Below are positions 1-54,208 of a DNA stretch of 54,208 nucleotides, one piece after another. Location of the stretch: the NCBI GenBank assembly GCA_017608295.1, contig JAFCGF010000023.1:1-54208 (forward strand), read 5' to 3'. The notes beneath the pieces were generated by a model. That model ran no database searches, had not been told where the DNA came from, and saw only the letters and a list, made by a program, of their open reading frames with translations. This DNA comes from Candidatus Woesearchaeota archaeon. Lineage in GTDB: Archaea; Nanoarchaeota; Nanoarchaeia; Woesearchaeales; JAGVZT01. A program made the translations under genes and the position numbers. Numbering within the stretch: position 1 is the first letter of the stretch; every line of letters begins with the position of its first letter.

Positions 1-102
1 TGGCTTCAGGAGTTAAGTCTGTTATGAAGAGCCGTATGACGGGAGACTGTCACGTACGGTTCTGTGAGCGGCTGGGGGTGAAACTCCCCCGGCCTACTCG
101 AC
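1..102 (+). mobile_element. Group II intron, 3' end (domains V and VI)
   Basis: Positions 29-62 fold as a 34-nt domain V. The lower helix GAGCCGUA pairs with UACGGUUC, the AGC triad is at 30-32, a two-base CG bulge lies at 53-54, and the upper helix is closed by a GAGA (GNRA) tetraloop at 43-46. Positions 63-102 form domain VI, a G/C-rich hairpin with an unpaired A at 96 as the likely branch point, six bases before the 3' terminal AC at 101-102. This is the catalytic core signature of bacterial group II introns. The reverse transcriptase ORF, if present, lies upstream of the window. Downstream exon sequence starts at 103. Confidence 0.88.
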
Positions 103-300
103 TTTCACGATTTCACCATTTCGCTATCTCGCTATCTCGCTTCTATGGAACACAGATGACGCAGATGCCTTCGGCAACGCAGATTTACACGAAAAAAAGG
201 CACAAAGGAACAGAGGCACAGACGCACAAAAAAACTTCTACATTCTAACTTCGTCCTTCTAGTTCTAACTTCTGAAATCTGATATCTGACTTCAATTGGT
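103..300 (+). repeat. Intergenic simple-repeat mixture after the intron
   Basis: This stretch has no credible gene. It is a patchwork of short imperfect direct repeats: TTTCACGATTTC, TCGCTATC repeated twice at about 119-140, a CACAGATGACGCAGATGCC-like piece, CACAAAGGAACAGAGGCACAGACG at about 199-225, and TCTAACTTC/TCTGATATCTGACTTC at about 242-293. The style matches the arrays seen between bat genes further on. The tail up to 348 holds the promoter of the next gene. Confidence 0.55.
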
Positions 301-321
301 GCAACCTTTACAAACAAATAG

Positions 322-329
322 TATCTTTG
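322..329 (+). promoter_or_regulatory. Bacteroidota -7 element TATCTTTG
   Basis: Exact match to the Bacteroidota sigma-A -7 consensus TAnnTTTG, 19 bases before the GTG of the large secreted protein. A TTG at 296-298 is 23 bases upstream, slightly far for a -33 element. Confidence 0.6.
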
Positions 330-348
330 TTAGTATGAATACTTTCCA

Positions 349-3300
349 GTGAAATTAATGATCATCTCCGGTCTGATTTTATTCCTGCCTGTAGTTGGAT
401 TTTCCCAGGGTGAAAATAATAATTGGTATTTCGGTAACTCTGCAGCAATTACCTTCAATACAATCCCTCCTTCTGCATTATTTAATTGTGCATTGCCAAA
501 TACGATTGGGTATCCTGTTAGTATTTCTGATTCAATGGGAAATTTACTTTTTTATTCTGATGGGTATAGAGTGTTTAACAGAAATCATTCCTTAATGCCA
601 AATGGATCATTGTTATATATTTTTGATGGGCTTCAATTAGTTTTATCTGTTAAGCAATTAAATAATAGTAACTTATATTATTTGTTTCATGTCTATGATG
701 CCATCCCAATGACTTTCCTTGGGCTATATTACTCCGTAATTGACATGGATTTAGATGGAGGTCTTGGAGATGTTGTTCCGGGATTAAAAAACATACCTGT
801 TCCCGGAATGTCAGATGCCATGGATTTACTATCAGGTACACGTCATAAAAATAATCGGGATGTTTGGATTGTAAACAAGAAATACAACACCAATCAATAT
901 GCATCCATTCTAATTAGCAATTTAGGTATATCTTCGTCTATCGTATTAAGCAACTCTTACGCTCCTGTTTTCAATGTACTGCCTTATAATGGGGCATTGG
1001 CTATCTCACCTGATGGTGAAAAGTTAATCTGCTTTTATAAGCCTCAAAATGACTATGCAGCTGAGTTTTGTTCTTTTGACTCCCAGTCAGGTGAAGTGAC
1101 ACCCTTATTTGATTTAAAATTATTAATAGGGTTAGATCAAGGAGTTATTTCTGGTGTGGGATTTTCACCAGATTCAAAGTTGCTTTACATCCTTGGACAA
1201 CTTCCACCTCCATCAACAATTGGAGGAATTTTCCAATATGATATATCAGTCCTTGATTCTACATACATTTTAAATAGTCAGGTTCAGGTATATGAAAATG
1301 ATCCGATTTCTACAACCAGGATTGATGCCCCCTTTCAAATTGGACTCGACTGGAAGCTCTATTTCCCCTGTTGGTACCATGATTCTTTACATGTTATCCA
1401 TAATCCAAATACTCAAGGCACTGGATGCAATGTACAAATAAATGCAATAAGTTTAGAGGGAAGGAATAATTATAAAGGTCTGCCCCAATTCCTCCAAAAG
1501 TACAAAGCCTATATTAATTATACTGGAAACTGTCAACCGGATACATTTCAATTCTCTTCTGACATCTGGCCTCCGGCCGACAGCCTACACTGGGATTTCG
1601 GTGATCCTGCTTCGGGAGCTGCCAATTATTCCAATGATTCAACACCTACTCATATCTATGCCTTACCTGGGCAATATACGGTTGAGTTGTTTGTACGGCA
1701 TATCGATAACAGAACAGATACCTCCTGGAAGACAATAACCATCTATGAAACACCGGAACCGGATCTGGGTCCGGATCTAACTATATGCCAGGGAGATTCT
1801 GTTACTCTGGATGCTGGATTCTGTTCAGGCTGTTCATATGAATGGTTCAGCATCCCTCCCGGATTCACCTCCACATCACAAACGATTTCCCTGAATCAAA
1901 CAGGATTATATTCAGTTGCCGTCACAACAACAAACGGATGTACCGGCAGGGACACTGTTCAATTGACAGTTACTGTCCCACCTGTTGTTACAAATAGCCC
2001 GCTTTCAAAATCAATCTGTTCAGGAGAAACAACAAACATTCCTTTAACTTCCACTGTGCCGAATACAACCTTTTCCTGGACTGCCATTGGTTCTTCACCT
2101 CTTGTTACGGGCTTCTCTCCAGGCATCGGAGATACGATTAACCAGGTTCTGACCAACGCCGGATCTGGCCCGGAAACTGTTACCTATACTATCACTCCGG
2201 CGGTCGGAAGTTGTGTGGGCGATTCGGTTCAATTTGTCGTAACAGTCACACCAAGCGATTCTGTAATGGTTTCGATTTCTGTTTCAGCAGATTCAGTTTG
2301 TGCAGGAACACCGGTAACGTTTACTGCTACAACCACCAATGGAGGGTCCACACCAGCTTTTCAATGGAAAGTCAATGGGTTTAGTACTGGGACGAATGAT
2401 TCTGTTTTCACATATGTTCCTGTAAACGGGGATAGCATCACTTGTGTGCTGACCTCATCAATTACCATCTGCACAACGAATAATCCGGCCATATCGAATG
2501 CAATCATCATGACAATAATTCCGAATTTACCGATTAGCATTTCTATTGTAGCCTCTGCAAATCCGATATGTGAGGGAGATACCGTTACGTTTTCAGGAAT
2601 CGCCGTGAACGGCGGCTCTACGCCGGTTTATCAATGGTTGGTTAACGGCGCAACTGTTGGCACAAATGATTCCATATTTACCTATACACCAGCCAACGAT
2701 GACTCAGTGAGATGTATTTTGACCTCCAGCGAAACCTGCACTTCCAGTAATCCAGCATCAAGCAATCCGGTTATCATGAACGTCAATCCCTTACTCCTTG
2801 TCAGCATTACCATCTCCCCATCTGCCAATCCGGTTTGTGGTGGATCCCCGGTGACATTCACAGCGACGCCAATAAATGGAGGCAGTTTGCCAGGTTATCA
2901 ATGGCAGGTGAACGGAGTCAATACCGGTGGGAATGTTCCTATTTATACCTATTTGCCAGTTGACGGGGATGTAGTAACCTGTGCCTTGAACTCGAATGAA
3001 AATTGTGTTACCGGAAACCCGGCCACATCCAATCCTATAACAATGTTAGTGGGTGAGCAACCAGATGTTTCTTTCTCTGCCTGTTTCGATACAATCACAA
3101 CGCTCAACGCCAAACCATATAAGCTCAAAGGTGGCATCCCTTTAGGTGGAGTATATTCCGGTCCGGGAGTGGATCAGATCACAGGGTATTTCAATCCGGC
3201 TATGGCGGGGCTGGGAACCAAAACCATCATCTATTCATACACAAACTGGTACAATTGCAGTGATAATGAAGTTCGCAGTATCACCGTTGTAAGCCCGGTT

Positions 3301-3840
3301 CTAATCACTTGCGGAAATGATTTGCTGGATATACGTGACAGCACTGTATATCCAACTGTTTTGATAGGATCGCAATGCTGGATGGCCGCCAACCTGAACT
3401 ACGGAACCGAAATCCCATATATTACACCCCAAAGAGATAACTGTATCCCGGAGAAATATACCAATCCGGCATTTGTCTACCAATGGGATGAACTCATGAA
3501 GTACTCCGACACCGAACAAGCACAGGGCCTATGTCCTCCCGGCTGGCAGGTGCCTTCCGAAGCCGACTGGAATACCCTCTTTGCCAACTGGACCAACAAC
3601 GCCTTCGCAGGGGCACCGTTGAAGTATTCCGGGTATTCGGGTTTTAATGCCTTATTGGTAGGGGCGCAGTTTTTTAATAAGGTATGGGAGTATGATGCAT
3701 TCGCAACATTCTTTTGGTCATCGACGCCACACGGACCTTGGAAAGCCTGGGCGCATGGGATGAATGAGTATAATTATTCGGTGTCGTATTATCCAAGTTA
3801 CAGGTCGAATGCGTTTTCGGTGAGGTGTGTGAGGGATTGA
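349..3840 (+). CDS. Very large secreted multidomain protein: propeller, PKD, Ig-like repeats, C-terminal FISUMP domain
   Basis: 1163 aa. The GTG at 349 gives a signal peptide (MKLMIISGLILFLPVVGFSQ); an in-frame ATG at 358 is an alternative. Residues about 25-385 look like a beta-propeller (WYFGN, GNLLFYSDG, ISPDGEKL and FSPDSKLLY motifs). A PKD domain covers about 395-468 (WDFGD near 415). Ig/PKD-like modules start near 470 and 547. Three tandem cysteine-containing Ig-like repeats of about 90 aa start near 638, 727 and 817. A FISUMP domain (Fibrobacter succinogenes major paralogous family) runs from about 994 to the end: IGSQCWMAANL, LCPPGWQVP, FWSS, ending SVRCVRD. There is no T9SS sorting domain, so export by Sec to the cell surface or periplasm is inferred. 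I infer an adhesive or ligand-binding role; the ligand is unknown. Confidence 0.85.
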   Translation: MKLMIISGLILFLPVVGFSQGENNNWYFGNSAAITFNTIPPSALFNCALPNTIGYPVSISDSMGNLLFYSDGYRVFNRNHSLMPNGSLLYIFDGLQLVLSVKQLNNSNLYYLFHVYDAIPMTFLGLYYSVIDMDLDGGLGDVVPGLKNIPVPGMSDAMDLLSGTRHKNNRDVWIVNKKYNTNQYASILISNLGISSSIVLSNSYAPVFNVLPYNGALAISPDGEKLICFYKPQNDYAAEFCSFDSQSGEVTPLFDLKLLIGLDQGVISGVGFSPDSKLLYILGQLPPPSTIGGIFQYDISVLDSTYILNSQVQVYENDPISTTRIDAPFQIGLDWKLYFPCWYHDSLHVIHNPNTQGTGCNVQINAISLEGRNNYKGLPQFLQKYKAYINYTGNCQPDTFQFSSDIWPPADSLHWDFGDPASGAANYSNDSTPTHIYALPGQYTVELFVRHIDNRTDTSWKTITIYETPEPDLGPDLTICQGDSVTLDAGFCSGCSYEWFSIPPGFTSTSQTISLNQTGLYSVAVTTTNGCTGRDTVQLTVTVPPVVTNSPLSKSICSGETTNIPLTSTVPNTTFSWTAIGSSPLVTGFSPGIGDTINQVLTNAGSGPETVTYTITPAVGSCVGDSVQFVVTVTPSDSVMVSISVSADSVCAGTPVTFTATTTNGGSTPAFQWKVNGFSTGTNDSVFTYVPVNGDSITCVLTSSITICTTNNPAISNAIIMTIIPNLPISISIVASANPICEGDTVTFSGIAVNGGSTPVYQWLVNGATVGTNDSIFTYTPANDDSVRCILTSSETCTSSNPASSNPVIMNVNPLLLVSITISPSANPVCGGSPVTFTATPINGGSLPGYQWQVNGVNTGGNVPIYTYLPVDGDVVTCALNSNENCVTGNPATSNPITMLVGEQPDVSFSACFDTITTLNAKPYKLKGGIPLGGVYSGPGVDQITGYFNPAMAGLGTKTIIYSYTNWYNCSDNEVRSITVVSPVLITCGNDLLDIRDSTVYPTVLIGSQCWMAANLNYGTEIPYITPQRDNCIPEKYTNPAFVYQWDELMKYSDTEQAQGLCPPGWQVPSEADWNTLFANWTNNAFAGAPLKYSGYSGFNALLVGAQFFNKVWEYDAFATFFWSSTPHGPWKAWAHGMNEYNYSVSYYPSYRSNAFSVRCVRD

Positions 3841-4050
3841 GTGCGCCCAGACGCACACAAACGATTGGGGAATAACCCCGGTCAATATATGTGAGCTTGC
3901 TGTAATCAAGATGGTGGGCTGCAAACAACTTGAATCAACAAGGAAAGAAACGAGCTGTTATAGATAAACAGAGGCCTCACGGAAAAACTATGAAGAGACA
4001 AATAGTAGCAGAAGTGATCCACCGGCAAGGGCTATCACCTAACTGAATTA
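3841..4050 (+). mobile_element. Group II intron 5' end, truncated (part of domain I)
   Basis: The sequence starts GTGCGCCCAGA immediately after the TGA stop of the preceding gene. GUGYG is the universal group II 5' splice-site consensus, and this 11-mer is the same as I recall for the start of the Lactococcus Ll.LtrB intron. It continues with domain-I-like purine-rich segments (AACAGAGGC, GGAAAGAAACGAGCTG). CCTCAC at 3975-3980 could act as EBS2, pairing with GTGAGG in the upstream exon at bases -12 to -7. Domains II-VI and any ORF are absent: tmRNA follows at 4148, so this is a relic. The right boundary is approximate. Confidence 0.6.
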
Positions 4051-4147
4051 TTAACAATAAGCATTAGAAATGTATGTAAAAATGTATGTAAAGAAAAAAG
4101 AATGTATCGTAAAACGTTAATTAACAATGTATTATGACACATTCCCG
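4051..4147. other. AT-rich gap between intron relic and tmRNA
   Basis: No gene. It contains a tandem 12-mer AAATGTATGTAA (two copies at about 4068-4091, with a third degenerate copy after it) and the palindrome GTTAATTAAC at 4117-4126. No clear terminator for the tmRNA is visible. Confidence 0.4.
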
Positions 4148-4514
4148 TGGAGTTGGAGGGATTCGAACCCTCGTCCAAACAGGTAGCCACGTTGCTTTCT
4201 ACATGCTTATTCACTGGTTGGTTGTCGGGATCAGACCGGCCAGTGACCAGCCTATCAGATCCTTAGTTCCTGTTATTCGCTGTGAAGTCGGAACGGCCTC
4301 ATAACTATCCCAGCTTTTTCGATGCCTCGTCCGGAACACCGCTGAGAAAGGTTTCCCGGGAGACAATGGCACTTAATTTCTAAAATTAAGCAGCCATTTG
4401 ATATGAATAGTCGCCAGTTATTAATGGCTTGTGAAAGAGTTTTTACGAGACCCCTTCACAAAAACTCGGCATGCTTACAAGGCCACTTCCCTGCTGTCAA
4501 ATCCTGTCAACCCC
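4148..4514 (-). ncRNA. ssrA: Transfer-messenger RNA (tmRNA)
   Basis: Minus-strand RNA beginning GGGGTTGACAGG at 4514 and ending CCAACTCC plus discriminator A at 4148. The two ends form a 7-bp tRNA-like acceptor stem, and a T-arm GGATTCGAACC lies at 4158-4168 (plus-strand reading). The terminal CCA is not encoded. The tag reading frame at 4386-4415 encodes GDYSYQMAA followed by TAA; the ...AA end is the proteolysis tag signature and the initial G is typical of Bacteroidota tags. It rescues stalled ribosomes with SmpB. About 367 nt, a normal length. Confidence 0.96.
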
Positions 4515-4523
4515 GTATGGATA

Positions 4524-4531
4524 CAAAGATA
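4524..4531 (-). promoter_or_regulatory. -7 element of the tmRNA promoter
   Basis: TATCTTTG on the minus strand, 10 bases before the mature tmRNA 5' end, matches TAnnTTTG. It sits just beyond the stop codon of the upstream gpsA-like gene, so the tmRNA has its own start although it follows that gene. Confidence 0.7.
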
Positions 4532-4538
4532 CGAAAAT

Positions 4539-5531
4539 TTATGGTTCCCTGAGTGTTAAAATGGCATTAACGAAAGAGGATATATCATAGTTGTCGTTGA
4601 AAATTTTGAAGAGTTCAGCAACAATCGGGAAGTGCTCTTCAACAATAAGGTTTCCGGAGAGCTCTTTGTAAAATATATTGACGGCTGTTTTTCCTTCCAG
4701 AACGAGCTCATGGGAGACATGTTGGGTGAAGAATCCTTTACCGATCAGCAAGCCCAGTGTGCGATTCCGGCTGAGGTCATTCAATGCAGTCAGCGTGAAG
4801 TCTCCATACCCGCAGTAGTTGAAGAGGGTCTCTTCAGATCCACCGAAGTGGATCAGTATCCGGCGCATCTCCCGGAATGCTTTCGTGAGGACCAGAAACC
4901 TCAAATTCGGAGAATTAAATTGGGCATCAACAATACCAAGAACGATCGCATAGATATTCTTCAGAATGCTCAGAATCTCCACACCGGTGATGTCAGGTGT
5001 GAAATCAAGATATATCGAAGTGTTTGAGAAAATGTCCCGAAAGAGGTTGACCTGGGTTTCATTTGAATATCCCAGGGTAAATCCGGTCGGGAGAAGAGTG
5101 ATGATCTCCCGGGCAAAAGTAGGACCTTTCAGGGTACATACCGGATTGCGGAATCGTTCCTGAAGAGACGCACAGATCGTCTTATGCTCTATGCCAAACC
5201 CTTTGGCCAGATTCACCAGAATTGCCTCTTCCGGGATATATTCCCGGATCGATTCCAGATACTCCACAATTGCTACAGAAGGGATGGCTAGAAGCAGAAG
5301 TGATGAATCATGGATCACCATGTTATTTGTAGTAGCAATTAATTGAGGATCCAGATGAATTGAAGGAAAACACTTCGGATTGAGGTGATTGTGTGTGATC
5401 GAATGGACTGCCTCGTCGTCGATAGAGTGTATGATCACATGATGTTTTGTTTTGGATGCAAGGATATTTCCCAGAGCTGTTCCGATGGCTCCGGCTCCGA
5501 TGATTGTAATCTGGTTTGGTGTTGAATTCAT
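4539..5531 (-). CDS. NAD(P)-dependent glycerol-3-phosphate dehydrogenase-like protein
   Basis: 330 aa, the usual length for GpsA. The N-terminal Rossmann motif is GAGAIG (residues 12-17). Other GpsA landmarks are LVNLAKGFG, the GPTFAREI substrate loop, VEILSILKN with the catalytic-type Lys, YGDFTLTAL where the family has GLGDLxLT, and SRNRTLG. Typical GpsA reduces dihydroxyacetone phosphate to sn-glycerol-3-phosphate for phospholipid synthesis. Several family glycines are replaced here (the stretch after LKNIYAIVLG is divergent), so it may be a second paralogue with altered substrate. It lies 26 bases downstream of the histidine kinase on the same strand and may be co-transcribed. The family is firm; the exact role is inferred. 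Confidence 0.85.
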   Translation of the reverse strand: MNSTPNQITIIGAGAIGTALGNILASKTKHHVIIHSIDDEAVHSITHNHLNPKCFPSIHLDPQLIATTNNMVIHDSSLLLLAIPSVAIVEYLESIREYIPEEAILVNLAKGFGIEHKTICASLQERFRNPVCTLKGPTFAREIITLLPTGFTLGYSNETQVNLFRDIFSNTSIYLDFTPDITGVEILSILKNIYAIVLGIVDAQFNSPNLRFLVLTKAFREMRRILIHFGGSEETLFNYCGYGDFTLTALNDLSRNRTLGLLIGKGFFTQHVSHELVLEGKTAVNIFYKELSGNLIVEEHFPIVAELFKIFNDNYDISSFVNAILTLREP

Positions 5532-5557
5532 AGGACAAATGTAATCAATTCAGGCAG

Positions 5558-7861
5558 CTAAGAGCGTTTCTCATCTGAAAAGAGTATGATAAATGTTGTT
5601 CCTGTATCACCGGAATAATGAAGTTTTCCCTCGATCTGATCCACAAGCAGAGTAATAATCTGGGAGCCCATGGACTTTTGCTCTTCCAGCTTAAAACCTT
5701 CCGGTAATCCTTGGCCATTGTCACGGATGGTGAGTTGATGTGTAAAAACGTTTTCTTCCCCGGATTCTTTCCTGAGTATGCTTAGTTCAACCCATAATTC
5801 TCCGTCTGAACGATCAGCGAAGGCATATTTATAGGCATTGGTCAATATTTCATTGGAGATCAAACCAAGAGGCAATGCGCTTTCAACATCCAGCACACAC
5901 TCGTCATAGTCAGCGTGTAATGTAACAGGTTTGCTTTTAAATGCACTGGAAATGATGCCAACAAGCTGATTCAGGTAATCCGCAAAATCGATGTAATCGA
6001 TATCGCGAGAACGATAGAGCAGCTCATGAACCAAAGACATGGTGCGAATCCGACCTTGAAGTTCACTCAGAAAACCATTAAAATCACCTGGATCTGAACT
6101 GACTTTTTGCATGTTCATCAGACTGATCAGGATCGCGAAGTTGTTCTTTACCCGATGGTGGATCTCACGCAGAAGCAACTCTTTCTGCTTCGCATTTTCA
6201 GCCAGCGCATCTTCATATGCAATCCGGTCTGAGATGTCGCGGATCACGGTGATGGTCTCTTTGAGTTTTCCGGTCTGTTCATCAAAAATGGGGTTGACCA
6301 AACTCTCTGCCCAGAAGGTAGTTCCGTCTTTTCGTATAGAAAGATGAGTCAGTAGTATAGGCTCCTTGCTGCGGATCATCCCGCGGTACTCCATCCAGAG
6401 TTCATCATAGAATTCCGGATCAATCAACTTTCCCAGTTCCGGAAAATTGATTATAGCATCGGCTTCGTATCCAAACATTTTATAGACAGATGGAGAAACA
6501 TACTGGTAATGAAAGTCCCGATCCATACGAACGATCAGATCCAAAGTATGTTCGGTAACAAAATCAAGTTGGGCATTGATCTCCATAAGATGATCCTGTG
6601 CCCTGTTGCTTCTCTCACGTAGATAGAAAAAGAAAATGACAACCAGAAAAACCATGATCAACGCTAACTGAGAGATGAATTCCGAATAACTTCGGTTTTT
6701 GATCTGTAATTTTTGGATTTCGATCTTTTTCAGCAAAAACTCGTTCTGTTGCTCCATTTCAGCGATCAGGTAATTCGCCTCTATTCGATCAACTTCTCCC
6801 TTGCTTTTTACAATGAGCAAACTATCTTCAGCCTTATGTAACAACTGAAGTGCGCCGATAGCATCTTTATATTCTCCTTTTTTCAGGGTCAGGTTAACGA
6901 GCTGTTTGTATGCATAAGTCTTCAGGTTGTAATCAACAGATGGCTGTAGCAAACGGATGCCCAGATTGATGTATTTGAGAGCAGAATCAGGTTGCCCTAA
7001 TTCCATAAATAAATTTCCGATATTCACCAGAGAGCTGGCAAGATGATCCTGCTGATTATTTCGTGCTCTGACCTCTTGTGCTTTTCTATTGTAGTATAAG
7101 GATTGAGAAAGGTCATCCTGGTGATGATATACATGGGCAATAAGGGTGTAAATTGATCCAAGATCATTCATCAGATTATTCTTATAACACTCTTTTACAG
7201 CGAGGTTAAAATAGTATAGTGCCCAGGGATAATTGTTCTGATAATAGAAGACTGTTCCAAGTCCCCTGTAAGTGTTCATTATAACTCTTGAATCTGTAAT
7301 ACTGTCAAAAAGAGATAAAGCCAAATAAAAACTTGTCAGTGCCTGTGAGTGCTTTCCTGTTATATATTTTAACTTTCCAATGGCAAGAAGAATTTGTGAT
7401 TTTTCATTATAATTAGATGTTTGATTAGCGAGGCTCAATGCTTGATCAAAGAAGCTTTGAGCTCGATCATATTTTTGAATATCAATATAATAGAATCCTA
7501 ATAAATCAAGTATTCGTATTTTTTCTTCAGTGAAATGATTCCTTTCAGCTATCTTCAGGGCATCGAATAAATATTTGATGCATATTGAATACTTCTTTTT
7601 ACTACTGTAAAAATTTCCAAGTTGGATTATCGACTCAACAAGGCCTTTTTGATAATGAATGGAATCAGCTAAATGGAAAGCCTCAGAAGCAAATTGATAT
7701 GCTTTCGTGGTTGCAGATATGAATGAATCTTTTGATAACTTGTTTAAATGGTCAATTGTTAGTTTCAGATCGTCTAACGACTCCTGATCTGTTTGCGCAT
7801 GGGTAAAAAATGTGATGGAAAAGAAAACAAGGGTGGAAAGGTATCTAAGCCTGTTTATCAT
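5558..7861 (-). CDS. TPR-PAS sensor histidine kinase (HisKA_2 type)
   Basis: 767 aa. Signal peptide at residues 1-23 (ending FFTHAQ), then a periplasmic array of TPR repeats (about 30-370), a short coiled segment, and one membrane span near 393-414. Next is a cytoplasmic PAS domain (about 432-545, with the PAC-type ending TVIRDISDRIAYEDAL). The phosphoacceptor motif REIHHRVKNN lies near residue 570, followed by a HATPase domain with N box NEILTNAYKYAF (about 674) and G box DNGQGLPEGF (about 718). H-x-x-RVKNN defines the HisKA_2 family. No response regulator is adjacent, so the partner is unknown. TPR-fused membrane kinases of this plan are common in Bacteroidota. Confidence 0.93.
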   Translation of the reverse strand: MINRLRYLSTLVFFSITFFTHAQTDQESLDDLKLTIDHLNKLSKDSFISATTKAYQFASEAFHLADSIHYQKGLVESIIQLGNFYSSKKKYSICIKYLFDALKIAERNHFTEEKIRILDLLGFYYIDIQKYDRAQSFFDQALSLANQTSNYNEKSQILLAIGKLKYITGKHSQALTSFYLALSLFDSITDSRVIMNTYRGLGTVFYYQNNYPWALYYFNLAVKECYKNNLMNDLGSIYTLIAHVYHHQDDLSQSLYYNRKAQEVRARNNQQDHLASSLVNIGNLFMELGQPDSALKYINLGIRLLQPSVDYNLKTYAYKQLVNLTLKKGEYKDAIGALQLLHKAEDSLLIVKSKGEVDRIEANYLIAEMEQQNEFLLKKIEIQKLQIKNRSYSEFISQLALIMVFLVVIFFFYLRERSNRAQDHLMEINAQLDFVTEHTLDLIVRMDRDFHYQYVSPSVYKMFGYEADAIINFPELGKLIDPEFYDELWMEYRGMIRSKEPILLTHLSIRKDGTTFWAESLVNPIFDEQTGKLKETITVIRDISDRIAYEDALAENAKQKELLLREIHHRVKNNFAILISLMNMQKVSSDPGDFNGFLSELQGRIRTMSLVHELLYRSRDIDYIDFADYLNQLVGIISSAFKSKPVTLHADYDECVLDVESALPLGLISNEILTNAYKYAFADRSDGELWVELSILRKESGEENVFTHQLTIRDNGQGLPEGFKLEEQKSMGSQIITLLVDQIEGKLHYSGDTGTTFIILFSDEKRS

Positions 7862-7887
7862 TATTACACGATAAAAAGTTATCCGGA

Positions 7888-7895
7888 CAAAGATA
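7888..7895 (-). promoter_or_regulatory. -7 element for the histidine kinase
   Basis: TATCTTTG on the minus strand, 27 bases before the ATG at 7861. It forms a divergent promoter pair with 7935-7942 on the plus strand. Confidence 0.6.
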
Positions 7896-7934
7896 GGCAG
7901 AAAAAAATAGACAGTAGTTTCTCCCAGCTTTTAG

Positions 7935-7942
7935 TAAATTTG
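7935..7942 (+). promoter_or_regulatory. -7 element for the sugar-nucleotide cluster
   Basis: TAAATTTG matches TAnnTTTG, 36 bases before the ATG at 7978. It is the only good promoter seen ahead of the genes from 7978 to 16093. Confidence 0.6.
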
Positions 7943-7977
7943 CCATACATAGGCTCAATGTTTCAAATAAAGCATAG

Positions 7978-8976
7978 ATGCAACTAAAAGATAAGAACGT
8001 ATTAATAACAGGTGCTGGTGGATTTATTGGAAGCCACCTGACGGAATTGCTTGTAAAAGAAGGATGCAAGGTGAGGGCTTTTGTCCATTACAACTCTGGG
8101 AACAGGTGGGGTTGGATTGACTCTTTTTCAGATGAATTGAAAGAAAAGATAAAGATATTTTCCGGTGACATCATTGACCCTTATGGCGTGCGTGAGGCAA
8201 TGGAGGGAATTGATGTGGTCTTTCATCTTGCTGCCCTTATTGGCATTCCATACTCTTATCACTCTCCGGATATTTACATAGAGACCAATGTGAAAGGGAC
8301 CTTAAATGTGTTACAGGCGGCCCGGTCTATGAGTGTTGAGCGGGTCATCCAAACCTCCACCAGTGAAGTATACGGGACGGCACAGCAGGTCCCAATCAGT
8401 GAGTTGCATCCTGTTAACCCGCAATCTCCCTATGCCGCGACTAAAGCTTCGGCCGACATGCTGGCGCTCTCTTTTTACAGGTCGTTTGATTTGCCAGTCA
8501 TTGTAGTCCGACCTTTTAATACCTACGGTCCGCGTCAATCAGCCCGGGCTGTTATCCCAACCATCATTACACAGATCGCCAGAGGGCATAAACTCATTTC
8601 ACTGGGAGATGTCACACCAACCCGTGATTTTAATTTTGTAAAGGATACCTGTCGTGGTTTCATGGAGCTCGCTGAATGCGATCAGGCACTCGGGGAGGTG
8701 GTTAATATCGGCTCCAATTATGAGATCAGCATTGAGGATACCTTCCGGCTGATCAACGAGCTGATGCAATCCAACGCCAGGTTATCACAGGACAACCAAC
8801 GGATTCGCCCGGAGAAATCGGAGGTTTTCCGGTTGTGGTGCGATAATTCCAAACTACATGCTTTGACCGGCTTCCAGCCGGAGTATTCCCTTTCTGACGG
8901 ACTCAGGATCACCATCGACTGGTTTGCCGATCCTGCAAATCTGGCATTATATAAGGAGACGATCTACAATGTTTGA
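7978..8976 (+). CDS. legB: UDP-GlcNAc 4,6-dehydratase-like SDR (LegB type)
   Basis: 332 aa extended short-chain dehydrogenase. The NAD motif TGAGGFIG is at residues 11-18, the catalytic pair Y152/K156 is in YAATK, and TSTSEVYGT supplies the catalytic Thr/Ser region. RPFNTYGPRQSARAVIPTII is the stretch I associate with LegB-type nucleotide-GlcNAc 4,6-dehydratases. The product would be the 4-keto-6-deoxy sugar used by the next gene. It overlaps that gene by 8 bases, indicating translational coupling. The LegB label rests on the LegC partner directly after it; a related WbpM/FlaA1-like activity on a different nucleotide is possible. Confidence 0.82.
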   Translation: MQLKDKNVLITGAGGFIGSHLTELLVKEGCKVRAFVHYNSGNRWGWIDSFSDELKEKIKIFSGDIIDPYGVREAMEGIDVVFHLAALIGIPYSYHSPDIYIETNVKGTLNVLQAARSMSVERVIQTSTSEVYGTAQQVPISELHPVNPQSPYAATKASADMLALSFYRSFDLPVIVVRPFNTYGPRQSARAVIPTIITQIARGHKLISLGDVTPTRDFNFVKDTCRGFMELAECDQALGEVVNIGSNYEISIEDTFRLINELMQSNARLSQDNQRIRPEKSEVFRLWCDNSKLHALTGFQPEYSLSDGLRITIDWFADPANLALYKETIYNV

Positions 8977-10108
8977 GAAAACCGTCAATTTTATCCGGGA
9001 AGTTTATCATACCCGCGAGTTCATTCCGATGCATGAACCCCGGTTCATTGGGAACGAGAAGAAGTACCTGAATGAATGCATTGATTCTACGTTCGTTTCA
9101 AGTGTGGGGAAATTTGTAGATCAGTTTGAAGCATTAATAGCAGAATATACTCAGGCGAAACGGGCTATTGCCATTGCCAATGGTACGGATGCATTGCATC
9201 TGGTCCTGAAATTATCAGGTGTGCAACAGGATCATGAGGTGATCACACAACCATTAACATTTATTGCTACCGCTAACGCGATTACCTATACCGGAGCCAC
9301 ACCGGTATTCATTGATGTGGATAAGGAGACCATGGGATTGTCGCCCGATGCGCTTGAAGATTTTTTAACACAATATGGAGATCCTGTGCCTGACGGCTGT
9401 ATCAATAAACTTTCCGGAAGAATCATCAGCGCCTGTCTCCCCATGCATACTTTCGGCCATCCGGCGAAGATCGATCGAATCGTTGAAATTTGTGATAGAT
9501 ACCGTATTCCGGTGATTGAGGATGCTGCTGAAAGTATTGGTTCAACATACAAAGGAAAACATACCGGAATCTTTGGGAAAGCAGGAATATTGAGCTTTAA
9601 CGGAAATAAAACAATCACTACCGGCGGAGGTGGAATGATCATCACGAATGATGAGGTGTTGGCGACACAGGCCAAGCACCTCTCCACACAGGCTAAAGTG
9701 TCGCATAAATGGGATATTATTCATGACCAGGTGGGATACAATTATCGTATGCCCAATATCAATGCCGCTCTGGGTGTGGCGCAAATTGAAAGTCTGGATT
9801 TTTTTATCCTGAAGAAGAGGGAACTGGCATCCACCTATCAAACGTTTTTTCGTGATCTTGATGTCGGTTTCTTTTCCGAACCGCAGGAAGCGCGGTCAAA
9901 TTACTGGGTCAATGCCCTCCTTTTTTCCGGCAGAGAGGAACGCGATGCTTTCCTTGAGTTTTCAAACAATCATGGTGTCATGACGCGCCCGGCATGGACC
10001 CTGATGAATCAGCTTGAGATGTATAAAGATTGCCTGACGATAGACATTCATAATGCTCAATGGCTTGAAGATCGTGTCGTGAATATTCCGAGTAGTGTAA
10101 TAGTGTGA
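8969..10108 (+). CDS. legC: PLP aminotransferase, LegC / UDP-4-amino-sugar family
   Basis: 379 aa from the ATG at 8969. A longer upstream frame exists but would overlap legB by 53 bases; MFEKTVNFIREVYHT is the family N terminus. DegT/DnrJ/EryC1 fold: GTDALHL, QPLTFIATANAI, VIEDAAESIGSTY, and the PLP lysine K214 in SFNGNKTITTGGGG. It transfers an amino group to the 4-keto sugar made by LegB, giving a UDP-4-amino-4,6-dideoxy-GlcNAc. The next gene would acetylate that amine, completing a bacillosamine-type route (PglF/E/D equivalents). No NeuB/LegI synthase or NeuC/LegG epimerase is in the window, so the route is not shown to reach legionaminate. Confidence 0.88.
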   Translation: MFEKTVNFIREVYHTREFIPMHEPRFIGNEKKYLNECIDSTFVSSVGKFVDQFEALIAEYTQAKRAIAIANGTDALHLVLKLSGVQQDHEVITQPLTFIATANAITYTGATPVFIDVDKETMGLSPDALEDFLTQYGDPVPDGCINKLSGRIISACLPMHTFGHPAKIDRIVEICDRYRIPVIEDAAESIGSTYKGKHTGIFGKAGILSFNGNKTITTGGGGMIITNDEVLATQAKHLSTQAKVSHKWDIIHDQVGYNYRMPNINAALGVAQIESLDFFILKKRELASTYQTFFRDLDVGFFSEPQEARSNYWVNALLFSGREERDAFLEFSNNHGVMTRPAWTLMNQLEMYKDCLTIDIHNAQWLEDRVVNIPSSVIV

Positions 10109-10118
10109 AAGCAGAATT

Positions 10119-10697
10119 ATGGAACCAATCATTTTAGTCGGCGGGGGAGGACATTGCAGGTCATGTATTGATGTGATTGAAAAAGAAGGAAAGTTCTCCA
10201 TCGCAGGAATTATTGATATGCCTGATAAGGTTGGGGAAGAGATACTGGGCTATCCAATTATCGGAACAGATGATGATCTGCCGGGAATGGCTGAAACGTA
10301 TCATTCGTTTCTTATTGCGATTGGCCAGATCCGGTCGGCTGAACCGCGAATAATCCTTTTTCATACGTTGAGTACCTTGAAGGTGAATTTGCCCGTTATC
10401 ATCTCTCCTTTATCCTATGTTTCAACATATGCCCGTATTGGAAAGGGCTCCATTGTCATGCATGGCGTGATCGTAAATTCGTGCGCTTCCATTGGTGAGA
10501 ATTGTATCATCAATACCAATAGCCTGATTGAGCATGATTCTGTTGTGGAGGATCATTGTCATATTGCTACGGGAGCTATTGTAAATGGTGGCGTATATAT
10601 AGGGAGTGGTTCTTTTATCGGGAGCGGAGCGGTGACAAAACAAAATTCCAGGGTCTCTCCTCATTCCTTTGTTAAAGCCAATTCAATCGTTAAATAA
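10119..10697 (+). CDS. PglD/NeuD-type sugar O/N-acyltransferase
   Basis: 192 aa. The N-terminal small Rossmann-like domain has VGGGGHCRSCIDVI, the hallmark of NeuD/PglD. A left-handed beta-helix of hexapeptide repeats follows from about residue 95 (IGKGSIVMHGVIVNSCASI, IGENCIINTNSLIEHD), where the HD is the usual catalytic His region. Predicted to transfer acetyl from acetyl-CoA to the 4-amine made by the LegC product. It starts 10 bases after legC ends. The length is normal for the family (about 190-215 aa). Confidence 0.87.
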   Translation: MEPIILVGGGGHCRSCIDVIEKEGKFSIAGIIDMPDKVGEEILGYPIIGTDDDLPGMAETYHSFLIAIGQIRSAEPRIILFHTLSTLKVNLPVIISPLSYVSTYARIGKGSIVMHGVIVNSCASIGENCIINTNSLIEHDSVVEDHCHIATGAIVNGGVYIGSGSFIGSGAVTKQNSRVSPHSFVKANSIVK

Positions 10698-10725
10698 TGC
10701 CAGATAAAAAATTGAGGAGCTTTTT

Positions 10726-11583
10726 ATGAAAAATATACTCATAACCGGATCTTCAGGGTTCATAGGCGCCAGACTTGTACAGCATTTAAAAAATAAGGGG
10801 GTCAGGGTCTTTGAGTTTGACATGCCTGATTTTGATATGACCAATGCTGATTGTTTTAAACCTTTCCTTGATGAGGACATCACACATGTTTGTCATCTTG
10901 CAGGGAAGACATTCGTGCCGGATAGCTGGAAGGATCCGGCGGAGTTTTACAGGATAAATTTACTGGGAACAATTAATGTATTAGAGTATTGTCGGCAAAA
11001 AAACGCTCGCTTAACCCACCTGAGTTCATATTTGTATGGTGAGCCTGAATATCTGCCCATTGATGAGAATCATATATTAAAAGCGAATAATCCCTATAGC
11101 CATAGTAAATTATTAGCTGATAATGCGTGTCGGTTTTACTTGAATAATTATGGTTTAAACGTATCAATATTGAGGGCCTTTAATGTGTATGGCCCTAACC
11201 AGAATGAAATTTTTCTTATCCCGAAGATCATTCGAAAAATCAAAAACGAGAACATGAATAGCATTGACGTTTTAGATTTAACACCAAAGAGAGACTTTAT
11301 CTATATTGATGATTTAATAGAAGCTATAGATAGTTCGTTAATCGGTCCTGAAGGAGTTTATAATGTGGGAAGCGGGTATTCAGTTAGTGTTGAAGAGTTA
11401 ATCAAAACAATTCAGGAAGTAACCGGGATTTACAAAGAATACTACTCATGTAATGAAACAAGACCGAATGAAATATTTGATCTATATGCTGATATTTCGA
11501 AAATTAAACGGCATCTCCACTGGGAGCCGAAAATTGATCTGAAAAGCGGTCTTTCTCTTTGCATTCAGCAATTTATGGATTAA
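10726..11583 (+). CDS. NAD-dependent sugar epimerase/reductase (extended SDR)
   Basis: 285 aa. TGSSGFIG near residue 8, the catalytic pair Y124/K128 in YSHSK, HLAGKTFV and FNVYGPNQNE. This is the general fold of 4-reductases and 4-epimerases acting on 4-keto or 4-hydroxy nucleotide sugars. It is 28 bases after the PglD-like gene. It may act on the LegB 4-keto product as a branch, or on a separate sugar; the sequence does not decide. GxxGxxG and YxxxK are intact. Confidence 0.85.
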   Translation: MKNILITGSSGFIGARLVQHLKNKGVRVFEFDMPDFDMTNADCFKPFLDEDITHVCHLAGKTFVPDSWKDPAEFYRINLLGTINVLEYCRQKNARLTHLSSYLYGEPEYLPIDENHILKANNPYSHSKLLADNACRFYLNNYGLNVSILRAFNVYGPNQNEIFLIPKIIRKIKNENMNSIDVLDLTPKRDFIYIDDLIEAIDSSLIGPEGVYNVGSGYSVSVEELIKTIQEVTGIYKEYYSCNETRPNEIFDLYADISKIKRHLHWEPKIDLKSGLSLCIQQFMD

Positions 11584-11645
11584 GTGATCAAATATGAATG
11601 AATAAGACTGACTGATACATGTATTTATAACACATACGATACGCA

Positions 11646-12314
11646 ATGAGTAAGTTATTAGTTGTTTCGGCACATCCTGATGATGAAACGATCAGTTGCG
11701 GAGGTACATTGCTGCGGCTTGCTGACGAAGGATGGGAGCTGTATTGGTTAATTCTTACAGATGTTTACCCTGGTTCAATCTGGTCAGACATCTTCATCGA
11801 GGCGAGAAAAGAGGAGATCCCTCAGGTTAGTTCTTTCTTTAATTTCAAGAAAACAGTTAACCTGGGATATCCTACAACCACCCTCGACGAGATCCCTTTA
11901 AATGATTTGCATAAAAGTATATCTCAGGTGATTTCTGAAATAACACCGGATTGGATCTTGTTGCCAAATCACTCTGACATCCATTCCGATCATCGCAGGG
12001 CTTTTGAAGCTACATTTAGCGCATGCAAGTCATTCCGGGCTCCTTACATTAAAAAAATATTGATGTACGAATGTATCTCTGAAACAGAATACGCCACACC
12101 ATTTCCTTCTTCTGCTTTTATCCCAAATTTCTATATGGATATCTCTGCTTATTTCAACAGGAAAATTGAAGGGGTTATGATCTATAAATCTGAAATAAAG
12201 AAGGCTCCCTTCCCTCGAAGCAAAGAGGTTATTGAAGCATTGGCAAGATTCAGAGGAAGTAGGATTGGTGTCGACTTTGCTGAATCATATATGAGCATTT
12301 TTGAATCATTTTAA
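11646..12314 (+). CDS. PIG-L/LmbE family de-N-acetylase
   Basis: 222 aa. Zinc motif AHPDDE at residues 9-14 and the distal HSDHRR near 113-118, with DWILLPNHSD between. The family removes N-acetyl groups from GlcNAc-type sugars or sugar conjugates. The gene lies 2 bases before a GNAT acyltransferase, which suggests a deacetylate-then-reacylate step on an amino sugar of this cluster. The substrate is inferred only. Confidence 0.9.
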   Translation: MSKLLVVSAHPDDETISCGGTLLRLADEGWELYWLILTDVYPGSIWSDIFIEARKEEIPQVSSFFNFKKTVNLGYPTTTLDEIPLNDLHKSISQVISEITPDWILLPNHSDIHSDHRRAFEATFSACKSFRAPYIKKILMYECISETEYATPFPSSAFIPNFYMDISAYFNRKIEGVMIYKSEIKKAPFPRSKEVIEALARFRGSRIGVDFAESYMSIFESF

Positions 12315-12316
12315 TT

Positions 12317-13273
12317 ATGGGACCTGTTCAATGTTATTTTGCTAACCCTCTTTCTTTGAATTTAATCAAGGAAACTTTTCAGGAATCCTTTCATCGAAGC
12401 TTTGATTCCGGATATTGGGAATGGAGATTTCTGAATAATCCCAATAGCGATAAAGTATATATCTCTTATATCATTGACAAAGGAATTTTAGCATCCTATT
12501 ATGCCGTCTCCCCATGCATTATTGAAAAAAATGGCAAAGAGCGCAAAATAGCGTTATCAAATATGACAATGACCCATCCTGCCTATCAGGGGAAGGGATT
12601 GTTTAAACAAATTGCCCTTTCTTTATTTGAACAGCTGAAACAAGATGGCTATCTTGGGGTGTTCGGCTTTGCCAACCAGAATTCACACTATGGATTCCGT
12701 AAGAATCTGGGCTGGATCGATCTCGCTTCATTGAATTCATTTCGGATATCCATTGATGAGTTCAGAAATGGAATGATAAAGGAAACCTGCAGGTTTACCT
12801 ATTCTCTTCAGCAAGTGGATGCAACCAGTTTTAATAATGTCTCATCATACCGATATTCGACATCATCTGTTAGTCTTTCACGAAATAAAGAGCATCTCCG
12901 CTGGCGATTCTCAGATAATCCTCAGAATGAGTATTCCCGGTTAATCCTGAAAGAAGGAGATCAGGATGCTGCTTTTCTTATAGTTAAATTTTATGGAGGG
13001 GCTATTGATGTAATGGAATTTTTTTATCACACGGTTTTTGAAAATGAGAAAGAGATGATATTGGGAGCAGCAATCGATTTTTTATTATCGAAGGCTGAGC
13101 ATATCAACATATGGTCGAATCTACATACAAAAGAGCATCTCTATCTTGAGAAACTGGGATTTCGGGAGAGAGAGTTCAGTACTTATTTCGGTGTGATCCC
13201 TTTTCATGATGATACGGCTCTTACCGATTATCATACATGGCATTACCGCTTCATGGATTCCGATGTATATTAA
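12317..13273 (+). CDS. GNAT-family acyltransferase
   Basis: 318 aa. The N-terminal half carries a GNAT fold with MTMTHPAYQGKGLFKQIA near residues 85-105 (acetyl-CoA P-loop QGKG) followed by GFANQNSHYGFRKNLGW. The C-terminal half (about 170-318) is a second domain containing NPQNEYSRLILKEGD. It follows the PIG-L gene by 2 bases and precedes a glycosyltransferase by 12, a tight cassette. Likely acylates an amino sugar; no closer family is recognised. A broken second copy of its C-terminal half lies at 14560-14932. Confidence 0.8.
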   Translation: MGPVQCYFANPLSLNLIKETFQESFHRSFDSGYWEWRFLNNPNSDKVYISYIIDKGILASYYAVSPCIIEKNGKERKIALSNMTMTHPAYQGKGLFKQIALSLFEQLKQDGYLGVFGFANQNSHYGFRKNLGWIDLASLNSFRISIDEFRNGMIKETCRFTYSLQQVDATSFNNVSSYRYSTSSVSLSRNKEHLRWRFSDNPQNEYSRLILKEGDQDAAFLIVKFYGGAIDVMEFFYHTVFENEKEMILGAAIDFLLSKAEHINIWSNLHTKEHLYLEKLGFREREFSTYFGVIPFHDDTALTDYHTWHYRFMDSDVY

Positions 13274-13285
13274 GCCGGTTTAACA

Positions 13286-14446
13286 ATGAAAGTGCTTTTT
13301 GTTAGCAATCTCAATTATATTCTCCCTTATCAGCTTATTGACGAGTTGAAAAAAACACCGGGTACTACCTATGAGATCCTGGGTGTTTCCGGGGGGAGGT
13401 TGCTGAAGAATCCTGATTTGCAGAGCTTCCGGCCCGTTCCGATTTCTGAGAACCGCATCAAAAAGAACCTGCTATTTCTGTTGAATTCCCTGAAAAGTGT
13501 TTTTATTTTGCTTTGCATGCCCCGACCAGACATCATCAATATTCATTATATCAATCCCTACTATTGTCTTTTCATACCTCTATTCAGGATTAAATCATCT
13601 GTATTGATTTCCAGTGTTTACGGAAGCGATTTTTACTTAATTGGTCGAATGGCCCAAAAGATGCAATCTTTTATTTACCGGTCCTGCCGTCATATTACAT
13701 TTTCCAATCAACAGATGGCGCAAGATTTCTCAGATATATTTCCCGAATTTCGGAAGAAGGTGACGCATTGCAGATTTGGATTAAGGAATCTCTCAAATAT
13801 AGATGCATTGGCGGGGGAAAAGAAGGTAGCCAGGCAGCTTCTGGGACTTCCCGGAGAGAAACTGATCGTCTCATGCGGGCATAGCGCAAATATCCGGGAG
13901 AGACAGGCAGAGATGATCCTGCATCTAAACCGGTTGCCGGATGAAATAAAGCAGAAGATCCTGTTGGTTTTTCCTTTCACTTATAATGCCATTCCGGACT
14001 TTGTCGATAGCATCCGCCATGCGCTCAGAAAATGTACAATATCTCACATTATCTTAACAGAATATTTTTCGGAAAAGCAGGTCGCTTCTTACCGGGTGGC
14101 ATGTGATCTGCTGATCTCAGTTCCAAGTTCAGATCAGATGACGAATTCTATGTTGGAGACCTTATACGCAGGTGGCGTGGTTCTCACAGGTGACTGGCTC
14201 CCTTACGATTTTCTGGATCAGAAAAAGATTAGTTACATGAAGATCTCTTCTTTGGAAGAACTGGCCCCCATAGTAGAAGATATTGTCCGTAAACTGGTTG
14301 CGGGAGAACCGGTGATAGATGCATCCCATAACCGGCAAGTCATCGGAGACCATTTCAGCTGGAAATCGTGCCGGAATGAATGGCTTTCTCTATTTTCAGC
14401 TTTGGAGAAAAATCAACATCTCAATAAAATGAATATATTTGTATAA
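13286..14446 (+). CDS. Glycosyltransferase, GT-B fold, copy 1
   Basis: 386 aa. The N-terminal domain starts MKVLFVSNLNYILPYQLIDEL; IINIHYINPYY and VYGSDFYL are typical of the acceptor domain of GT-B enzymes. The donor half has SCGHSANIRERQ, LLVFPFTYN, and SVPSSDQMTNSMLETLYAGG, which resembles the nucleotide-sugar binding E-x7-E region of family GT4. It is not a canonical GT4; it also recalls Fuc4NAc-type transferases, so donor and acceptor are unknown. Roughly half the residues match the second copy at 14966 by eye. Confidence 0.83.
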   Translation: MKVLFVSNLNYILPYQLIDELKKTPGTTYEILGVSGGRLLKNPDLQSFRPVPISENRIKKNLLFLLNSLKSVFILLCMPRPDIINIHYINPYYCLFIPLFRIKSSVLISSVYGSDFYLIGRMAQKMQSFIYRSCRHITFSNQQMAQDFSDIFPEFRKKVTHCRFGLRNLSNIDALAGEKKVARQLLGLPGEKLIVSCGHSANIRERQAEMILHLNRLPDEIKQKILLVFPFTYNAIPDFVDSIRHALRKCTISHIILTEYFSEKQVASYRVACDLLISVPSSDQMTNSMLETLYAGGVVLTGDWLPYDFLDQKKISYMKISSLEELAPIVEDIVRKLVAGEPVIDASHNRQVIGDHFSWKSCRNEWLSLFSALEKNQHLNKMNIFV

Positions 14447-14488
14447 CCGTCACAATGGATGAGAAAGCAGAAAATAGAGGGTAAAATG
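14447..14488. other. Short spacer before the IS scar
   Basis: Unassigned bases between the stop of glycosyltransferase copy 1 and the IS21-like terminal repeats. No coding or structural signal was seen. Confidence 0.3.
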
Positions 14489-14553
14489 GGGGTGGTCAAT
14501 TTAAATCGGGGCATAGGGTGGTCACTTTGGATTGGCCAAAAGGGGTCACTTTA
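14489..14553. mobile_element. IS21-family terminal end remnant
   Basis: Three repeats of GGGTGGTCAnTTT at 14490-14502, 14516-14528 and 14542-14552 (the last shortened to GGGGTCACTTT), spaced 26 and 24 bases apart. Multiple terminal repeats with a GTGGTCA core are the form I know from IS21-family ends in Bacteroidota. No transposase (istA/istB) remains. The homology to the GNAT gene starts directly after it, so the element probably cut the GNAT copy before most of it was lost. Confidence 0.6.
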
Positions 14554-14559
14554 CGCGGC

Positions 14560-14932
14560 TTGTGCAGACTTTCCCTTAATCCTCAAAATGAATATTTTAA
14601 GCTGATAATTAAAGAACATGATCTCTGCAAAGGAATCATTATTTTTAAAAAGCATACTGAATCAATCGATGTAATGGAGTTTTTTATCATCCGTTATATT
14701 CAAATGAGAAGCATGAAATTTTGTGGAAAGGCGTATCGTTTTACTTCGAGAAGAACCAAAAATAAATATCTGATCTAATTTGCACAGTGAGGAACATTTG
14801 TTCTTAGAAAAATTGGTTTTTCAAGAAAAGGAGTTCAATACTTTTTTTGGAGTCATCCCTTTTCAGGATAACCTTGATTTGATTCATTTTAAAAATTGGC
14901 ACTACATGTTTATGGATTCTGATATTTACTAA
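14560..14932 (+). pseudogene. Broken GNAT acyltransferase copy (C-terminal part only)
   Basis: The translation matches the C-terminal half of the GNAT at 12317. NPQNEYFKLIIKE corresponds to NPQNEYSRLILKE, SIDVMEFF to AIDVMEFF, INI-stop-SNLH to INIWSNLH (TGG to TGA), and the last 40 residues end WHYMFMDSDIY like WHYRFMDSDVY. The first part is in a different frame from the second, and at least three in-frame stops lie in the middle (about 14703-14777). The N-terminal two thirds are missing. Not functional as an enzyme. Confidence 0.88.
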
Positions 14933-14965
14933 CCTGCTTCAAAATCGTTGAAAACCAAGTAAAAC

Positions 14966-16093
14966 ATGAAGATTCTTTTCGTTGGTGATTTCAATCTTGT
15001 TTTATTACCCAATCTCATTTCAGAGTTGTCAAAAACACCAGGGAACACGTTTACTTTGCTTGGCGCGCTTTCCGGAAGGATCTATCCGGTTTCAGAACTT
15101 AATGTCTATTCAAAAACACATTATCCAAAGAACCGAAATAAGAAAAGGATCCTCTTCGGAATCAATCTATTGAGGAGTTTTTGGAAACTGGTTTTTATGA
15201 AACCTGTCGATATCATCAATATTCATTATGTCAATCCCTATTATTTGCTCTTTTTGCCACTATTTAAATGGAAAGCTGCATCACTTGTTTTGAATCTATA
15301 CGGCACTGATTTTTATCTGGCAAGAAGGAAAACAAGGTGGGCCCAATACTTTATTTTTAAAGCAACGGATCAATTTCTTTTTTCAAATCCACAGATGGCA
15401 AAAGATTTTATCCTGGAATTCCCTGCTTTTTCTGAGAAAGTCAGTATTTGTAGTTTTGGATTAAAGCTATTACCCAAAATTCATACTTTCGGCAACGCAA
15501 AAGATTCAGCGAAGCGGAAATTCCAATTTCCAACAGAAAAAATTATTATTTCTTGTGGACATAGTGCACATATCAGGGAGCGTCATATAGATATCATTAA
15601 ACAATTGACTAAGCTTCCTGATTCTCAAAAAAGAAAGATATTCCTGGTGTTTCCATTTACATATAACGTTACACCGGAATTTATTCACACTATCTCTGAC
15701 GCTATGAAAGATAGCAATATCTCCTACCATATAATTTCAGATTTTTTAGAAGAAGATGAGATTGCGGCATTCAGGGTTGCATGCGATGTGCTTATATCTG
15801 TTCCGAGTTCTGATCAAATGACAGCTTCCATGCTTGAGACCTTATATGCAGGAGGGGTTGTGATAACCGGAACATGGCTTCCATATAGTTTTCTTGATGA
15901 GAATAGAACGAGTTATATAAAAATATCTACCCTGAATGAATTGCCGGAAACATTGGATAAGGTAATACATACATTATCATCAGGAAAATCTGTTATTCAG
16001 GCACACAGGAACAAATCAATCATTGAAAGGCATTTCAGTTGGGAATATTGCCGAAAAAATTGGCTTACTCTATTTTCAGCTTCAAAGAAGTAG
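14966..16093 (+). CDS. Glycosyltransferase, GT-B fold, copy 2
   Basis: 375 aa paralogue of the gene at 13286, with collinear landmarks: MKILFVGDFN, IINIHYVNPYY, LYGTDFYL, SCGHSAHIRERH, FLVFPFTYN, SVPSSDQMTASMLETLYAGG. The reading frame is intact, unlike its GNAT partner, so the enzyme may still be selected for with a different sugar specificity. The C terminus is 11 residues shorter than copy 1 and overlaps the convergent minus-strand gene by 29 bases. It has no obvious promoter of its own and depends on read-through from 7935 or from inside the cluster. Confidence 0.83.
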   Translation: MKILFVGDFNLVLLPNLISELSKTPGNTFTLLGALSGRIYPVSELNVYSKTHYPKNRNKKRILFGINLLRSFWKLVFMKPVDIINIHYVNPYYLLFLPLFKWKAASLVLNLYGTDFYLARRKTRWAQYFIFKATDQFLFSNPQMAKDFILEFPAFSEKVSICSFGLKLLPKIHTFGNAKDSAKRKFQFPTEKIIISCGHSAHIRERHIDIIKQLTKLPDSQKRKIFLVFPFTYNVTPEFIHTISDAMKDSNISYHIISDFLEEDEIAAFRVACDVLISVPSSDQMTASMLETLYAGGVVITGTWLPYSFLDENRTSYIKISTLNELPETLDKVIHTLSSGKSVIQAHRNKSIIERHFSWEYCRKNWLTLFSASKK

Positions 16094-17690
16094 CTATTCC
16101 ATTTTCATCGATGACTCTTAAAATATAGTATCCCGGCGAGAGATCAATACATGAGATTCGTATCTCATTTTCATTGATTAATCTTGCTTCCTTAATTTTT
16201 TCCCCAAGCATATTATATAGTAGAATTGAATATATAGTAGGGGGAGAGTCTGAAATCGATAAAATAAAATTGTCATCACAAGGATTGGGATACAACTTGA
16301 GATGGGTTCTTCTATCGTTTAGGGTTGTGACGATAGGATCATCAAACTTTGCAATAAAAATATCCCTGTATCCTGCTGAAATTAAAGTTGTTGAATCAAA
16401 TATTGCATTCACTTCAAAATATCCTGCGGTGAAAAGATCATTGTTGTTTCCACCCATACCGAAGAAAATGTCATTCCCAGTTCCACCTCCTGATGTTCCG
16501 GTTTCTGCTATCCCGGTTGAGCCGTTTATTCGAATTGCATAAGCATCGTACATTCCATTTGATGAAAAGACTGAGGCACCAATCATCATATCTCCTTTGA
16601 ACCCTCCGCTGATATATAGATTGTTCTGTTCATTCACATACATACCAATCAATTCATCGTCAGAGGAACTCACGCCATCCATGGCCCATATTCCTTCACC
16701 TGAAGTATCTGACTTCAGCACATATGAGTCTCGAATATAACCAGTGTGGCCCTCTAAGGGAACTCCTAGAAAGTTCCCTTGTCCATAATGATACCCACCA
16801 ATGTATAGATAATCTTCTTTAGCCACAATTGGTCGTGGTAGGTCTTCCATTGGACCACCGAAAGATTTTGCGAAAATTACCTGTGCATTGTGACTGAGTT
16901 TAATCAAACTACAATCGGCATTGCCAAAAGAGGAATTGATCAGTGTAAAGGGACCCACTTCCCAGGTTGATGAAAAAAAGTACCCGGCAACATAAATGTT
17001 TTGTGAATTGTCAATAGTTACTCCATATCCTGCATGATCACTTTCGTCATTTCCACTGGCAAACACCCATTCATAGAAACCTGCTGTATCTACCTTAGCA
17101 ACAAAGGCATCCTTATTTGATGCATATGGCAATGTAAAGGGGCCAAAGATGGCACTACCATTGTAATATCCAGAAAATGCAACAAAAGCTTTATTCGGAC
17201 TGACACTGACACGGTATGCCCTGTCGGTAAAGTAACTACCCCCGGCAAGCGCCCATTTTACTTCCCCTTCAGTAGTGATACGACACACAAAAGCATCTGG
17301 CCCTCCATAACCTGTTAATTGTATTGGGCCAAAATCAGCTAATCCTCCAATAAATCCTGATATATATATATTCCCTTCATAATCGATATCCATTCCAGCT
17401 AGATTATCTTCACCAGGTCCGCCAAATCGTTGTGCCCAGATTATTTCGCCTGAATGGGTCATCCGAAGAAGAAAGATATCATCATCACCAGCACTTGTCA
17501 AACTAATAGTATCAAATGTAACTGTGCCTTAAAACCAGCCTCCAACGTAAATGGAATTGTCATCTGCGACTATAGTATATCCAACATCATCCCAAACAGA
17601 ACCATATTGTTTTATCCATGTATAGTTCCCTTGGCCGAAAAGTCCGGCTGTATTCAGGATAAAATAAATTAGGAACAATCTCGTTCTCAT
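16065..17690 (-). pseudogene. T9SS-exported beta-propeller (delta-60/SBBP-like) protein, interrupted by one stop codon
   Basis: The reading frame runs from ATG 17690 (signal peptide MRTRLFLIYFILNTAGLFGQG) to TAA at 16065, but an in-frame TAA sits at 17529-17531, at codon 54. Both sides are in the same frame and belong to one repeat family: about seven blades, each with YISGFxG/YVAGYF and WAxxFGG motifs. At the stop position other blades carry Gly, Asn, Lys or Glu, so a single base change from GAA or AAA explains it. The C terminus has a type A T9SS sorting domain (LKLYPNPCDDNF to SLKLKIE). It is either a fresh pseudogene, a sequencing error, or restarts internally at 17501 without a signal peptide. 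Its 3' end overlaps the convergent glycosyltransferase. Confidence 0.8.
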
Positions 17691-17716
17691 GTCAGTTAAA
17701 GATTTGAAAATCTTTA

Positions 17717-17740
17717 TTATATAACTAATGCGTTATATAA
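17717..17740. promoter_or_regulatory. Perfect inverted repeat in the leader of the propeller gene
   Basis: TTATATAAC, six bases, GTTATATAA. It lies between the -7 element at 17761-17768 and the ATG at 17690, so it could be an operator or an RNA hairpin. A second small palindrome, GATTTGAAAATC, is at 17701-17712. Confidence 0.4.
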
Positions 17741-17760
17741 ATATTAAGATGTCTGTTATG

Positions 17761-17768
17761 CAAATGTA
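17761..17768 (-). promoter_or_regulatory. -7 element for the propeller gene
   Basis: TACATTTG on the minus strand, 71 bases before the ATG at 17690. Confidence 0.5.
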
Positions 17769-17810
17769 TTAAATCAATTCCCGTATTCCAACAACCAGCT
17801 ATTCTTTTTC

Positions 17811-17818
17811 TATTTTTG
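17811..17818 (+). promoter_or_regulatory. -7 element for the flippase
   Basis: TATTTTTG, 28 bases before the ATG at 17846. Confidence 0.5.
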
Positions 17819-17845
17819 ACGTTTAATGACGACAACTAAACTCTG

Positions 17846-19330
17846 ATGATCTCCCGCACATTCTTTAAATCATCTCTCATCTATACCGTTGTCGGAGCAT
17901 TGCCATATGTCTCTGGTTTTCTATTGATCCCCTGGTTTACAGCTTACCTGACACCGGCCCAGTTTGGTGTGAATGCCCTCTTCATCAGCATGATGTACTT
18001 TATCCAGATACTATCCTCATACGGGCTGGATATGTCGGCTGGTGTGCTATACTTCGACTACAGAGATGACAAAGCAAAATTGAAGAGATTTCTGGGGACC
18101 GTATTCATTGGCTTGATAATATCTGGTGCTGTTGTATTTCTGATGTTCGCCCTGGGGGGTGTCCGGCTTTTCGATCTCACTTTCAGCGGCGGAGATGTGC
18201 TGGCACTGATCCCATTCGGCCTCTTCACCATCATCTCCGCTGTCTTTAACGGGATCTTTAAAACATATTCCGCTTTGCTGATAAACCAGCAGCGCCCGGT
18301 GCGCTTCTTCTGGTTGAATATCTCTAACTTTCTGATCACCATCGCAGCTTCACTTACAATCCTGTACCTCTATCCCTATACACTTTATGGTCCCATCGTC
18401 GGAAGGATGATTCCCGCTATCGTTTCTGCCTCAATTTGCCTGATCATGATTGGTGCTGAATACGGTTTTCATTGGGAATCAACCAATGTGAAACGCATTG
18501 TCAATTATACTACACCATTATTGGTATATGCATTGCTCTCATGGTCGGTAAACTACATCGACCGGTTTATCATTCTTCGGTTTATGGATGATCCGACTTA
18601 TGTCGGGATCTATGACTTCGGTGTGAAACTGGTACTTGGGATCGAGCTGCTGCTTCTGGGGCTAGTCAATGCAGTCAACCCAAAGGTCTATTCCATCTGG
18701 AAAGATCAGAACCTGTGTGGAAGCACGATCGAGATCAACCGGTATTACAATGGTCTGACTGCCTTTGTCCTGATCCTGATCCCGGTATTTGTCTTGCTCG
18801 CACCCCTCCTGATCCCGATCGTAATCAAAAAGGAGATCTATTACGAGGCATTTGGCTTTCTGGCAATTCTTGCTGCAGGATATGCCACGCGGGTATGGTT
18901 TTATATGTTCATGGCACCTTTGATGTTTTTTAAACGGACCCGGGCAATGCCACGTGTTTTCGCTATCAGCGCCCTCTTTGAGATCGTCGCAGCGATTGTA
19001 ATGATCAAATATTTTGGCTTGATGGGAGCAGTCTGGGTGAACTTCCTGCTAAAACCGTTGCAAGCATTGCTGCTTTATCTGGAGAGTAGAAAAATCTATA
19101 CTTATAAATTCAATCCCTGGAAGATCATATACCTCCCCATCATCTTTATCGCTGTGGTCCTGATTTCCGAGATATTCATAACCAATCAGACCCGGCTCTT
19201 CTTCCATGGAGGAGAGCTGCTTGTGAGCATCGGCCTGGTATGGGTGGTTTACAGAAGAGAATTGGTTCCTCTTATCCGCAAGATCCTATCAGATAAAGGA
19301 TTGATCAGAGGACGAGAAATTTCCTCGTAA
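17846..19330 (+). CDS. Polysaccharide/oligosaccharide flippase (Wzx/MOP family)
   Basis: 494 aa with about 12-14 hydrophobic spans throughout. The N terminus FFKSSLIYTVVGALPYVSGFLLIPWFTAYLTPAQFGVNAL is characteristic of Wzx-type MOP exporters. Predicted to flip undecaprenyl-linked oligosaccharides made by the neighbouring cluster across the inner membrane. No Wzy polymerase or Wzz is visible. The 3' end overlaps the convergent T9SS gene by 26 bases. Confidence 0.9.
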   Translation: MISRTFFKSSLIYTVVGALPYVSGFLLIPWFTAYLTPAQFGVNALFISMMYFIQILSSYGLDMSAGVLYFDYRDDKAKLKRFLGTVFIGLIISGAVVFLMFALGGVRLFDLTFSGGDVLALIPFGLFTIISAVFNGIFKTYSALLINQQRPVRFFWLNISNFLITIAASLTILYLYPYTLYGPIVGRMIPAIVSASICLIMIGAEYGFHWESTNVKRIVNYTTPLLVYALLSWSVNYIDRFIILRFMDDPTYVGIYDFGVKLVLGIELLLLGLVNAVNPKVYSIWKDQNLCGSTIEINRYYNGLTAFVLILIPVFVLLAPLLIPIVIKKEIYYEAFGFLAILAAGYATRVWFYMFMAPLMFFKRTRAMPRVFAISALFEIVAAIVMIKYFGLMGAVWVNFLLKPLQALLLYLESRKIYTYKFNPWKIIYLPIIFIAVVLISEIFITNQTRLFFHGGELLVSIGLVWVVYRRELVPLIRKILSDKGLIRGREISS

Positions 19331-20651
19331 CTGCCTCTCCGTTTACCCGGGCATGAAGATAATATAATCCTTTGCTGAACCCCCTGAGGTTTAATGATAC
19401 CTCTGTAGTATTTGTTACAACGAATGTTCTTTTTTCCGTGACGATGATCCCCTGAGAATTGATAATTCTGAACAAGATCTCTTTTTCCCCGGGTGATTGA
19501 ATGTGTATATTGAGGTAATCCCGTGCAGGGTTGGGATACACAAGGAACTGAAGATCCCCGGAATAATGAAGTACTCCGGTTGATTTGAGGGTGATGGAAT
19601 CACAATAGGTTTCAGTACCACAATAATTCGTAACTGTTTCACATACATAATAAGTGCCGCTATCCGAAAAGACATGAACCGGATTCTGCATATCTGAAAA
19701 AAACCCGTCACCGAAATCCCACAGCCAGGATAGGGGCATTGTGCTTGAATCAAAAAAGGAAACGATCAGGTTTTCAGTTTTATACCAATAATGCGGATCA
19801 GGATCGACGCATACTTTGATGGTATCACATATCGTATCCGTTCCGCAGGAATCCTCAATACTCAGGCATACTTCGTAGATGCCATACTGCTGATATGTGT
19901 GGAGAGGATCCTGTAACGTAGAACTATAGCCGTCGCCAAACTCCCAATTCCAGCTGGTGGCTGAAGTGGATAGATCCTCAAATGTAACTGTTTTTTCTTC
20001 GATGGTATAGGTAAAATCAGCAACAGGAGGATCACATGTCATATACGTGACAACCAGTTTCGGCCGGTCGGATCCCATTTCTGTATCAGAAGATCCAAAA
20101 ACAAGGCACGCATAGGGTTCCTGCGTTACCAGACTTACCATCATTCCATAATTCTGATCTGGATCGGCCCTCCAGAGCTTTACATAATCGGTTACATCGA
20201 TATCGGTATAATCCTCTTGCGGAAGAACAGAGGGCGGAAGATAAATTTTTCCTTCCTCTGTAACATCAGGCTGATTATTCCAGGTTGCTGTCATAAAATC
20301 CCACGGTTGGGTTATTCGCCGGATGTAAGCCTCGTTATCGCCTGAATGTTCCGGCCAGGATCCATTTGGATCAAAATACAAATTAAACCTGGCGTCTATG
20401 ATACTATCAGAGGAGGAGAGTTCTGACAGATCGAACCGGATCAAGTCTTTGCCAACATAAGGAGATCCCAGGTATGTCCAGGCTGTTACCAGAAACCCTT
20501 TATCATATCCGGGTTCATCGGGAATGGCTGAATTAATAAATGCATCAAATCCATTCTGTGGACCCGGTTGCAAAATCAACGTTTTCAGTTCGCCACAAAT
20601 TCCTGAGACAATTTGCAGTAAAATTGCGATTAGCAGAAATATTTTTCTCAT
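19305..20651 (-). CDS. T9SS cargo with DNRLRE and two PKD domains
   Basis: 448 aa. Signal peptide (MRKIFLLIAILLQIVSGICG). A DNRLRE/CBM96-like domain covers about 25-210 (GKDLIRFDLSEL, TWNNQPDV, YVKLWRADPDQNYGMMV, RPKLVVTYMT). Two PKD domains follow, with WNWEFGDGYSSTLQDPLHTY near 245 and WLWDFGDGFFSDMQNPVHVF near 310. The type A T9SS sorting domain closes the protein (FLVYPNPARDYLNIHI to RKFLVL). Exported by Sec then T9SS to the surface. DNRLRE modules are linked to carbohydrate binding; the ligand here is unknown. Confidence 0.9.
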   Translation of the reverse strand: MRKIFLLIAILLQIVSGICGELKTLILQPGPQNGFDAFINSAIPDEPGYDKGFLVTAWTYLGSPYVGKDLIRFDLSELSSSDSIIDARFNLYFDPNGSWPEHSGDNEAYIRRITQPWDFMTATWNNQPDVTEEGKIYLPPSVLPQEDYTDIDVTDYVKLWRADPDQNYGMMVSLVTQEPYACLVFGSSDTEMGSDRPKLVVTYMTCDPPVADFTYTIEEKTVTFEDLSTSATSWNWEFGDGYSSTLQDPLHTYQQYGIYEVCLSIEDSCGTDTICDTIKVCVDPDPHYWYKTENLIVSFFDSSTMPLSWLWDFGDGFFSDMQNPVHVFSDSGTYYVCETVTNYCGTETYCDSITLKSTGVLHYSGDLQFLVYPNPARDYLNIHIQSPGEKEILFRIINSQGIIVTEKRTFVVTNTTEVSLNLRGFSKGLYYLHARVNGEAVTRKFLVL

Positions 20652-20695
20652 GACACTGATATTTATATTGAATAATCCCTAAAAACCACCCTATA

Positions 20696-20703
20696 CAAAT
20701 ATA
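20696..20703 (-). promoter_or_regulatory. -7 element for the DNRLRE/PKD gene
   Basis: TATATTTG on the minus strand, 45 bases before the ATG at 20651. Confidence 0.55.
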
Positions 20704-20732
20704 CAGCTTTTTTTATTTTTTTGTTACTTTTT

Positions 20733-21692
20733 TTAACTTTTAGTAACTCCGGTTCTCCCCGCCTGTCTTGCATTCATAATACTTGCATTCAGTTCAAATC
20801 CGATTAACAGACTGATTGCATTGACATAGATCCAGACCAGCACGATCAGCAGCGTTCCAATCGATCCGTAGAGGGCGTTGTACTTGGAGAAGTTATCGAC
20901 GTAGAAATTGAATCCCAGCGTGGTGAGGATCACCAGGATAGTGGCAAGTATCGACCCGGCAGAGAGAAAATGGTAACGCCCGTGCTTAGCCGGCGCCAGA
21001 TAGTAGAGGATGGAGATGGCCATTAACAGGAGCATGATGACAATGATCCATCGCAATAATTGCATGGTGATCACAAAGAGATAACTATTCAACACCGATT
21101 CTGAAAAAATCAAGCCAAGGAGCATCGGGCCAAAAGTCATCAGACCGATCGAGACGATCAGAAGAGTGGAGAGAAAGAAGAGGATCACAATAGAGATCAT
21201 GTATTGTTTGACTGCCGTTCGTGTTTCAAATGTATGAGCTGTTGTGTTGAAAGCATCAATCAAACTGTTTATTCCATTGGTTGAGAAAACCAGAGCAAGG
21301 AAGAAATTCAGGATCAACAGGCCACTCCGCGGGCGGGTAATGATATCTATCAGGGTTTCGCGGACAGTCTCCCAGGCCAGATGCGGGATGAACTCCTCTA
21401 TCAGGTCTAACAAGACTTGCTGGAAGTTTTGGATAGGGACGAAGGGAATGATTGTGAAAAGAAATATCAGGAAGGGGAAGATCGCCAGGAAAAAGGAGAA
21501 GGAAACGGCAGAAGCCCGTGATGTAAGGTATCCCTTAGACAACCCATTCACAAAGAAAATGGTTACATCATAGAGTGACATTCCTTCAAATCCGGGCAGG
21601 ACAATTCGTTTCAATGTCCGGATAAGGAAAGCAACGGGTTTCCACTCCGTTATTTTCTTACCAGTTTTCCGGGAGGTCGGGGGCGTTGTCAT
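20733..21692 (-). CDS. YihY/virulence-factor BrkB family membrane protein
   Basis: 319 aa with about six membrane spans. SRASAVSFSFFLAIFPFLIFLFTIIPF is the family signature after the first amphipathic segment. Function is unresolved for the family despite the old RNase BN label. The start at 21692 lies inside nadC (35-base overlap), consistent with coupling; a later start at the MSLYDV methionine (codon 39) would avoid the overlap. nadC, DUF4783 and rlmH are its usual Bacteroidota neighbours. Confidence 0.87.
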   Translation of the reverse strand: MTTPPTSRKTGKKITEWKPVAFLIRTLKRIVLPGFEGMSLYDVTIFFVNGLSKGYLTSRASAVSFSFFLAIFPFLIFLFTIIPFVPIQNFQQVLLDLIEEFIPHLAWETVRETLIDIITRPRSGLLILNFFLALVFSTNGINSLIDAFNTTAHTFETRTAVKQYMISIVILFFLSTLLIVSIGLMTFGPMLLGLIFSESVLNSYLFVITMQLLRWIIVIMLLLMAISILYYLAPAKHGRYHFLSAGSILATILVILTTLGFNFYVDNFSKYNALYGSIGTLLIVLVWIYVNAISLLIGFELNASIMNARQAGRTGVTKS

Positions 21693-22536
21693 AGAACCGT
21701 TTGATTACTGCTTTCAAACTCATATCCAGACTCTTGATTTGATGGGTCAGGCTGCCCAGCGAGATGAAATCCACACCAGTTTCTGCATATTGTTTGATAT
21801 TCTCCAGGACGATTCCCCCGGATGCCTCTGTTTCATACCTGCCATCGATAATCTGAACCGCCGAGGCAACATCCTCAGCCGGGAAATTGTCGAACATAAT
21901 CCGGTCGATATGACCGAAATTTGCCGCATCAAGAAGCTCAGCAAAATTTCTGACCTCAATCTCGACCTTCAGTTTCTTTCCGGTGCGCTCCATATATTTC
22001 ATCACAGCTTCTATCGCATTTTCGATCCCTTTGGCATAATCCACATGGTTGTCTTTGATCATGATCATGTCGTATAAACCCATCCGGTGATTTTCAGCGC
22101 CTCCCAATCTGACTGCATATTTCTCCAGTTCACGTAATAACGGGGTTGTTTTACGGGTATCGAGGATCTTCGCCTTTGTGCCTTGAATTTCCTTAACCAT
22201 CCGGAAGGTCTCTGTGGCAATCCCGCTGAGTCGTTGCATGAAATTCAGGACTGTTCTTTCAGCTGCCAGGATGGATCGGATATCCCCTTCCACCGTAAAC
22301 GGGACATCACCAATCTCGACAAAAGTCCCATCAGTGATCCGGACGTCCATCTTCAGGTCCGGATCCACTTTCTGAAAGACCTTCTCTGCTACCTGCATCC
22401 CGGCCAACACGCCATTCGCTTTCATCAGCAATTGCGCCTTTCCCTGCGTTCCTTCTTCAATGCATGCCAGAGAAGTATGATCGCCATCTCCAAGATCCTC
22501 TTTCAGGGCCTCTTCTATAATTTTATCTAACTCCAT
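21658..22536 (-). CDS. nadC: Nicotinate-nucleotide pyrophosphorylase (carboxylating)
   Basis: 292 aa, full length. Quinolinate phosphoribosyltransferase motifs: EDLGDGDHTS at the N terminus, ERTVLNFMQRLSGIAT, DTRKTTPLLR, RLGGAENHRMGLYDMIMIKDNH, EIEVRNFAE and ASGGI. Converts quinolinate and PRPP to nicotinate mononucleotide, CO2 and PPi in de novo NAD synthesis. The leader (22537-22620) is a modular repeat of the same kind as in the bat operon. Confidence 0.97.
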   Translation of the reverse strand: MELDKIIEEALKEDLGDGDHTSLACIEEGTQGKAQLLMKANGVLAGMQVAEKVFQKVDPDLKMDVRITDGTFVEIGDVPFTVEGDIRSILAAERTVLNFMQRLSGIATETFRMVKEIQGTKAKILDTRKTTPLLRELEKYAVRLGGAENHRMGLYDMIMIKDNHVDYAKGIENAIEAVMKYMERTGKKLKVEIEVRNFAELLDAANFGHIDRIMFDNFPAEDVASAVQIIDGRYETEASGGIVLENIKQYAETGVDFISLGSLTHQIKSLDMSLKAVIKRFYDNAPDLPENW

Positions 22537-22620
22537 ATTGCTCGTTACTCATTACTCGCTTTTTTTACCACGAAGGACACGAAGGAAAAATTCCTCATTC
22601 TTTACTCCTCATTCCTCATT
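22537..22620 (-). repeat. Modular intergenic repeat (A-B1-C) ahead of nadC
   Basis: Read in the direction of transcription: a post-stop array GAATGAGGAGTAAAGAATGAGGAA, then TTCCTTCGTGTCCTTCGTGG plus a poly-A run (plus-strand 22561-22586), then GCGAGTAATGAGTAACGAGCA directly before the ATG. The same three parts in the same order occur at 26624-26743 and 29666-29838. Confidence 0.75.
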
Positions 22621-23025
22621 TCACATTATTTCCGTCAACTGAAACAAAAACACTTTGTTTTGCTCTCTCTCCTTTCTCGTTACAAAGTATAGCCGATAGG
22701 TCTTTGTGCCTGATTCCAATTTGCCCAGTGAATAGGAGCTGTCATCACTATTTGTCCCCTCTTTCGTTATTTTCACGGAAGCCACCGGATGCTCTTTGAA
22801 AAACTTCTTCAGGATCATGGAGGCCTGGTTGTGGCTGTAGTTGCCACTGTATCCCGGGATTTGCAGGTCAACCATCGAGTGGAAACCGGAGAGAAGAGCA
22901 GAGATGTTATTCTTTGCTAAGGCAGTCACTATCTGGTCATTTACGGTCTGTGCCGGAAGATAATTTGCCGGGAGGATGATCCCCATCCATAATATCATTA
23001 TTATATATAATCTCCTTTTTCGCAT
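22621..23025 (-). CDS. DUF4783 family exported protein
   Basis: 134 aa. Signal peptide (ILWMGIILPANYLPAQ), then a small alpha/beta domain with LLSGFHSMVDLQIPG and ILKKFFKEHP, as in DUF4783 (NTF2-like fold). Function unknown. It is the first gene of the minus-strand unit with nadC and yihY, a common arrangement in Bacteroidota. Confidence 0.82.
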   Translation of the reverse strand: MRKRRLYIIMILWMGIILPANYLPAQTVNDQIVTALAKNNISALLSGFHSMVDLQIPGYSGNYSHNQASMILKKFFKEHPVASVKITKEGTNSDDSSYSLGKLESGTKTYRLYFVTRKEREQNKVFLFQLTEIM

Positions 23026-23047
23026 CAGGTGTGAGAGTATCTTTTAA

Positions 23048-23063
23048 CAAACATACAAAATTA
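23048..23063 (-). promoter_or_regulatory. Overlapping -7 candidates for DUF4783-nadC-yihY
   Basis: The minus strand carries TAATTTTG (23063-23056) and TATGTTTG (23055-23048) back to back, 23 bases or more before the ATG. A TTTG at 23090-23087 could be the -33 element of the first. Confidence 0.45.
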
Positions 23064-23102
23064 CAGGATAATTGCGACCTTTGCGCCAAATTTCCTGATA
23101 TA

Positions 23103-23573
23103 ATGATTCGTTTGATTTGTATAGGCAAGACAGATGATCGTTCAATCATGCACTTGCTGGATGAATATGAGAAGCGTATTTTCCGGTATGGGAGCTTTGT
23201 GATCAATGAGATCCCTACACTAAAAAAGAGCGCCTCATTCAGCAAAGGGGAATTGAAAACCCGAGAAGGAGAATTGATCCTGAAGCAGATCACAAAGGAT
23301 GATTATGTTGTTCTGCTGGATGAACAGGGAAAAGAGCTGCGGTCGACTGAGTTTGCCTCTTTTCTGAATCAGCGATTCGTGATGGGAGGGAAGAAGCTCT
23401 GTTTTGTCACCGGAGGAGCATTTGGTGTTGACGGGAAAGTGAAAAACAGGGCTGATCACATACTATCATTGTCAAAAATGACGTTTCCTCATCAGCTGGT
23501 CAGGTTGATCTTCGCAGAGCAACTTTACCGGGCGTTGTCCATTCTGCGAAATGAAGCTTACCATCACGAATAG
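23103..23573 (+). CDS. rlmH: 23S rRNA (pseudouridine-1915 N3) methyltransferase
   Basis: 156 aa from the ATG at 23103, which gives the family N terminus MIRLICIGKTD; a longer frame from 23031 adds 24 unlikely residues. SPOUT fold: DYVVLLDEQGKELRSTEFA, CFVTGGAFGVDGKVKNRA for SAM binding, and the C-terminal MTFPHQLVRLIFAEQLYRA with EAYHH. Methylates pseudouridine 1915 of helix 69 in 23S rRNA. Divergent from the nadC unit. Confidence 0.96.
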   Translation: MIRLICIGKTDDRSIMHLLDEYEKRIFRYGSFVINEIPTLKKSASFSKGELKTREGELILKQITKDDYVVLLDEQGKELRSTEFASFLNQRFVMGGKKLCFVTGGAFGVDGKVKNRADHILSLSKMTFPHQLVRLIFAEQLYRALSILRNEAYHHE

Positions 23574-23663
23574 GGAATTTCCTCAGGGAATCTTTAACAA
23601 ATTTTTAACTGATAGCTTAACAATTATTAACAGCCACAATTTTTGCTTTTTTTTTGCATTTCA

Positions 23664-23671
23664 TAATTTTG
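23664..23671 (+). promoter_or_regulatory. Promoter of the moxR-bat operon
   Basis: TAATTTTG with a TTTG at 23642-23645, spacing 18, and the ATG 20 bases downstream. It is the only good promoter seen for the genes from 23691 to 32556. Confidence 0.68.
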
Positions 23672-23690
23672 CGCTCATAAAATTTTAATA

Positions 23691-24683
23691 ATGGTTGAAA
23701 CGGATATTAAAGAATTAAATGAACGGATCCAGAAGGAGAGTGCGTTTGTCGACCTCCTTACCATGGAGATGCATAAGGTGATCATCGGACAGAAGCAGAT
23801 GATCGAACGATTGCTGATTGGATTGCTCACCAATGGACACATTTTGCTGGAGGGAGTACCCGGATTGGCAAAAACGCTGGCAATTAAATCCCTGGCGAAT
23901 ACCATTGACGCAAAGTTCAGCCGCATCCAGTTTACGCCCGATTTGCTGCCCGCCGATTTGATTGGAACGCTGATCTACAGTCAGAAGAAAGAGGAGTTCT
24001 GGGTCAGAAAAGGCCCTATTTTCGCCAACTTCATTCTGGCTGACGAGATCAACCGCTCCCCGGCAAAGGTTCAGAGCGCCCTGCTTGAAGCGATGCAGGA
24101 GCGTCAGGTGACGATCGGAGAAGAGACCTTTAAACTCGATGAACCCTTCCTGGTGATGGCTACGGAGAACCCAATTGAACAGGAGGGAACGTATCCTCTT
24201 CCGGAAGCGCAGGTCGACAGATTCATGTTGAAAGTGATCATTGACTATCCTGATAAACAGGAGGAGAAACTGATCATCAGGGAAAATATCATGGGTGACT
24301 TCCCAAGTACTACTGCTGTAGTAAAGACGGGTGATATCATCCGGGCTCGTGGAGTCGTCCGGGAAGTGTATCTCGATGAGAAGATCGAAAACTACATCAC
24401 GGATATTGTCTTTGCTTCCCGTTATCCTGGTGAATACAAGTTGAAAAAATTTGAAGGACTGATCAGCTATGGCGGATCTCCGCGGGCCAGCATCAACCTG
24501 GCTCTGGCCGCGAAAGCATTCGCCTTCATCAAACGTCGTGGCTATGTGATCCCTGAAGATATCCGGGCTGTGGCTCACGACGTGCTCCGTCACCGTATCG
24601 GCCTCACTTACGAAGCCGAAGCAGAGAACATCACAACGGAAGATATTATCATGGAGATATTAAACACGGTAGAGGTACCATAA
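23691..24683 (+). CDS. MoxR-family AAA+ ATPase
   Basis: 330 aa. Walker A GVPGLAKT near residue 55, Walker B ILADEINR near 116, sensor region MATENPIEQEGTYPLPEAQ, then VDRFMLK and the AAA lid domain. MoxR proteins act as chaperone-like ATPases working with VWA proteins; here the partners are the DUF58 and Bat proteins encoded downstream. First gene of the aerotolerance operon. Confidence 0.95.
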   Translation: MVETDIKELNERIQKESAFVDLLTMEMHKVIIGQKQMIERLLIGLLTNGHILLEGVPGLAKTLAIKSLANTIDAKFSRIQFTPDLLPADLIGTLIYSQKKEEFWVRKGPIFANFILADEINRSPAKVQSALLEAMQERQVTIGEETFKLDEPFLVMATENPIEQEGTYPLPEAQVDRFMLKVIIDYPDKQEEKLIIRENIMGDFPSTTAVVKTGDIIRARGVVREVYLDEKIENYITDIVFASRYPGEYKLKKFEGLISYGGSPRASINLALAAKAFAFIKRRGYVIPEDIRAVAHDVLRHRIGLTYEAEAENITTEDIIMEILNTVEVP

Positions 24684-24765
24684 AATCGTGAATCGTGAAC
24701 CGTGAATCGTGAATGGTTATAACGCTGTCTCACGTCTCACGTCTCACGTTTCACGTCTCACGTAT
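24684..24765 (+). repeat. Repeat spacer moxR to DUF58, with inverted halves
   Basis: After the stop comes (CGTGAATC/A)n, four units at about 24687-24715. Just before the ATG comes (TCTCACG)n, four to five units at about 24729-24763. CGTGA and TCACG are reverse complements, so the two halves can pair into a long imperfect stem. The second array ends two bases before the start codon. Confidence 0.75.
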
Positions 24766-25641
24766 ATGGAGGCTGCTGAAATATTCAGGAAGGTACGCAA
24801 GATCGAGATCAAGACGCGTGGATTGTCCAACCAGATTTTTTCCGGGCAATACCATAGTGTCTTCAAGGGTCGCGGAATGGCTTTCAGCGAGGTGCGGGAA
24901 TATCAGTATGGCGACGATATCCGCAACATCGACTGGAATGTCACCGCCCGTTTCAACCATCCGTACATCAAGATCTTTGAGGAAGAGCGTGAACTTACTG
25001 TGATGTTGCTGATCGATGTGAGTGGCTCGAATCAGTTTGGCACCCGGCATGCCCTAAAACAGGAGGTCATCACAGAGATAGCAGCGGTACTCGCTTTCAG
25101 TGCAATTCAGAACAACGATAAAGTGGGCGTGATCTTCTTCAGCAACCAGGTGGAGAAGTTTATCCCGCCAAAAAAAGGGGTGACACATATTTTACGGATC
25201 ATTCGCGAGTTGATCGATTTTCAACCCGCACACAGGGAGACTAATATTGCTGAAGCGTTGAGATACCTGACCAACGTGATCAAGAAACGGTGTACAGCAT
25301 TTTTACTCTCTGACTTTCTGGATAAAGGTTTTCAGGATGCGATCAAAATCGCCAATAAAAAGCATGACCTGATTGCAGTTCAGGTTTTTGATGTGCGGGA
25401 GACAGAGATCCCTGATGTGGGATTGATCCGGGTGAAGAATGCGGAGACCGGCAAACGGATCTGGGTTGACACCACCAACCGGAAAATCAGACAACGGTAT
25501 CAGAAGTGGTTTGCAAGCCATCAAAAGTTCTTAAATGATATTTTTATCCGAAGCGGTGTCGATGTAGCCCGGGTCAAAACGGATCAGGATTATGTGAAAC
25601 CCCTTATGAACCTGTTCAATAAAAGGGAAGCGCGTAGATAA
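24766..25641 (+). CDS. DUF58 domain protein (VWA-like), BatA/MoxR operon
   Basis: 291 aa from the ATG at 24766; the in-frame ATG at 24709 lies in repeat sequence and would add 19 residues encoded by the array. DUF58 signature GRGMAFSEVREYQYGDDIRNIDWNVTAR near residues 36-62, then a VWA-like core with MIDAS LLIDVSGS (D84). Soluble and probably cytoplasmic; acts with MoxR. Stop at 25639-25641. Confidence 0.92.
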   Translation: MEAAEIFRKVRKIEIKTRGLSNQIFSGQYHSVFKGRGMAFSEVREYQYGDDIRNIDWNVTARFNHPYIKIFEEERELTVMLLIDVSGSNQFGTRHALKQEVITEIAAVLAFSAIQNNDKVGVIFFSNQVEKFIPPKKGVTHILRIIRELIDFQPAHRETNIAEALRYLTNVIKKRCTAFLLSDFLDKGFQDAIKIANKKHDLIAVQVFDVRETEIPDVGLIRVKNAETGKRIWVDTTNRKIRQRYQKWFASHQKFLNDIFIRSGVDVARVKTDQDYVKPLMNLFNKREARR

Positions 25642-25672
25642 TTACGAATTACGAATGAGGAATTATGAATTA
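25642..25672 (+). repeat. Post-stop array running through the next start codon
   Basis: TTACGAATTACGAATGAGGAATTATGAATTA begins right after the DUF58 stop. The ATG of the next gene (25655) is part of it, so the first six or so codons of that protein (MRNYEL) are repeat-derived. Confidence 0.7.
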
Positions 25673-26623
25673 AAATATAAGCTTCTATTATTCCTGCTTT
25701 TCATGAGCGTGGTATCCTTTGCTCAGCAACCGGTTGCCTCCGCAACACTCGATACGAATGCCATGCTGATTGGTGATCAGGTGTTTCTGACCCTTCAGTT
25801 CAGCGGTCCCTCTGAAGCTCAGATCCTCTGGCCATCCATTCCGGATACGATTCTGGAGAAAATAGATGTTCTGGAACGTGAGAAGATCGACACCCTGATC
25901 AGTGAAGAGGGTCAAACCACCTCCTATTCTCAGAATCTCCTGCTTACCTGTTTTGATAGTGGATTCTATACGATTCCGCCCATTTCATTCTACTTTAGAT
26001 TGTTGCCGGATTCAACAATCTATGTTGCAGAAACGCGGATGCACTTCCTGGCTGTTCATACCCTGGCTGTTGACACCACCAAGCCGATTAAACCCATCAA
26101 AGGACCGATGAGAGCGCCATTGACATTCCGGGAGATCCTCCCCTGGATTATCGTTGGCCTTGTCGCCATTGCACTAATTGCTTTTCTTATCTACTACCTG
26201 AGAAAGCGGAAGAAGAAAGAACCCATTTTCCGCATCCGGCCCCGGGTACAACTGAAGCCTCATGAAGTTGCGCTGACAGAGCTCGAGAAACTACGGGTGA
26301 AGCAACTGTGGCAACATGGGAAGGGGAAAGCCTATTATACAGAACTAACTGATATATTACGGAACTATATTGAAGAGCGTTTTCATGTTGCTGCTATGGA
26401 AAGTACCAGCGCTGAGATCCTGCACGATCTGCTGGGAGTGAAGGAAATCAGCCGGAGTGTGTGGGATGAACTTGGCCAGGTACTGATGCTGGCCGATATG
26501 GTGAAATTTGCCAAAGAGAAACCCATGCCCGACCAAAACGAAGAGAGCCTGGAGAAAGGAATACAGTTTGTTAATGATACTCTATATGTTGAACCGGAGA
26601 AAGAAATGAGGAGTGAGGAATAA
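25655..26623 (+). CDS. Bat-operon membrane protein with N-terminal beta domain
   Basis: 322 aa. N-terminal signal segment (LLLFLLFMSVVSFAQQ), a periplasmic beta-rich domain (about 25-155, resembling the first domain of BatD), one span near 160-182 (LPWIIVGLVAIALIAFLIYYL) and a cytoplasmic helical tail with TELTDILRNYIEERFHVAAMESTSAEIL. That tail resembles the C-terminal cytoplasmic part of BatD. Genes of this type sit between DUF58 and batA in Bacteroidota. The last residues (EMRSEE) and the first ones are encoded by intergenic-type repeats. Specific role unknown. Confidence 0.8.
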   Translation: MRNYELKYKLLLFLLFMSVVSFAQQPVASATLDTNAMLIGDQVFLTLQFSGPSEAQILWPSIPDTILEKIDVLEREKIDTLISEEGQTTSYSQNLLLTCFDSGFYTIPPISFYFRLLPDSTIYVAETRMHFLAVHTLAVDTTKPIKPIKGPMRAPLTFREILPWIIVGLVAIALIAFLIYYLRKRKKKEPIFRIRPRVQLKPHEVALTELEKLRVKQLWQHGKGKAYYTELTDILRNYIEERFHVAAMESTSAEILHDLLGVKEISRSVWDELGQVLMLADMVKFAKEKPMPDQNEESLEKGIQFVNDTLYVEPEKEMRSEE

Positions 26624-26743
26624 GGAATAAGGAATAAGGAATGAGGAATGGAAATTGAAAATTAGAAATTAGAAATTTGTTCCTTTGTGAAGCACTTCGT
26701 GTCCTTTGTGGTTAAAAAATGAACGAAATACGAATAGCGAACA
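26624..26743 (+). repeat. Modular intergenic repeat (A-B1-C) ahead of batA
   Basis: A: GGAATAA in three copies then GGAATGAGGAATGG at 26624-26651, followed by AAATTAGAAATTAGAAATT. B1: TTCCTTTGTGAAGCACTTCG then TGTCCTTTGTGGTTAAAAAA at about 26680-26719. C: ACGAAATACGAATAGCGAACA directly joined to the ATG at 26744. The repeats continue from the end of the preceding coding sequence. Confidence 0.75.
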
Positions 26744-27739
26744 ATGTTTAACGGCTTAACATTTGCGAATCCGGGATTTTTGTTCCTGCTGTTGGTCATC
26801 CCGCTGCTGATCGCCTGGTATTTTTACAGATACAGTAGAAATCATGCGGATATTCAGGTCAGCACAACCGAAGGGTTTGAGGGTAAAGGAAAGAGCCTGA
26901 AAATAATCCTCTATCATGCGCTCTATGCCTTTCGATTGCTGGCTATAGCCCTGTTAATCCTTGCTCTTGCGAGACCACAGACCAGTTTACGCAGACAGGA
27001 TGTGACTATTGAGGGAATAGATCTGATCATCGCACTCGACATTTCCGGTTCCATGCTGGCAATGGACTTCAAGCCCGACCGTCTGGAGGCTTCGAAAGAG
27101 GTCGCTATTGAATTTATCGATGGCCGTCCGGATGACCGGGTTGGACTGGTGGTGTTCAGCGGAGAGAGCTTCACACAATGTCCGTTAACAATTGACCACT
27201 CGGTATTGAAGAACCTTTTTCATGATATTAAAAGCGGCATGATCGAAGACGGTACAGCCATAGGGGATGGACTCGCTACAGCAGTGAGCCGCTTGAAGGA
27301 CAGCAAAGCATTGAGTAAGGTAATTATTCTCTTAACGGATGGTGTGAGCAATATGGGATCCATTGATCCGCTTTCAGCTGCAGAGATTGCCAGGCTTTTT
27401 GGGATAAGGATCTATACGATTGGAGTTGGTTCGATGGGAATGGCACCCTATCCGGTGCAAACACCTTTTGGGATGTCTACGCAGAATATGGAGGTGAAAA
27501 TTGATGAGCCATTGCTTCAGGAGATTTCCGGCATGACAGATGGGAAGTATTTCAGGGCTACCAGCAATGCAAAACTAAGAGAGATCTACAGGGAGATCGA
27601 TCAAATGGAAAAGTCCAAGATCGATGTCACAGAGTTCCGGCGGAAGATAGATGAATATGTGCCACTTATTTTGATTGCGCTGGCATTGTTCGGATTGGAA
27701 ATGTTGTTGAGATACACGGTTCTAAGGAATATTCCGTAG
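26744..27739 (+). CDS. batA: BatA, VWA membrane protein (aerotolerance)
   Basis: 331 aa. Two N-terminal spans (about 10-27 and 58-76), then a VWA domain with a complete MIDAS: LIIALDISGSM (D99), a Thr in the PLTIDHS segment and LTDGVSN. A C-terminal span (VPLILIALALFGLEMLL) follows. The domain faces the periplasm by analogy. Bat proteins were named for aerotolerance in Bacteroides fragilis; the molecular role is unsettled. Confidence 0.93.
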   Translation: MFNGLTFANPGFLFLLLVIPLLIAWYFYRYSRNHADIQVSTTEGFEGKGKSLKIILYHALYAFRLLAIALLILALARPQTSLRRQDVTIEGIDLIIALDISGSMLAMDFKPDRLEASKEVAIEFIDGRPDDRVGLVVFSGESFTQCPLTIDHSVLKNLFHDIKSGMIEDGTAIGDGLATAVSRLKDSKALSKVIILLTDGVSNMGSIDPLSAAEIARLFGIRIYTIGVGSMGMAPYPVQTPFGMSTQNMEVKIDEPLLQEISGMTDGKYFRATSNAKLREIYREIDQMEKSKIDVTEFRRKIDEYVPLILIALALFGLEMLLRYTVLRNIP

Positions 27740-27849
27740 GGAATTACGAATTATGAATTAAGAATTACGAATAACCCCCAGCCCCCTAAAGGGGGAGTAA
27801 GTCCCCTTCAGGGGATTTAGGGGTAAAAAACGAATAGCGAAAAACGAAC
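27740..27849 (+). repeat. Modular intergenic repeat (A-B2-C) ahead of batB
   Basis: A: GAATTACGAATTATGAATTA and AAGAATTACGAA right after the stop. B2: a 44-bp element at 27781-27824 with outer arms CCCCTAAA and TTTAGGGG and inner G/C runs, able to form a strong hairpin. C: AAAAAACGAATAGCGAAAAA then CGAAC joined to the ATG at 27850. Confidence 0.78.
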
Positions 27850-28875
27850 ATGTTCCGATTTGCACATATAGAGTACTTTTATCTTCTGGCCCTGATCCCG
27901 GTCTTTATAGCGCTTGTGATCTGGCTTTTTGTCTGGAGGAAAAAGGCATTGCAGCGATATGGACAACTCTCTTTGATTAGCCGGCTGTTGCCTGATATGT
28001 CCAACTTAAAGTTGATCCTGAAGTTTGTGTTGATGATGGTGACCTGGGGATTGCTGGTGTTTGTGCTGGCCGGCCCGCAGACAGGTTCTAAACTGGAAAA
28101 AGTGCAACGAAAAGGAATCGACCTGATCATTGCTCTTGATGTATCCAATTCCATGCTGTCTCAGGATATCAAACCCAACCGGCTAGCCCGTGCCAAGCAG
28201 TCGATCAGCAGGCTCATTGATAAACTGGAGGGAGACCGGATAGGGGTCATTGTGTTTGCCGGAAAAGCATATACCCAACTTCCCATTACAACGGATTATG
28301 CAGCAGCCAAGATGTTTGTGTCCACGATCAATCCCGGGATGCTCCCTACCCAGGGAACAGCTATCGGGGATGCCATTGATCTGGCAATAAAAACATTCGG
28401 GGAATCGAAAAAAAATAAAGCGTTGATCTTGATCAGCGATGGGGAAGATCATGAAGGGAATGTCCTGGAGCAGGCTGAGCTGGCTGCATCCAAAGGAGTC
28501 ACTATCTATACAATTGGCATGGGATTGCCTGAAGGGGGACCGATCCCGGTATACAATGGAGATGTCCTGGTTGGTTTTAAGAAAGATAAAGATGGAAATG
28601 CCATTGTCAGCAAACTGGATGAGACTCTCTTACAACGGATAGCTACCATTGGTAATGGGATGTATGTCCGGGCAACCAATTCAGAAACAGGCTTAAACAG
28701 GATCTTTGACGATATCAACGAAATCCAGAAGTCGGAGATAGAGAGCAAGCAGTTTGCGGATTACGAGAATCAGTTCCAGTATTTTCTGGCGATTGCATTG
28801 ATCCTGATGATAATGGATTTGTTTATTTTTGAAAAGAAAACATTCTGGCTGAAACAAATAAAACCGTTTAACTAA
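27850..28875 (+). CDS. batB: BatB, VWA membrane protein (aerotolerance)
   Basis: 341 aa. N-terminal spans at about 8-28 and 57-76, a VWA core with MIDAS LIIALDVSNSM (D97), LISDGEDHEGN and TIGMGLPEGGPIPV, and a C-terminal span (FLAIALILMIMDLFIF). Paralogue of BatA, with which it probably pairs. MIDAS residues are intact. Confidence 0.93.
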   Translation: MFRFAHIEYFYLLALIPVFIALVIWLFVWRKKALQRYGQLSLISRLLPDMSNLKLILKFVLMMVTWGLLVFVLAGPQTGSKLEKVQRKGIDLIIALDVSNSMLSQDIKPNRLARAKQSISRLIDKLEGDRIGVIVFAGKAYTQLPITTDYAAAKMFVSTINPGMLPTQGTAIGDAIDLAIKTFGESKKNKALILISDGEDHEGNVLEQAELAASKGVTIYTIGMGLPEGGPIPVYNGDVLVGFKKDKDGNAIVSKLDETLLQRIATIGNGMYVRATNSETGLNRIFDDINEIQKSEIESKQFADYENQFQYFLAIALILMIMDLFIFEKKTFWLKQIKPFN

Positions 28876-28990
28876 TTAAGAATTAAGAATTATGAATTAA
28901 GAATGAACCTTCAGCCCCCTAAAGGGGGAGTAAGTCCCCTTCAGGGGATTTAGGGGTTAAATAAAAAACAAAAAGCGAAAAGTGAACAGT
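28876..28990 (+). repeat. Modular intergenic repeat (A-B2-C) ahead of batC
   Basis: A: TTAAGAATTAAGAATTATGA and following units after the stop. B2: positions 28914-28957 are identical, base for base, to 27781-27824. C: AAAAAACAAAAAGCGAAAAG then TGAACAGT joined to the ATG at 28991. Confidence 0.78.
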
Positions 28991-29665
28991 ATGAGAATTG
29001 CATTAATTTTGGTTTTGGTTGGTATGTCGCTGGCAGGGTTTACACAGAAGGAGAACAGATTTCTTCGTGAGGGTAACCGGAAATTCAAGCAGGGCGATTA
29101 TCAGGAAGCTGAAAAAGATTACCGGAAAGCCCTTGAGGTCAACAATGAATCGGTGAAAGGGCAATTCAACCTGGGTGCCGCCGTTTATGAAGAGAAGAAC
29201 TACGAGGAGTCGGCCGGCATTTTTACCGGTCTGGGTGAGAAAAACCTTCCCAAACCTGTTAAGTCGGGAGCCTATCACAACCTGGGGAACTCACTGTTGG
29301 AAGCGAAAGAGTATGAAAAGAGCATTGAAGCTTACAAGCAGGCGTTGATTAACAATCCAACAGATCTGGATTCGAAGTACAACCTGGAGTATGCCAGGAT
29401 GAAATTGCAACAGCAACAACAACAGCAACAACAACAGAACCAGCAAAATAAAGATCAACAGGATAAAGAGGAAAAGGATCAACAGGATCAGCAGAATAAG
29501 GATCAACAGGATCAGCAAAAGCAACCCCCAAAGCCCGATAAGATCTCCAAAAAGGATGCTGAACGAATGCTGGAGGCGATGAAGAATGACGAAAAAAAGA
29601 CCATGGAGAAAGTGAAGAAGCAGAAAGCAAAAATAGGAGTGATTGCTATTGAGAAAGACTGGTAG
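28991..29665 (+). CDS. batC: BatC, TPR protein with Gln-rich tail
   Basis: 224 aa from the ATG at 28991 (signal peptide MRIALILVLVGMSLAGFTQ). A GTG at 28982 would add three residues. Three TPR units cover about 23-130 (GNRKFKQGDYQEAEKDYRKAL, GNSLLEAKEYEKSIEAYKQAL). A low-complexity tract follows from about 137 to 180: eight or more consecutive Gln, then QNQQNKDQQDKEEKDQQDQQ units. The charged C terminus is rich in Lys. Periplasmic scaffold for the Bat complex by inference. Confidence 0.88.
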   Translation: MRIALILVLVGMSLAGFTQKENRFLREGNRKFKQGDYQEAEKDYRKALEVNNESVKGQFNLGAAVYEEKNYEESAGIFTGLGEKNLPKPVKSGAYHNLGNSLLEAKEYEKSIEAYKQALINNPTDLDSKYNLEYARMKLQQQQQQQQQQNQQNKDQQDKEEKDQQDQQNKDQQDQQKQPPKPDKISKKDAERMLEAMKNDEKKTMEKVKKQKAKIGVIAIEKDW

Positions 29666-29838
29666 CACGTTGGAAATGAGGAATGAGGAATGAAGAATGA
29701 GGAATAGATAACCATTAGGGGTTCAGGGGATTACAAAAAGGAACGCAAAGAGCATTTTCCTTGGTGTCCTTCATGAAGCACTTTGTGTCCTTCGTGGTAA
29801 AAAAAAGCGAATAGCGAATAACGAACAGCGAATATAGA
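29666..29838 (+). repeat. Modular intergenic repeat (A, B2 scrap, B1, C) ahead of batD
   Basis: A: GAAATGAGGAATGAGGAATG then AAGAATGAGGAATAG at about 29673-29706. A B2-like scrap TTAGGGGTTCAGGGGATT is at about 29715-29732. B1: TCCTTGGTGTCCTTCATGAA then GCACTTTGTGTCCTTCGTGG plus poly-A at about 29757-29806. C: GCGAATAGCGAATAACGAAC then AGCGAATATAGA joined to the ATG at 29839. Confidence 0.78.
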
Positions 29839-31698
29839 ATGTCTAACAGAATCGTTATAGGATTCATTTTTATGTTGTTTGGCTTGAACCTGGCGGGTCA
29901 GGAGGTTGAGTTCACTGCTTCCGTCAAACCGGTCGTATCAGTAGGGGAGACGTTTATGTTAACCTATTCATTAAATGCTCAGGGGGTGAATTTCAGAGGA
30001 CCGCAAATCCGTGGGCTGAATGTGCTCTCCGGACCGAATACATCCACAACCTCCAGCATCCGTTCCATCAATGGCCGGACCTCCATGACCATCTCCTATA
30101 CCTATTCTTATATATTGCAAGCTTCACGAGTAGGAAATTATGAGATCCCGGCAGCCACAGTTACTGTTGATGGAAAGAGTTACTGGTCGAATAAAGCAAC
30201 TATCCGTGTACAGACCGGAACCGCAGGTTCACAGCAACCTGGTCAAGCCAATAAGCCGGGGGCGCAGCAGACACCTGCTCAGGGAGGTGTTCAAACCAAT
30301 GCAAATGATGTATTCCTGAAAGCATATGTGAACAAAGCAAGGTCTTTTCAGGGAGAAGGCATTATTGTGACATACAAACTTTTTACCAGGGTGCCGATCG
30401 CACAGATCTCCATCAGCAAGCTCTCATCCTTCCGGGGATTCTGGTCCCAGAATCTGTTACGCGACAACGAACGTTTTCCACAGTACAATCAAACCATTAA
30501 CGGGGAGCAGTATGTTGTTGCTGAGATCAGGAAGATCGCTCTCTACCCTTTGAAGAGCGGGAAGCTGACGATTGAACCACTTGAGGTTGAATGCGTTGCT
30601 CAGATAAAAAGGCAAACACGGCAGCGAACAGGAGATCCATTTTTTGATGACTTTTTCAACAACAGTTTCTTCTCCTCTTCTTATGCAACGGTTGAAAAAT
30701 CTCTCAAGTCCAACCCGATTATCATTAACGTCAAAACACTTCCTCTGGAAAATAAACCAGCCTCGTTTGGCGGAGCGGTCGGATCTTTCACCTTCCGTTC
30801 AGAGATTGATAAGACTACCCTTCAGACCAATGAATCGGTTACCCTGAAATTTGTGGTCTCCGGAAAAGGAAATATTCAGTTGATTGAGAAGCTGAATGTC
30901 ACGTTTCCACCAGATTTTGAGGTTTATGACCCGAAGATCGTCAGCGATTATAAAACAACAGCTTCCGGTGTCACCGGGATGCAATCCTTCGAGTATCTGA
31001 TCATTCCAAGGAAACCGGGCGAGTTTAAGATCAAGCCGGTTACGTTCAGTTATTTTAATCTGGCCAGGCAATCATACGTGACACTAAGTAGCCCGGAGTA
31101 TACGCTGAATGTGGAAAAAGGGAGTGGAGAATCTGCCGTTATAACCTATACCGGGGCGAACAAAGAGGAGATACAATACATCGGCAGTGATATCCGGCAT
31201 ATTGAGAACCAGGATTTTACAATTCGGAAAGCGGACACGGGCTTTTTTGGCTCATTGGGATACTTTCTCCTCCTTTTCATCCCGTTGATACTCTTTATAG
31301 CTCTACTGATATTCTTTAAAAAGGAAGCGGCCCGAAGGCGTGATATACGATTGATGAAAAACCGGAAAGCTACCCGGGTGTCACGTAAACGGCTAAGGAA
31401 AGCAGAGGCATTCATGAATGCCGGAAAGCAGAATGATTTTTACGAAGAGATCTCCCATGCTTTATGGGGCTATCTGAGTGATAAATTTGGTATACCACTG
31501 GCCGAATTATCGATGGACTCGGTAAAGGATGCATTGCGACGAAAAGAGGTAAGCGATGAGATCATCGACCAGTTTATATCTACGTTGAATGAAACTGAGT
31601 TTGCCCGTTTTGCTCCGGGTGATAAGACGTTGAAGATGGAGGAGATCTACAGCAAGGCGATGGAGATCATTTCCAGGATTGAAAGGGATCTTAAATAA
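29839..31698 (+). CDS. batD: BatD family protein (oxygen tolerance)
   Basis: 619 aa. Signal segment (IVIGFIFMLFGLNLAGQEVEF), then repeated beta-sandwich domains of the BatD family (YTYSYILQASRVGNYEIPAA near 90-110, FKIKPVTFSYFNLARQSYVTL near 395). One span lies near 470-492 (YFLLLFIPLILFIALLIFF), followed by a basic juxtamembrane segment and a cytoplasmic helical domain. A Pro/Gln/Gly linker sits near 130-150. Fits the BatD length and plan. Confidence 0.92.
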   Translation: MSNRIVIGFIFMLFGLNLAGQEVEFTASVKPVVSVGETFMLTYSLNAQGVNFRGPQIRGLNVLSGPNTSTTSSIRSINGRTSMTISYTYSYILQASRVGNYEIPAATVTVDGKSYWSNKATIRVQTGTAGSQQPGQANKPGAQQTPAQGGVQTNANDVFLKAYVNKARSFQGEGIIVTYKLFTRVPIAQISISKLSSFRGFWSQNLLRDNERFPQYNQTINGEQYVVAEIRKIALYPLKSGKLTIEPLEVECVAQIKRQTRQRTGDPFFDDFFNNSFFSSSYATVEKSLKSNPIIINVKTLPLENKPASFGGAVGSFTFRSEIDKTTLQTNESVTLKFVVSGKGNIQLIEKLNVTFPPDFEVYDPKIVSDYKTTASGVTGMQSFEYLIIPRKPGEFKIKPVTFSYFNLARQSYVTLSSPEYTLNVEKGSGESAVITYTGANKEEIQYIGSDIRHIENQDFTIRKADTGFFGSLGYFLLLFIPLILFIALLIFFKKEAARRRDIRLMKNRKATRVSRKRLRKAEAFMNAGKQNDFYEEISHALWGYLSDKFGIPLAELSMDSVKDALRRKEVSDEIIDQFISTLNETEFARFAPGDKTLKMEEIYSKAMEIISRIERDLK

Positions 31699-31770
31699 TT
31701 ATGAATTATGAATTATGAATTACGAATTTTCCCTTAATGACCTTAATGACTTTAATGACCTTAATGACCA
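31699..31770 (+). repeat. Tandem arrays between batD and batE
   Basis: (ATTATGA)n, three to four units, then ATTACGAA directly after the stop (31699-31725). A second array follows of CTTAATGAC/CTTTAATGAC units (four copies, about 31732-31768) running into the ATG of batE. There is no B1 or B2 element here. Confidence 0.75.
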
Positions 31771-32556
31771 ATGATTAACTGCATCAAAATAAAAACCAGG
31801 TTACAGCTTTTTCTTCTGATATCTGGCTTCTTTTTTCTGGCTTCCGGGCTTTTCGCGCAGGAACCACAGGCAATTATTGCAGAAGGGAACAAAACATATT
31901 CTGACGGGCTTTATTTGGATGCTGTTACGCTCTATCAACAGGTTGCAGAATCCGGTTTTGAAGCGCCGGAACTTTATTATAACATCGGGAACTCCTACTT
32001 CAAGTTGAATGATTTTCCACATGCCATTCTCTGGTATGAACGCGCCAGCCGATTGGATCCGGGAAACGAAGACATCGACTACAATTTGAATGTTGCAAAC
32101 AGCAAGATCGCGGATAAAATTGATCCTCTTCCGGAACTCTTCTATATCAGATGGTACAGGAGCTTGCTCAACCTTTTCCCTGTAAACACATGGGCGATTC
32201 AAACCATCGCTTACTTCATCTTTACACTGGTGGCTGTATCCTTGTATTTCATCTCCCGCAGACTATTCCTGCGCAAAACAGGCTTCTGGGCTGCGATTTT
32301 ATTTCTTTTGCTCACATTGTTTACGGTACTCTTTTCTGTTTCCGGCTATCACCGGATGAAGACCCTTCATGAGGCGATTGTCTTTGATCCTACCATTACA
32401 GTGAAAAGTTCACCGGATGAGAAGAGCATTGACCTCTTTGTGATTCATGAAGGGACAAAGGTTCAACTTCTTGATAAGATCGGCGAATGGTATGAGGTCC
32501 GTATCGCCAATGGATCCGTCGGGTGGCTTCCTGAAGAGTCGCTGGAGGAGATTTAA
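31771..32556 (+). CDS. batE: BatE, TPR and SH3b membrane protein
   Basis: 261 aa. Signal segment (LFLLISGFFFLASGLFAQ), TPR units at about 33-105 (YYNIGNSYFKLNDFPHAILWYERA), two membrane spans at about 135-155 and 167-188, and a C-terminal bacterial SH3 domain at about 198-261 (VKSSPDEKS, GTKVQLLDKIGEWYEVRIAN, GWLPEESLEEI). Last gene of the bat operon; the order moxR, DUF58, extra protein, batA, B, C, D, E is complete. Confidence 0.9.
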   Translation: MINCIKIKTRLQLFLLISGFFFLASGLFAQEPQAIIAEGNKTYSDGLYLDAVTLYQQVAESGFEAPELYYNIGNSYFKLNDFPHAILWYERASRLDPGNEDIDYNLNVANSKIADKIDPLPELFYIRWYRSLLNLFPVNTWAIQTIAYFIFTLVAVSLYFISRRLFLRKTGFWAAILFLLLTLFTVLFSVSGYHRMKTLHEAIVFDPTITVKSSPDEKSIDLFVIHEGTKVQLLDKIGEWYEVRIANGSVGWLPEESLEEI

Positions 32557-32644
32557 TTTCTCATTTCTCATTCCTCATTCCTCCTGCATCGAACCAATCT
32601 CCGGTTTTTCTCGACAACCGAGGGAAGTTCATAGATAAAAATTT

Positions 32645-32675
32645 TTTGCAGAATTAACTTTTTAAATTATATTTG
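32645..32675 (+). promoter_or_regulatory. Complete Bacteroidota promoter, -33 and -7
   Basis: TTTG at 32645-32648, 19-base spacer, TATATTTG at 32668-32675. The leader to the ATG at 32746 is about 65 bases. The best-formed promoter in the window. Confidence 0.75.
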
Positions 32676-32745
32676 TTGGTTTAAACGGAACTTCGATAAA
32701 TAACAATACACATACACAAAATATCAAATAATTAAAACCAGGGAT

Positions 32746-35541
32746 ATGAAAAACAGATTTTTACCATTTGGCTTTTTAGTGTTATTTCTAGGGTTCTCTT
32801 GCCTGCTGTTTTCCAATTCTGCGATTGCTACAAATCCGGATAATAACACACCAGATCAAACCTCCGATGTTCGGATGCATCAAATCCGGAGTAATCAGGC
32901 AACTGGATTGATCAATCCGGCTGATGTACTGGCAGCCAGGTACCAGCTTGAACTGATGCAGCAGAAATCAACGGCAGCCATAGGCCTGAATTGGATGCAG
33001 GTCGGGCCAACCAACTATGCCGGCCGTTCTCGTGTCGTTTTATTTGACAACCAGGATCCGGATGCAATGACAATATACACAGGAGGTGTATCAGGAGGTG
33101 TCTATAAATCAACGAATAAAGGCCTGACATGGCATGTTCAGAATACAGCATCTTCTGAAGTACTGAGGGTTTCGGCTATGACACAGACTTCAAATGGAAC
33201 ACTCTATGTTGGAACAGGAGAATTATACTGTGATGGAGCTGAATTCATGGGAACCGGACTCTATCGCTCTGTCGATGGAATGAATTTTACAGTGATTCCT
33301 GGAACCCAGCCCCTCTACAATGATCCCCTGTCGAATTGGGCATTCATTCTGAAACTGGCTGTTGATCCAAACAGTGGAAGGTTGTTTGCGGCTACCAACA
33401 GCGGAATTAAATATTCTGATGACGGCGATACATGGATAAATCTTATAATGGGATTGGCGATTAATGTCGTGGTTGGCTCTGACGGTACCGTCCTCTTTGA
33501 TGTTGACGGGCATGTGTACGTTGCGGCAGGAGGTGACCTTAACAACATCGTGGATGTATCTACCGGCGCAGAAGATATGCTGCCGATAGACAATGTTGGA
33601 TGGATGGGCCTGGCAATTGCACCCTCCGATCCCAATGTGATGTATGCAAGTATTGCAAAAGCTTCCGATGACTTTTTGCTGGGTGTTTACTGCTCGGATG
33701 ATAAAGGGGCCACATGGTCATTGATATTTCCTCCCAATCCTACATATGAACCCTTTGGCGGGAGTGGATGTTATGCGAACACAATTGAAGTTTTCCCGGA
33801 TAATCCGGACAAGGTATTATTGGGTGGTATCGGTGGCTGGATGGGCAGCAAATACCAGGAAACCGGGTATTTTGACTGGCAGATGGTCTCTTTCAACTTT
33901 TTTGGAACCAATGTCACTTTTACGCCCTTTTTTCATCACGACTATGCCTTTCGTCCCAATAATCCAACTGAGTTTGCCATCGCTTCATCAAATGGGATTA
34001 CATTAGCAATATTCGGCGCTGAAGGTATTGATTATCAAACAAGCAATAAAAATCTGGTGACTTCACAATTCAATTCCGTCACCATGACACGTCTTGACAA
34101 ATGGATCATGGGTGGTGGGGTTCGCGTAGGCACACAACTTTTTAATGCTGTTCCGCAGAATTCACCCCAATATGGGTACATACCGCCTACCTCGTTTGGA
34201 ACGGGTACTTTCTGCGAATGGTCTCAGCTCCAACCCAATTACATCTTTTTCTCAGGCACAAATTTTGGCAATAGAGAACCCTACATCCGGTCCGAAAACC
34301 TGGGTGAAGCTGCTGCACTTACATTTCTCGGTTCGATCTCAAGTACGACTACAGATTATCTCCCGAGTATCCTGTGGGAGACGGATGATTTCCAGTATTC
34401 AACCGACACCGTATGGCTTTATGCCCGTCATGGAACGATTAAAGCCGACTCGACAGTCCTTGTTCAAAGCATGAATTGCTACCAGTGTCCAATTGAATTT
34501 ACAGTTCCAACCACAATCCCGGAAGGAGACAGCATGGCTCTCATTGATCCCTATCATTCGAGGTTCTTTATTTATGGGACCAGTACAGGAAATCAGGGTG
34601 TCTATATGTCCCAGGATGCGATCAAATTTTACAAAGAGCCGGTTTGGTTCCAGATTGGTGAAACAACGGATATCCTCACATGTATGGCTCTTTCAAGCGA
34701 CCTGAATTACCTCTGGGCCGGAACTGATAACGGGAAATTGTACAGGTTCTCAAACCTGACTATGGCCCTTGATTTCAATACGGCTGATATAAGTAGTCCC
34801 TATTGCATTGTATCCCGTAACATTTATGAGTATCCCGATATGGATGGCAGGTATATAACCAATGTGGCAATTGATCCGAATGATGACAACAATATCCTGG
34901 TTACGCTGGGGAACTATGGAAATGATCATTTTATCTATGTGACCGAAAATGGTCTTGATTCTGTTCCTGAATTCATATCTGCCCAGGGGAATTTACCGAA
35001 AATGCCTGTTTTCGACGGATTGTTTGAGATGCATGGTAACGGCACGGTGATCGCGGGTACCGATATGGGAGCGTTCAGCACCGGTAACATCTTTGCCGTC
35101 TCACCACAATGGGCTCAGGACATTCAAGGCATGGGAGATGTTCCTGTGACAGATCTGGAACAGCAGACATGGGAGAACTATCGTGTGCAAAATATCGGAT
35201 ACATTGCCGCTGCTTCTTATGGGAGAGGTCTTTTCTACGACACCACCTACTATTCACCTCTTGGAGTTGACCCGGTTGCGGGTGATCAGAGAGATATTTC
35301 ATCCATTCAGATCCACCCCAATCCGGTTCAGAACACAGCCAATATAACCTATACATTGCCGGAAACCAGGCAGGTTACTGCCTATGTCTATGACCTTACA
35401 GGCAGGTTGATGACAACCGCTGCTTTCGGCACGCAACTTCGCGGCACCCATACATCTGTCCTTGACCTGAGCATGTTGCCAAAAGGCACTTACATCATCA
35501 AAGTGAATACAGCTTATGGCAAAGTGGTGAAGGCAAATTAG
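32746..35541 (+). CDS. T9SS cargo with sortilin/BNR-type beta-propellers
   Basis: 931 aa. Signal peptide (FLVLFLGFSCLLFSNSAIA). Repeated BNR/Asp-box-like blades: GGVSGGVYKSTNKGLTWHVQ near 113, YVGTGE, GLYRSVDGMNF, GIKYSDDGDTWINL near 223 and GVYCSDDKGATWSLI near 316, as in VPS10/sortilin-type and glycosidase propellers. The C-terminal type A T9SS sorting domain (about 850-931) has IHPNPVQNTANITY and PKGTYIIKVN. A large surface protein; the ligand or substrate is not evident and no catalytic motif was seen. Confidence 0.88.
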   Translation: MKNRFLPFGFLVLFLGFSCLLFSNSAIATNPDNNTPDQTSDVRMHQIRSNQATGLINPADVLAARYQLELMQQKSTAAIGLNWMQVGPTNYAGRSRVVLFDNQDPDAMTIYTGGVSGGVYKSTNKGLTWHVQNTASSEVLRVSAMTQTSNGTLYVGTGELYCDGAEFMGTGLYRSVDGMNFTVIPGTQPLYNDPLSNWAFILKLAVDPNSGRLFAATNSGIKYSDDGDTWINLIMGLAINVVVGSDGTVLFDVDGHVYVAAGGDLNNIVDVSTGAEDMLPIDNVGWMGLAIAPSDPNVMYASIAKASDDFLLGVYCSDDKGATWSLIFPPNPTYEPFGGSGCYANTIEVFPDNPDKVLLGGIGGWMGSKYQETGYFDWQMVSFNFFGTNVTFTPFFHHDYAFRPNNPTEFAIASSNGITLAIFGAEGIDYQTSNKNLVTSQFNSVTMTRLDKWIMGGGVRVGTQLFNAVPQNSPQYGYIPPTSFGTGTFCEWSQLQPNYIFFSGTNFGNREPYIRSENLGEAAALTFLGSISSTTTDYLPSILWETDDFQYSTDTVWLYARHGTIKADSTVLVQSMNCYQCPIEFTVPTTIPEGDSMALIDPYHSRFFIYGTSTGNQGVYMSQDAIKFYKEPVWFQIGETTDILTCMALSSDLNYLWAGTDNGKLYRFSNLTMALDFNTADISSPYCIVSRNIYEYPDMDGRYITNVAIDPNDDNNILVTLGNYGNDHFIYVTENGLDSVPEFISAQGNLPKMPVFDGLFEMHGNGTVIAGTDMGAFSTGNIFAVSPQWAQDIQGMGDVPVTDLEQQTWENYRVQNIGYIAAASYGRGLFYDTTYYSPLGVDPVAGDQRDISSIQIHPNPVQNTANITYTLPETRQVTAYVYDLTGRLMTTAAFGTQLRGTHTSVLDLSMLPKGTYIIKVNTAYGKVVKAN

Positions 35542-35570
35542 GAATCAGGAATTATAAAAAAATTCAACAA

Positions 35571-37067
35571 ATGAAAAAAGTTTTATTCGGTTTAATATTC
35601 GTTGTTATCAGTCTCGGAATGACTGCTCAAACGCTGGTATATACTCCGGCATTGGAAACCCCGGTTGATAGTGCTACAGATCAGATGCCTGATGTGGTTC
35701 TGAACTGGCATGCGGTTACCGGCACCACAAATCTCCAATATCAGATGCAGATGGACACCAGTGCGAATTTCGACTCTCCACTGCTTGTTGATGTGACACA
35801 AACATTACTTACCGGATACCAGACCGGCAATTTGCTCTTCAACACGATGTACTATTGGCGGGTAAGAGCCATTGATGGATCGACTTCTTCCTGGTCGGAG
35901 GTGTGGGAATTCACAGTTTTCAACACAGTGACCCTCTACAAACCTTCAAACAATGCCAGCAACCAGGTATCAAACGTTGATCTTAGATGGAGAAACAAGC
36001 TCAATAGCATTGATGTGACCGGAGTGGAGTTCTTCAATTACCAGGCCGATACGAGCATGAATTTTGACTCACCCCTTCTGATTGCAGGCACTGTGAATGG
36101 AGATGTCTTCATTGTCGCCACGGAGTGGCTTCGGTTTGGAGGACACTATTACTGGAGGGTTCAGGCTGGTCATTCGGCATCAACCGGTGATTGGACAGAG
36201 CCTTTTGAATTCGATGTACTTGATGCTGTGATATTGAGCTCACCAAAAAATAATGCCACAGACCAGGTACTTGACGTCCTGTTAAAATGGAAAGCAGTTG
36301 GTGGTATCCTTTCATATTGTTACCAAATTGCTGCCGACGAGAATTTCAACAATCTTATATTCTCAGGTGAGACAGACCTGCTTCAGATCAAAGCAGAATT
36401 TCTGATGTTCGGTATTGACTACTGGTGGAGAGTTCGTGTTCGTCATCAACATGATACATCGACCTGGGGAGAGCCAAGAAAGTTCACTTCGATCAACACA
36501 GTCCTGTTATCGTCACCCAGCAGCAATCAGATAAATGTCTTAACGAAGCCAACCATGATTTGGTCTGCCCAAACCGGCATTACCGGTTATCAGTTGCAGA
36601 TTGCTACAGATATAGGCTTTACGGATCTCTTTTACGACATCATGCCGGATCCGGATGTTCATAGTGTCAAGGTCACCAAGAAAATGGAACCGCAAACGGA
36701 TTACTTCTGGAGGATGCGGGCGTTCAGTGATGGAGGTGCTACAGCTGACACAACCGATTGGAGCGATCCCTGGAAATTCACTACCGGGTTCGCTCAGGGA
36801 ATTGGAGATCAAAAACCTGCTGCCTTTCGTATTTACCCGAACCCGGCCAGCGGTCAGGCCTTCATGAAGATCCGTGTTCAGGAGTCAACAGAAGCTCAGT
36901 GCAAAGTAATTGATTTGCTGGGCAAAACTGTTCTTGAGCAGGAGATCTCCCTGAATATGGGCGAGAATATACAAGCGATCAATCTCGACAATGTTCGTCA
37001 GGGCATCTACATCATTCGCCTGACCATTGATGGAGAGACGATGAATCAAAAGCTGGTAGTAGAGTAA
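35571..37067 (+). CDS. T9SS cargo with four FnIII-like repeats
   Basis: 498 aa. Signal peptide (VLFGLIFVVISLGMTAQ). Four repeats of about 95-100 aa, each with L-x-x-P-x-N/D-x-A-x-x-Q near its start, YQxxxDxxFxxL and YYWRVRA...W.EPxxF, typical of fibronectin III-like modules in secreted Bacteroidota proteins. The C-terminal T9SS domain has FRIYPNPASGQAF and IIRLTIDGETMNQKLVVE. It lies 29 bases after the propeller gene and is likely co-transcribed; both would be exported together. Confidence 0.9.
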   Translation: MKKVLFGLIFVVISLGMTAQTLVYTPALETPVDSATDQMPDVVLNWHAVTGTTNLQYQMQMDTSANFDSPLLVDVTQTLLTGYQTGNLLFNTMYYWRVRAIDGSTSSWSEVWEFTVFNTVTLYKPSNNASNQVSNVDLRWRNKLNSIDVTGVEFFNYQADTSMNFDSPLLIAGTVNGDVFIVATEWLRFGGHYYWRVQAGHSASTGDWTEPFEFDVLDAVILSSPKNNATDQVLDVLLKWKAVGGILSYCYQIAADENFNNLIFSGETDLLQIKAEFLMFGIDYWWRVRVRHQHDTSTWGEPRKFTSINTVLLSSPSSNQINVLTKPTMIWSAQTGITGYQLQIATDIGFTDLFYDIMPDPDVHSVKVTKKMEPQTDYFWRMRAFSDGGATADTTDWSDPWKFTTGFAQGIGDQKPAAFRIYPNPASGQAFMKIRVQESTEAQCKVIDLLGKTVLEQEISLNMGENIQAINLDNVRQGIYIIRLTIDGETMNQKLVVE

Positions 37068-37140
37068 TACGAATTACGAATTACGAATTACGAATTGCGA
37101 GTGGCACATAGCGCTGTTCGCAATTCGCTTTTCATGTATC
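37068..37140 (+). repeat. Post-stop GAATTAC array and hairpin between convergent genes
   Basis: TACGAAT units repeat four times straight after the stop (37068-37098). A perfect 10-bp inverted repeat CGAATTGCGA (37091-37100) and TCGCAATTCG (37118-37127) has a 17-base loop. It may serve as a bidirectional terminator between the T9SS gene and pyrE; there is no clean U-tract except TTTT after 37128. Confidence 0.55.
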
Positions 37141-37177
37141 ATGTATCTCATATCCCACATCTGGCCTCTATCAAACT

Positions 37178-37807
37178 TTATCCAACGTTCTTTTTAAATT
37201 CCTGCAGCACAGAAAGATCATCATTAGAGATGTAACCGGCCTCCAGGGCTTTTTCGATCAGGATATCGTAGTCAGATAAGGTGATCAACTTGCATTTGGT
37301 TTCTTCAAATTTGGCAAGAGAAACCGGAAGATTGTAAGTGAATATCGCTACCATGCCGGCCACGTTACATCCTTTTTCACGCAGGGCATCAACAGCACGC
37401 AGGCTACTTCCTCCAGTCGATATCAGGTCTTCAATCACCACGATCCGTTGCTCCGGATGTACCTCGCCTTCTATCTGGTTGGATAACCCATGATCCTTCT
37501 TGCCGGATCGAACATAGGCGAAAGGAAGTCCCAGCTCCTGTGCTACAAGTGCTCCCTGAGCGATCCCACCCGTTGCAACACCGGCAATGGCTTCAACTCC
37601 ATTGAAATGTTCTTCAATCGCACGGGTGAAGTTTTGCCGGATGAATGTCCGGATCTCAGGATAGGAGAGGGTGATGCGGTTGTCGCAATAGATCGGGGAT
37701 TTGATCCCTGACGCCCAGGTGAAGGGCTCTTTTGGGCTGAGTTTCACAGCATTGATTCTCAGCAATAGTTCGGCGGTTTGTAAGGCAACTTCCTGGGAAT
37801 ATATCAT
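37178..37807 (-). CDS. pyrE: Orotate phosphoribosyltransferase
   Basis: 209 aa from the ATG at 37807 (MIYSQEVALQTAELLL). An in-frame ATG at 37828 overlaps the -7 element at 37826-37833 and would lie upstream of the transcription start, so I prefer 37807. Motifs: PFTWASGIKSPIYCDNR, GIAQGALVAQELGLPFAYVR, and the PRPP loop VVIEDLISTGGSS. Converts orotate and PRPP to OMP in pyrimidine synthesis. Confidence 0.95.
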   Translation of the reverse strand: MIYSQEVALQTAELLLRINAVKLSPKEPFTWASGIKSPIYCDNRITLSYPEIRTFIRQNFTRAIEEHFNGVEAIAGVATGGIAQGALVAQELGLPFAYVRSGKKDHGLSNQIEGEVHPEQRIVVIEDLISTGGSSLRAVDALREKGCNVAGMVAIFTYNLPVSLAKFEETKCKLITLSDYDILIEKALEAGYISNDDLSVLQEFKKNVG

Positions 37808-37825
37808 TGGTTTTGTTTTTTTTTG

Positions 37826-37833
37826 CAAAGATA
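37826..37833 (-). promoter_or_regulatory. -7 element for pyrE
   Basis: TATCTTTG on the minus strand. Upstream of it (plus-strand 37841-37860) lies the complement of GCGAATGGCGAATAACGAA, a C-type repeat module pointing toward pyrE. Confidence 0.6.
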
Positions 37834-37922
37834 GTTTTTTTCGTTATTCGCCATTCGCTTGTTGATGCCTTCGTTCTTTCTGTTGTCATTGACACGAATG
37901 CATTTCGGAACGTAAGAATTTG

Positions 37923-37930
37923 TATTTTTG
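37923..37930 (+). promoter_or_regulatory. -7 element ahead of the Nudix gene
   Basis: TATTTTTG ends one base before the ATG at 37932. If used, the transcript would start after that ATG, favouring the second ATG at 37953 as the real start. Confidence 0.4.
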
Positions 37931-37931
37931 A

Positions 37932-38477
37932 ATGAGCAAAAGAGAAGATTCAATGGAAATATACCGGGAGGAAGAGGTGATCAGACTGGTGGATGACAGG
38001 AGCGTGATTGAAGCGTTTTTCTCCCATTGTACTGTTGTGCTTGCAGCCGGTGGAGTTGTGAAGAATGAACGGGACGAGATCTTGTTTATCTATAGAAGGG
38101 GGAAGTGGGATTTGCCGAAAGGGAAAATGAATAAGGAATCAGGGATTAGAAATGAGAAATGGGGAATGAAGAATGATGAATTTAGCAGGATCGAAGCTTT
38201 GCGAGAGGTGAAGGAGGAGACAGGATTGAAAGAGGTTAACATTGTTCGGAAGCTTAAGCCCACATATCATATTTACAGTGAGAATGGGCATCGGATATTG
38301 AAAAAGACCTTCTGGTTTGAAATGTATGCACCCGGCGACCAGAACGTTGCGCCTCAGGCAGAGGAAGCGATCACAGATGTTCGCTGGTTTAGCATCAACC
38401 GGTTGGACCAGGTTCTGAAAAATACTTACGAAAGCCTGAAAGAACTGATCATCAAATATCAAAGATCTAACATCTAA
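37932..38477 (+). CDS. Nudix hydrolase with repeat-derived insertion in the Nudix box
   Basis: 181 aa, or 174 aa from the ATG at 37953 (see the promoter note). Core: VVLAAGGVVKNERDEILFIYRRGKWDLPKGK, then EALREVKEETGL. The Nudix consensus G-x5-E-x7-REUxEExGU needs 13 residues between the Gly of PKGK and REV; here there are 26. The extra stretch (ESGIRNEKWGMKND, DNA about 38129-38180) reads like intergenic AATGAGGAATGAAGAATGA-type arrays. The REV-x-EE catalytic part is intact and the E of NDEF restores E-x7-REV, so activity is possible. Substrate unknown. Confidence 0.85.
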   Translation: MSKREDSMEIYREEEVIRLVDDRSVIEAFFSHCTVVLAAGGVVKNERDEILFIYRRGKWDLPKGKMNKESGIRNEKWGMKNDEFSRIEALREVKEETGLKEVNIVRKLKPTYHIYSENGHRILKKTFWFEMYAPGDQNVAPQAEEAITDVRWFSINRLDQVLKNTYESLKELIIKYQRSNI

Positions 38478-38497
38478 TACCCAACACCCAATATAAC

Positions 38498-39184
38498 ATG
38501 AACCATACAGCGCCAACATCGAGAGAACTTTTCAAAAATCTAACGGAAAAAGGCAACCTGAAACAGGATGTGTTCACTAAAACGATAGAGACCTTCAACC
38601 TCTTTAAACAGGAGGCAGAGATTTTATCGACTCAATACCTGCCTCGGATGAAAAAGGGAAAGGCAATGATTCCGTTTGAGTATTCCGATAGGGGAGAGTT
38701 TGAATTCCGGCTAAGATTTGCAGGTGATACATTGATATTTATGATGCACACGAATATTTTTCAATTCTCCCGGGATCATCTGGTCATGCGCACATCATAC
38801 ATTAAGGATGACAACAGACGCTCTTATAGTGGCATTATTCACATTTTTAATTTCCTGGCCGACTCATTTAAATATAACCGGTTAAACGACATTGGATACC
38901 TGATTGGACGGGTTTTTGTAAACAGGGAGAACCACTATTTCATTGAAGGAAAACGGGAAGTTGGTCTCCTTTATAACAATTTTGCCACTGCACGGATCAA
39001 TCGCAGGGCTGTTCAGCGCATCATCCGGTCGGCGATGCTCTATACCATCAATTTTGATCTGCTCATCCCACCATACGGGGATATGAAAGAGGTGAATGTG
39101 AGGGAGATGCAAACAGCCCTGGATGCGATGTTGATCAAAACCGGCAAACGGATGGGGTTTCGGTTTGAGGCAGACGAAAACTAG
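38498..39184 (+). CDS. Conserved protein of unknown function
   Basis: 228 aa. No signal peptide or membrane span. Predicted mixed alpha/beta and basic; recognisable stretches are FEYSDRGEFEFRLRFAGDTLIFMMHTNIFQF and YKDD-like TSYIKDDNRRSYSGIIHIFNFLADSFKYNR. I know of similar uncharacterised Bacteroidota proteins but no domain assignment. It lies 20 bases after the Nudix gene and is likely co-transcribed. Confidence 0.75.
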   Translation: MNHTAPTSRELFKNLTEKGNLKQDVFTKTIETFNLFKQEAEILSTQYLPRMKKGKAMIPFEYSDRGEFEFRLRFAGDTLIFMMHTNIFQFSRDHLVMRTSYIKDDNRRSYSGIIHIFNFLADSFKYNRLNDIGYLIGRVFVNRENHYFIEGKREVGLLYNNFATARINRRAVQRIIRSAMLYTINFDLLIPPYGDMKEVNVREMQTALDAMLIKTGKRMGFRFEADEN

Positions 39185-39250
39185 GCCAGAAGCCAGAAGT
39201 ACGAAGTTAGAATGAAAGGACGAAGGTTGAAACAGGAAGTAAAACGAGGA
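39185..39250 (+). repeat. Post-stop array after the unknown protein
   Basis: GCCAGAAGCCAGAAGTACGAAGTTAGAATGAAAGGACGAAGG-type sequence. It is close to the reverse complement of TCTAACTTCGTCCTTCTAG at 245-263, so the same repeat family occurs in both orientations. Confidence 0.5.
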
Positions 39251-39252
39251 GT

Positions 39253-39278
39253 AAAAAAAGCCGGCTGATATAGCCGGC
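39253..39278 (-). terminator. Intrinsic terminator of tRNA-Glu
   Basis: On the minus strand GCCGGCT, five-base loop ATATC, AGCCGGC, then seven U. The stem starts 2 bases after the tRNA CCA end. Confidence 0.88.
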
Positions 39279-39279
39279 G

Positions 39280-39354
39280 TGGTAGCCAGTAGGGGAATCG
39301 AACCCCTGTTACCAGGATGAAAACCTGGCGTCCTAACCCCTAGACGAACGGGCC
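39280..39354 (-). tRNA. tRNA-Glu (anticodon UUC)
   Basis: 75 nt including an encoded CCA. D arm CGTCTAGGGGTTAGGACG, anticodon stem CCAGG/CCTGG with loop TTTTCAT (anticodon TTC), T arm AGGGGTTCGATTCCCCT. The acceptor stem GGCCCGT/ACTGGCT has a G1-U72 wobble and a C5/U68 mismatch. Confidence 0.95.
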
Positions 39355-39373
39355 GTTTCAGGTTTTGGGACGG

Positions 39374-39405
39374 CAAAATTAGATATTTTATTTGAGTTTT
39401 ACAAA
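39374..39405 (-). promoter_or_regulatory. Promoter of tRNA-Glu, -33 and -7
   Basis: Minus strand TTTG (39405-39402), 20-base spacer, TAATTTTG (39381-39374), 20 bases before the tRNA. Confidence 0.7.
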
Positions 39406-39506
39406 GATTCTTTCAATATACTTACTCAGTTATAACCTGGAATACTGGTCCTTCCTGAAAACATAAACGTCATGCCGATTATGTTTATTTACGTTGATTA
39501 TATACA

Positions 39507-39514
39507 TATCTTTG
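39507..39514 (+). promoter_or_regulatory. -7 element of the large glycosylation operon
   Basis: TATCTTTG, with TTTA at 39484-39487 at 19-base spacing as a weak -33. The ATG at 39563 is 49 bases downstream. Confidence 0.6.
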
Positions 39515-39562
39515 TGACTGATCGCCTGCCTGAACTCAAGAAAATAATTTTAACTTTAGATC

Positions 39563-40663
39563 ATGTATAAAAATAATACGGTTGCTGTGGTAGTTCCGGC
39601 TTATAACGAGGAAAAACAAATCAAAATGGTCATAGAGACCATGCCCGATTTCGTGGATAGAATAGTGGTCGTAAATGACTTTTCCGGAGATAAAACAGTA
39701 GAGATAGTGGAAAAGATCATCCTGGATGACACAAAAAAAACGATCGAGCTCAATGTCATTCACCTGGATTTCAAACTAAATAGATATAACCGGGCTGATT
39801 ATATCCAGCAGGAACAGGAAAAGATGGAAATAAAGCATTTCGTTCCACATGAAGTTATAAACAGAACTCCGGAAAAAGAAAGAATAATTCTGATCAATAC
39901 CAAAAAAAACAGTGGAGTTGGAGCTGCTATTGCCATCGGATATAAATGGTGTAAAGATATTGGGATCGATTGCACAGCGGTGATGGCAGGTGACGGGCAG
40001 ATGGACCCGGCGGAACTGGAATCTATTTGCAAACCGGTCATTGAAGAAGGAATTGACTATGTAAAAGGAAATCGGTTAATTCATCGCAGCTCTTATCTTG
40101 CTATGCCGAAAACCAGATATATAGGAAATTCAATCCTCTCCATTCTTACAAAAATTGCTTCCGGGTACTGGCATGTTTCAGATACACAGTCAGGCTATAC
40201 TGCGATTTCTAACAAAGCATTGAACTCAATTCATCTATATAAGATATACAAAAGTTATGGTATGCCCAATGATATACTTGTGAAATTGAATATCGCTTTT
40301 TGTACAATTAAGGAAGTGGGCATTAAACCGGTATATCATATTGGTGAAAAATCGAAAATGAATGTAATGAAAGTGATTCCGCTGGTGTCACTTTTACTAT
40401 TTAAATCATTCTTTAAACGATTATGGATTAAATATTTGTTCCGGGATTTTCATCCGTTGTTTTTGTTATACCACGCAGCTTTTTTGCTATTGTTGCTTGC
40501 CATTCCTTTTGCAATTAAAATTCTTCGAATAATTTTTTCGGGTGGGGAAGCGAATCCGCTGACAATTCTTGCGTTTAGTTTTCTTATAATTACGGGTTTT
40601 CAGTCTTTGCTTTTTGCGATGTGGATGGATTTTCAGGACAATGAAAGACTGGATAAATCATGA
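39563..40663 (+). CDS. Family 2 glycosyltransferase with C-terminal membrane spans
   Basis: 366 aa. GT-A fold: VAVVVPAYNEEKQI, RIVVVNDFSGDKT, GVGAAIAIGYKW, VMAGDGQMDP (DxD-like), SDTQSGYTAIS. Two or three C-terminal spans lie at about 285-360. Resembles DPM1/polyprenyl-phosphate glycosyltransferase-type enzymes of GT2. An unusual charged stretch of about 50 residues (about 57-115) separates the nucleotide-binding loop from GVGAAIA. Ends by ATGA overlap with the next gene. Confidence 0.88.
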   Translation: MYKNNTVAVVVPAYNEEKQIKMVIETMPDFVDRIVVVNDFSGDKTVEIVEKIILDDTKKTIELNVIHLDFKLNRYNRADYIQQEQEKMEIKHFVPHEVINRTPEKERIILINTKKNSGVGAAIAIGYKWCKDIGIDCTAVMAGDGQMDPAELESICKPVIEEGIDYVKGNRLIHRSSYLAMPKTRYIGNSILSILTKIASGYWHVSDTQSGYTAISNKALNSIHLYKIYKSYGMPNDILVKLNIAFCTIKEVGIKPVYHIGEKSKMNVMKVIPLVSLLLFKSFFKRLWIKYLFRDFHPLFLLYHAAFLLLLLAIPFAIKILRIIFSGGEANPLTILAFSFLIITGFQSLLFAMWMDFQDNERLDKS

Positions 40664-41874
40664 AAGAGAAAATCCTGGTATTAACATCATCATTTCCTGT
40701 TGATAATCATCAAAAGCGAGTTGGTGGAGGTGCCGTACTCAAGTTATCTGAATTGATTTGTCCCGGCTTTGAGTCCATAATTGTAACACCTAAATTGACA
40801 AATTCAATAGAAGAGATAAATATTCCTGGAATACAAATATTTCGTTTTAAATTTCTTCCGTTCAAAAGATTATACAGGTATTTTAATTACGGGATCTTTG
40901 CCGGGTTCAGAAGAAATATGTTATTGACACCCTTAATCATTCCTCTCTTGTATAGTCAATTTAACCTGGCAAGGAAACTGATAAAGAAGAATAAAATAAA
41001 AATCATTCATGTACACTGGATGATCCCTCAGGGGCTGATTGCTGTGATGCTAAAACTTTGTATCAGAAAAATTGATATTAAAATAATTATTTCGGTTCAT
41101 GGTAGCGACATGCATTATTTCAATGATCGTATCTCTTTAAAGTTAAAAAGATTTATTCTGTCATATGTAGATGAATTGACAACTGTAAGTAATGATTTAA
41201 AAGAAAAAGCGAAAAGGCTTGGATATAAGAAGCGCATTCATGTATATCCTATGGGAGTAGACACAGTCATGTTTTCCCCTGATAAACGGAATGTAAGCTT
41301 AAAGAAAAAACATTCAATAAATGGCCCTTTTCTCTTATTTATAGGGAGACTGAGTCCGGAAAAGGGTGTTGATAAGCTAATTCACGCAATGGCTGAAATT
41401 GTTAAGATTTATTCAGATTCAAAGCTCTTAATTATTGGAGATGGTATCTTAAAAGGTGAATTAAAAACTCTTTGTGAGTTATTAAAGTTACAGGATCATA
41501 TATTGTTTACTGGTAACCTCAGCCATAATGAATTGCCCGCATATTATGCAACTGCTAATATCTTTATTGGTCCCTCCATTCATGAAGGATTCGGTTTAAC
41601 ATTTGCAGAAGCAGCAAGCTGTGGATGTTTGATCATTAGTTCTGATTTATCATCCATCGGAGATATAATAATTCAAAATAAAACAGGATTTAGCATAAAT
41701 ACGGAAGATCCGCAAGCCATTTGTGATAAAGTGTTGGATGTTTTACGAAACAAAGATAATTACAGACACATAAAAAAACAGGCAAGAGAACATGTCATGA
41801 GGAATTTTGACTGGCATATTGTCGCATCCAAATACATGGACCTCATGCAAAATATAATTACGGTTGGGAGATAA
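40660..41874 (+). CDS. Family 4 glycosyltransferase
   Basis: 404 aa GT-B. ILVLTSSFPVDNHQKRVGGGA, HVHWMIPQGLIAV, VSVHGSDMH-type acceptor loop, then FIGRLSPEKGVDKLIHAMAEI, LLIIGDGIL and the E-x7-E motif HEGFGLTFAEAAS. The start codon overlaps the previous stop (ATGA). The donor cannot be read from sequence. Confidence 0.92.
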   Translation: MKEKILVLTSSFPVDNHQKRVGGGAVLKLSELICPGFESIIVTPKLTNSIEEINIPGIQIFRFKFLPFKRLYRYFNYGIFAGFRRNMLLTPLIIPLLYSQFNLARKLIKKNKIKIIHVHWMIPQGLIAVMLKLCIRKIDIKIIISVHGSDMHYFNDRISLKLKRFILSYVDELTTVSNDLKEKAKRLGYKKRIHVYPMGVDTVMFSPDKRNVSLKKKHSINGPFLLFIGRLSPEKGVDKLIHAMAEIVKIYSDSKLLIIGDGILKGELKTLCELLKLQDHILFTGNLSHNELPAYYATANIFIGPSIHEGFGLTFAEAASCGCLIISSDLSSIGDIIIQNKTGFSINTEDPQAICDKVLDVLRNKDNYRHIKKQAREHVMRNFDWHIVASKYMDLMQNIITVGR

Positions 41875-42835
41875 TGTAAACAAGGCGAAGACCGGTGCCA
41901 GGAAAAAAAGATGGTTCCTGAGGATAATTCAGCTATTAATTGCTTGTGTTATTATTTATTTCATTGGCAGGTTTATTTTAAAAAACATAACTCAACTCCA
42001 GGATTACACATTCCATATTAATTATCTTTTACTTTCCTGTTCATTAATAATATGCATCATATACCAGTTCAACCTGTCTCTGATCTGGTATTATATAACT
42101 GTGAAAAATAAATGTAATATTAAATTTTCATTAACAATTCTTTATCGGATTTATGCGGGTTTTGGGAAATACATTCCGGGCAAAATATTCGGTTATGCAA
42201 TGATGTTTTATTATTACAGCAAAGCAAATCAGTCCGTAAAGGCAACAGGTTCCTGTCTTTTCATTGAGCTTGTAACAGCACTTCTTTCCGCAATATTTAT
42301 TATTATTTTTTGCTCACTTTTTATTGAAATACCTCTGTTTGTTGAATACCGTTTCATTGGATTTATCCTGTTAGCATTATTCTTTATTTTGATCCACCCC
42401 AGAATTCTGGAATTTTTATCAAACATTGCCTTAAAGATAATTAAACGCGATCCTGTTAAGTTTGAAATAACTTACTTTCAGGTGCTTAGTATCGTAGGAT
42501 TGTATATTCTCAACAGATTAATTTTTGGTGTTTCATTTTTATTTTTCATTAACTCTATTTATCCAATTTCTTTTCAATATTTCTTTTTCATTACAGGCGC
42601 AACTGCACTTGCCGGCACAATTGGTTTTTTTGCTATTTTCGTTCCGGCTGGTTTAGGAGTCAGAGAAGGTGTTCTTACCCTGGTACTGAAAAACATAATG
42701 CCCGACTCGTTTGCCGGTATCATATCCCTGGCTTCAAGATTATGGCAAACAGTTGGAGAGATCATTTTACTGCTGGCGACATTCCTATTGTATAGAGCAA
42801 TGAAGATCAACGTGAACGATCACATCCGGAATTAA
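41864..42835 (+). CDS. AglD/lysylphosphatidylglycerol-synthase-TM (UPF0104) membrane protein
   Basis: 323 aa, about eight spans. The family signature appears as YAGFGKYIPGKIFGYAMMFYYYS near 95-117 and FVPAGLGVREGVLTLVL near 255-275. Starts at TTG 41864: an in-frame stop lies just upstream and the first in-frame ATG is about 100 codons later, so TTG is the reasonable start. It overlaps the GT4 by 11 bases. Such proteins in glycan operons are thought to assist lipid-linked sugar movement; a precise role is not established. Confidence 0.83.
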   Translation: MGDNVNKAKTGARKKRWFLRIIQLLIACVIIYFIGRFILKNITQLQDYTFHINYLLLSCSLIICIIYQFNLSLIWYYITVKNKCNIKFSLTILYRIYAGFGKYIPGKIFGYAMMFYYYSKANQSVKATGSCLFIELVTALLSAIFIIIFCSLFIEIPLFVEYRFIGFILLALFFILIHPRILEFLSNIALKIIKRDPVKFEITYFQVLSIVGLYILNRLIFGVSFLFFINSIYPISFQYFFFITGATALAGTIGFFAIFVPAGLGVREGVLTLVLKNIMPDSFAGIISLASRLWQTVGEIILLLATFLLYRAMKINVNDHIRN

Positions 42836-42930
42836 TGGAATTTGATAAAACAGAATATCAAATCAACTTCTCAGAACAACATCAGTCTCTGTATGATGAG
42901 AAGATGAAAATACAAAAGGCCAACAAATGA
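42835..42930 (+). pseudogene. 31-codon remnant of a methyltransferase N terminus
   Basis: ATG at 42835 overlaps the previous TAA (TAATG), and its TGA overlaps the next ATG (ATGA). The 31 encoded residues match the first residues of the methyltransferase at 44185: 19 of 31 are identical by eye, including YQxNFSxQHxSxYDE and QKANK. Homology stops where the next gene starts. It looks like the stump of a second methyltransferase cut by arrival of the GT4 gene; it may still be translated and couple the flanking genes. Confidence 0.72.
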
Positions 42931-44102
42931 AAAGAAATATATATCATGTTCTAACTATTACTACTTCATTTCCTGTTAACGAAAACGATTTTGCAGGTAT
43001 ATTCATTCTTAGGACCCTAAATTGTCAATCTGAAATAAATCATGAGGTTATTGTCCCTTATAATGAGAATACAATAGATCAGAATTATTTAAAGAATATT
43101 AAACTACATAGAATTAAATATGCACCAAAGAAATTTCCCTTTTTGACATTATCAAGTATTAAAGGTGGTATTCCTGAGACGATAAAAAAATATCCCTGGG
43201 CTATATTATTCTATCCAATCATGATGATATTATTTTGTATTAAAACTATTCAATTAACTCAAAAGAATACTATTTTACATGTTCATTGGTTACCGAATGG
43301 ATTAATTGGGGTTATTGTAAAGAAGCTATTGAACAAACCATTTATAATCACTTTACATGGCTCTGATCAAAATTTATTATCCATTCCAATAATTCGTGTT
43401 ATATGTAAATGGATTTTGAAAAACGCCGATGCTGTGACAACAGTATCAATAAATTTAAAGAATCGTTTATATGACCTTTATGGGATTGATAAGAAAATTA
43501 GTTTTATCCCTTACGGCGTTGATTTACCAACAATTGGTAATAGAAAAAAGACTTCAAATTTTAGATTATTATTTGTTGGCAATCTAACAAAGGTAAAAGG
43601 AGTTGATATACTGATTAAATCATTATCTTTAATAAAAAAAATTGAAGACATTAATCTTACTATTATTGGAGATGGCCCTGAGTTTAATAATCTGCAAAAA
43701 TTGACTTGGAAGGAAGATCTGCAGAAATTTGTCGATTTTCTAGGCGTAAAACCACCAAACAAAATTCAAAATGATATGCTGAAGTATGATTGTTTAATCC
43801 TTCCTTCGTGGTCGGAAGGAACACCAAATGTTGTCAAGGAAGCAATGGCCTGTGCTCTACCGATAGTTGCTACAAACATTGGAGGCACACCCGAATTAAT
43901 CACTAATAACATGAACGGTTTGTTATTTGAGCCTGGAGACACTAAAACACTAGCTAAGCATATAGAATATTTAAATCAAAATAGACAGGACGCAATTGAA
44001 ATGGGATTGCAAGGGAGAAAATTTATTCGTGATCAGAATCTTACTTGGAATTATACTGCCAGTAAATATATGGAACTTTATAATTCTTTTACTTGTGGGT
44101 AA
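42927..44102 (+). CDS. Family 4 glycosyltransferase
   Basis: 391 aa. VLTITTSFPVNENDFAGIF at the N terminus, HVHWLPNGLIGV, ITLHGSDQN, FVGNLTKVKGVDILIKSL, TIIGDGPE, SWSEGTPNVVKEAMAC (E-x7-E). The same subfamily as the gene at 40660. Notably A/T-rich, with many AAA/ATT codons. It begins exactly where the methyltransferase remnant ends, suggesting acquisition by insertion. Confidence 0.9.
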   Translation: MKRNIYHVLTITTSFPVNENDFAGIFILRTLNCQSEINHEVIVPYNENTIDQNYLKNIKLHRIKYAPKKFPFLTLSSIKGGIPETIKKYPWAILFYPIMMILFCIKTIQLTQKNTILHVHWLPNGLIGVIVKKLLNKPFIITLHGSDQNLLSIPIIRVICKWILKNADAVTTVSINLKNRLYDLYGIDKKISFIPYGVDLPTIGNRKKTSNFRLLFVGNLTKVKGVDILIKSLSLIKKIEDINLTIIGDGPEFNNLQKLTWKEDLQKFVDFLGVKPPNKIQNDMLKYDCLILPSWSEGTPNVVKEAMACALPIVATNIGGTPELITNNMNGLLFEPGDTKTLAKHIEYLNQNRQDAIEMGLQGRKFIRDQNLTWNYTASKYMELYNSFTCG

Positions 44103-44184
44103 TTTGAAATATTACCAAATAATATAAAAATATTCCAAAATATTTATTGGTTCCTGTGAATTATAGTAAATAAGATCACATACT

Positions 44185-44946
44185 ATGATGGAGATAAATC
44201 AAGCCGCATATCAATATAACTTCTCTGACCAGCATCCGTCTGTTTATGACGAAGAAAGAAAAGGACAGAAGGCCAACAAAATACTGACCGTTTTAAAGGA
44301 CCATTTTGGGCAGCTGGATCAATTCAGGTTACTTGATGTCGGCTCATCCACAGGAATCATAACATATTATTTAAGTAAAAGTTTTCGTGAAACGATTGGT
44401 ATTGATATCGATGAGAAAGCGGTTAAACACGCAAAAAACAACTTTGACAACAGTAACATTCAGTTTTATGAACAGGATTGCATGAATATGAATTTTCCTG
44501 ATCACTCTTTTGATGTAGTTAACTGTACCCATATTTATGAACATGTCCCCGATAGTAAGCGATTGATGGATGAAATTTACCGTGTATTAAAGCCGGGAGG
44601 GGTTTGCTTCTTTGCAGCAGGGAACAGACTGATACTTATTGAGGATCACTATAAACTGCCATTGCTCAGTGTCATGCCAAAATTTACCGCACATAAATAT
44701 CTCAGGTTATTGAATAAGGCAAATTATTACTATGAGAACCATCTGACCTATTGGGGATTGAAAAAATTAACTTCAAAATTTGAACGAAAAGATTATACGT
44801 TTGAAATTATAAAAGATCCTGGAAAATATTCAGCTACTGAAATGATTAAGGAGAATTCATATGCCCAACTGTTATATATTGGTGTTTTAAAAGTAGCTTA
44901 CTGGTTATCTCCAACATACATCTGGTTACTTGAAAAAAAAGAGTAA
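44185..44946 (+). CDS. SAM-dependent class I methyltransferase
   Basis: 253 aa. Motif I LLDVGSSTGIITYYLS near 52-67, IGIDIDEKAVKHA, HSFDVVNCTHIYEHVPDS, EIYRVLKPGGVCFFA: Methyltransf_11 type. Likely methylates a glycan or a lipid-linked sugar in this operon. An ATG at 44188 is an equal start. The N-terminal 30 residues are duplicated in the remnant at 42835. Confidence 0.9.
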   Translation: MMEINQAAYQYNFSDQHPSVYDEERKGQKANKILTVLKDHFGQLDQFRLLDVGSSTGIITYYLSKSFRETIGIDIDEKAVKHAKNNFDNSNIQFYEQDCMNMNFPDHSFDVVNCTHIYEHVPDSKRLMDEIYRVLKPGGVCFFAAGNRLILIEDHYKLPLLSVMPKFTAHKYLRLLNKANYYYENHLTYWGLKKLTSKFERKDYTFEIIKDPGKYSATEMIKENSYAQLLYIGVLKVAYWLSPTYIWLLEKKE

Positions 44947-44984
44947 TTCAAAAATGATGATGCAAATTAATAAATATCATAAAG

Positions 44985-47228
44985 ATGTTTGAAATATCAA
45001 AAATCAATACAGCCGGAATTCTTGTTTTTATATTGTTCCTTGCACTCGGTTTAGATCTGCTTTTCTATACAGGTATTTATGGGAGTGATGATATGAGTTA
45101 CTACGGAGCTTCCTATCTCATGGCCAGTGGCAGATTTGATTTTAGCCAGATTGGCACCAGTTTTATATGTGACGATGTCCTTTTTAGTTTTGGGGGATTA
45201 CGTTTTGCTGTTACGATTCCAATGGCAATTATTTATTACTTAACATCCGGAAGTGTTTTCTGGATAAATATGTATTTTATTCTTGTTCATCTGGCTCTTG
45301 TATTTCTAACGTTTAAAACCGGGAAGTTAATACATAATGAAACAATTGGTTGGATTGCATCGTTTCTTGTCGCTACCATGCCTATATTTTATGTATTTGC
45401 TGGAGGCATATTCCCTGACATAACGTTAACTTTCTGGATATTATTTTCAGGATATATATTGTTTAGATTTTACAAAAAAAGAGACAGCTATTCAGCTAAG
45501 GTTTTCTCATTCAGAACTTTTCTTTTATTGTTTACAGCGGGTTTCTCATTAGGAATAGCATATTCGGCGAAGATCGCTGCCTTGATTATGTTTGTTCCAT
45601 ATTTTATTATCATTGCGAAATGTTCAAAACGATTTTTTAGTGTTGAAACTCTGGTATATTCGTTATATTATTTTGCCGGATTTTTATTCTTTATCGGAAT
45701 TGAAACAATCTGGCTCTCATTTCTTTTCGAAGATTTTACTATACGTATAAATCTTCTCTATTTTTCATCCTCTGAATCTACTGCCCCCATTATCAGGATA
45801 CAACCGGATAAGCCTGATCTGCTACTGTTTTATAGAGATAGGTTTATTGAAGCGCATAAGGATTTGAAATGGGCGTTAAGTAATTTATCCTACTTTTTAT
45901 TAGGATTGTCAATCATCATCTATCCCATATTAAAAAAATCAAGCCGGCTACTTTATATTGTCTTTATCTGGCCTTTATTATATCTGATAATAGGTGTTTT
46001 TTCTTTTTCAATTTATTCCGTATCCAGTATCCAGCCCAGGTATTTTGTTATTATAATGCCTCAGTTGACAATTATAGGCGCTTTTGTTATTTATTCATTG
46101 TATTCTTTGTTAAAAGATAAATTATCACGTAATAATAATGTTGCAAGACTAATTTTAAAAATAGGTATTGTATGTTTATTATTGTTTTTCATGGTATCAA
46201 ATTTTCTGGAAACCAGAGAATATGCCGGCTCAGTTTATAGAGCAAATATGACAAAAAGTTTTCTTGCTGCATATCAAAAAGTTAAAACTGATTACCCCGC
46301 ATCTAAAGTGTTTATTGATCCTGCATATGCTCGGTTTCAACCTCTCTTTCTGAGAAATAAATTCAAAGGAATCAATGATCCCAATGTTCATTTTGCGCGA
46401 TGGCGCAATCGGGACTCTCTGCCATTTTTTTTAATCTCTCCAAGATTACTTTCTCAGGAAGCTTTATCTCCACCTTATTTCCGAAGAAGCTTAATCAGAA
46501 AGGCAAATGCTAAATTGGTTGATATTGTTTATCCTCAGAATAGATGGAGCGTGTTGTCAAACTTTTTCCGGCAATCATATGACCTTTCTGTCAATCCAAT
46601 AGGTTCATTCCCATTCTGTTCCCCGGGTCAAACATGTAGCTCATTTCCAACATACATATATGTCTTTACTGAAAAAACCAAACCGGAAAAGAATAACGAT
46701 TTATTATTTTCCTCTATTGATCAAAAATTCCCGCTTTTCAATGTTTCTAAACATACTAACATAAAATTTAATTTCAATCAGTCTGGTTATAATATCAAAT
46801 GGGGAGAAAACGACAAGTTTAGAAAATATCAAAGGAAGTTAAATAAGTGGATTCAATTAAAAGGGTTTGAAAAAGCCCATTATAAGAATCCCTCACAAAA
46901 CATGCTTGGTTCTTTTAAACAGCGTCAGGGGGATTTTAAATTCAGTATTGATATCGGAAGCTTAACAGACCAGAACACCAAAGCATTGGTGCGTATTTGG
47001 CTATATCATAATGCTGAATATTTAGGTTCTAAAAGATCGGACACTTGCATTATTTCACCGGATAAAACCACATTGAAAATCCTGTTTACTATGAAGAACC
47101 CCATTGATCAATTCCGCTTTTCAATCTATATTCACCCGGAATCTGATTCGCCGGGTGGTATCTATATTGAGAATTTGAATCTTCGGTCAATGGATAAGAG
47201 GAGAAGTTTTTCAAAAAAAAATCCTTGA
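44985..47228 (+). CDS. GT-C membrane glycosyltransferase (GT39/PMT-like) with long periplasmic tail
   Basis: 747 aa. About 11-12 spans in residues 1-415. First-loop catalytic-type motif GSDDMSYYG (D35, D36), LVATMPIFYVFAGGIFPD, and AKIAALI. The C-terminal 330 residues are soluble and presumably periplasmic, with a beta-sandwich-like end (about 600-740). Such enzymes use polyprenyl-phosphate sugars to glycosylate lipids or proteins. Acceptor unknown. Confidence 0.82.
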   Translation: MFEISKINTAGILVFILFLALGLDLLFYTGIYGSDDMSYYGASYLMASGRFDFSQIGTSFICDDVLFSFGGLRFAVTIPMAIIYYLTSGSVFWINMYFILVHLALVFLTFKTGKLIHNETIGWIASFLVATMPIFYVFAGGIFPDITLTFWILFSGYILFRFYKKRDSYSAKVFSFRTFLLLFTAGFSLGIAYSAKIAALIMFVPYFIIIAKCSKRFFSVETLVYSLYYFAGFLFFIGIETIWLSFLFEDFTIRINLLYFSSSESTAPIIRIQPDKPDLLLFYRDRFIEAHKDLKWALSNLSYFLLGLSIIIYPILKKSSRLLYIVFIWPLLYLIIGVFSFSIYSVSSIQPRYFVIIMPQLTIIGAFVIYSLYSLLKDKLSRNNNVARLILKIGIVCLLLFFMVSNFLETREYAGSVYRANMTKSFLAAYQKVKTDYPASKVFIDPAYARFQPLFLRNKFKGINDPNVHFARWRNRDSLPFFLISPRLLSQEALSPPYFRRSLIRKANAKLVDIVYPQNRWSVLSNFFRQSYDLSVNPIGSFPFCSPGQTCSSFPTYIYVFTEKTKPEKNNDLLFSSIDQKFPLFNVSKHTNIKFNFNQSGYNIKWGENDKFRKYQRKLNKWIQLKGFEKAHYKNPSQNMLGSFKQRQGDFKFSIDIGSLTDQNTKALVRIWLYHNAEYLGSKRSDTCIISPDKTTLKILFTMKNPIDQFRFSIYIHPESDSPGGIYIENLNLRSMDKRRSFSKKNP

Positions 47229-47255
47229 CATTCTCTAAAGCAACGACTATTTTTG
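47225..47255 (+). promoter_or_regulatory. Internal promoter ahead of the GT2/TMTC-like unit
   Basis: TTG at 47225-47227, 20-base spacer, TATTTTTG at 47248-47255. It lies in a 93-base gap and makes 47322-53814 a separate transcription unit candidate. Confidence 0.6.
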
Positions 47256-47321
47256 CTGAGCGTGAAAATCCAGGAATGCATCGTATTCAGGAATCACGAG
47301 TTGCTATAAAACAAACACTCT

Positions 47322-48110
47322 ATGTTATCTGACAAGAAAATTGTAGTTGTACTGCCAGCTTACAATGCTGAGAAAACGATTCAAAAAACGATCGATGAGA
47401 TCCCCGCTGACCTGGTAGATGAGATTGTGGTTGTGGATGATGCCAGCACGGATAACACAATCGATGTAGCCAGATCATTGAACATCAGACATATCATTCA
47501 ACACGATGATAACAAAGGGTATGGGGGGAACCAGAAGACATGTTACGATACCGCGTTAAAGCTTGGAGCCGATATCGTGATCATGCTTCACCCCGATTAT
47601 CAATATACCCCCTTATTGATTCCTGCTATGTCGCACATGATTGCATGCGGCCTCTACCCGGTGGTCATCGGTTCCAGGATTCTCGGGAAAGGTGCCCTGC
47701 GGGGAGGCATGCCCAGGTATAAATATGTGGCAAACCGGTTTTTAACACTGTTCCAGAATTTCTTCATCAGTCAAAAACTGTCAGAATACCATTCCGGGTA
47801 CCGCGCTTTTTCCCGTGAAGTACTCGAAAACGTTAATTATCATGCCAACTCGGACGATTTTGTGTTTGATAACCAGATGCTCTCCCAGATCTTTTATGCC
47901 GGATATGAGATCGCTGAGATCACCTGCCCGACTAAATATTTCGAGGAAGCCTCTTCCATCAATGTCACTCGTAGCATGAAATACGGCCTGGGTGTCATGA
48001 ACACATCCATATCCTATTTCCTTCAGAAAAAAGGGCTCGCCTCTTTCGAGATCTATAAAAAGCCTGAAGTTTCAAAGATATCCTCTGCAACAGAAACACC
48101 TGACAGATGA
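47322..48110 (+). CDS. Family 2 glycosyltransferase, polyprenyl-phosphate sugar synthase-like
   Basis: 262 aa. IVVVLPAYNAEKTI, EIVVVDDASTDNTI, GYGGNQKTCYDTAL, MLHPDYQYTP (the HPDxQ variant of the DxD region), SGYRAFSREVL. There is no clear membrane span, so it is soluble and membrane-associated as in DPM1. Overlaps the next gene by ATGA. Position suggests it makes the lipid-phosphate sugar for the three GT-C proteins that follow. Confidence 0.88.
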   Translation: MLSDKKIVVVLPAYNAEKTIQKTIDEIPADLVDEIVVVDDASTDNTIDVARSLNIRHIIQHDDNKGYGGNQKTCYDTALKLGADIVIMLHPDYQYTPLLIPAMSHMIACGLYPVVIGSRILGKGALRGGMPRYKYVANRFLTLFQNFFISQKLSEYHSGYRAFSREVLENVNYHANSDDFVFDNQMLSQIFYAGYEIAEITCPTKYFEEASSINVTRSMKYGLGVMNTSISYFLQKKGLASFEIYKKPEVSKISSATETPDR

Positions 48111-50032
48111 ATCAACCCAAAAAGAAAAAATGGAAAGGCAGTCCGCATAAACCTGTGCAAAAACTGCCACAGGAGAAACCTCTGAATTTCAGGCTATGGG
48201 CATTTATCGTGTTTGTTCTGGCATTTGTACTTTACGCGAATACAATTTCGCATGAATATGTGCTGGATGATTACGGAGTACTGAAAGACAACTGGATTAC
48301 AAAGCGTGGGATTGATGGCATTCCGACGTTGCTGACTACATCTTACCGATACGGTGTGAATATGCTGACAGACAACCTGTACCGCCCGTTAACCCTTGTT
48401 ATGTATGCTGTTGAGTGGCAGATTGCACCTGATACCCCTGCCCTTAACCATTTCGTAAATGTCCTGTTCTATGCTTTGAGTTGTGTGCTGCTCCTTGTAT
48501 TTCTGAGAAAGCTTTTCAGAAATATGCATCCCTTGTGGCCGATCCTGATCACCCTGCTCTGGGCAGCACATCCCATCCATACCGAAGTGGTTGCAAACAT
48601 CAAGAGCCGCGATGAGATCATGGCGGTCTTTTTTGTGTTACTTGCCTCTATTGGTTTTATCGAATATCTGAGAAAAAAAAGGATAATACTCTTGCTTGGA
48701 TCAGCCATCGCCTACTTTCTTGCCTTTACTTCCAAAGAGGGGATCATTACCATGCTTGCCATATTTCCCTTAATGGGCTGGTATTTCACCAGGGCCAATA
48801 CCCGAACAAACATCGTTGCCTCAGTTGTCATGATTATCCCGGCTATCGCTTACCTGCTGATCCGGTATGCCATATTAAGTGAATATGCACAACCTTCCTC
48901 CGTCCCGGTGGTGGATAACCTGTTAATGGCTGCACCTGATCTGTCTGCCCGCTATGCAACTGCCATTTATATCCTCGGTAAATATTTTCTGTTGTTATTG
49001 TTCCCGATCCAACTGGTGTCAGATTACTCTTACAACCAGATCCCTGTTACAGGATGGATAGATCCATTTGTGTGGCTGTCGTTTCTGATCTATGCCGCTA
49101 TGATCATATACTCTTTCGTTAACCTGAAAAAAAAATCCATACTGGTTTTTGGCATCCTTTTCTTTTTGATCACATTCAGTGTCTACAGCAATATATTTAT
49201 CATAATAGGCTCCTCATTTGGAGAAAGATTCCTCTATCTGCCGTCATTAGGCGTTTCCATTATGCTTTCCTGGCTGGTCATGAAAGTTTTCAAGGTACCG
49301 GTGAATGAAGATTTCCCGCTCCCACTCAAAGAGCTGTTCAAAAAATATAAGGTGCTCTGGTTAGTAGTTGGGATCATCCTTGTTTTATACAGTATCAAAA
49401 CCGTAACCAGAAACAGTGAATGGGAAAACCAGTGGACCCTGTTTTCAGCTGATATTCAAAGGTCCCCCAACAGTGCTCATCTGCATTATTACTGGGGATT
49501 AACCATCCGTGATAAAGCCAAGGAGCAAACAAATCAGCAGGAATATCAATCCTTTATGAGAAATGCAGTGAAAGAATTTGAAGCCGGATTATCTATCTAT
49601 CCGAAATTTGCAGAATGTTATCATCAGTTAGGCCTGGCTATGTTTCGTCTCGGAGATAATGACAGAGCGCTTGAACATTACAACAAAGCGGTATCGTTGA
49701 CCCCGAATGAAGCGGTCCTCTATTCGAATATGGGTATCATTTACTATCAAAGAAAGGAATATCAGAAAGCCGTTGAACTTTACCAGAAAGCAATATCGAT
49801 TGATCCCCACTATTCAGATGCTCACATGAACCTTGGAAGCATGTATGGACTTATGGGTGATTTCGAAAGATCTCTCCATCACCTGAAAAAAAGCCTGGAA
49901 TATGAGCCGAACAGTGCCAGCGCTCACTACTATCTTGGATTAACCTACCGGAATATGAAAAAAGCTGCGGAAGCCAACAGGCATTTTGAGGAGGCTTCCC
50001 GCCTGAATCCTTCGTACAAGAAGCCCGAATAA
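48107..50032 (+). CDS. TMTC-like GT-C membrane transferase with TPR tail, copy 1
   Basis: 641 aa. About 11 spans in residues 25-450, then TPR units at about 460-640 (AECYHQLGLAMFRLGDNDRALEHYNKAV and two to three more). GT-C motifs: HEYVLDDYGVL (D54, D55), LYRPLTLVMY, HPIHTEVVANIKSRDE near 154, FTSKEG, and a DUF1736-type FPIQLVSDYSYNQIP. This is the plan of eukaryotic TMTC1-4, which O-mannosylate cadherins. Likely transfers a sugar from polyprenyl phosphate onto exported protein; substrate inferred. Confidence 0.83.
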   Translation: MNQPKKKKWKGSPHKPVQKLPQEKPLNFRLWAFIVFVLAFVLYANTISHEYVLDDYGVLKDNWITKRGIDGIPTLLTTSYRYGVNMLTDNLYRPLTLVMYAVEWQIAPDTPALNHFVNVLFYALSCVLLLVFLRKLFRNMHPLWPILITLLWAAHPIHTEVVANIKSRDEIMAVFFVLLASIGFIEYLRKKRIILLLGSAIAYFLAFTSKEGIITMLAIFPLMGWYFTRANTRTNIVASVVMIIPAIAYLLIRYAILSEYAQPSSVPVVDNLLMAAPDLSARYATAIYILGKYFLLLLFPIQLVSDYSYNQIPVTGWIDPFVWLSFLIYAAMIIYSFVNLKKKSILVFGILFFLITFSVYSNIFIIIGSSFGERFLYLPSLGVSIMLSWLVMKVFKVPVNEDFPLPLKELFKKYKVLWLVVGIILVLYSIKTVTRNSEWENQWTLFSADIQRSPNSAHLHYYWGLTIRDKAKEQTNQQEYQSFMRNAVKEFEAGLSIYPKFAECYHQLGLAMFRLGDNDRALEHYNKAVSLTPNEAVLYSNMGIIYYQRKEYQKAVELYQKAISIDPHYSDAHMNLGSMYGLMGDFERSLHHLKKSLEYEPNSASAHYYLGLTYRNMKKAAEANRHFEEASRLNPSYKKPE

Positions 50033-50046
50033 TCCCGTGTATCCTT

Positions 50047-51870
50047 ATGACTGCTAAGCCGAAAAAATTAAAAGGAACCAGCAAAGGGACGCCATATGTC
50101 TGGTTGGGTTTGGTTATCCTGGCCACGTTCATCTCCATGTTCCCGACGTTGAAGAACGAGTTCGTGAACTGGGATGACATCATCTATGTCATGAATAATG
50201 ACTTAATTAAATCTTTTTCAACGGATAATCTGTGGAAAATTTTCTCCTCTTTCTATATGGGGAACTACCACCCGCTTCCTATCCTGAGTTTTTCATTCGA
50301 TTACGCTCTCTTTGAAATGGATCCTTTTGGCTATCACCTGCATAACCTGATTTTGCACCTGGTCAATGTGATCCTTGTCTATTACTTTGTCTGGCTTGTG
50401 CTTGGCAAACAGATGATCCCGGCCCTTTTTGTCGCATTGTTGTTTGGAATCCATCCCATGCATGTTGAGTCTGTTGCCTGGATCTCGGAACGGAAAGACC
50501 TCCTGTATACTGCCTGGTTTTTGATAGGTCTGATCACTTACCTCTTCTATATCAAAACATCAAAGAAAAAGTATTATTTCTGGACACTGGCAGCATTTCT
50601 CTTCTCCCTGCTTTCCAAAGCCCAGGCGGTGACATTTCCACTTGTGCTCCTGTTACTTGATTACATCTTCTCCCGGAAATTCACCCGTATGGCCATCCTT
50701 GAGAAGATCCCGTTTTTTCTCCTCTCACTCATTTTCGGATTGATCGCCATCTTCGCCCAGGAAGCTGATAATGCCCTGAACCCGGTAGGTGTTACCTGGA
50801 TCGAAGCCCTCTTCTTCGGGCAGTATAGTTTTGTCGTCTATATTTTCAAGTTTCTTTTCCCGGTCCATCTCTCAGCCCTGCATGGATACCCGCTGACCGC
50901 TGAAGGGAGCGCACCTTACTACATCTATTTGTCCACATTGATTTTCATCATTGCAGCCTTTGTAATATACAAGACATGGCAAACCAGGAAGTACGTTGCT
51001 TTCGGGATCCTGTTTTTCCTGTTTACCATCTTTCCGGTATTGCAGTTTCTTCCTGTGGGCCAGGCAATTGTGGCCGAACGATATACCTATATCCCTTACA
51101 TCGGGCTCTCCATTCTTGCCGTATCACTCATTTTTGACCTCAGCAAAAGGATCGTCTCGAAAAACACCCGGTATTTTCTTGATTTTCTTTTCATCGCAGC
51201 ACTGTTTGTTTTTATGGTTGTGACCTGGGAACGATCAAAAACCTGGAAAGATAGCGATGCCCTGTGGACGGATGTGATCGAAAAATACCCGGAAACCGTT
51301 TCCGCCTATGTGAACAGGGGGTATATCTATAACCAGTATAATAGATATACAGAAGCGATCCGGGATTGCGAAACCGGTATACAGCTCGATCCCGATAACT
51401 ATAAATTATACATGAACCGGGCGATATCCTACAAACGTCTTAACCAATACGAACTGGCTATCGCCGATTTTTCCACAACGTTTTTGAAAAATCCGGATGA
51501 CTTTCAGCCATATCTTGAGAAAGGGATCATCTATACTGATAAACTGTCTAAGTATGATTCAGGAGTCATTAATTTCAGGATCTTCCTGAAATACAATCCG
51601 GATCACCCCAGTGGTAATTTCAACCTGGGTGTTGCCTATTTTAAGCAGGGTGCATATGACAGCGCCTGGGTATATTGTGTAAAAGCAATTGACCTTAACC
51701 CGAAGATGTCAACTCCGTACTACATTTTAGCCGTGATCCAGGCACAGCAGAACAATTTTACGCAAGCTTACAACAATGGACTGAAAGCCAGATCGCTTGG
51801 GTTCTCTGTTAACGAAAAACAACTGTCAGACTGGAAGAACAGGTCAGGGAAAGAGCGTTCTTCGGATTAA
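50047..51870 (+). CDS. TMTC-like GT-C membrane transferase with TPR tail, copy 2
   Basis: 607 aa, 14 bases after copy 1. First-loop motif EFVNWDDIIYVM (D43, D44), YHPLPILSFSFDY, HPMHVESVAWISERKD near 136, LFSLLSKAQAVTFP, and FPVHLSALHGYP where copies 1 and 3 have SDYSYN or HDYYPF. TPR units run at about 420-580. The most divergent of the three, so its acceptor or donor probably differs. The C-terminal GLKARSLGF resembles the end of the partial gene at 53824. Confidence 0.83.
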   Translation: MTAKPKKLKGTSKGTPYVWLGLVILATFISMFPTLKNEFVNWDDIIYVMNNDLIKSFSTDNLWKIFSSFYMGNYHPLPILSFSFDYALFEMDPFGYHLHNLILHLVNVILVYYFVWLVLGKQMIPALFVALLFGIHPMHVESVAWISERKDLLYTAWFLIGLITYLFYIKTSKKKYYFWTLAAFLFSLLSKAQAVTFPLVLLLLDYIFSRKFTRMAILEKIPFFLLSLIFGLIAIFAQEADNALNPVGVTWIEALFFGQYSFVVYIFKFLFPVHLSALHGYPLTAEGSAPYYIYLSTLIFIIAAFVIYKTWQTRKYVAFGILFFLFTIFPVLQFLPVGQAIVAERYTYIPYIGLSILAVSLIFDLSKRIVSKNTRYFLDFLFIAALFVFMVVTWERSKTWKDSDALWTDVIEKYPETVSAYVNRGYIYNQYNRYTEAIRDCETGIQLDPDNYKLYMNRAISYKRLNQYELAIADFSTTFLKNPDDFQPYLEKGIIYTDKLSKYDSGVINFRIFLKYNPDHPSGNFNLGVAYFKQGAYDSAWVYCVKAIDLNPKMSTPYYILAVIQAQQNNFTQAYNNGLKARSLGFSVNEKQLSDWKNRSGKERSSD

Positions 51871-51888
51871 CACCGTAATTTAGCTTCC

Positions 51889-53814
51889 ATGAAAAATCAT
51901 CATCGATTTCTGCCACACCTGCTGATCTTCCTTTTTAGTTTCTTGTTGTATGGCAACACTATCCCTCATCAGTATACACTTGATGACACGATCGTGATCA
52001 CCAAGAATGCATTTACCAGAGAGGGGATCAGCGGAGTGAAAGATATATTCAGCTATGATTCGTTTACCGGATTTTTCGGTAAGCAGAAAACACTTGTCGC
52101 CGGTGGACGATACCGTCCACTTTCCATTGCCTCCTTTGCCCTGGAGTATGCTGTTTTTCAAGAGCTAAACCCGGCTGTCAGCCATTTCCTGAATGTATTT
52201 TTTTATGCACTGACCGGAATTCTGATTTTCGTTCTCCTTTCAAAACTTCTTTTACCGGTTCAGGACCGGAAATGGTTGATAGCAATCCCGTTCGTGACCG
52301 CACTTCTGTTTATTGCTCACCCTGTTCACACAGAAGTTGTAGCCAACATCAAAGGAAGAGACGAGATCTTTGCCCTGCTTTTTTCTTTCCTTGCTCTTTA
52401 TTTTACACTTAAATTTGTAGATAGCGGTAAAAAGATCAACCTGATCTGGTCATTTTTCAGTTTGTTTCTTGGACTTCTTTCAAAAGAGAATGCGATTCTT
52501 TTCGTTGTCATTATTCCGCTCACCCTGTACTTTTTCAGAGATCTGCCGTTACGTAAATATCTCCTCCCGGTCGCACCCCTGCTGATCGCAGCTCTGTTAT
52601 TTGTCTGGATCCGGTATCTGGTGTTGGGTTATTTAAACACCCCGCAACTGGCGCATGAGATCCTGAACAATCCTTTCCTGGGAACAACAGCCAGCCAGAA
52701 AGCAGGGACCATCCTTTACACTTTTCTTCTCTATATTAAATTGCTGTTTGTTCCCTATCCTCTTACACACGATTATTACCCGTTTCATATAGAACACATT
52801 CCCATTACAAGCCTGCTCCCCGTCATCTCTCTGTTAATCTGCCTGGCATTGATCGCTTTTGCATTGGCGACACTGAAGAGAAAGAATATTGCTTCATATG
52901 GTATTCTGTTCTATTTCCTCACACTATTTATTGTTTCAAACATTCTTTTTGCAGTCGGAACATTCATGAATGAGAGGTTTATCTATATGCCGTCTTTCGG
53001 CTTCGTTCTCATCATCGCCTGGTTGCTGACTGTACAACTCAGAAAGATTATAAAAAGAGACAGGACGGCACAGAACATACAGTATTTGATCCTGTTTGGC
53101 ATCCTGGTCTTCTTTTCAATAACAACGATCGCACGGAACAGAGCCTGGAAGGATGATTTTACGCTCTTCTCCACGGATGTGAATGTTTCTGTTAACAGTA
53201 CAAAATGCAATACTTCAGCCGGAGGCCAGTATATTGAAATGGCCCAGGCAGAGACAGATCCGCAAAAACAATCATTCTATTTTGAAAAGGCCTTTTACCA
53301 CCTCAACAAGGCTCTTGAAATTTATCCGGGCAATAAGAACGGCAAGCTGTTGCTCGGGAACGCAATGGTATATGCGAACAAGGATTATAAAGGAGGAATT
53401 CAGAAATTCATGTCGATCCTTTCCGTAGACCCATATAATCCGAACGCCTTTAACAACACGCTGCATGTGTTGAAATCTATTGATAATGCGACGGAAGCAG
53501 ATTATAAGATATCAGTTTTTACCCGGTTGCTTGAGATTGATCCGGACAATGGTGAAGCAAATTATTTTATTGGGAAGCTGTATGCCCGGCAGAAAGGAAA
53601 CATGGATACCGCGGTTTATTTCCTTTTAAAGGCAGAAAAAAATTATTTGAATGATTCGCAGTTCTATTTGGATTTCGGTGTGGTCTATGCAATAAAGGGA
53701 GAATATACGAAAGCGCTGGCTGCGTTAAACCGGGCGCAGGAACTGAATCCACAGGATGCAACTGTGACCAGGAACATCGAACTGGTACGGCAAAATATGA
53801 ACCGGCCCCGGTAA
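51889..53814 (+). CDS. TMTC-like GT-C membrane transferase with TPR tail, copy 3
   Basis: 641 aa. HQYTLDDTIVI (D32, D33), RYRPLSIASFALEY, HPVHTEVVANIKGRDE near 144, LLSKENAILF, VPYPLTHDYYPFHIEHIPIT, then TPR units (about 445-635). Same length and closely collinear with copy 1. It ends 9 bases before the convergent TPR gene. Confidence 0.84.
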   Translation: MKNHHRFLPHLLIFLFSFLLYGNTIPHQYTLDDTIVITKNAFTREGISGVKDIFSYDSFTGFFGKQKTLVAGGRYRPLSIASFALEYAVFQELNPAVSHFLNVFFYALTGILIFVLLSKLLLPVQDRKWLIAIPFVTALLFIAHPVHTEVVANIKGRDEIFALLFSFLALYFTLKFVDSGKKINLIWSFFSLFLGLLSKENAILFVVIIPLTLYFFRDLPLRKYLLPVAPLLIAALLFVWIRYLVLGYLNTPQLAHEILNNPFLGTTASQKAGTILYTFLLYIKLLFVPYPLTHDYYPFHIEHIPITSLLPVISLLICLALIAFALATLKRKNIASYGILFYFLTLFIVSNILFAVGTFMNERFIYMPSFGFVLIIAWLLTVQLRKIIKRDRTAQNIQYLILFGILVFFSITTIARNRAWKDDFTLFSTDVNVSVNSTKCNTSAGGQYIEMAQAETDPQKQSFYFEKAFYHLNKALEIYPGNKNGKLLLGNAMVYANKDYKGGIQKFMSILSVDPYNPNAFNNTLHVLKSIDNATEADYKISVFTRLLEIDPDNGEANYFIGKLYARQKGNMDTAVYFLLKAEKNYLNDSQFYLDFGVVYAIKGEYTKALAALNRAQELNPQDATVTRNIELVRQNMNRPR

Positions 53815-53823
53815 ACGATATTG

Positions 53824-54208
53824 TTACGATTTCTGTTTGTTCTCCAGTTCGGAGATATATACCTCGTCAACAGGGAACCCGAGGGATTTTGCCCGTTGTG
53901 CATATTCCAGGGCTTTCCGGTATTGCAGGGCAGCCCTGTAAATGATTGAAAGGTTGAAAATTGCAGCTGAATTGTTTGGATTGAGAGCGATGCACCTGTC
54001 AAAGTCCTCCTCTGCACGGTTGATATCGCCCAGTTGATGATAACATAATCCCCTTTTGAGATAATGATCATCATATTGAGGATTCCCTTTGATCAGGAGG
54101 TTATAATCATCGATAGCTTCTTGTTGTCTCCCCATGTCGAGTAACAGATAGGCTTTGCTGATTAAGATCCTGCGGGATTCCGGATTTCGTTCCCGGGCTA
54201 TTTTCAGG
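53824..54208 (-). CDS. TPR protein, 5' end outside the window
   Basis: The open frame runs from the TAA at 53824 to the window edge (about 127 codons) with no in-frame stop, so it is the C-terminal part of a longer gene. At least three TPR units (EAIDDYNLLIKGNPQYDDHYLKRG; AEEDFDRCIALNPNNSAA; YRKALEYAQRAKSLGF). The end RAKSLGFPVDEVYISELENKQ resembles the end of TMTC-like copy 2, so it may be the tail of a fourth such protein. The methionine at 54135 is internal. Confidence 0.75.
   Translation of the reverse strand, partial: LKIARERNPESRRILISKAYLLLDMGRQQEAIDDYNLLIKGNPQYDDHYLKRGLCYHQLGDINRAEEDFDRCIALNPNNSAAIFNLSIIYRAALQYRKALEYAQRAKSLGFPVDEVYISELENKQKS

Follow-up and report, generated by a model that had tools for sequence, protein, structure and literature searches.

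Heptameric repeat arrays at stop codons and composite spacers in a bat operon

Introduction

REP/BIME elements are palindromic repeats with a RAYT transposase as partner. Cyanobacterial STRR repeats are heptanucleotide tandem repeats for which slippage has been proposed, and slippage is reportedly also the origin proposed for the long simple sequence repeats of Mrazek 2007. Closest to the locus described here are two heptamer systems. According to Rehm 2015 (PMC4692102), the GGGAATC / GGGGA(C/T)T heptamer repeats of Xanthomonas and Nostoc are mostly intergenic; those downstream of genes lie mostly on the coding strand, 0-50 bp from the stop codon or overlapping it, while overall strand numbers are about equal. 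Two related species carry most of them between the same genes, and lengths and sequences vary extensively. The TAACTGA repeats of Beggiatoaceae, Cyanobacteria and Bacteroidetes form heptamer arrays in gaps, differ by 7-nt indels between strains and close all frames in forward orientation (MacGregor 2015, PMC4679880). Here, repeat spacers of a bat operon were analyzed in a 54,208-nucleotide stretch of DNA (the window, at its full length) and compared with samples from other genomes.

Results

The array detector found 12 lag-7 arrays across 9 of the 27 gaps of the window (500 dinucleotide shuffles gave a mean of 0.02 and a maximum of 1). Autocorrelation was highest at lags 7, 14 and 21 (z = 9.3, 6.0 and 4.1), followed by lag 3 (z = 3.2), and at every other period between 4 and 13 the same detector returned 0 or 1 array. 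The window arrays thus have the tandem 7-base period of the heptamer class, and the 7-10-bp units of the initial annotation reduce to a period of 7 with a single 9-base array (31732-31769). By eye 13 arrays were counted, namely the 12 of the detector and one at 25640-25672, where the gap has 13 bases. About 10 of these consist of GAATNNN units (by eye), and the units are thus not unrelated to one another. The spacers that fill the bat-operon gaps are real and far above shuffles, but arrays also occur outside the operon (37068). All seven intergenic GAATNNN arrays of the window are in sense and lie between -6 and +15 nt relative to the stop upstream, in line with the proposed start of module A right after the stop; an eighth, at 38164, is intragenic. 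Orientation was said always to follow transcription, whereas 2 of the 13 arrays counted by eye are reversed (24727-24763 and 32556-32583). Altogether 229 of 251 arrays are intergenic, as in the heptamer class. The features of the window are as follows.

22537..22620, minus strand: A-B1-C spacer from the DUF4783 gene (stop) to nadC (start), with array 22590-22627 and B1 core 22567-22584
Within 22537..22620, minus strand: GCGAGTA-type stretch adjoining the nadC ATG
24684..24717, plus strand: CGTGAAT array directly behind the moxR stop
24727..24763, minus strand: GTGAGAC array (GTCTCAC on the plus strand), inverted relative of the preceding CGTGA-core array
25640..25672, plus strand: AATTACG/GAATGAG array touching the stop of the DUF58 gene and containing the predicted ATG of the next gene (25655)
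26616..26677, plus strand: module A, GAATAAG/GAATGAG array containing the stop codon of the 25655 gene
26681..26719, plus strand: module B1, core 26695-26712, resembling one arm of the palindromic repeat of genome G205
26720..26743, plus strand: module C ahead of the ATG at 26744
27741..27775, plus strand: module A, GAATTAC/TAT/TAA array behind the stop of the BatA-like gene
27774..27826, plus strand: module B2, G+C-rich double hairpin, core at 27803
27830..27849, plus strand: module C ahead of the ATG at 27850
28874..28907, plus strand: module A, AATTAAG array overlapping the stop of the second vWA gene
28907..28959, plus strand: module B2, copy of 27774-27826, core at 28936, folding z -1.6
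28959..28990, plus strand: module C ahead of the TPR gene ATG at 28991
29675..29705, plus strand: module A, AATGAGG array, 9 nt past the TPR gene stop
29760..29802, plus strand: module B1, core 29781-29798
29803..29840, plus strand: module C, GCGAATA array running into the batD ATG (29839)
31697..31728, plus strand: AATTATG array overlapping the batD stop
31732..31769, plus strand: CCTTAATGA array, period 9
32556..32583, minus strand: GAGGAAT/GAGAAAT array (ATTCCTC on the plus strand), antisense to the gene whose stop it touches
37068..37100, plus strand: TACGAAT array directly behind the stop of gene 35571-37067, outside the bat operon

The arrays at 24684..24717 and 24727..24763 fold together into a hairpin (-32 kcal/mol, z -5.3). 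For B2 at 27774..27826 the folding energy is -29.1 kcal/mol, compared with -22.1 for shuffles (z -2.2).

The bat gaps of the window measure 72-173 bases at 6 of the 7 positions. In 80 related loci, 265 of 405 bat gaps are at most 20 bases long, and the median is -1 to 21 at 6 of the 7 positions and 46 at the seventh. Six of the eight bat proteins end at the residue where their relatives end, which excludes an ORF-calling artefact for these genes; the genes at 25655 and 27850 have variable C-terminal ends. Given the short gaps in relatives and the conserved C-termini, the spacers were therefore added right behind old stops. An artefact of assembly or binning is suggested by the many MAGs among the sources and by one sister-genome match that splits over two contigs at an array gap. 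However, arrays occur inside contigs of many genomes (GAATNNN x4 arrays in 136 of 295 sampled), flanking genes are intact and stops lie at a conserved residue, and we regard such an artefact as extremely improbable.

The annotated B1 and B2 elements do exist, with B1 cores at 22567 (minus strand), 26695 and 29781 and B2 cores at 27803 and 28936. The A-B2-C spacers at 27740 and 28876 are homologous over nearly their whole length (96/106) and are one copied cassette, which contradicts an independent assembly of each spacer. B1 and C are in part common to the spacers at 29666, 26624 and 22537 (matches of 53/60 and 40/46; 23/25 for 26624 against 22537). In G205, B1 is a dispersed palindrome, the form that characterizes REP/BIME elements, with 23-nt arms 8 nt apart at two of the three places tested; the window B1 is like one arm only. 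A search of the six nearest genomes found no strict form of B1, and phage records gave no match to B1. An origin of B2 as a plasmid element was rejected, only 1 of 72,556 records being matched, over 26 bases. An Rfam scan at gathering score gave three matches in the window, none within a spacer. Copying of whole cassettes is the rarer case in G207, where 90 of 111 gap-gap matches stay within the array, 7 extend more than 12 nt beyond it and 14 are without a detected array.

Placement was analyzed for 164 arrays from samples of five other Bacteroidales genomes and from the 80 related loci, with the window excluded; the stretches of G207, G001 and G231 were picked mostly around GAAT hits. Stop sides were enriched (65 observed and 35.7 expected, sd 4.7; 0 of 2000 placements as high). 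By sample, the enrichment was significant in G207 (p = 0.0015), G205 (p below 0.0005) and the 80 loci (p = 0.0145) and not significant alone in G001 (0.118) or G231 (0.157). Start sides were not enriched in these arrays (25 observed and 27.8 expected), and module C was rejected as a start-codon element; of its proposed contact with the ATG, what stands is that GCGAATA-type stretches precede several ATGs in the window. GAATNNN arrays at most 15 nt from stops were in sense in 31 cases and antisense in 3 (20 and 3 at -2 to +15 nt), while no sense bias was found 16-40 nt behind stops. The stop-abutting, strand-biased pattern first annotated is thus statistically real and recurs in other genomes. 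The genome-wide check that the initial annotation had proposed, here run on samples of other Bacteroidales, bore out placement at stops and not at starts; random position and orientation, named there as grounds for refutation, are contradicted at stops, but no bias was seen at starts and no sense bias farther behind stops.

Where the stop lies wholly within an array, the stop-bearing strand is in sense in 25 cases and antisense in 2; in arrays 0-5 nt behind a stop it shows no such preference (6 and 10). All three stop bases are matched in phase in 29 of 54 stop-overlapping arrays, and the mean match is 2.41 of 3 bases in arrays that overlap the stop and 1.02 of 3 in those starting 0-15 nt behind it. 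Growth of every array from its own gene's stop was rejected because the phase relation exists only in stop-overlapping arrays. General purine loading behind stops was also rejected (51.6% purine in array-free post-stop DNA at 920 stops, 60.4% in stop-adjacent arrays).

These data bear on a functional role of the arrays as 3'-end or translation elements, either insulating frames or marking transcript ends, with module C as an A-rich initiation region. Because 7 is not divisible by 3, units that carry a stop block each of the three frames; 7 of 9 listed window-type and G207-type units hold a sense stop and 6 of 9 lack an antisense stop, and the sense bias is confined to the vicinity of stops. 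According to PMC4692102, quadruplex-capable repeats in Xanthomonas coincide with transcript starts or stops more often than controls do. However, GAATTAC and GAATATC have no sense stop and the Xanthomonas unit GGGAATC has none on either strand; supply of stops in all frames was rejected as the sole cause of orientation, since it fails for stop-free units and at 0-5 nt, where stop-bearing strands are not preferred. The functional reading is further opposed by the lack of start-side enrichment, by the rapid change of the arrays and their presence in fewer than half of the sampled genomes, and by a study (PMC6764699) that reportedly saw no sign in eubacteria that additional stop codons are selected for. 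Taken together, we consider it doubtful.

Unit profiles were alike within genomes (0.301, as against 0.079 between genomes; 0 of 2000 permutations; base composition unmatched), and on this measure unrelated arrays have common unit dialects within a genome. GAATNNN x4 hits number 109 in G207 and 3 in its sister G292. In 25 orthologous gaps of the two genomes, arrays were present in both in 10, in G207 only in 3, in G292 only in 0 and in neither in 12 (one-sided Fisher test, 8.7e-5; 23 of 48 gaps had been dropped as the flank was not found). The two genomes differ in length by 6-167 bases in gaps with arrays and by 0-3 bases in 10 of the 12 array-free gaps. Units have changed at one orthologous site (L171:12213 and L162:5902), and at L161:3310 the array is missing from the sister, which is 74 bases shorter there. 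The two sister genomes retain the sites but often change the units. The slippage proposed at first, in 7-base steps, fits this comparison.

A dedicated writer or mobile element that puts 7-base-periodic DNA behind stops and rewrites it genome-wide would account for the within-genome dialects, for the disparity of hits between G207 and G292 with arrays often at the same sites, and for the membership of B1 in a dispersed palindromic family in G205. Such an agent seems unlikely: conversion plus slippage could yield an identical picture, and 40 of the 42 predicted genes of the window, the part of the genome covered, include no candidate enzyme. The annotated lack of a nearby transposase was confirmed by a Pfam scan of these 40 genes (3 of them without a family).

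Discussion

The arrays are probably heptameric simple-sequence repeats grown by slippage, spread by copying and sieved by selection, accompanied by two hairpin or palindrome families. Composite pieces would have been copied into the short gaps of the bat operon, as is shown for the B2 spacers. Arrays would lengthen and shorten by slippage in 7-base steps, to which the sister genomes point; slippage alone does not yield shared dialects, and the likeness of arrays within a genome may be upheld by copying or conversion between loci. Selection would then set where arrays survive, the permitted DNA running from the stop codon on. Within genes a 7-base change breaks the reading frame, and close to the start downstream an insertion interferes with initiation or promoters, which would leave this stretch as the free place. 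The orientation bias would follow in part, because an array that reaches into the stop codon must present its stop-bearing strand in sense. Points against this explanation include that stops explain orientation only partly, GAATNNN arrays being mostly in sense even though stop-bearing strands are not preferred just behind stops, and that the closest relative, L002, has no near-zero gaps (1-76 bases in six measured).

There is a slim chance that an active process in some Bacteroidales, perhaps also in Xanthomonas, whose unit has GAAT as well, deposits sense GAAT-core heptamers directly behind stops and rewrites them to a genome-wide dialect; if so, sister genomes keep the sites yet exchange the units. 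If dialects stem from copying between loci, they would represent bacterial concerted evolution of very short repeats. The locus shows a route by which a compact operon can gain spacers of 72-173 bases, and it extends a little-studied class of bacterial simple repeats to uncultured Bacteroidales, with three testable properties: addition right behind an old stop, a sense bias confined to the stop, and rapid turnover of the unit at sites that persist.

The initial annotation knew of no described system of this form. However, coding-strand heptamers at or over stops have been published (PMC4692102), as have heptamers near starts (PMC4679880). Of the papers returned by our literature search, PMC4679880 alone deals with such arrays in Bacteroidales (TAACTGA, five Bacteroidetes), and a search with words of the sequences returned none on such arrays, judged by title.

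As in STRR repeats and those of Mrazek 2007, the arrays are heptanucleotide tandem arrays; the descriptions consulted of these two report no placement at stop codons. REP/BIME elements are resembled by B1 in G205, a dispersed palindrome, and by B2, a dispersed hairpin. With TAACTGA repeats (PMC4679880), the arrays share heptamers in gaps, 7-nt indels between strains and the closure of all frames in forward orientation. However, the window has GAATNNN and a few other units instead of TAACTGA, and the arrays lie next to stops, whereas in the main genome of that study most TAACTGA repeats adjoin starts (PMC4679880). The repeats of Rehm (PMC4692102) are alike in period 7, intergenic location, persistence between the same genes of related species, variability and coding-strand placement at or over stops, which here appears in the pooled samples, the placement not being significant in G001 or G231 alone; strand numbers here are about equal away from stops. 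The window units have no GGG tracts, a feature that defines the Rehm subtype and not the wider class, and because they lack G-tracts no quadruplex is expected. The Rehm unit GGGAATC is itself a GAATNNN unit (GAATCGG). Unlike the Rehm repeats as described, the arrays here comprise many kinds of unit per genome, with genome-specific variants, and are combined with B1 and B2 into copied spacers.

Heptamer arrays in the window

The region contains nadC, a SPOUT methyltransferase gene and the aerotolerance (bat) operon, which encodes MoxR, DUF58, DUF4381 (weak match), two vWA/BatA-type proteins, TPR, BatD and TPR/SH3. Among the best 80 of 589 matches, the best match of MoxR is from an uncultured Bacteroidales (87% in L002, the closest relative), and by these matches the window is Bacteroidales-like. 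Spacers are named by their starts, with A as the heptamer array behind the stop codon, B1 or B2 as the middle element and C as a GCGAATA-type stretch before the ATG.

27-102: sequence matching a group II intron in Rfam (65 bits) at the left edge of the window; any intron-encoded reverse transcriptase would fall outside the window
4145-4514, minus strand: tmRNA gene (154.5 bits)
22537, 26624, 29666: A-B1-C spacers
27740, 28876: A-B2-C spacers

The arrays have a period of seven bases. Lag analysis of 27 intergenic segments revealed excess identity at lags 7, 14 and 21 (z = 9.3, 6.0 and 4.1), the next highest signal being lag 3 (z = 3.2). A lag-7 detector identified 12 arrays, spread over nine of the 27 gaps that measure 20 bases or more; 500 dinucleotide shuffles averaged 0.02 arrays and never exceeded 1, and every other period from 4 to 13 gave 0 or 1 array in the window gaps. 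An additional array at 25640, in a 13-base gap, brings the number to 13. Nine of the 11 gaps of 22537-37177 have arrays and none of the other 16 does (P-value = 1.2e-5, Fisher test, limits set post hoc). By eye, about 10 of the 13 arrays have GAATNNN units, and two (24727 and 32556) are antisense to the preceding gene, so the initial annotation was wrong in stating that orientation always follows transcription. In some gaps the array also provides codons, as for the gene at 25655, whose predicted ATG and stop both lie within arrays. In the moxR-DUF58 gap (24684-24765), two related arrays, one inverted relative to the other, fold into a long hairpin (-32 kcal/mol, z = -5.3).

The window spacers are additions to formerly shorter gaps. 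Among 405 bat gaps measured in 80 related loci, 265 are at most 20 bases and 53 at least 70, with medians of -1 to 21 except for moxR-DUF58 (46); six of the seven window bat gaps span 72-173 bases, and L002 is intermediate (six gaps of 1-76 bases). Six of eight window proteins terminate at the residue where their relatives do (VEVP, NIP, EKDW, LK and others), therefore the arrays there start directly behind the ancestral stop. Some gaps of related loci hold heptamer arrays of their own (21 loci, by eye), such as ACTGAAG in L018, AGTTNNN in L042 and, ahead of the DUF58 start in L002, TTCGCTA units, which are module C reversed.

Placement and orientation in other genomes

Of 295 genomes sampled from the order, 136 have four GAATNNN units in tandem; the backward-read control pattern also matches in some genomes, and these contain heptamers of other kinds. 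Gaps of genome G207 are full of such other heptamers (TGCTGGA, CCAGCAN, CACTCGG, ATCAGAA). In place of the window's own genome, G207, G001, G231, G205, G019 and the 80 loci were pooled, giving with the window 251 arrays, 229 of them intergenic.

The rule of an array at the stop proved real in the pool: excluding the window, 65 array ends lay within 15 nt of a stop, while 35.7 were expected from random placement in the same gaps. Taken singly, the enrichment was significant in G207, G205 and the 80 loci, but not in G001 and G231. The corresponding rule for module C at start codons was not general (25 observed within 15 nt, 27.8 expected, same placement and exclusion).

GAATNNN arrays at stops are biased to the sense strand. 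With the window excluded, sense to antisense counts relative to the adjacent stop were 11:0 for arrays reaching at least 3 nt into the gene, 20:3 at -2 to +15 nt, 9:7 at 16-40 nt, 5:17 at 41-100 nt and 6:14 beyond; one array entered these counts twice and a palindromic one both ways, neither of them in the first two bins. The reversal away from stops is partly expected, because in a convergent pair sense at one stop is antisense to the other. Eleven of 91 GAATNNN arrays lie inside genes. Counting every kind of heptamer, the sense strand is the purine-rich one in 78 of 108 arrays next to stops, 20 of 38 at starts, 21 of 48 at 16-60 nt and 26 of 76 farther out than 60 nt. Part of the sense bias arises because arrays contain the gene's stop, with the stop-bearing strand in sense 25:2. 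The remainder of the bias does not come from such arrays: just behind the stop, GAATNNN is still in sense, yet no preference is seen for the stop-bearing strand (6:10), and GGGAATC, the unit of Xanthomonas, contains no stop.

Copied middle elements

The modules are copies, and spacers 27740 and 28876 share a common origin: they align at 96 of 106 positions over nearly their full length, beginning after the stop codon and ending just short of the start codon. Spacer 29666 has B1 and C in common with 26624 (53/60) and 22537 (40/46); spacer-spacer alignments scored lower on the reverse strand. No Rfam family matched any window spacer. B2 folds as a double hairpin, and for its two window copies the gain in stability over shuffled sequence is only modest (z = -2.2 and -1.6).

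Among 50 genomes picked mostly for GAAT arrays, B1 (at most one mismatch) occurs in 16 and B2 (at most two) in 10, both strands being used where copies are many. At two of three places tested in G205, B1 is arranged as a palindrome whose 23-nt arms are separated by 8 nt. A dispersed CTTTGTG-rich element of this genome (L196-L215) has the same inverted arms at two of three places tested, with CCTGCCTGCCGGCAGGCAGG in one arm of some copies. The larger elements that carry B2 differ between G019 and G231. Many of the G019 loci shown (L176-L195) have the B2 core within a longer conserved element, CTGCTAAAAATCAGCAG...AAGGCTTTTTAGAC; unlike this carrier, the dispersed G231 element (L252-L255) holding the core starts with AGTGGCTTATTG and ends with CACTA.

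Site persistence and unit turnover

Array sites persist between sister genomes while units turn over. G207 and its sister G292 share 86-94% identity in long alignments, and 25 of 48 G207 gaps from five loci were matched on both flanks: ten have arrays in both, three in G207 only, none in G292 only and 12 in neither (P-value = 8.7e-5, one-sided Fisher test). At L171:12213, TTCGTTA units in G207 face TTCCTTA/TTGTTCC in G292; at L162:5902, TTCGCTA faces CTCGTTG in register beside the gene, and the first unit retains the stop. The unit is identical in both at L167:2784, and the G207 array at L161:3310 has no counterpart in G292. A post-stop site of G292 (C245, L286) reads CCCTTCGACAAGCTCAGGACAAGCTC, versus a GTACCAG array in G207.

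GAATNNN x4 matches number 109 in G207 versus 3 in G292. For the window, G207, G001 and G231 (8, 20, 20 and 21 arrays), NNN profiles are alike within a genome (0.301 vs. 0.079 between genomes, reached by none of 2000 permutations, base composition unmatched). Arrays probably change length by seven-base slippage, with units spread by copying or conversion between loci and selection acting as a sieve.

Comparison with known heptamer repeats

Our literature search found no earlier description of a genome-specific unit dialect (units alike among unrelated arrays of one genome) or a copied A-B-C spacer. Heptamers of Xanthomonas and Nostoc, according to Rehm et al. (2015; PMC4692102), are found chiefly on the coding strand when downstream of a gene, either overlapping the stop or no more than 50 bp from it, with strand numbers about equal between co-directional genes; most sites are common to two related species, length and sequence vary, and the authors identified no regulatory role. 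TAACTGA arrays, as described by MacGregor (2015; PMC4679880), lie near starts in the main genome, are in some cases from Bacteroidetes and close reading frames in forward orientation. Given these published repeats, the window arrays belong, as a variant, to a known kind of repeat.
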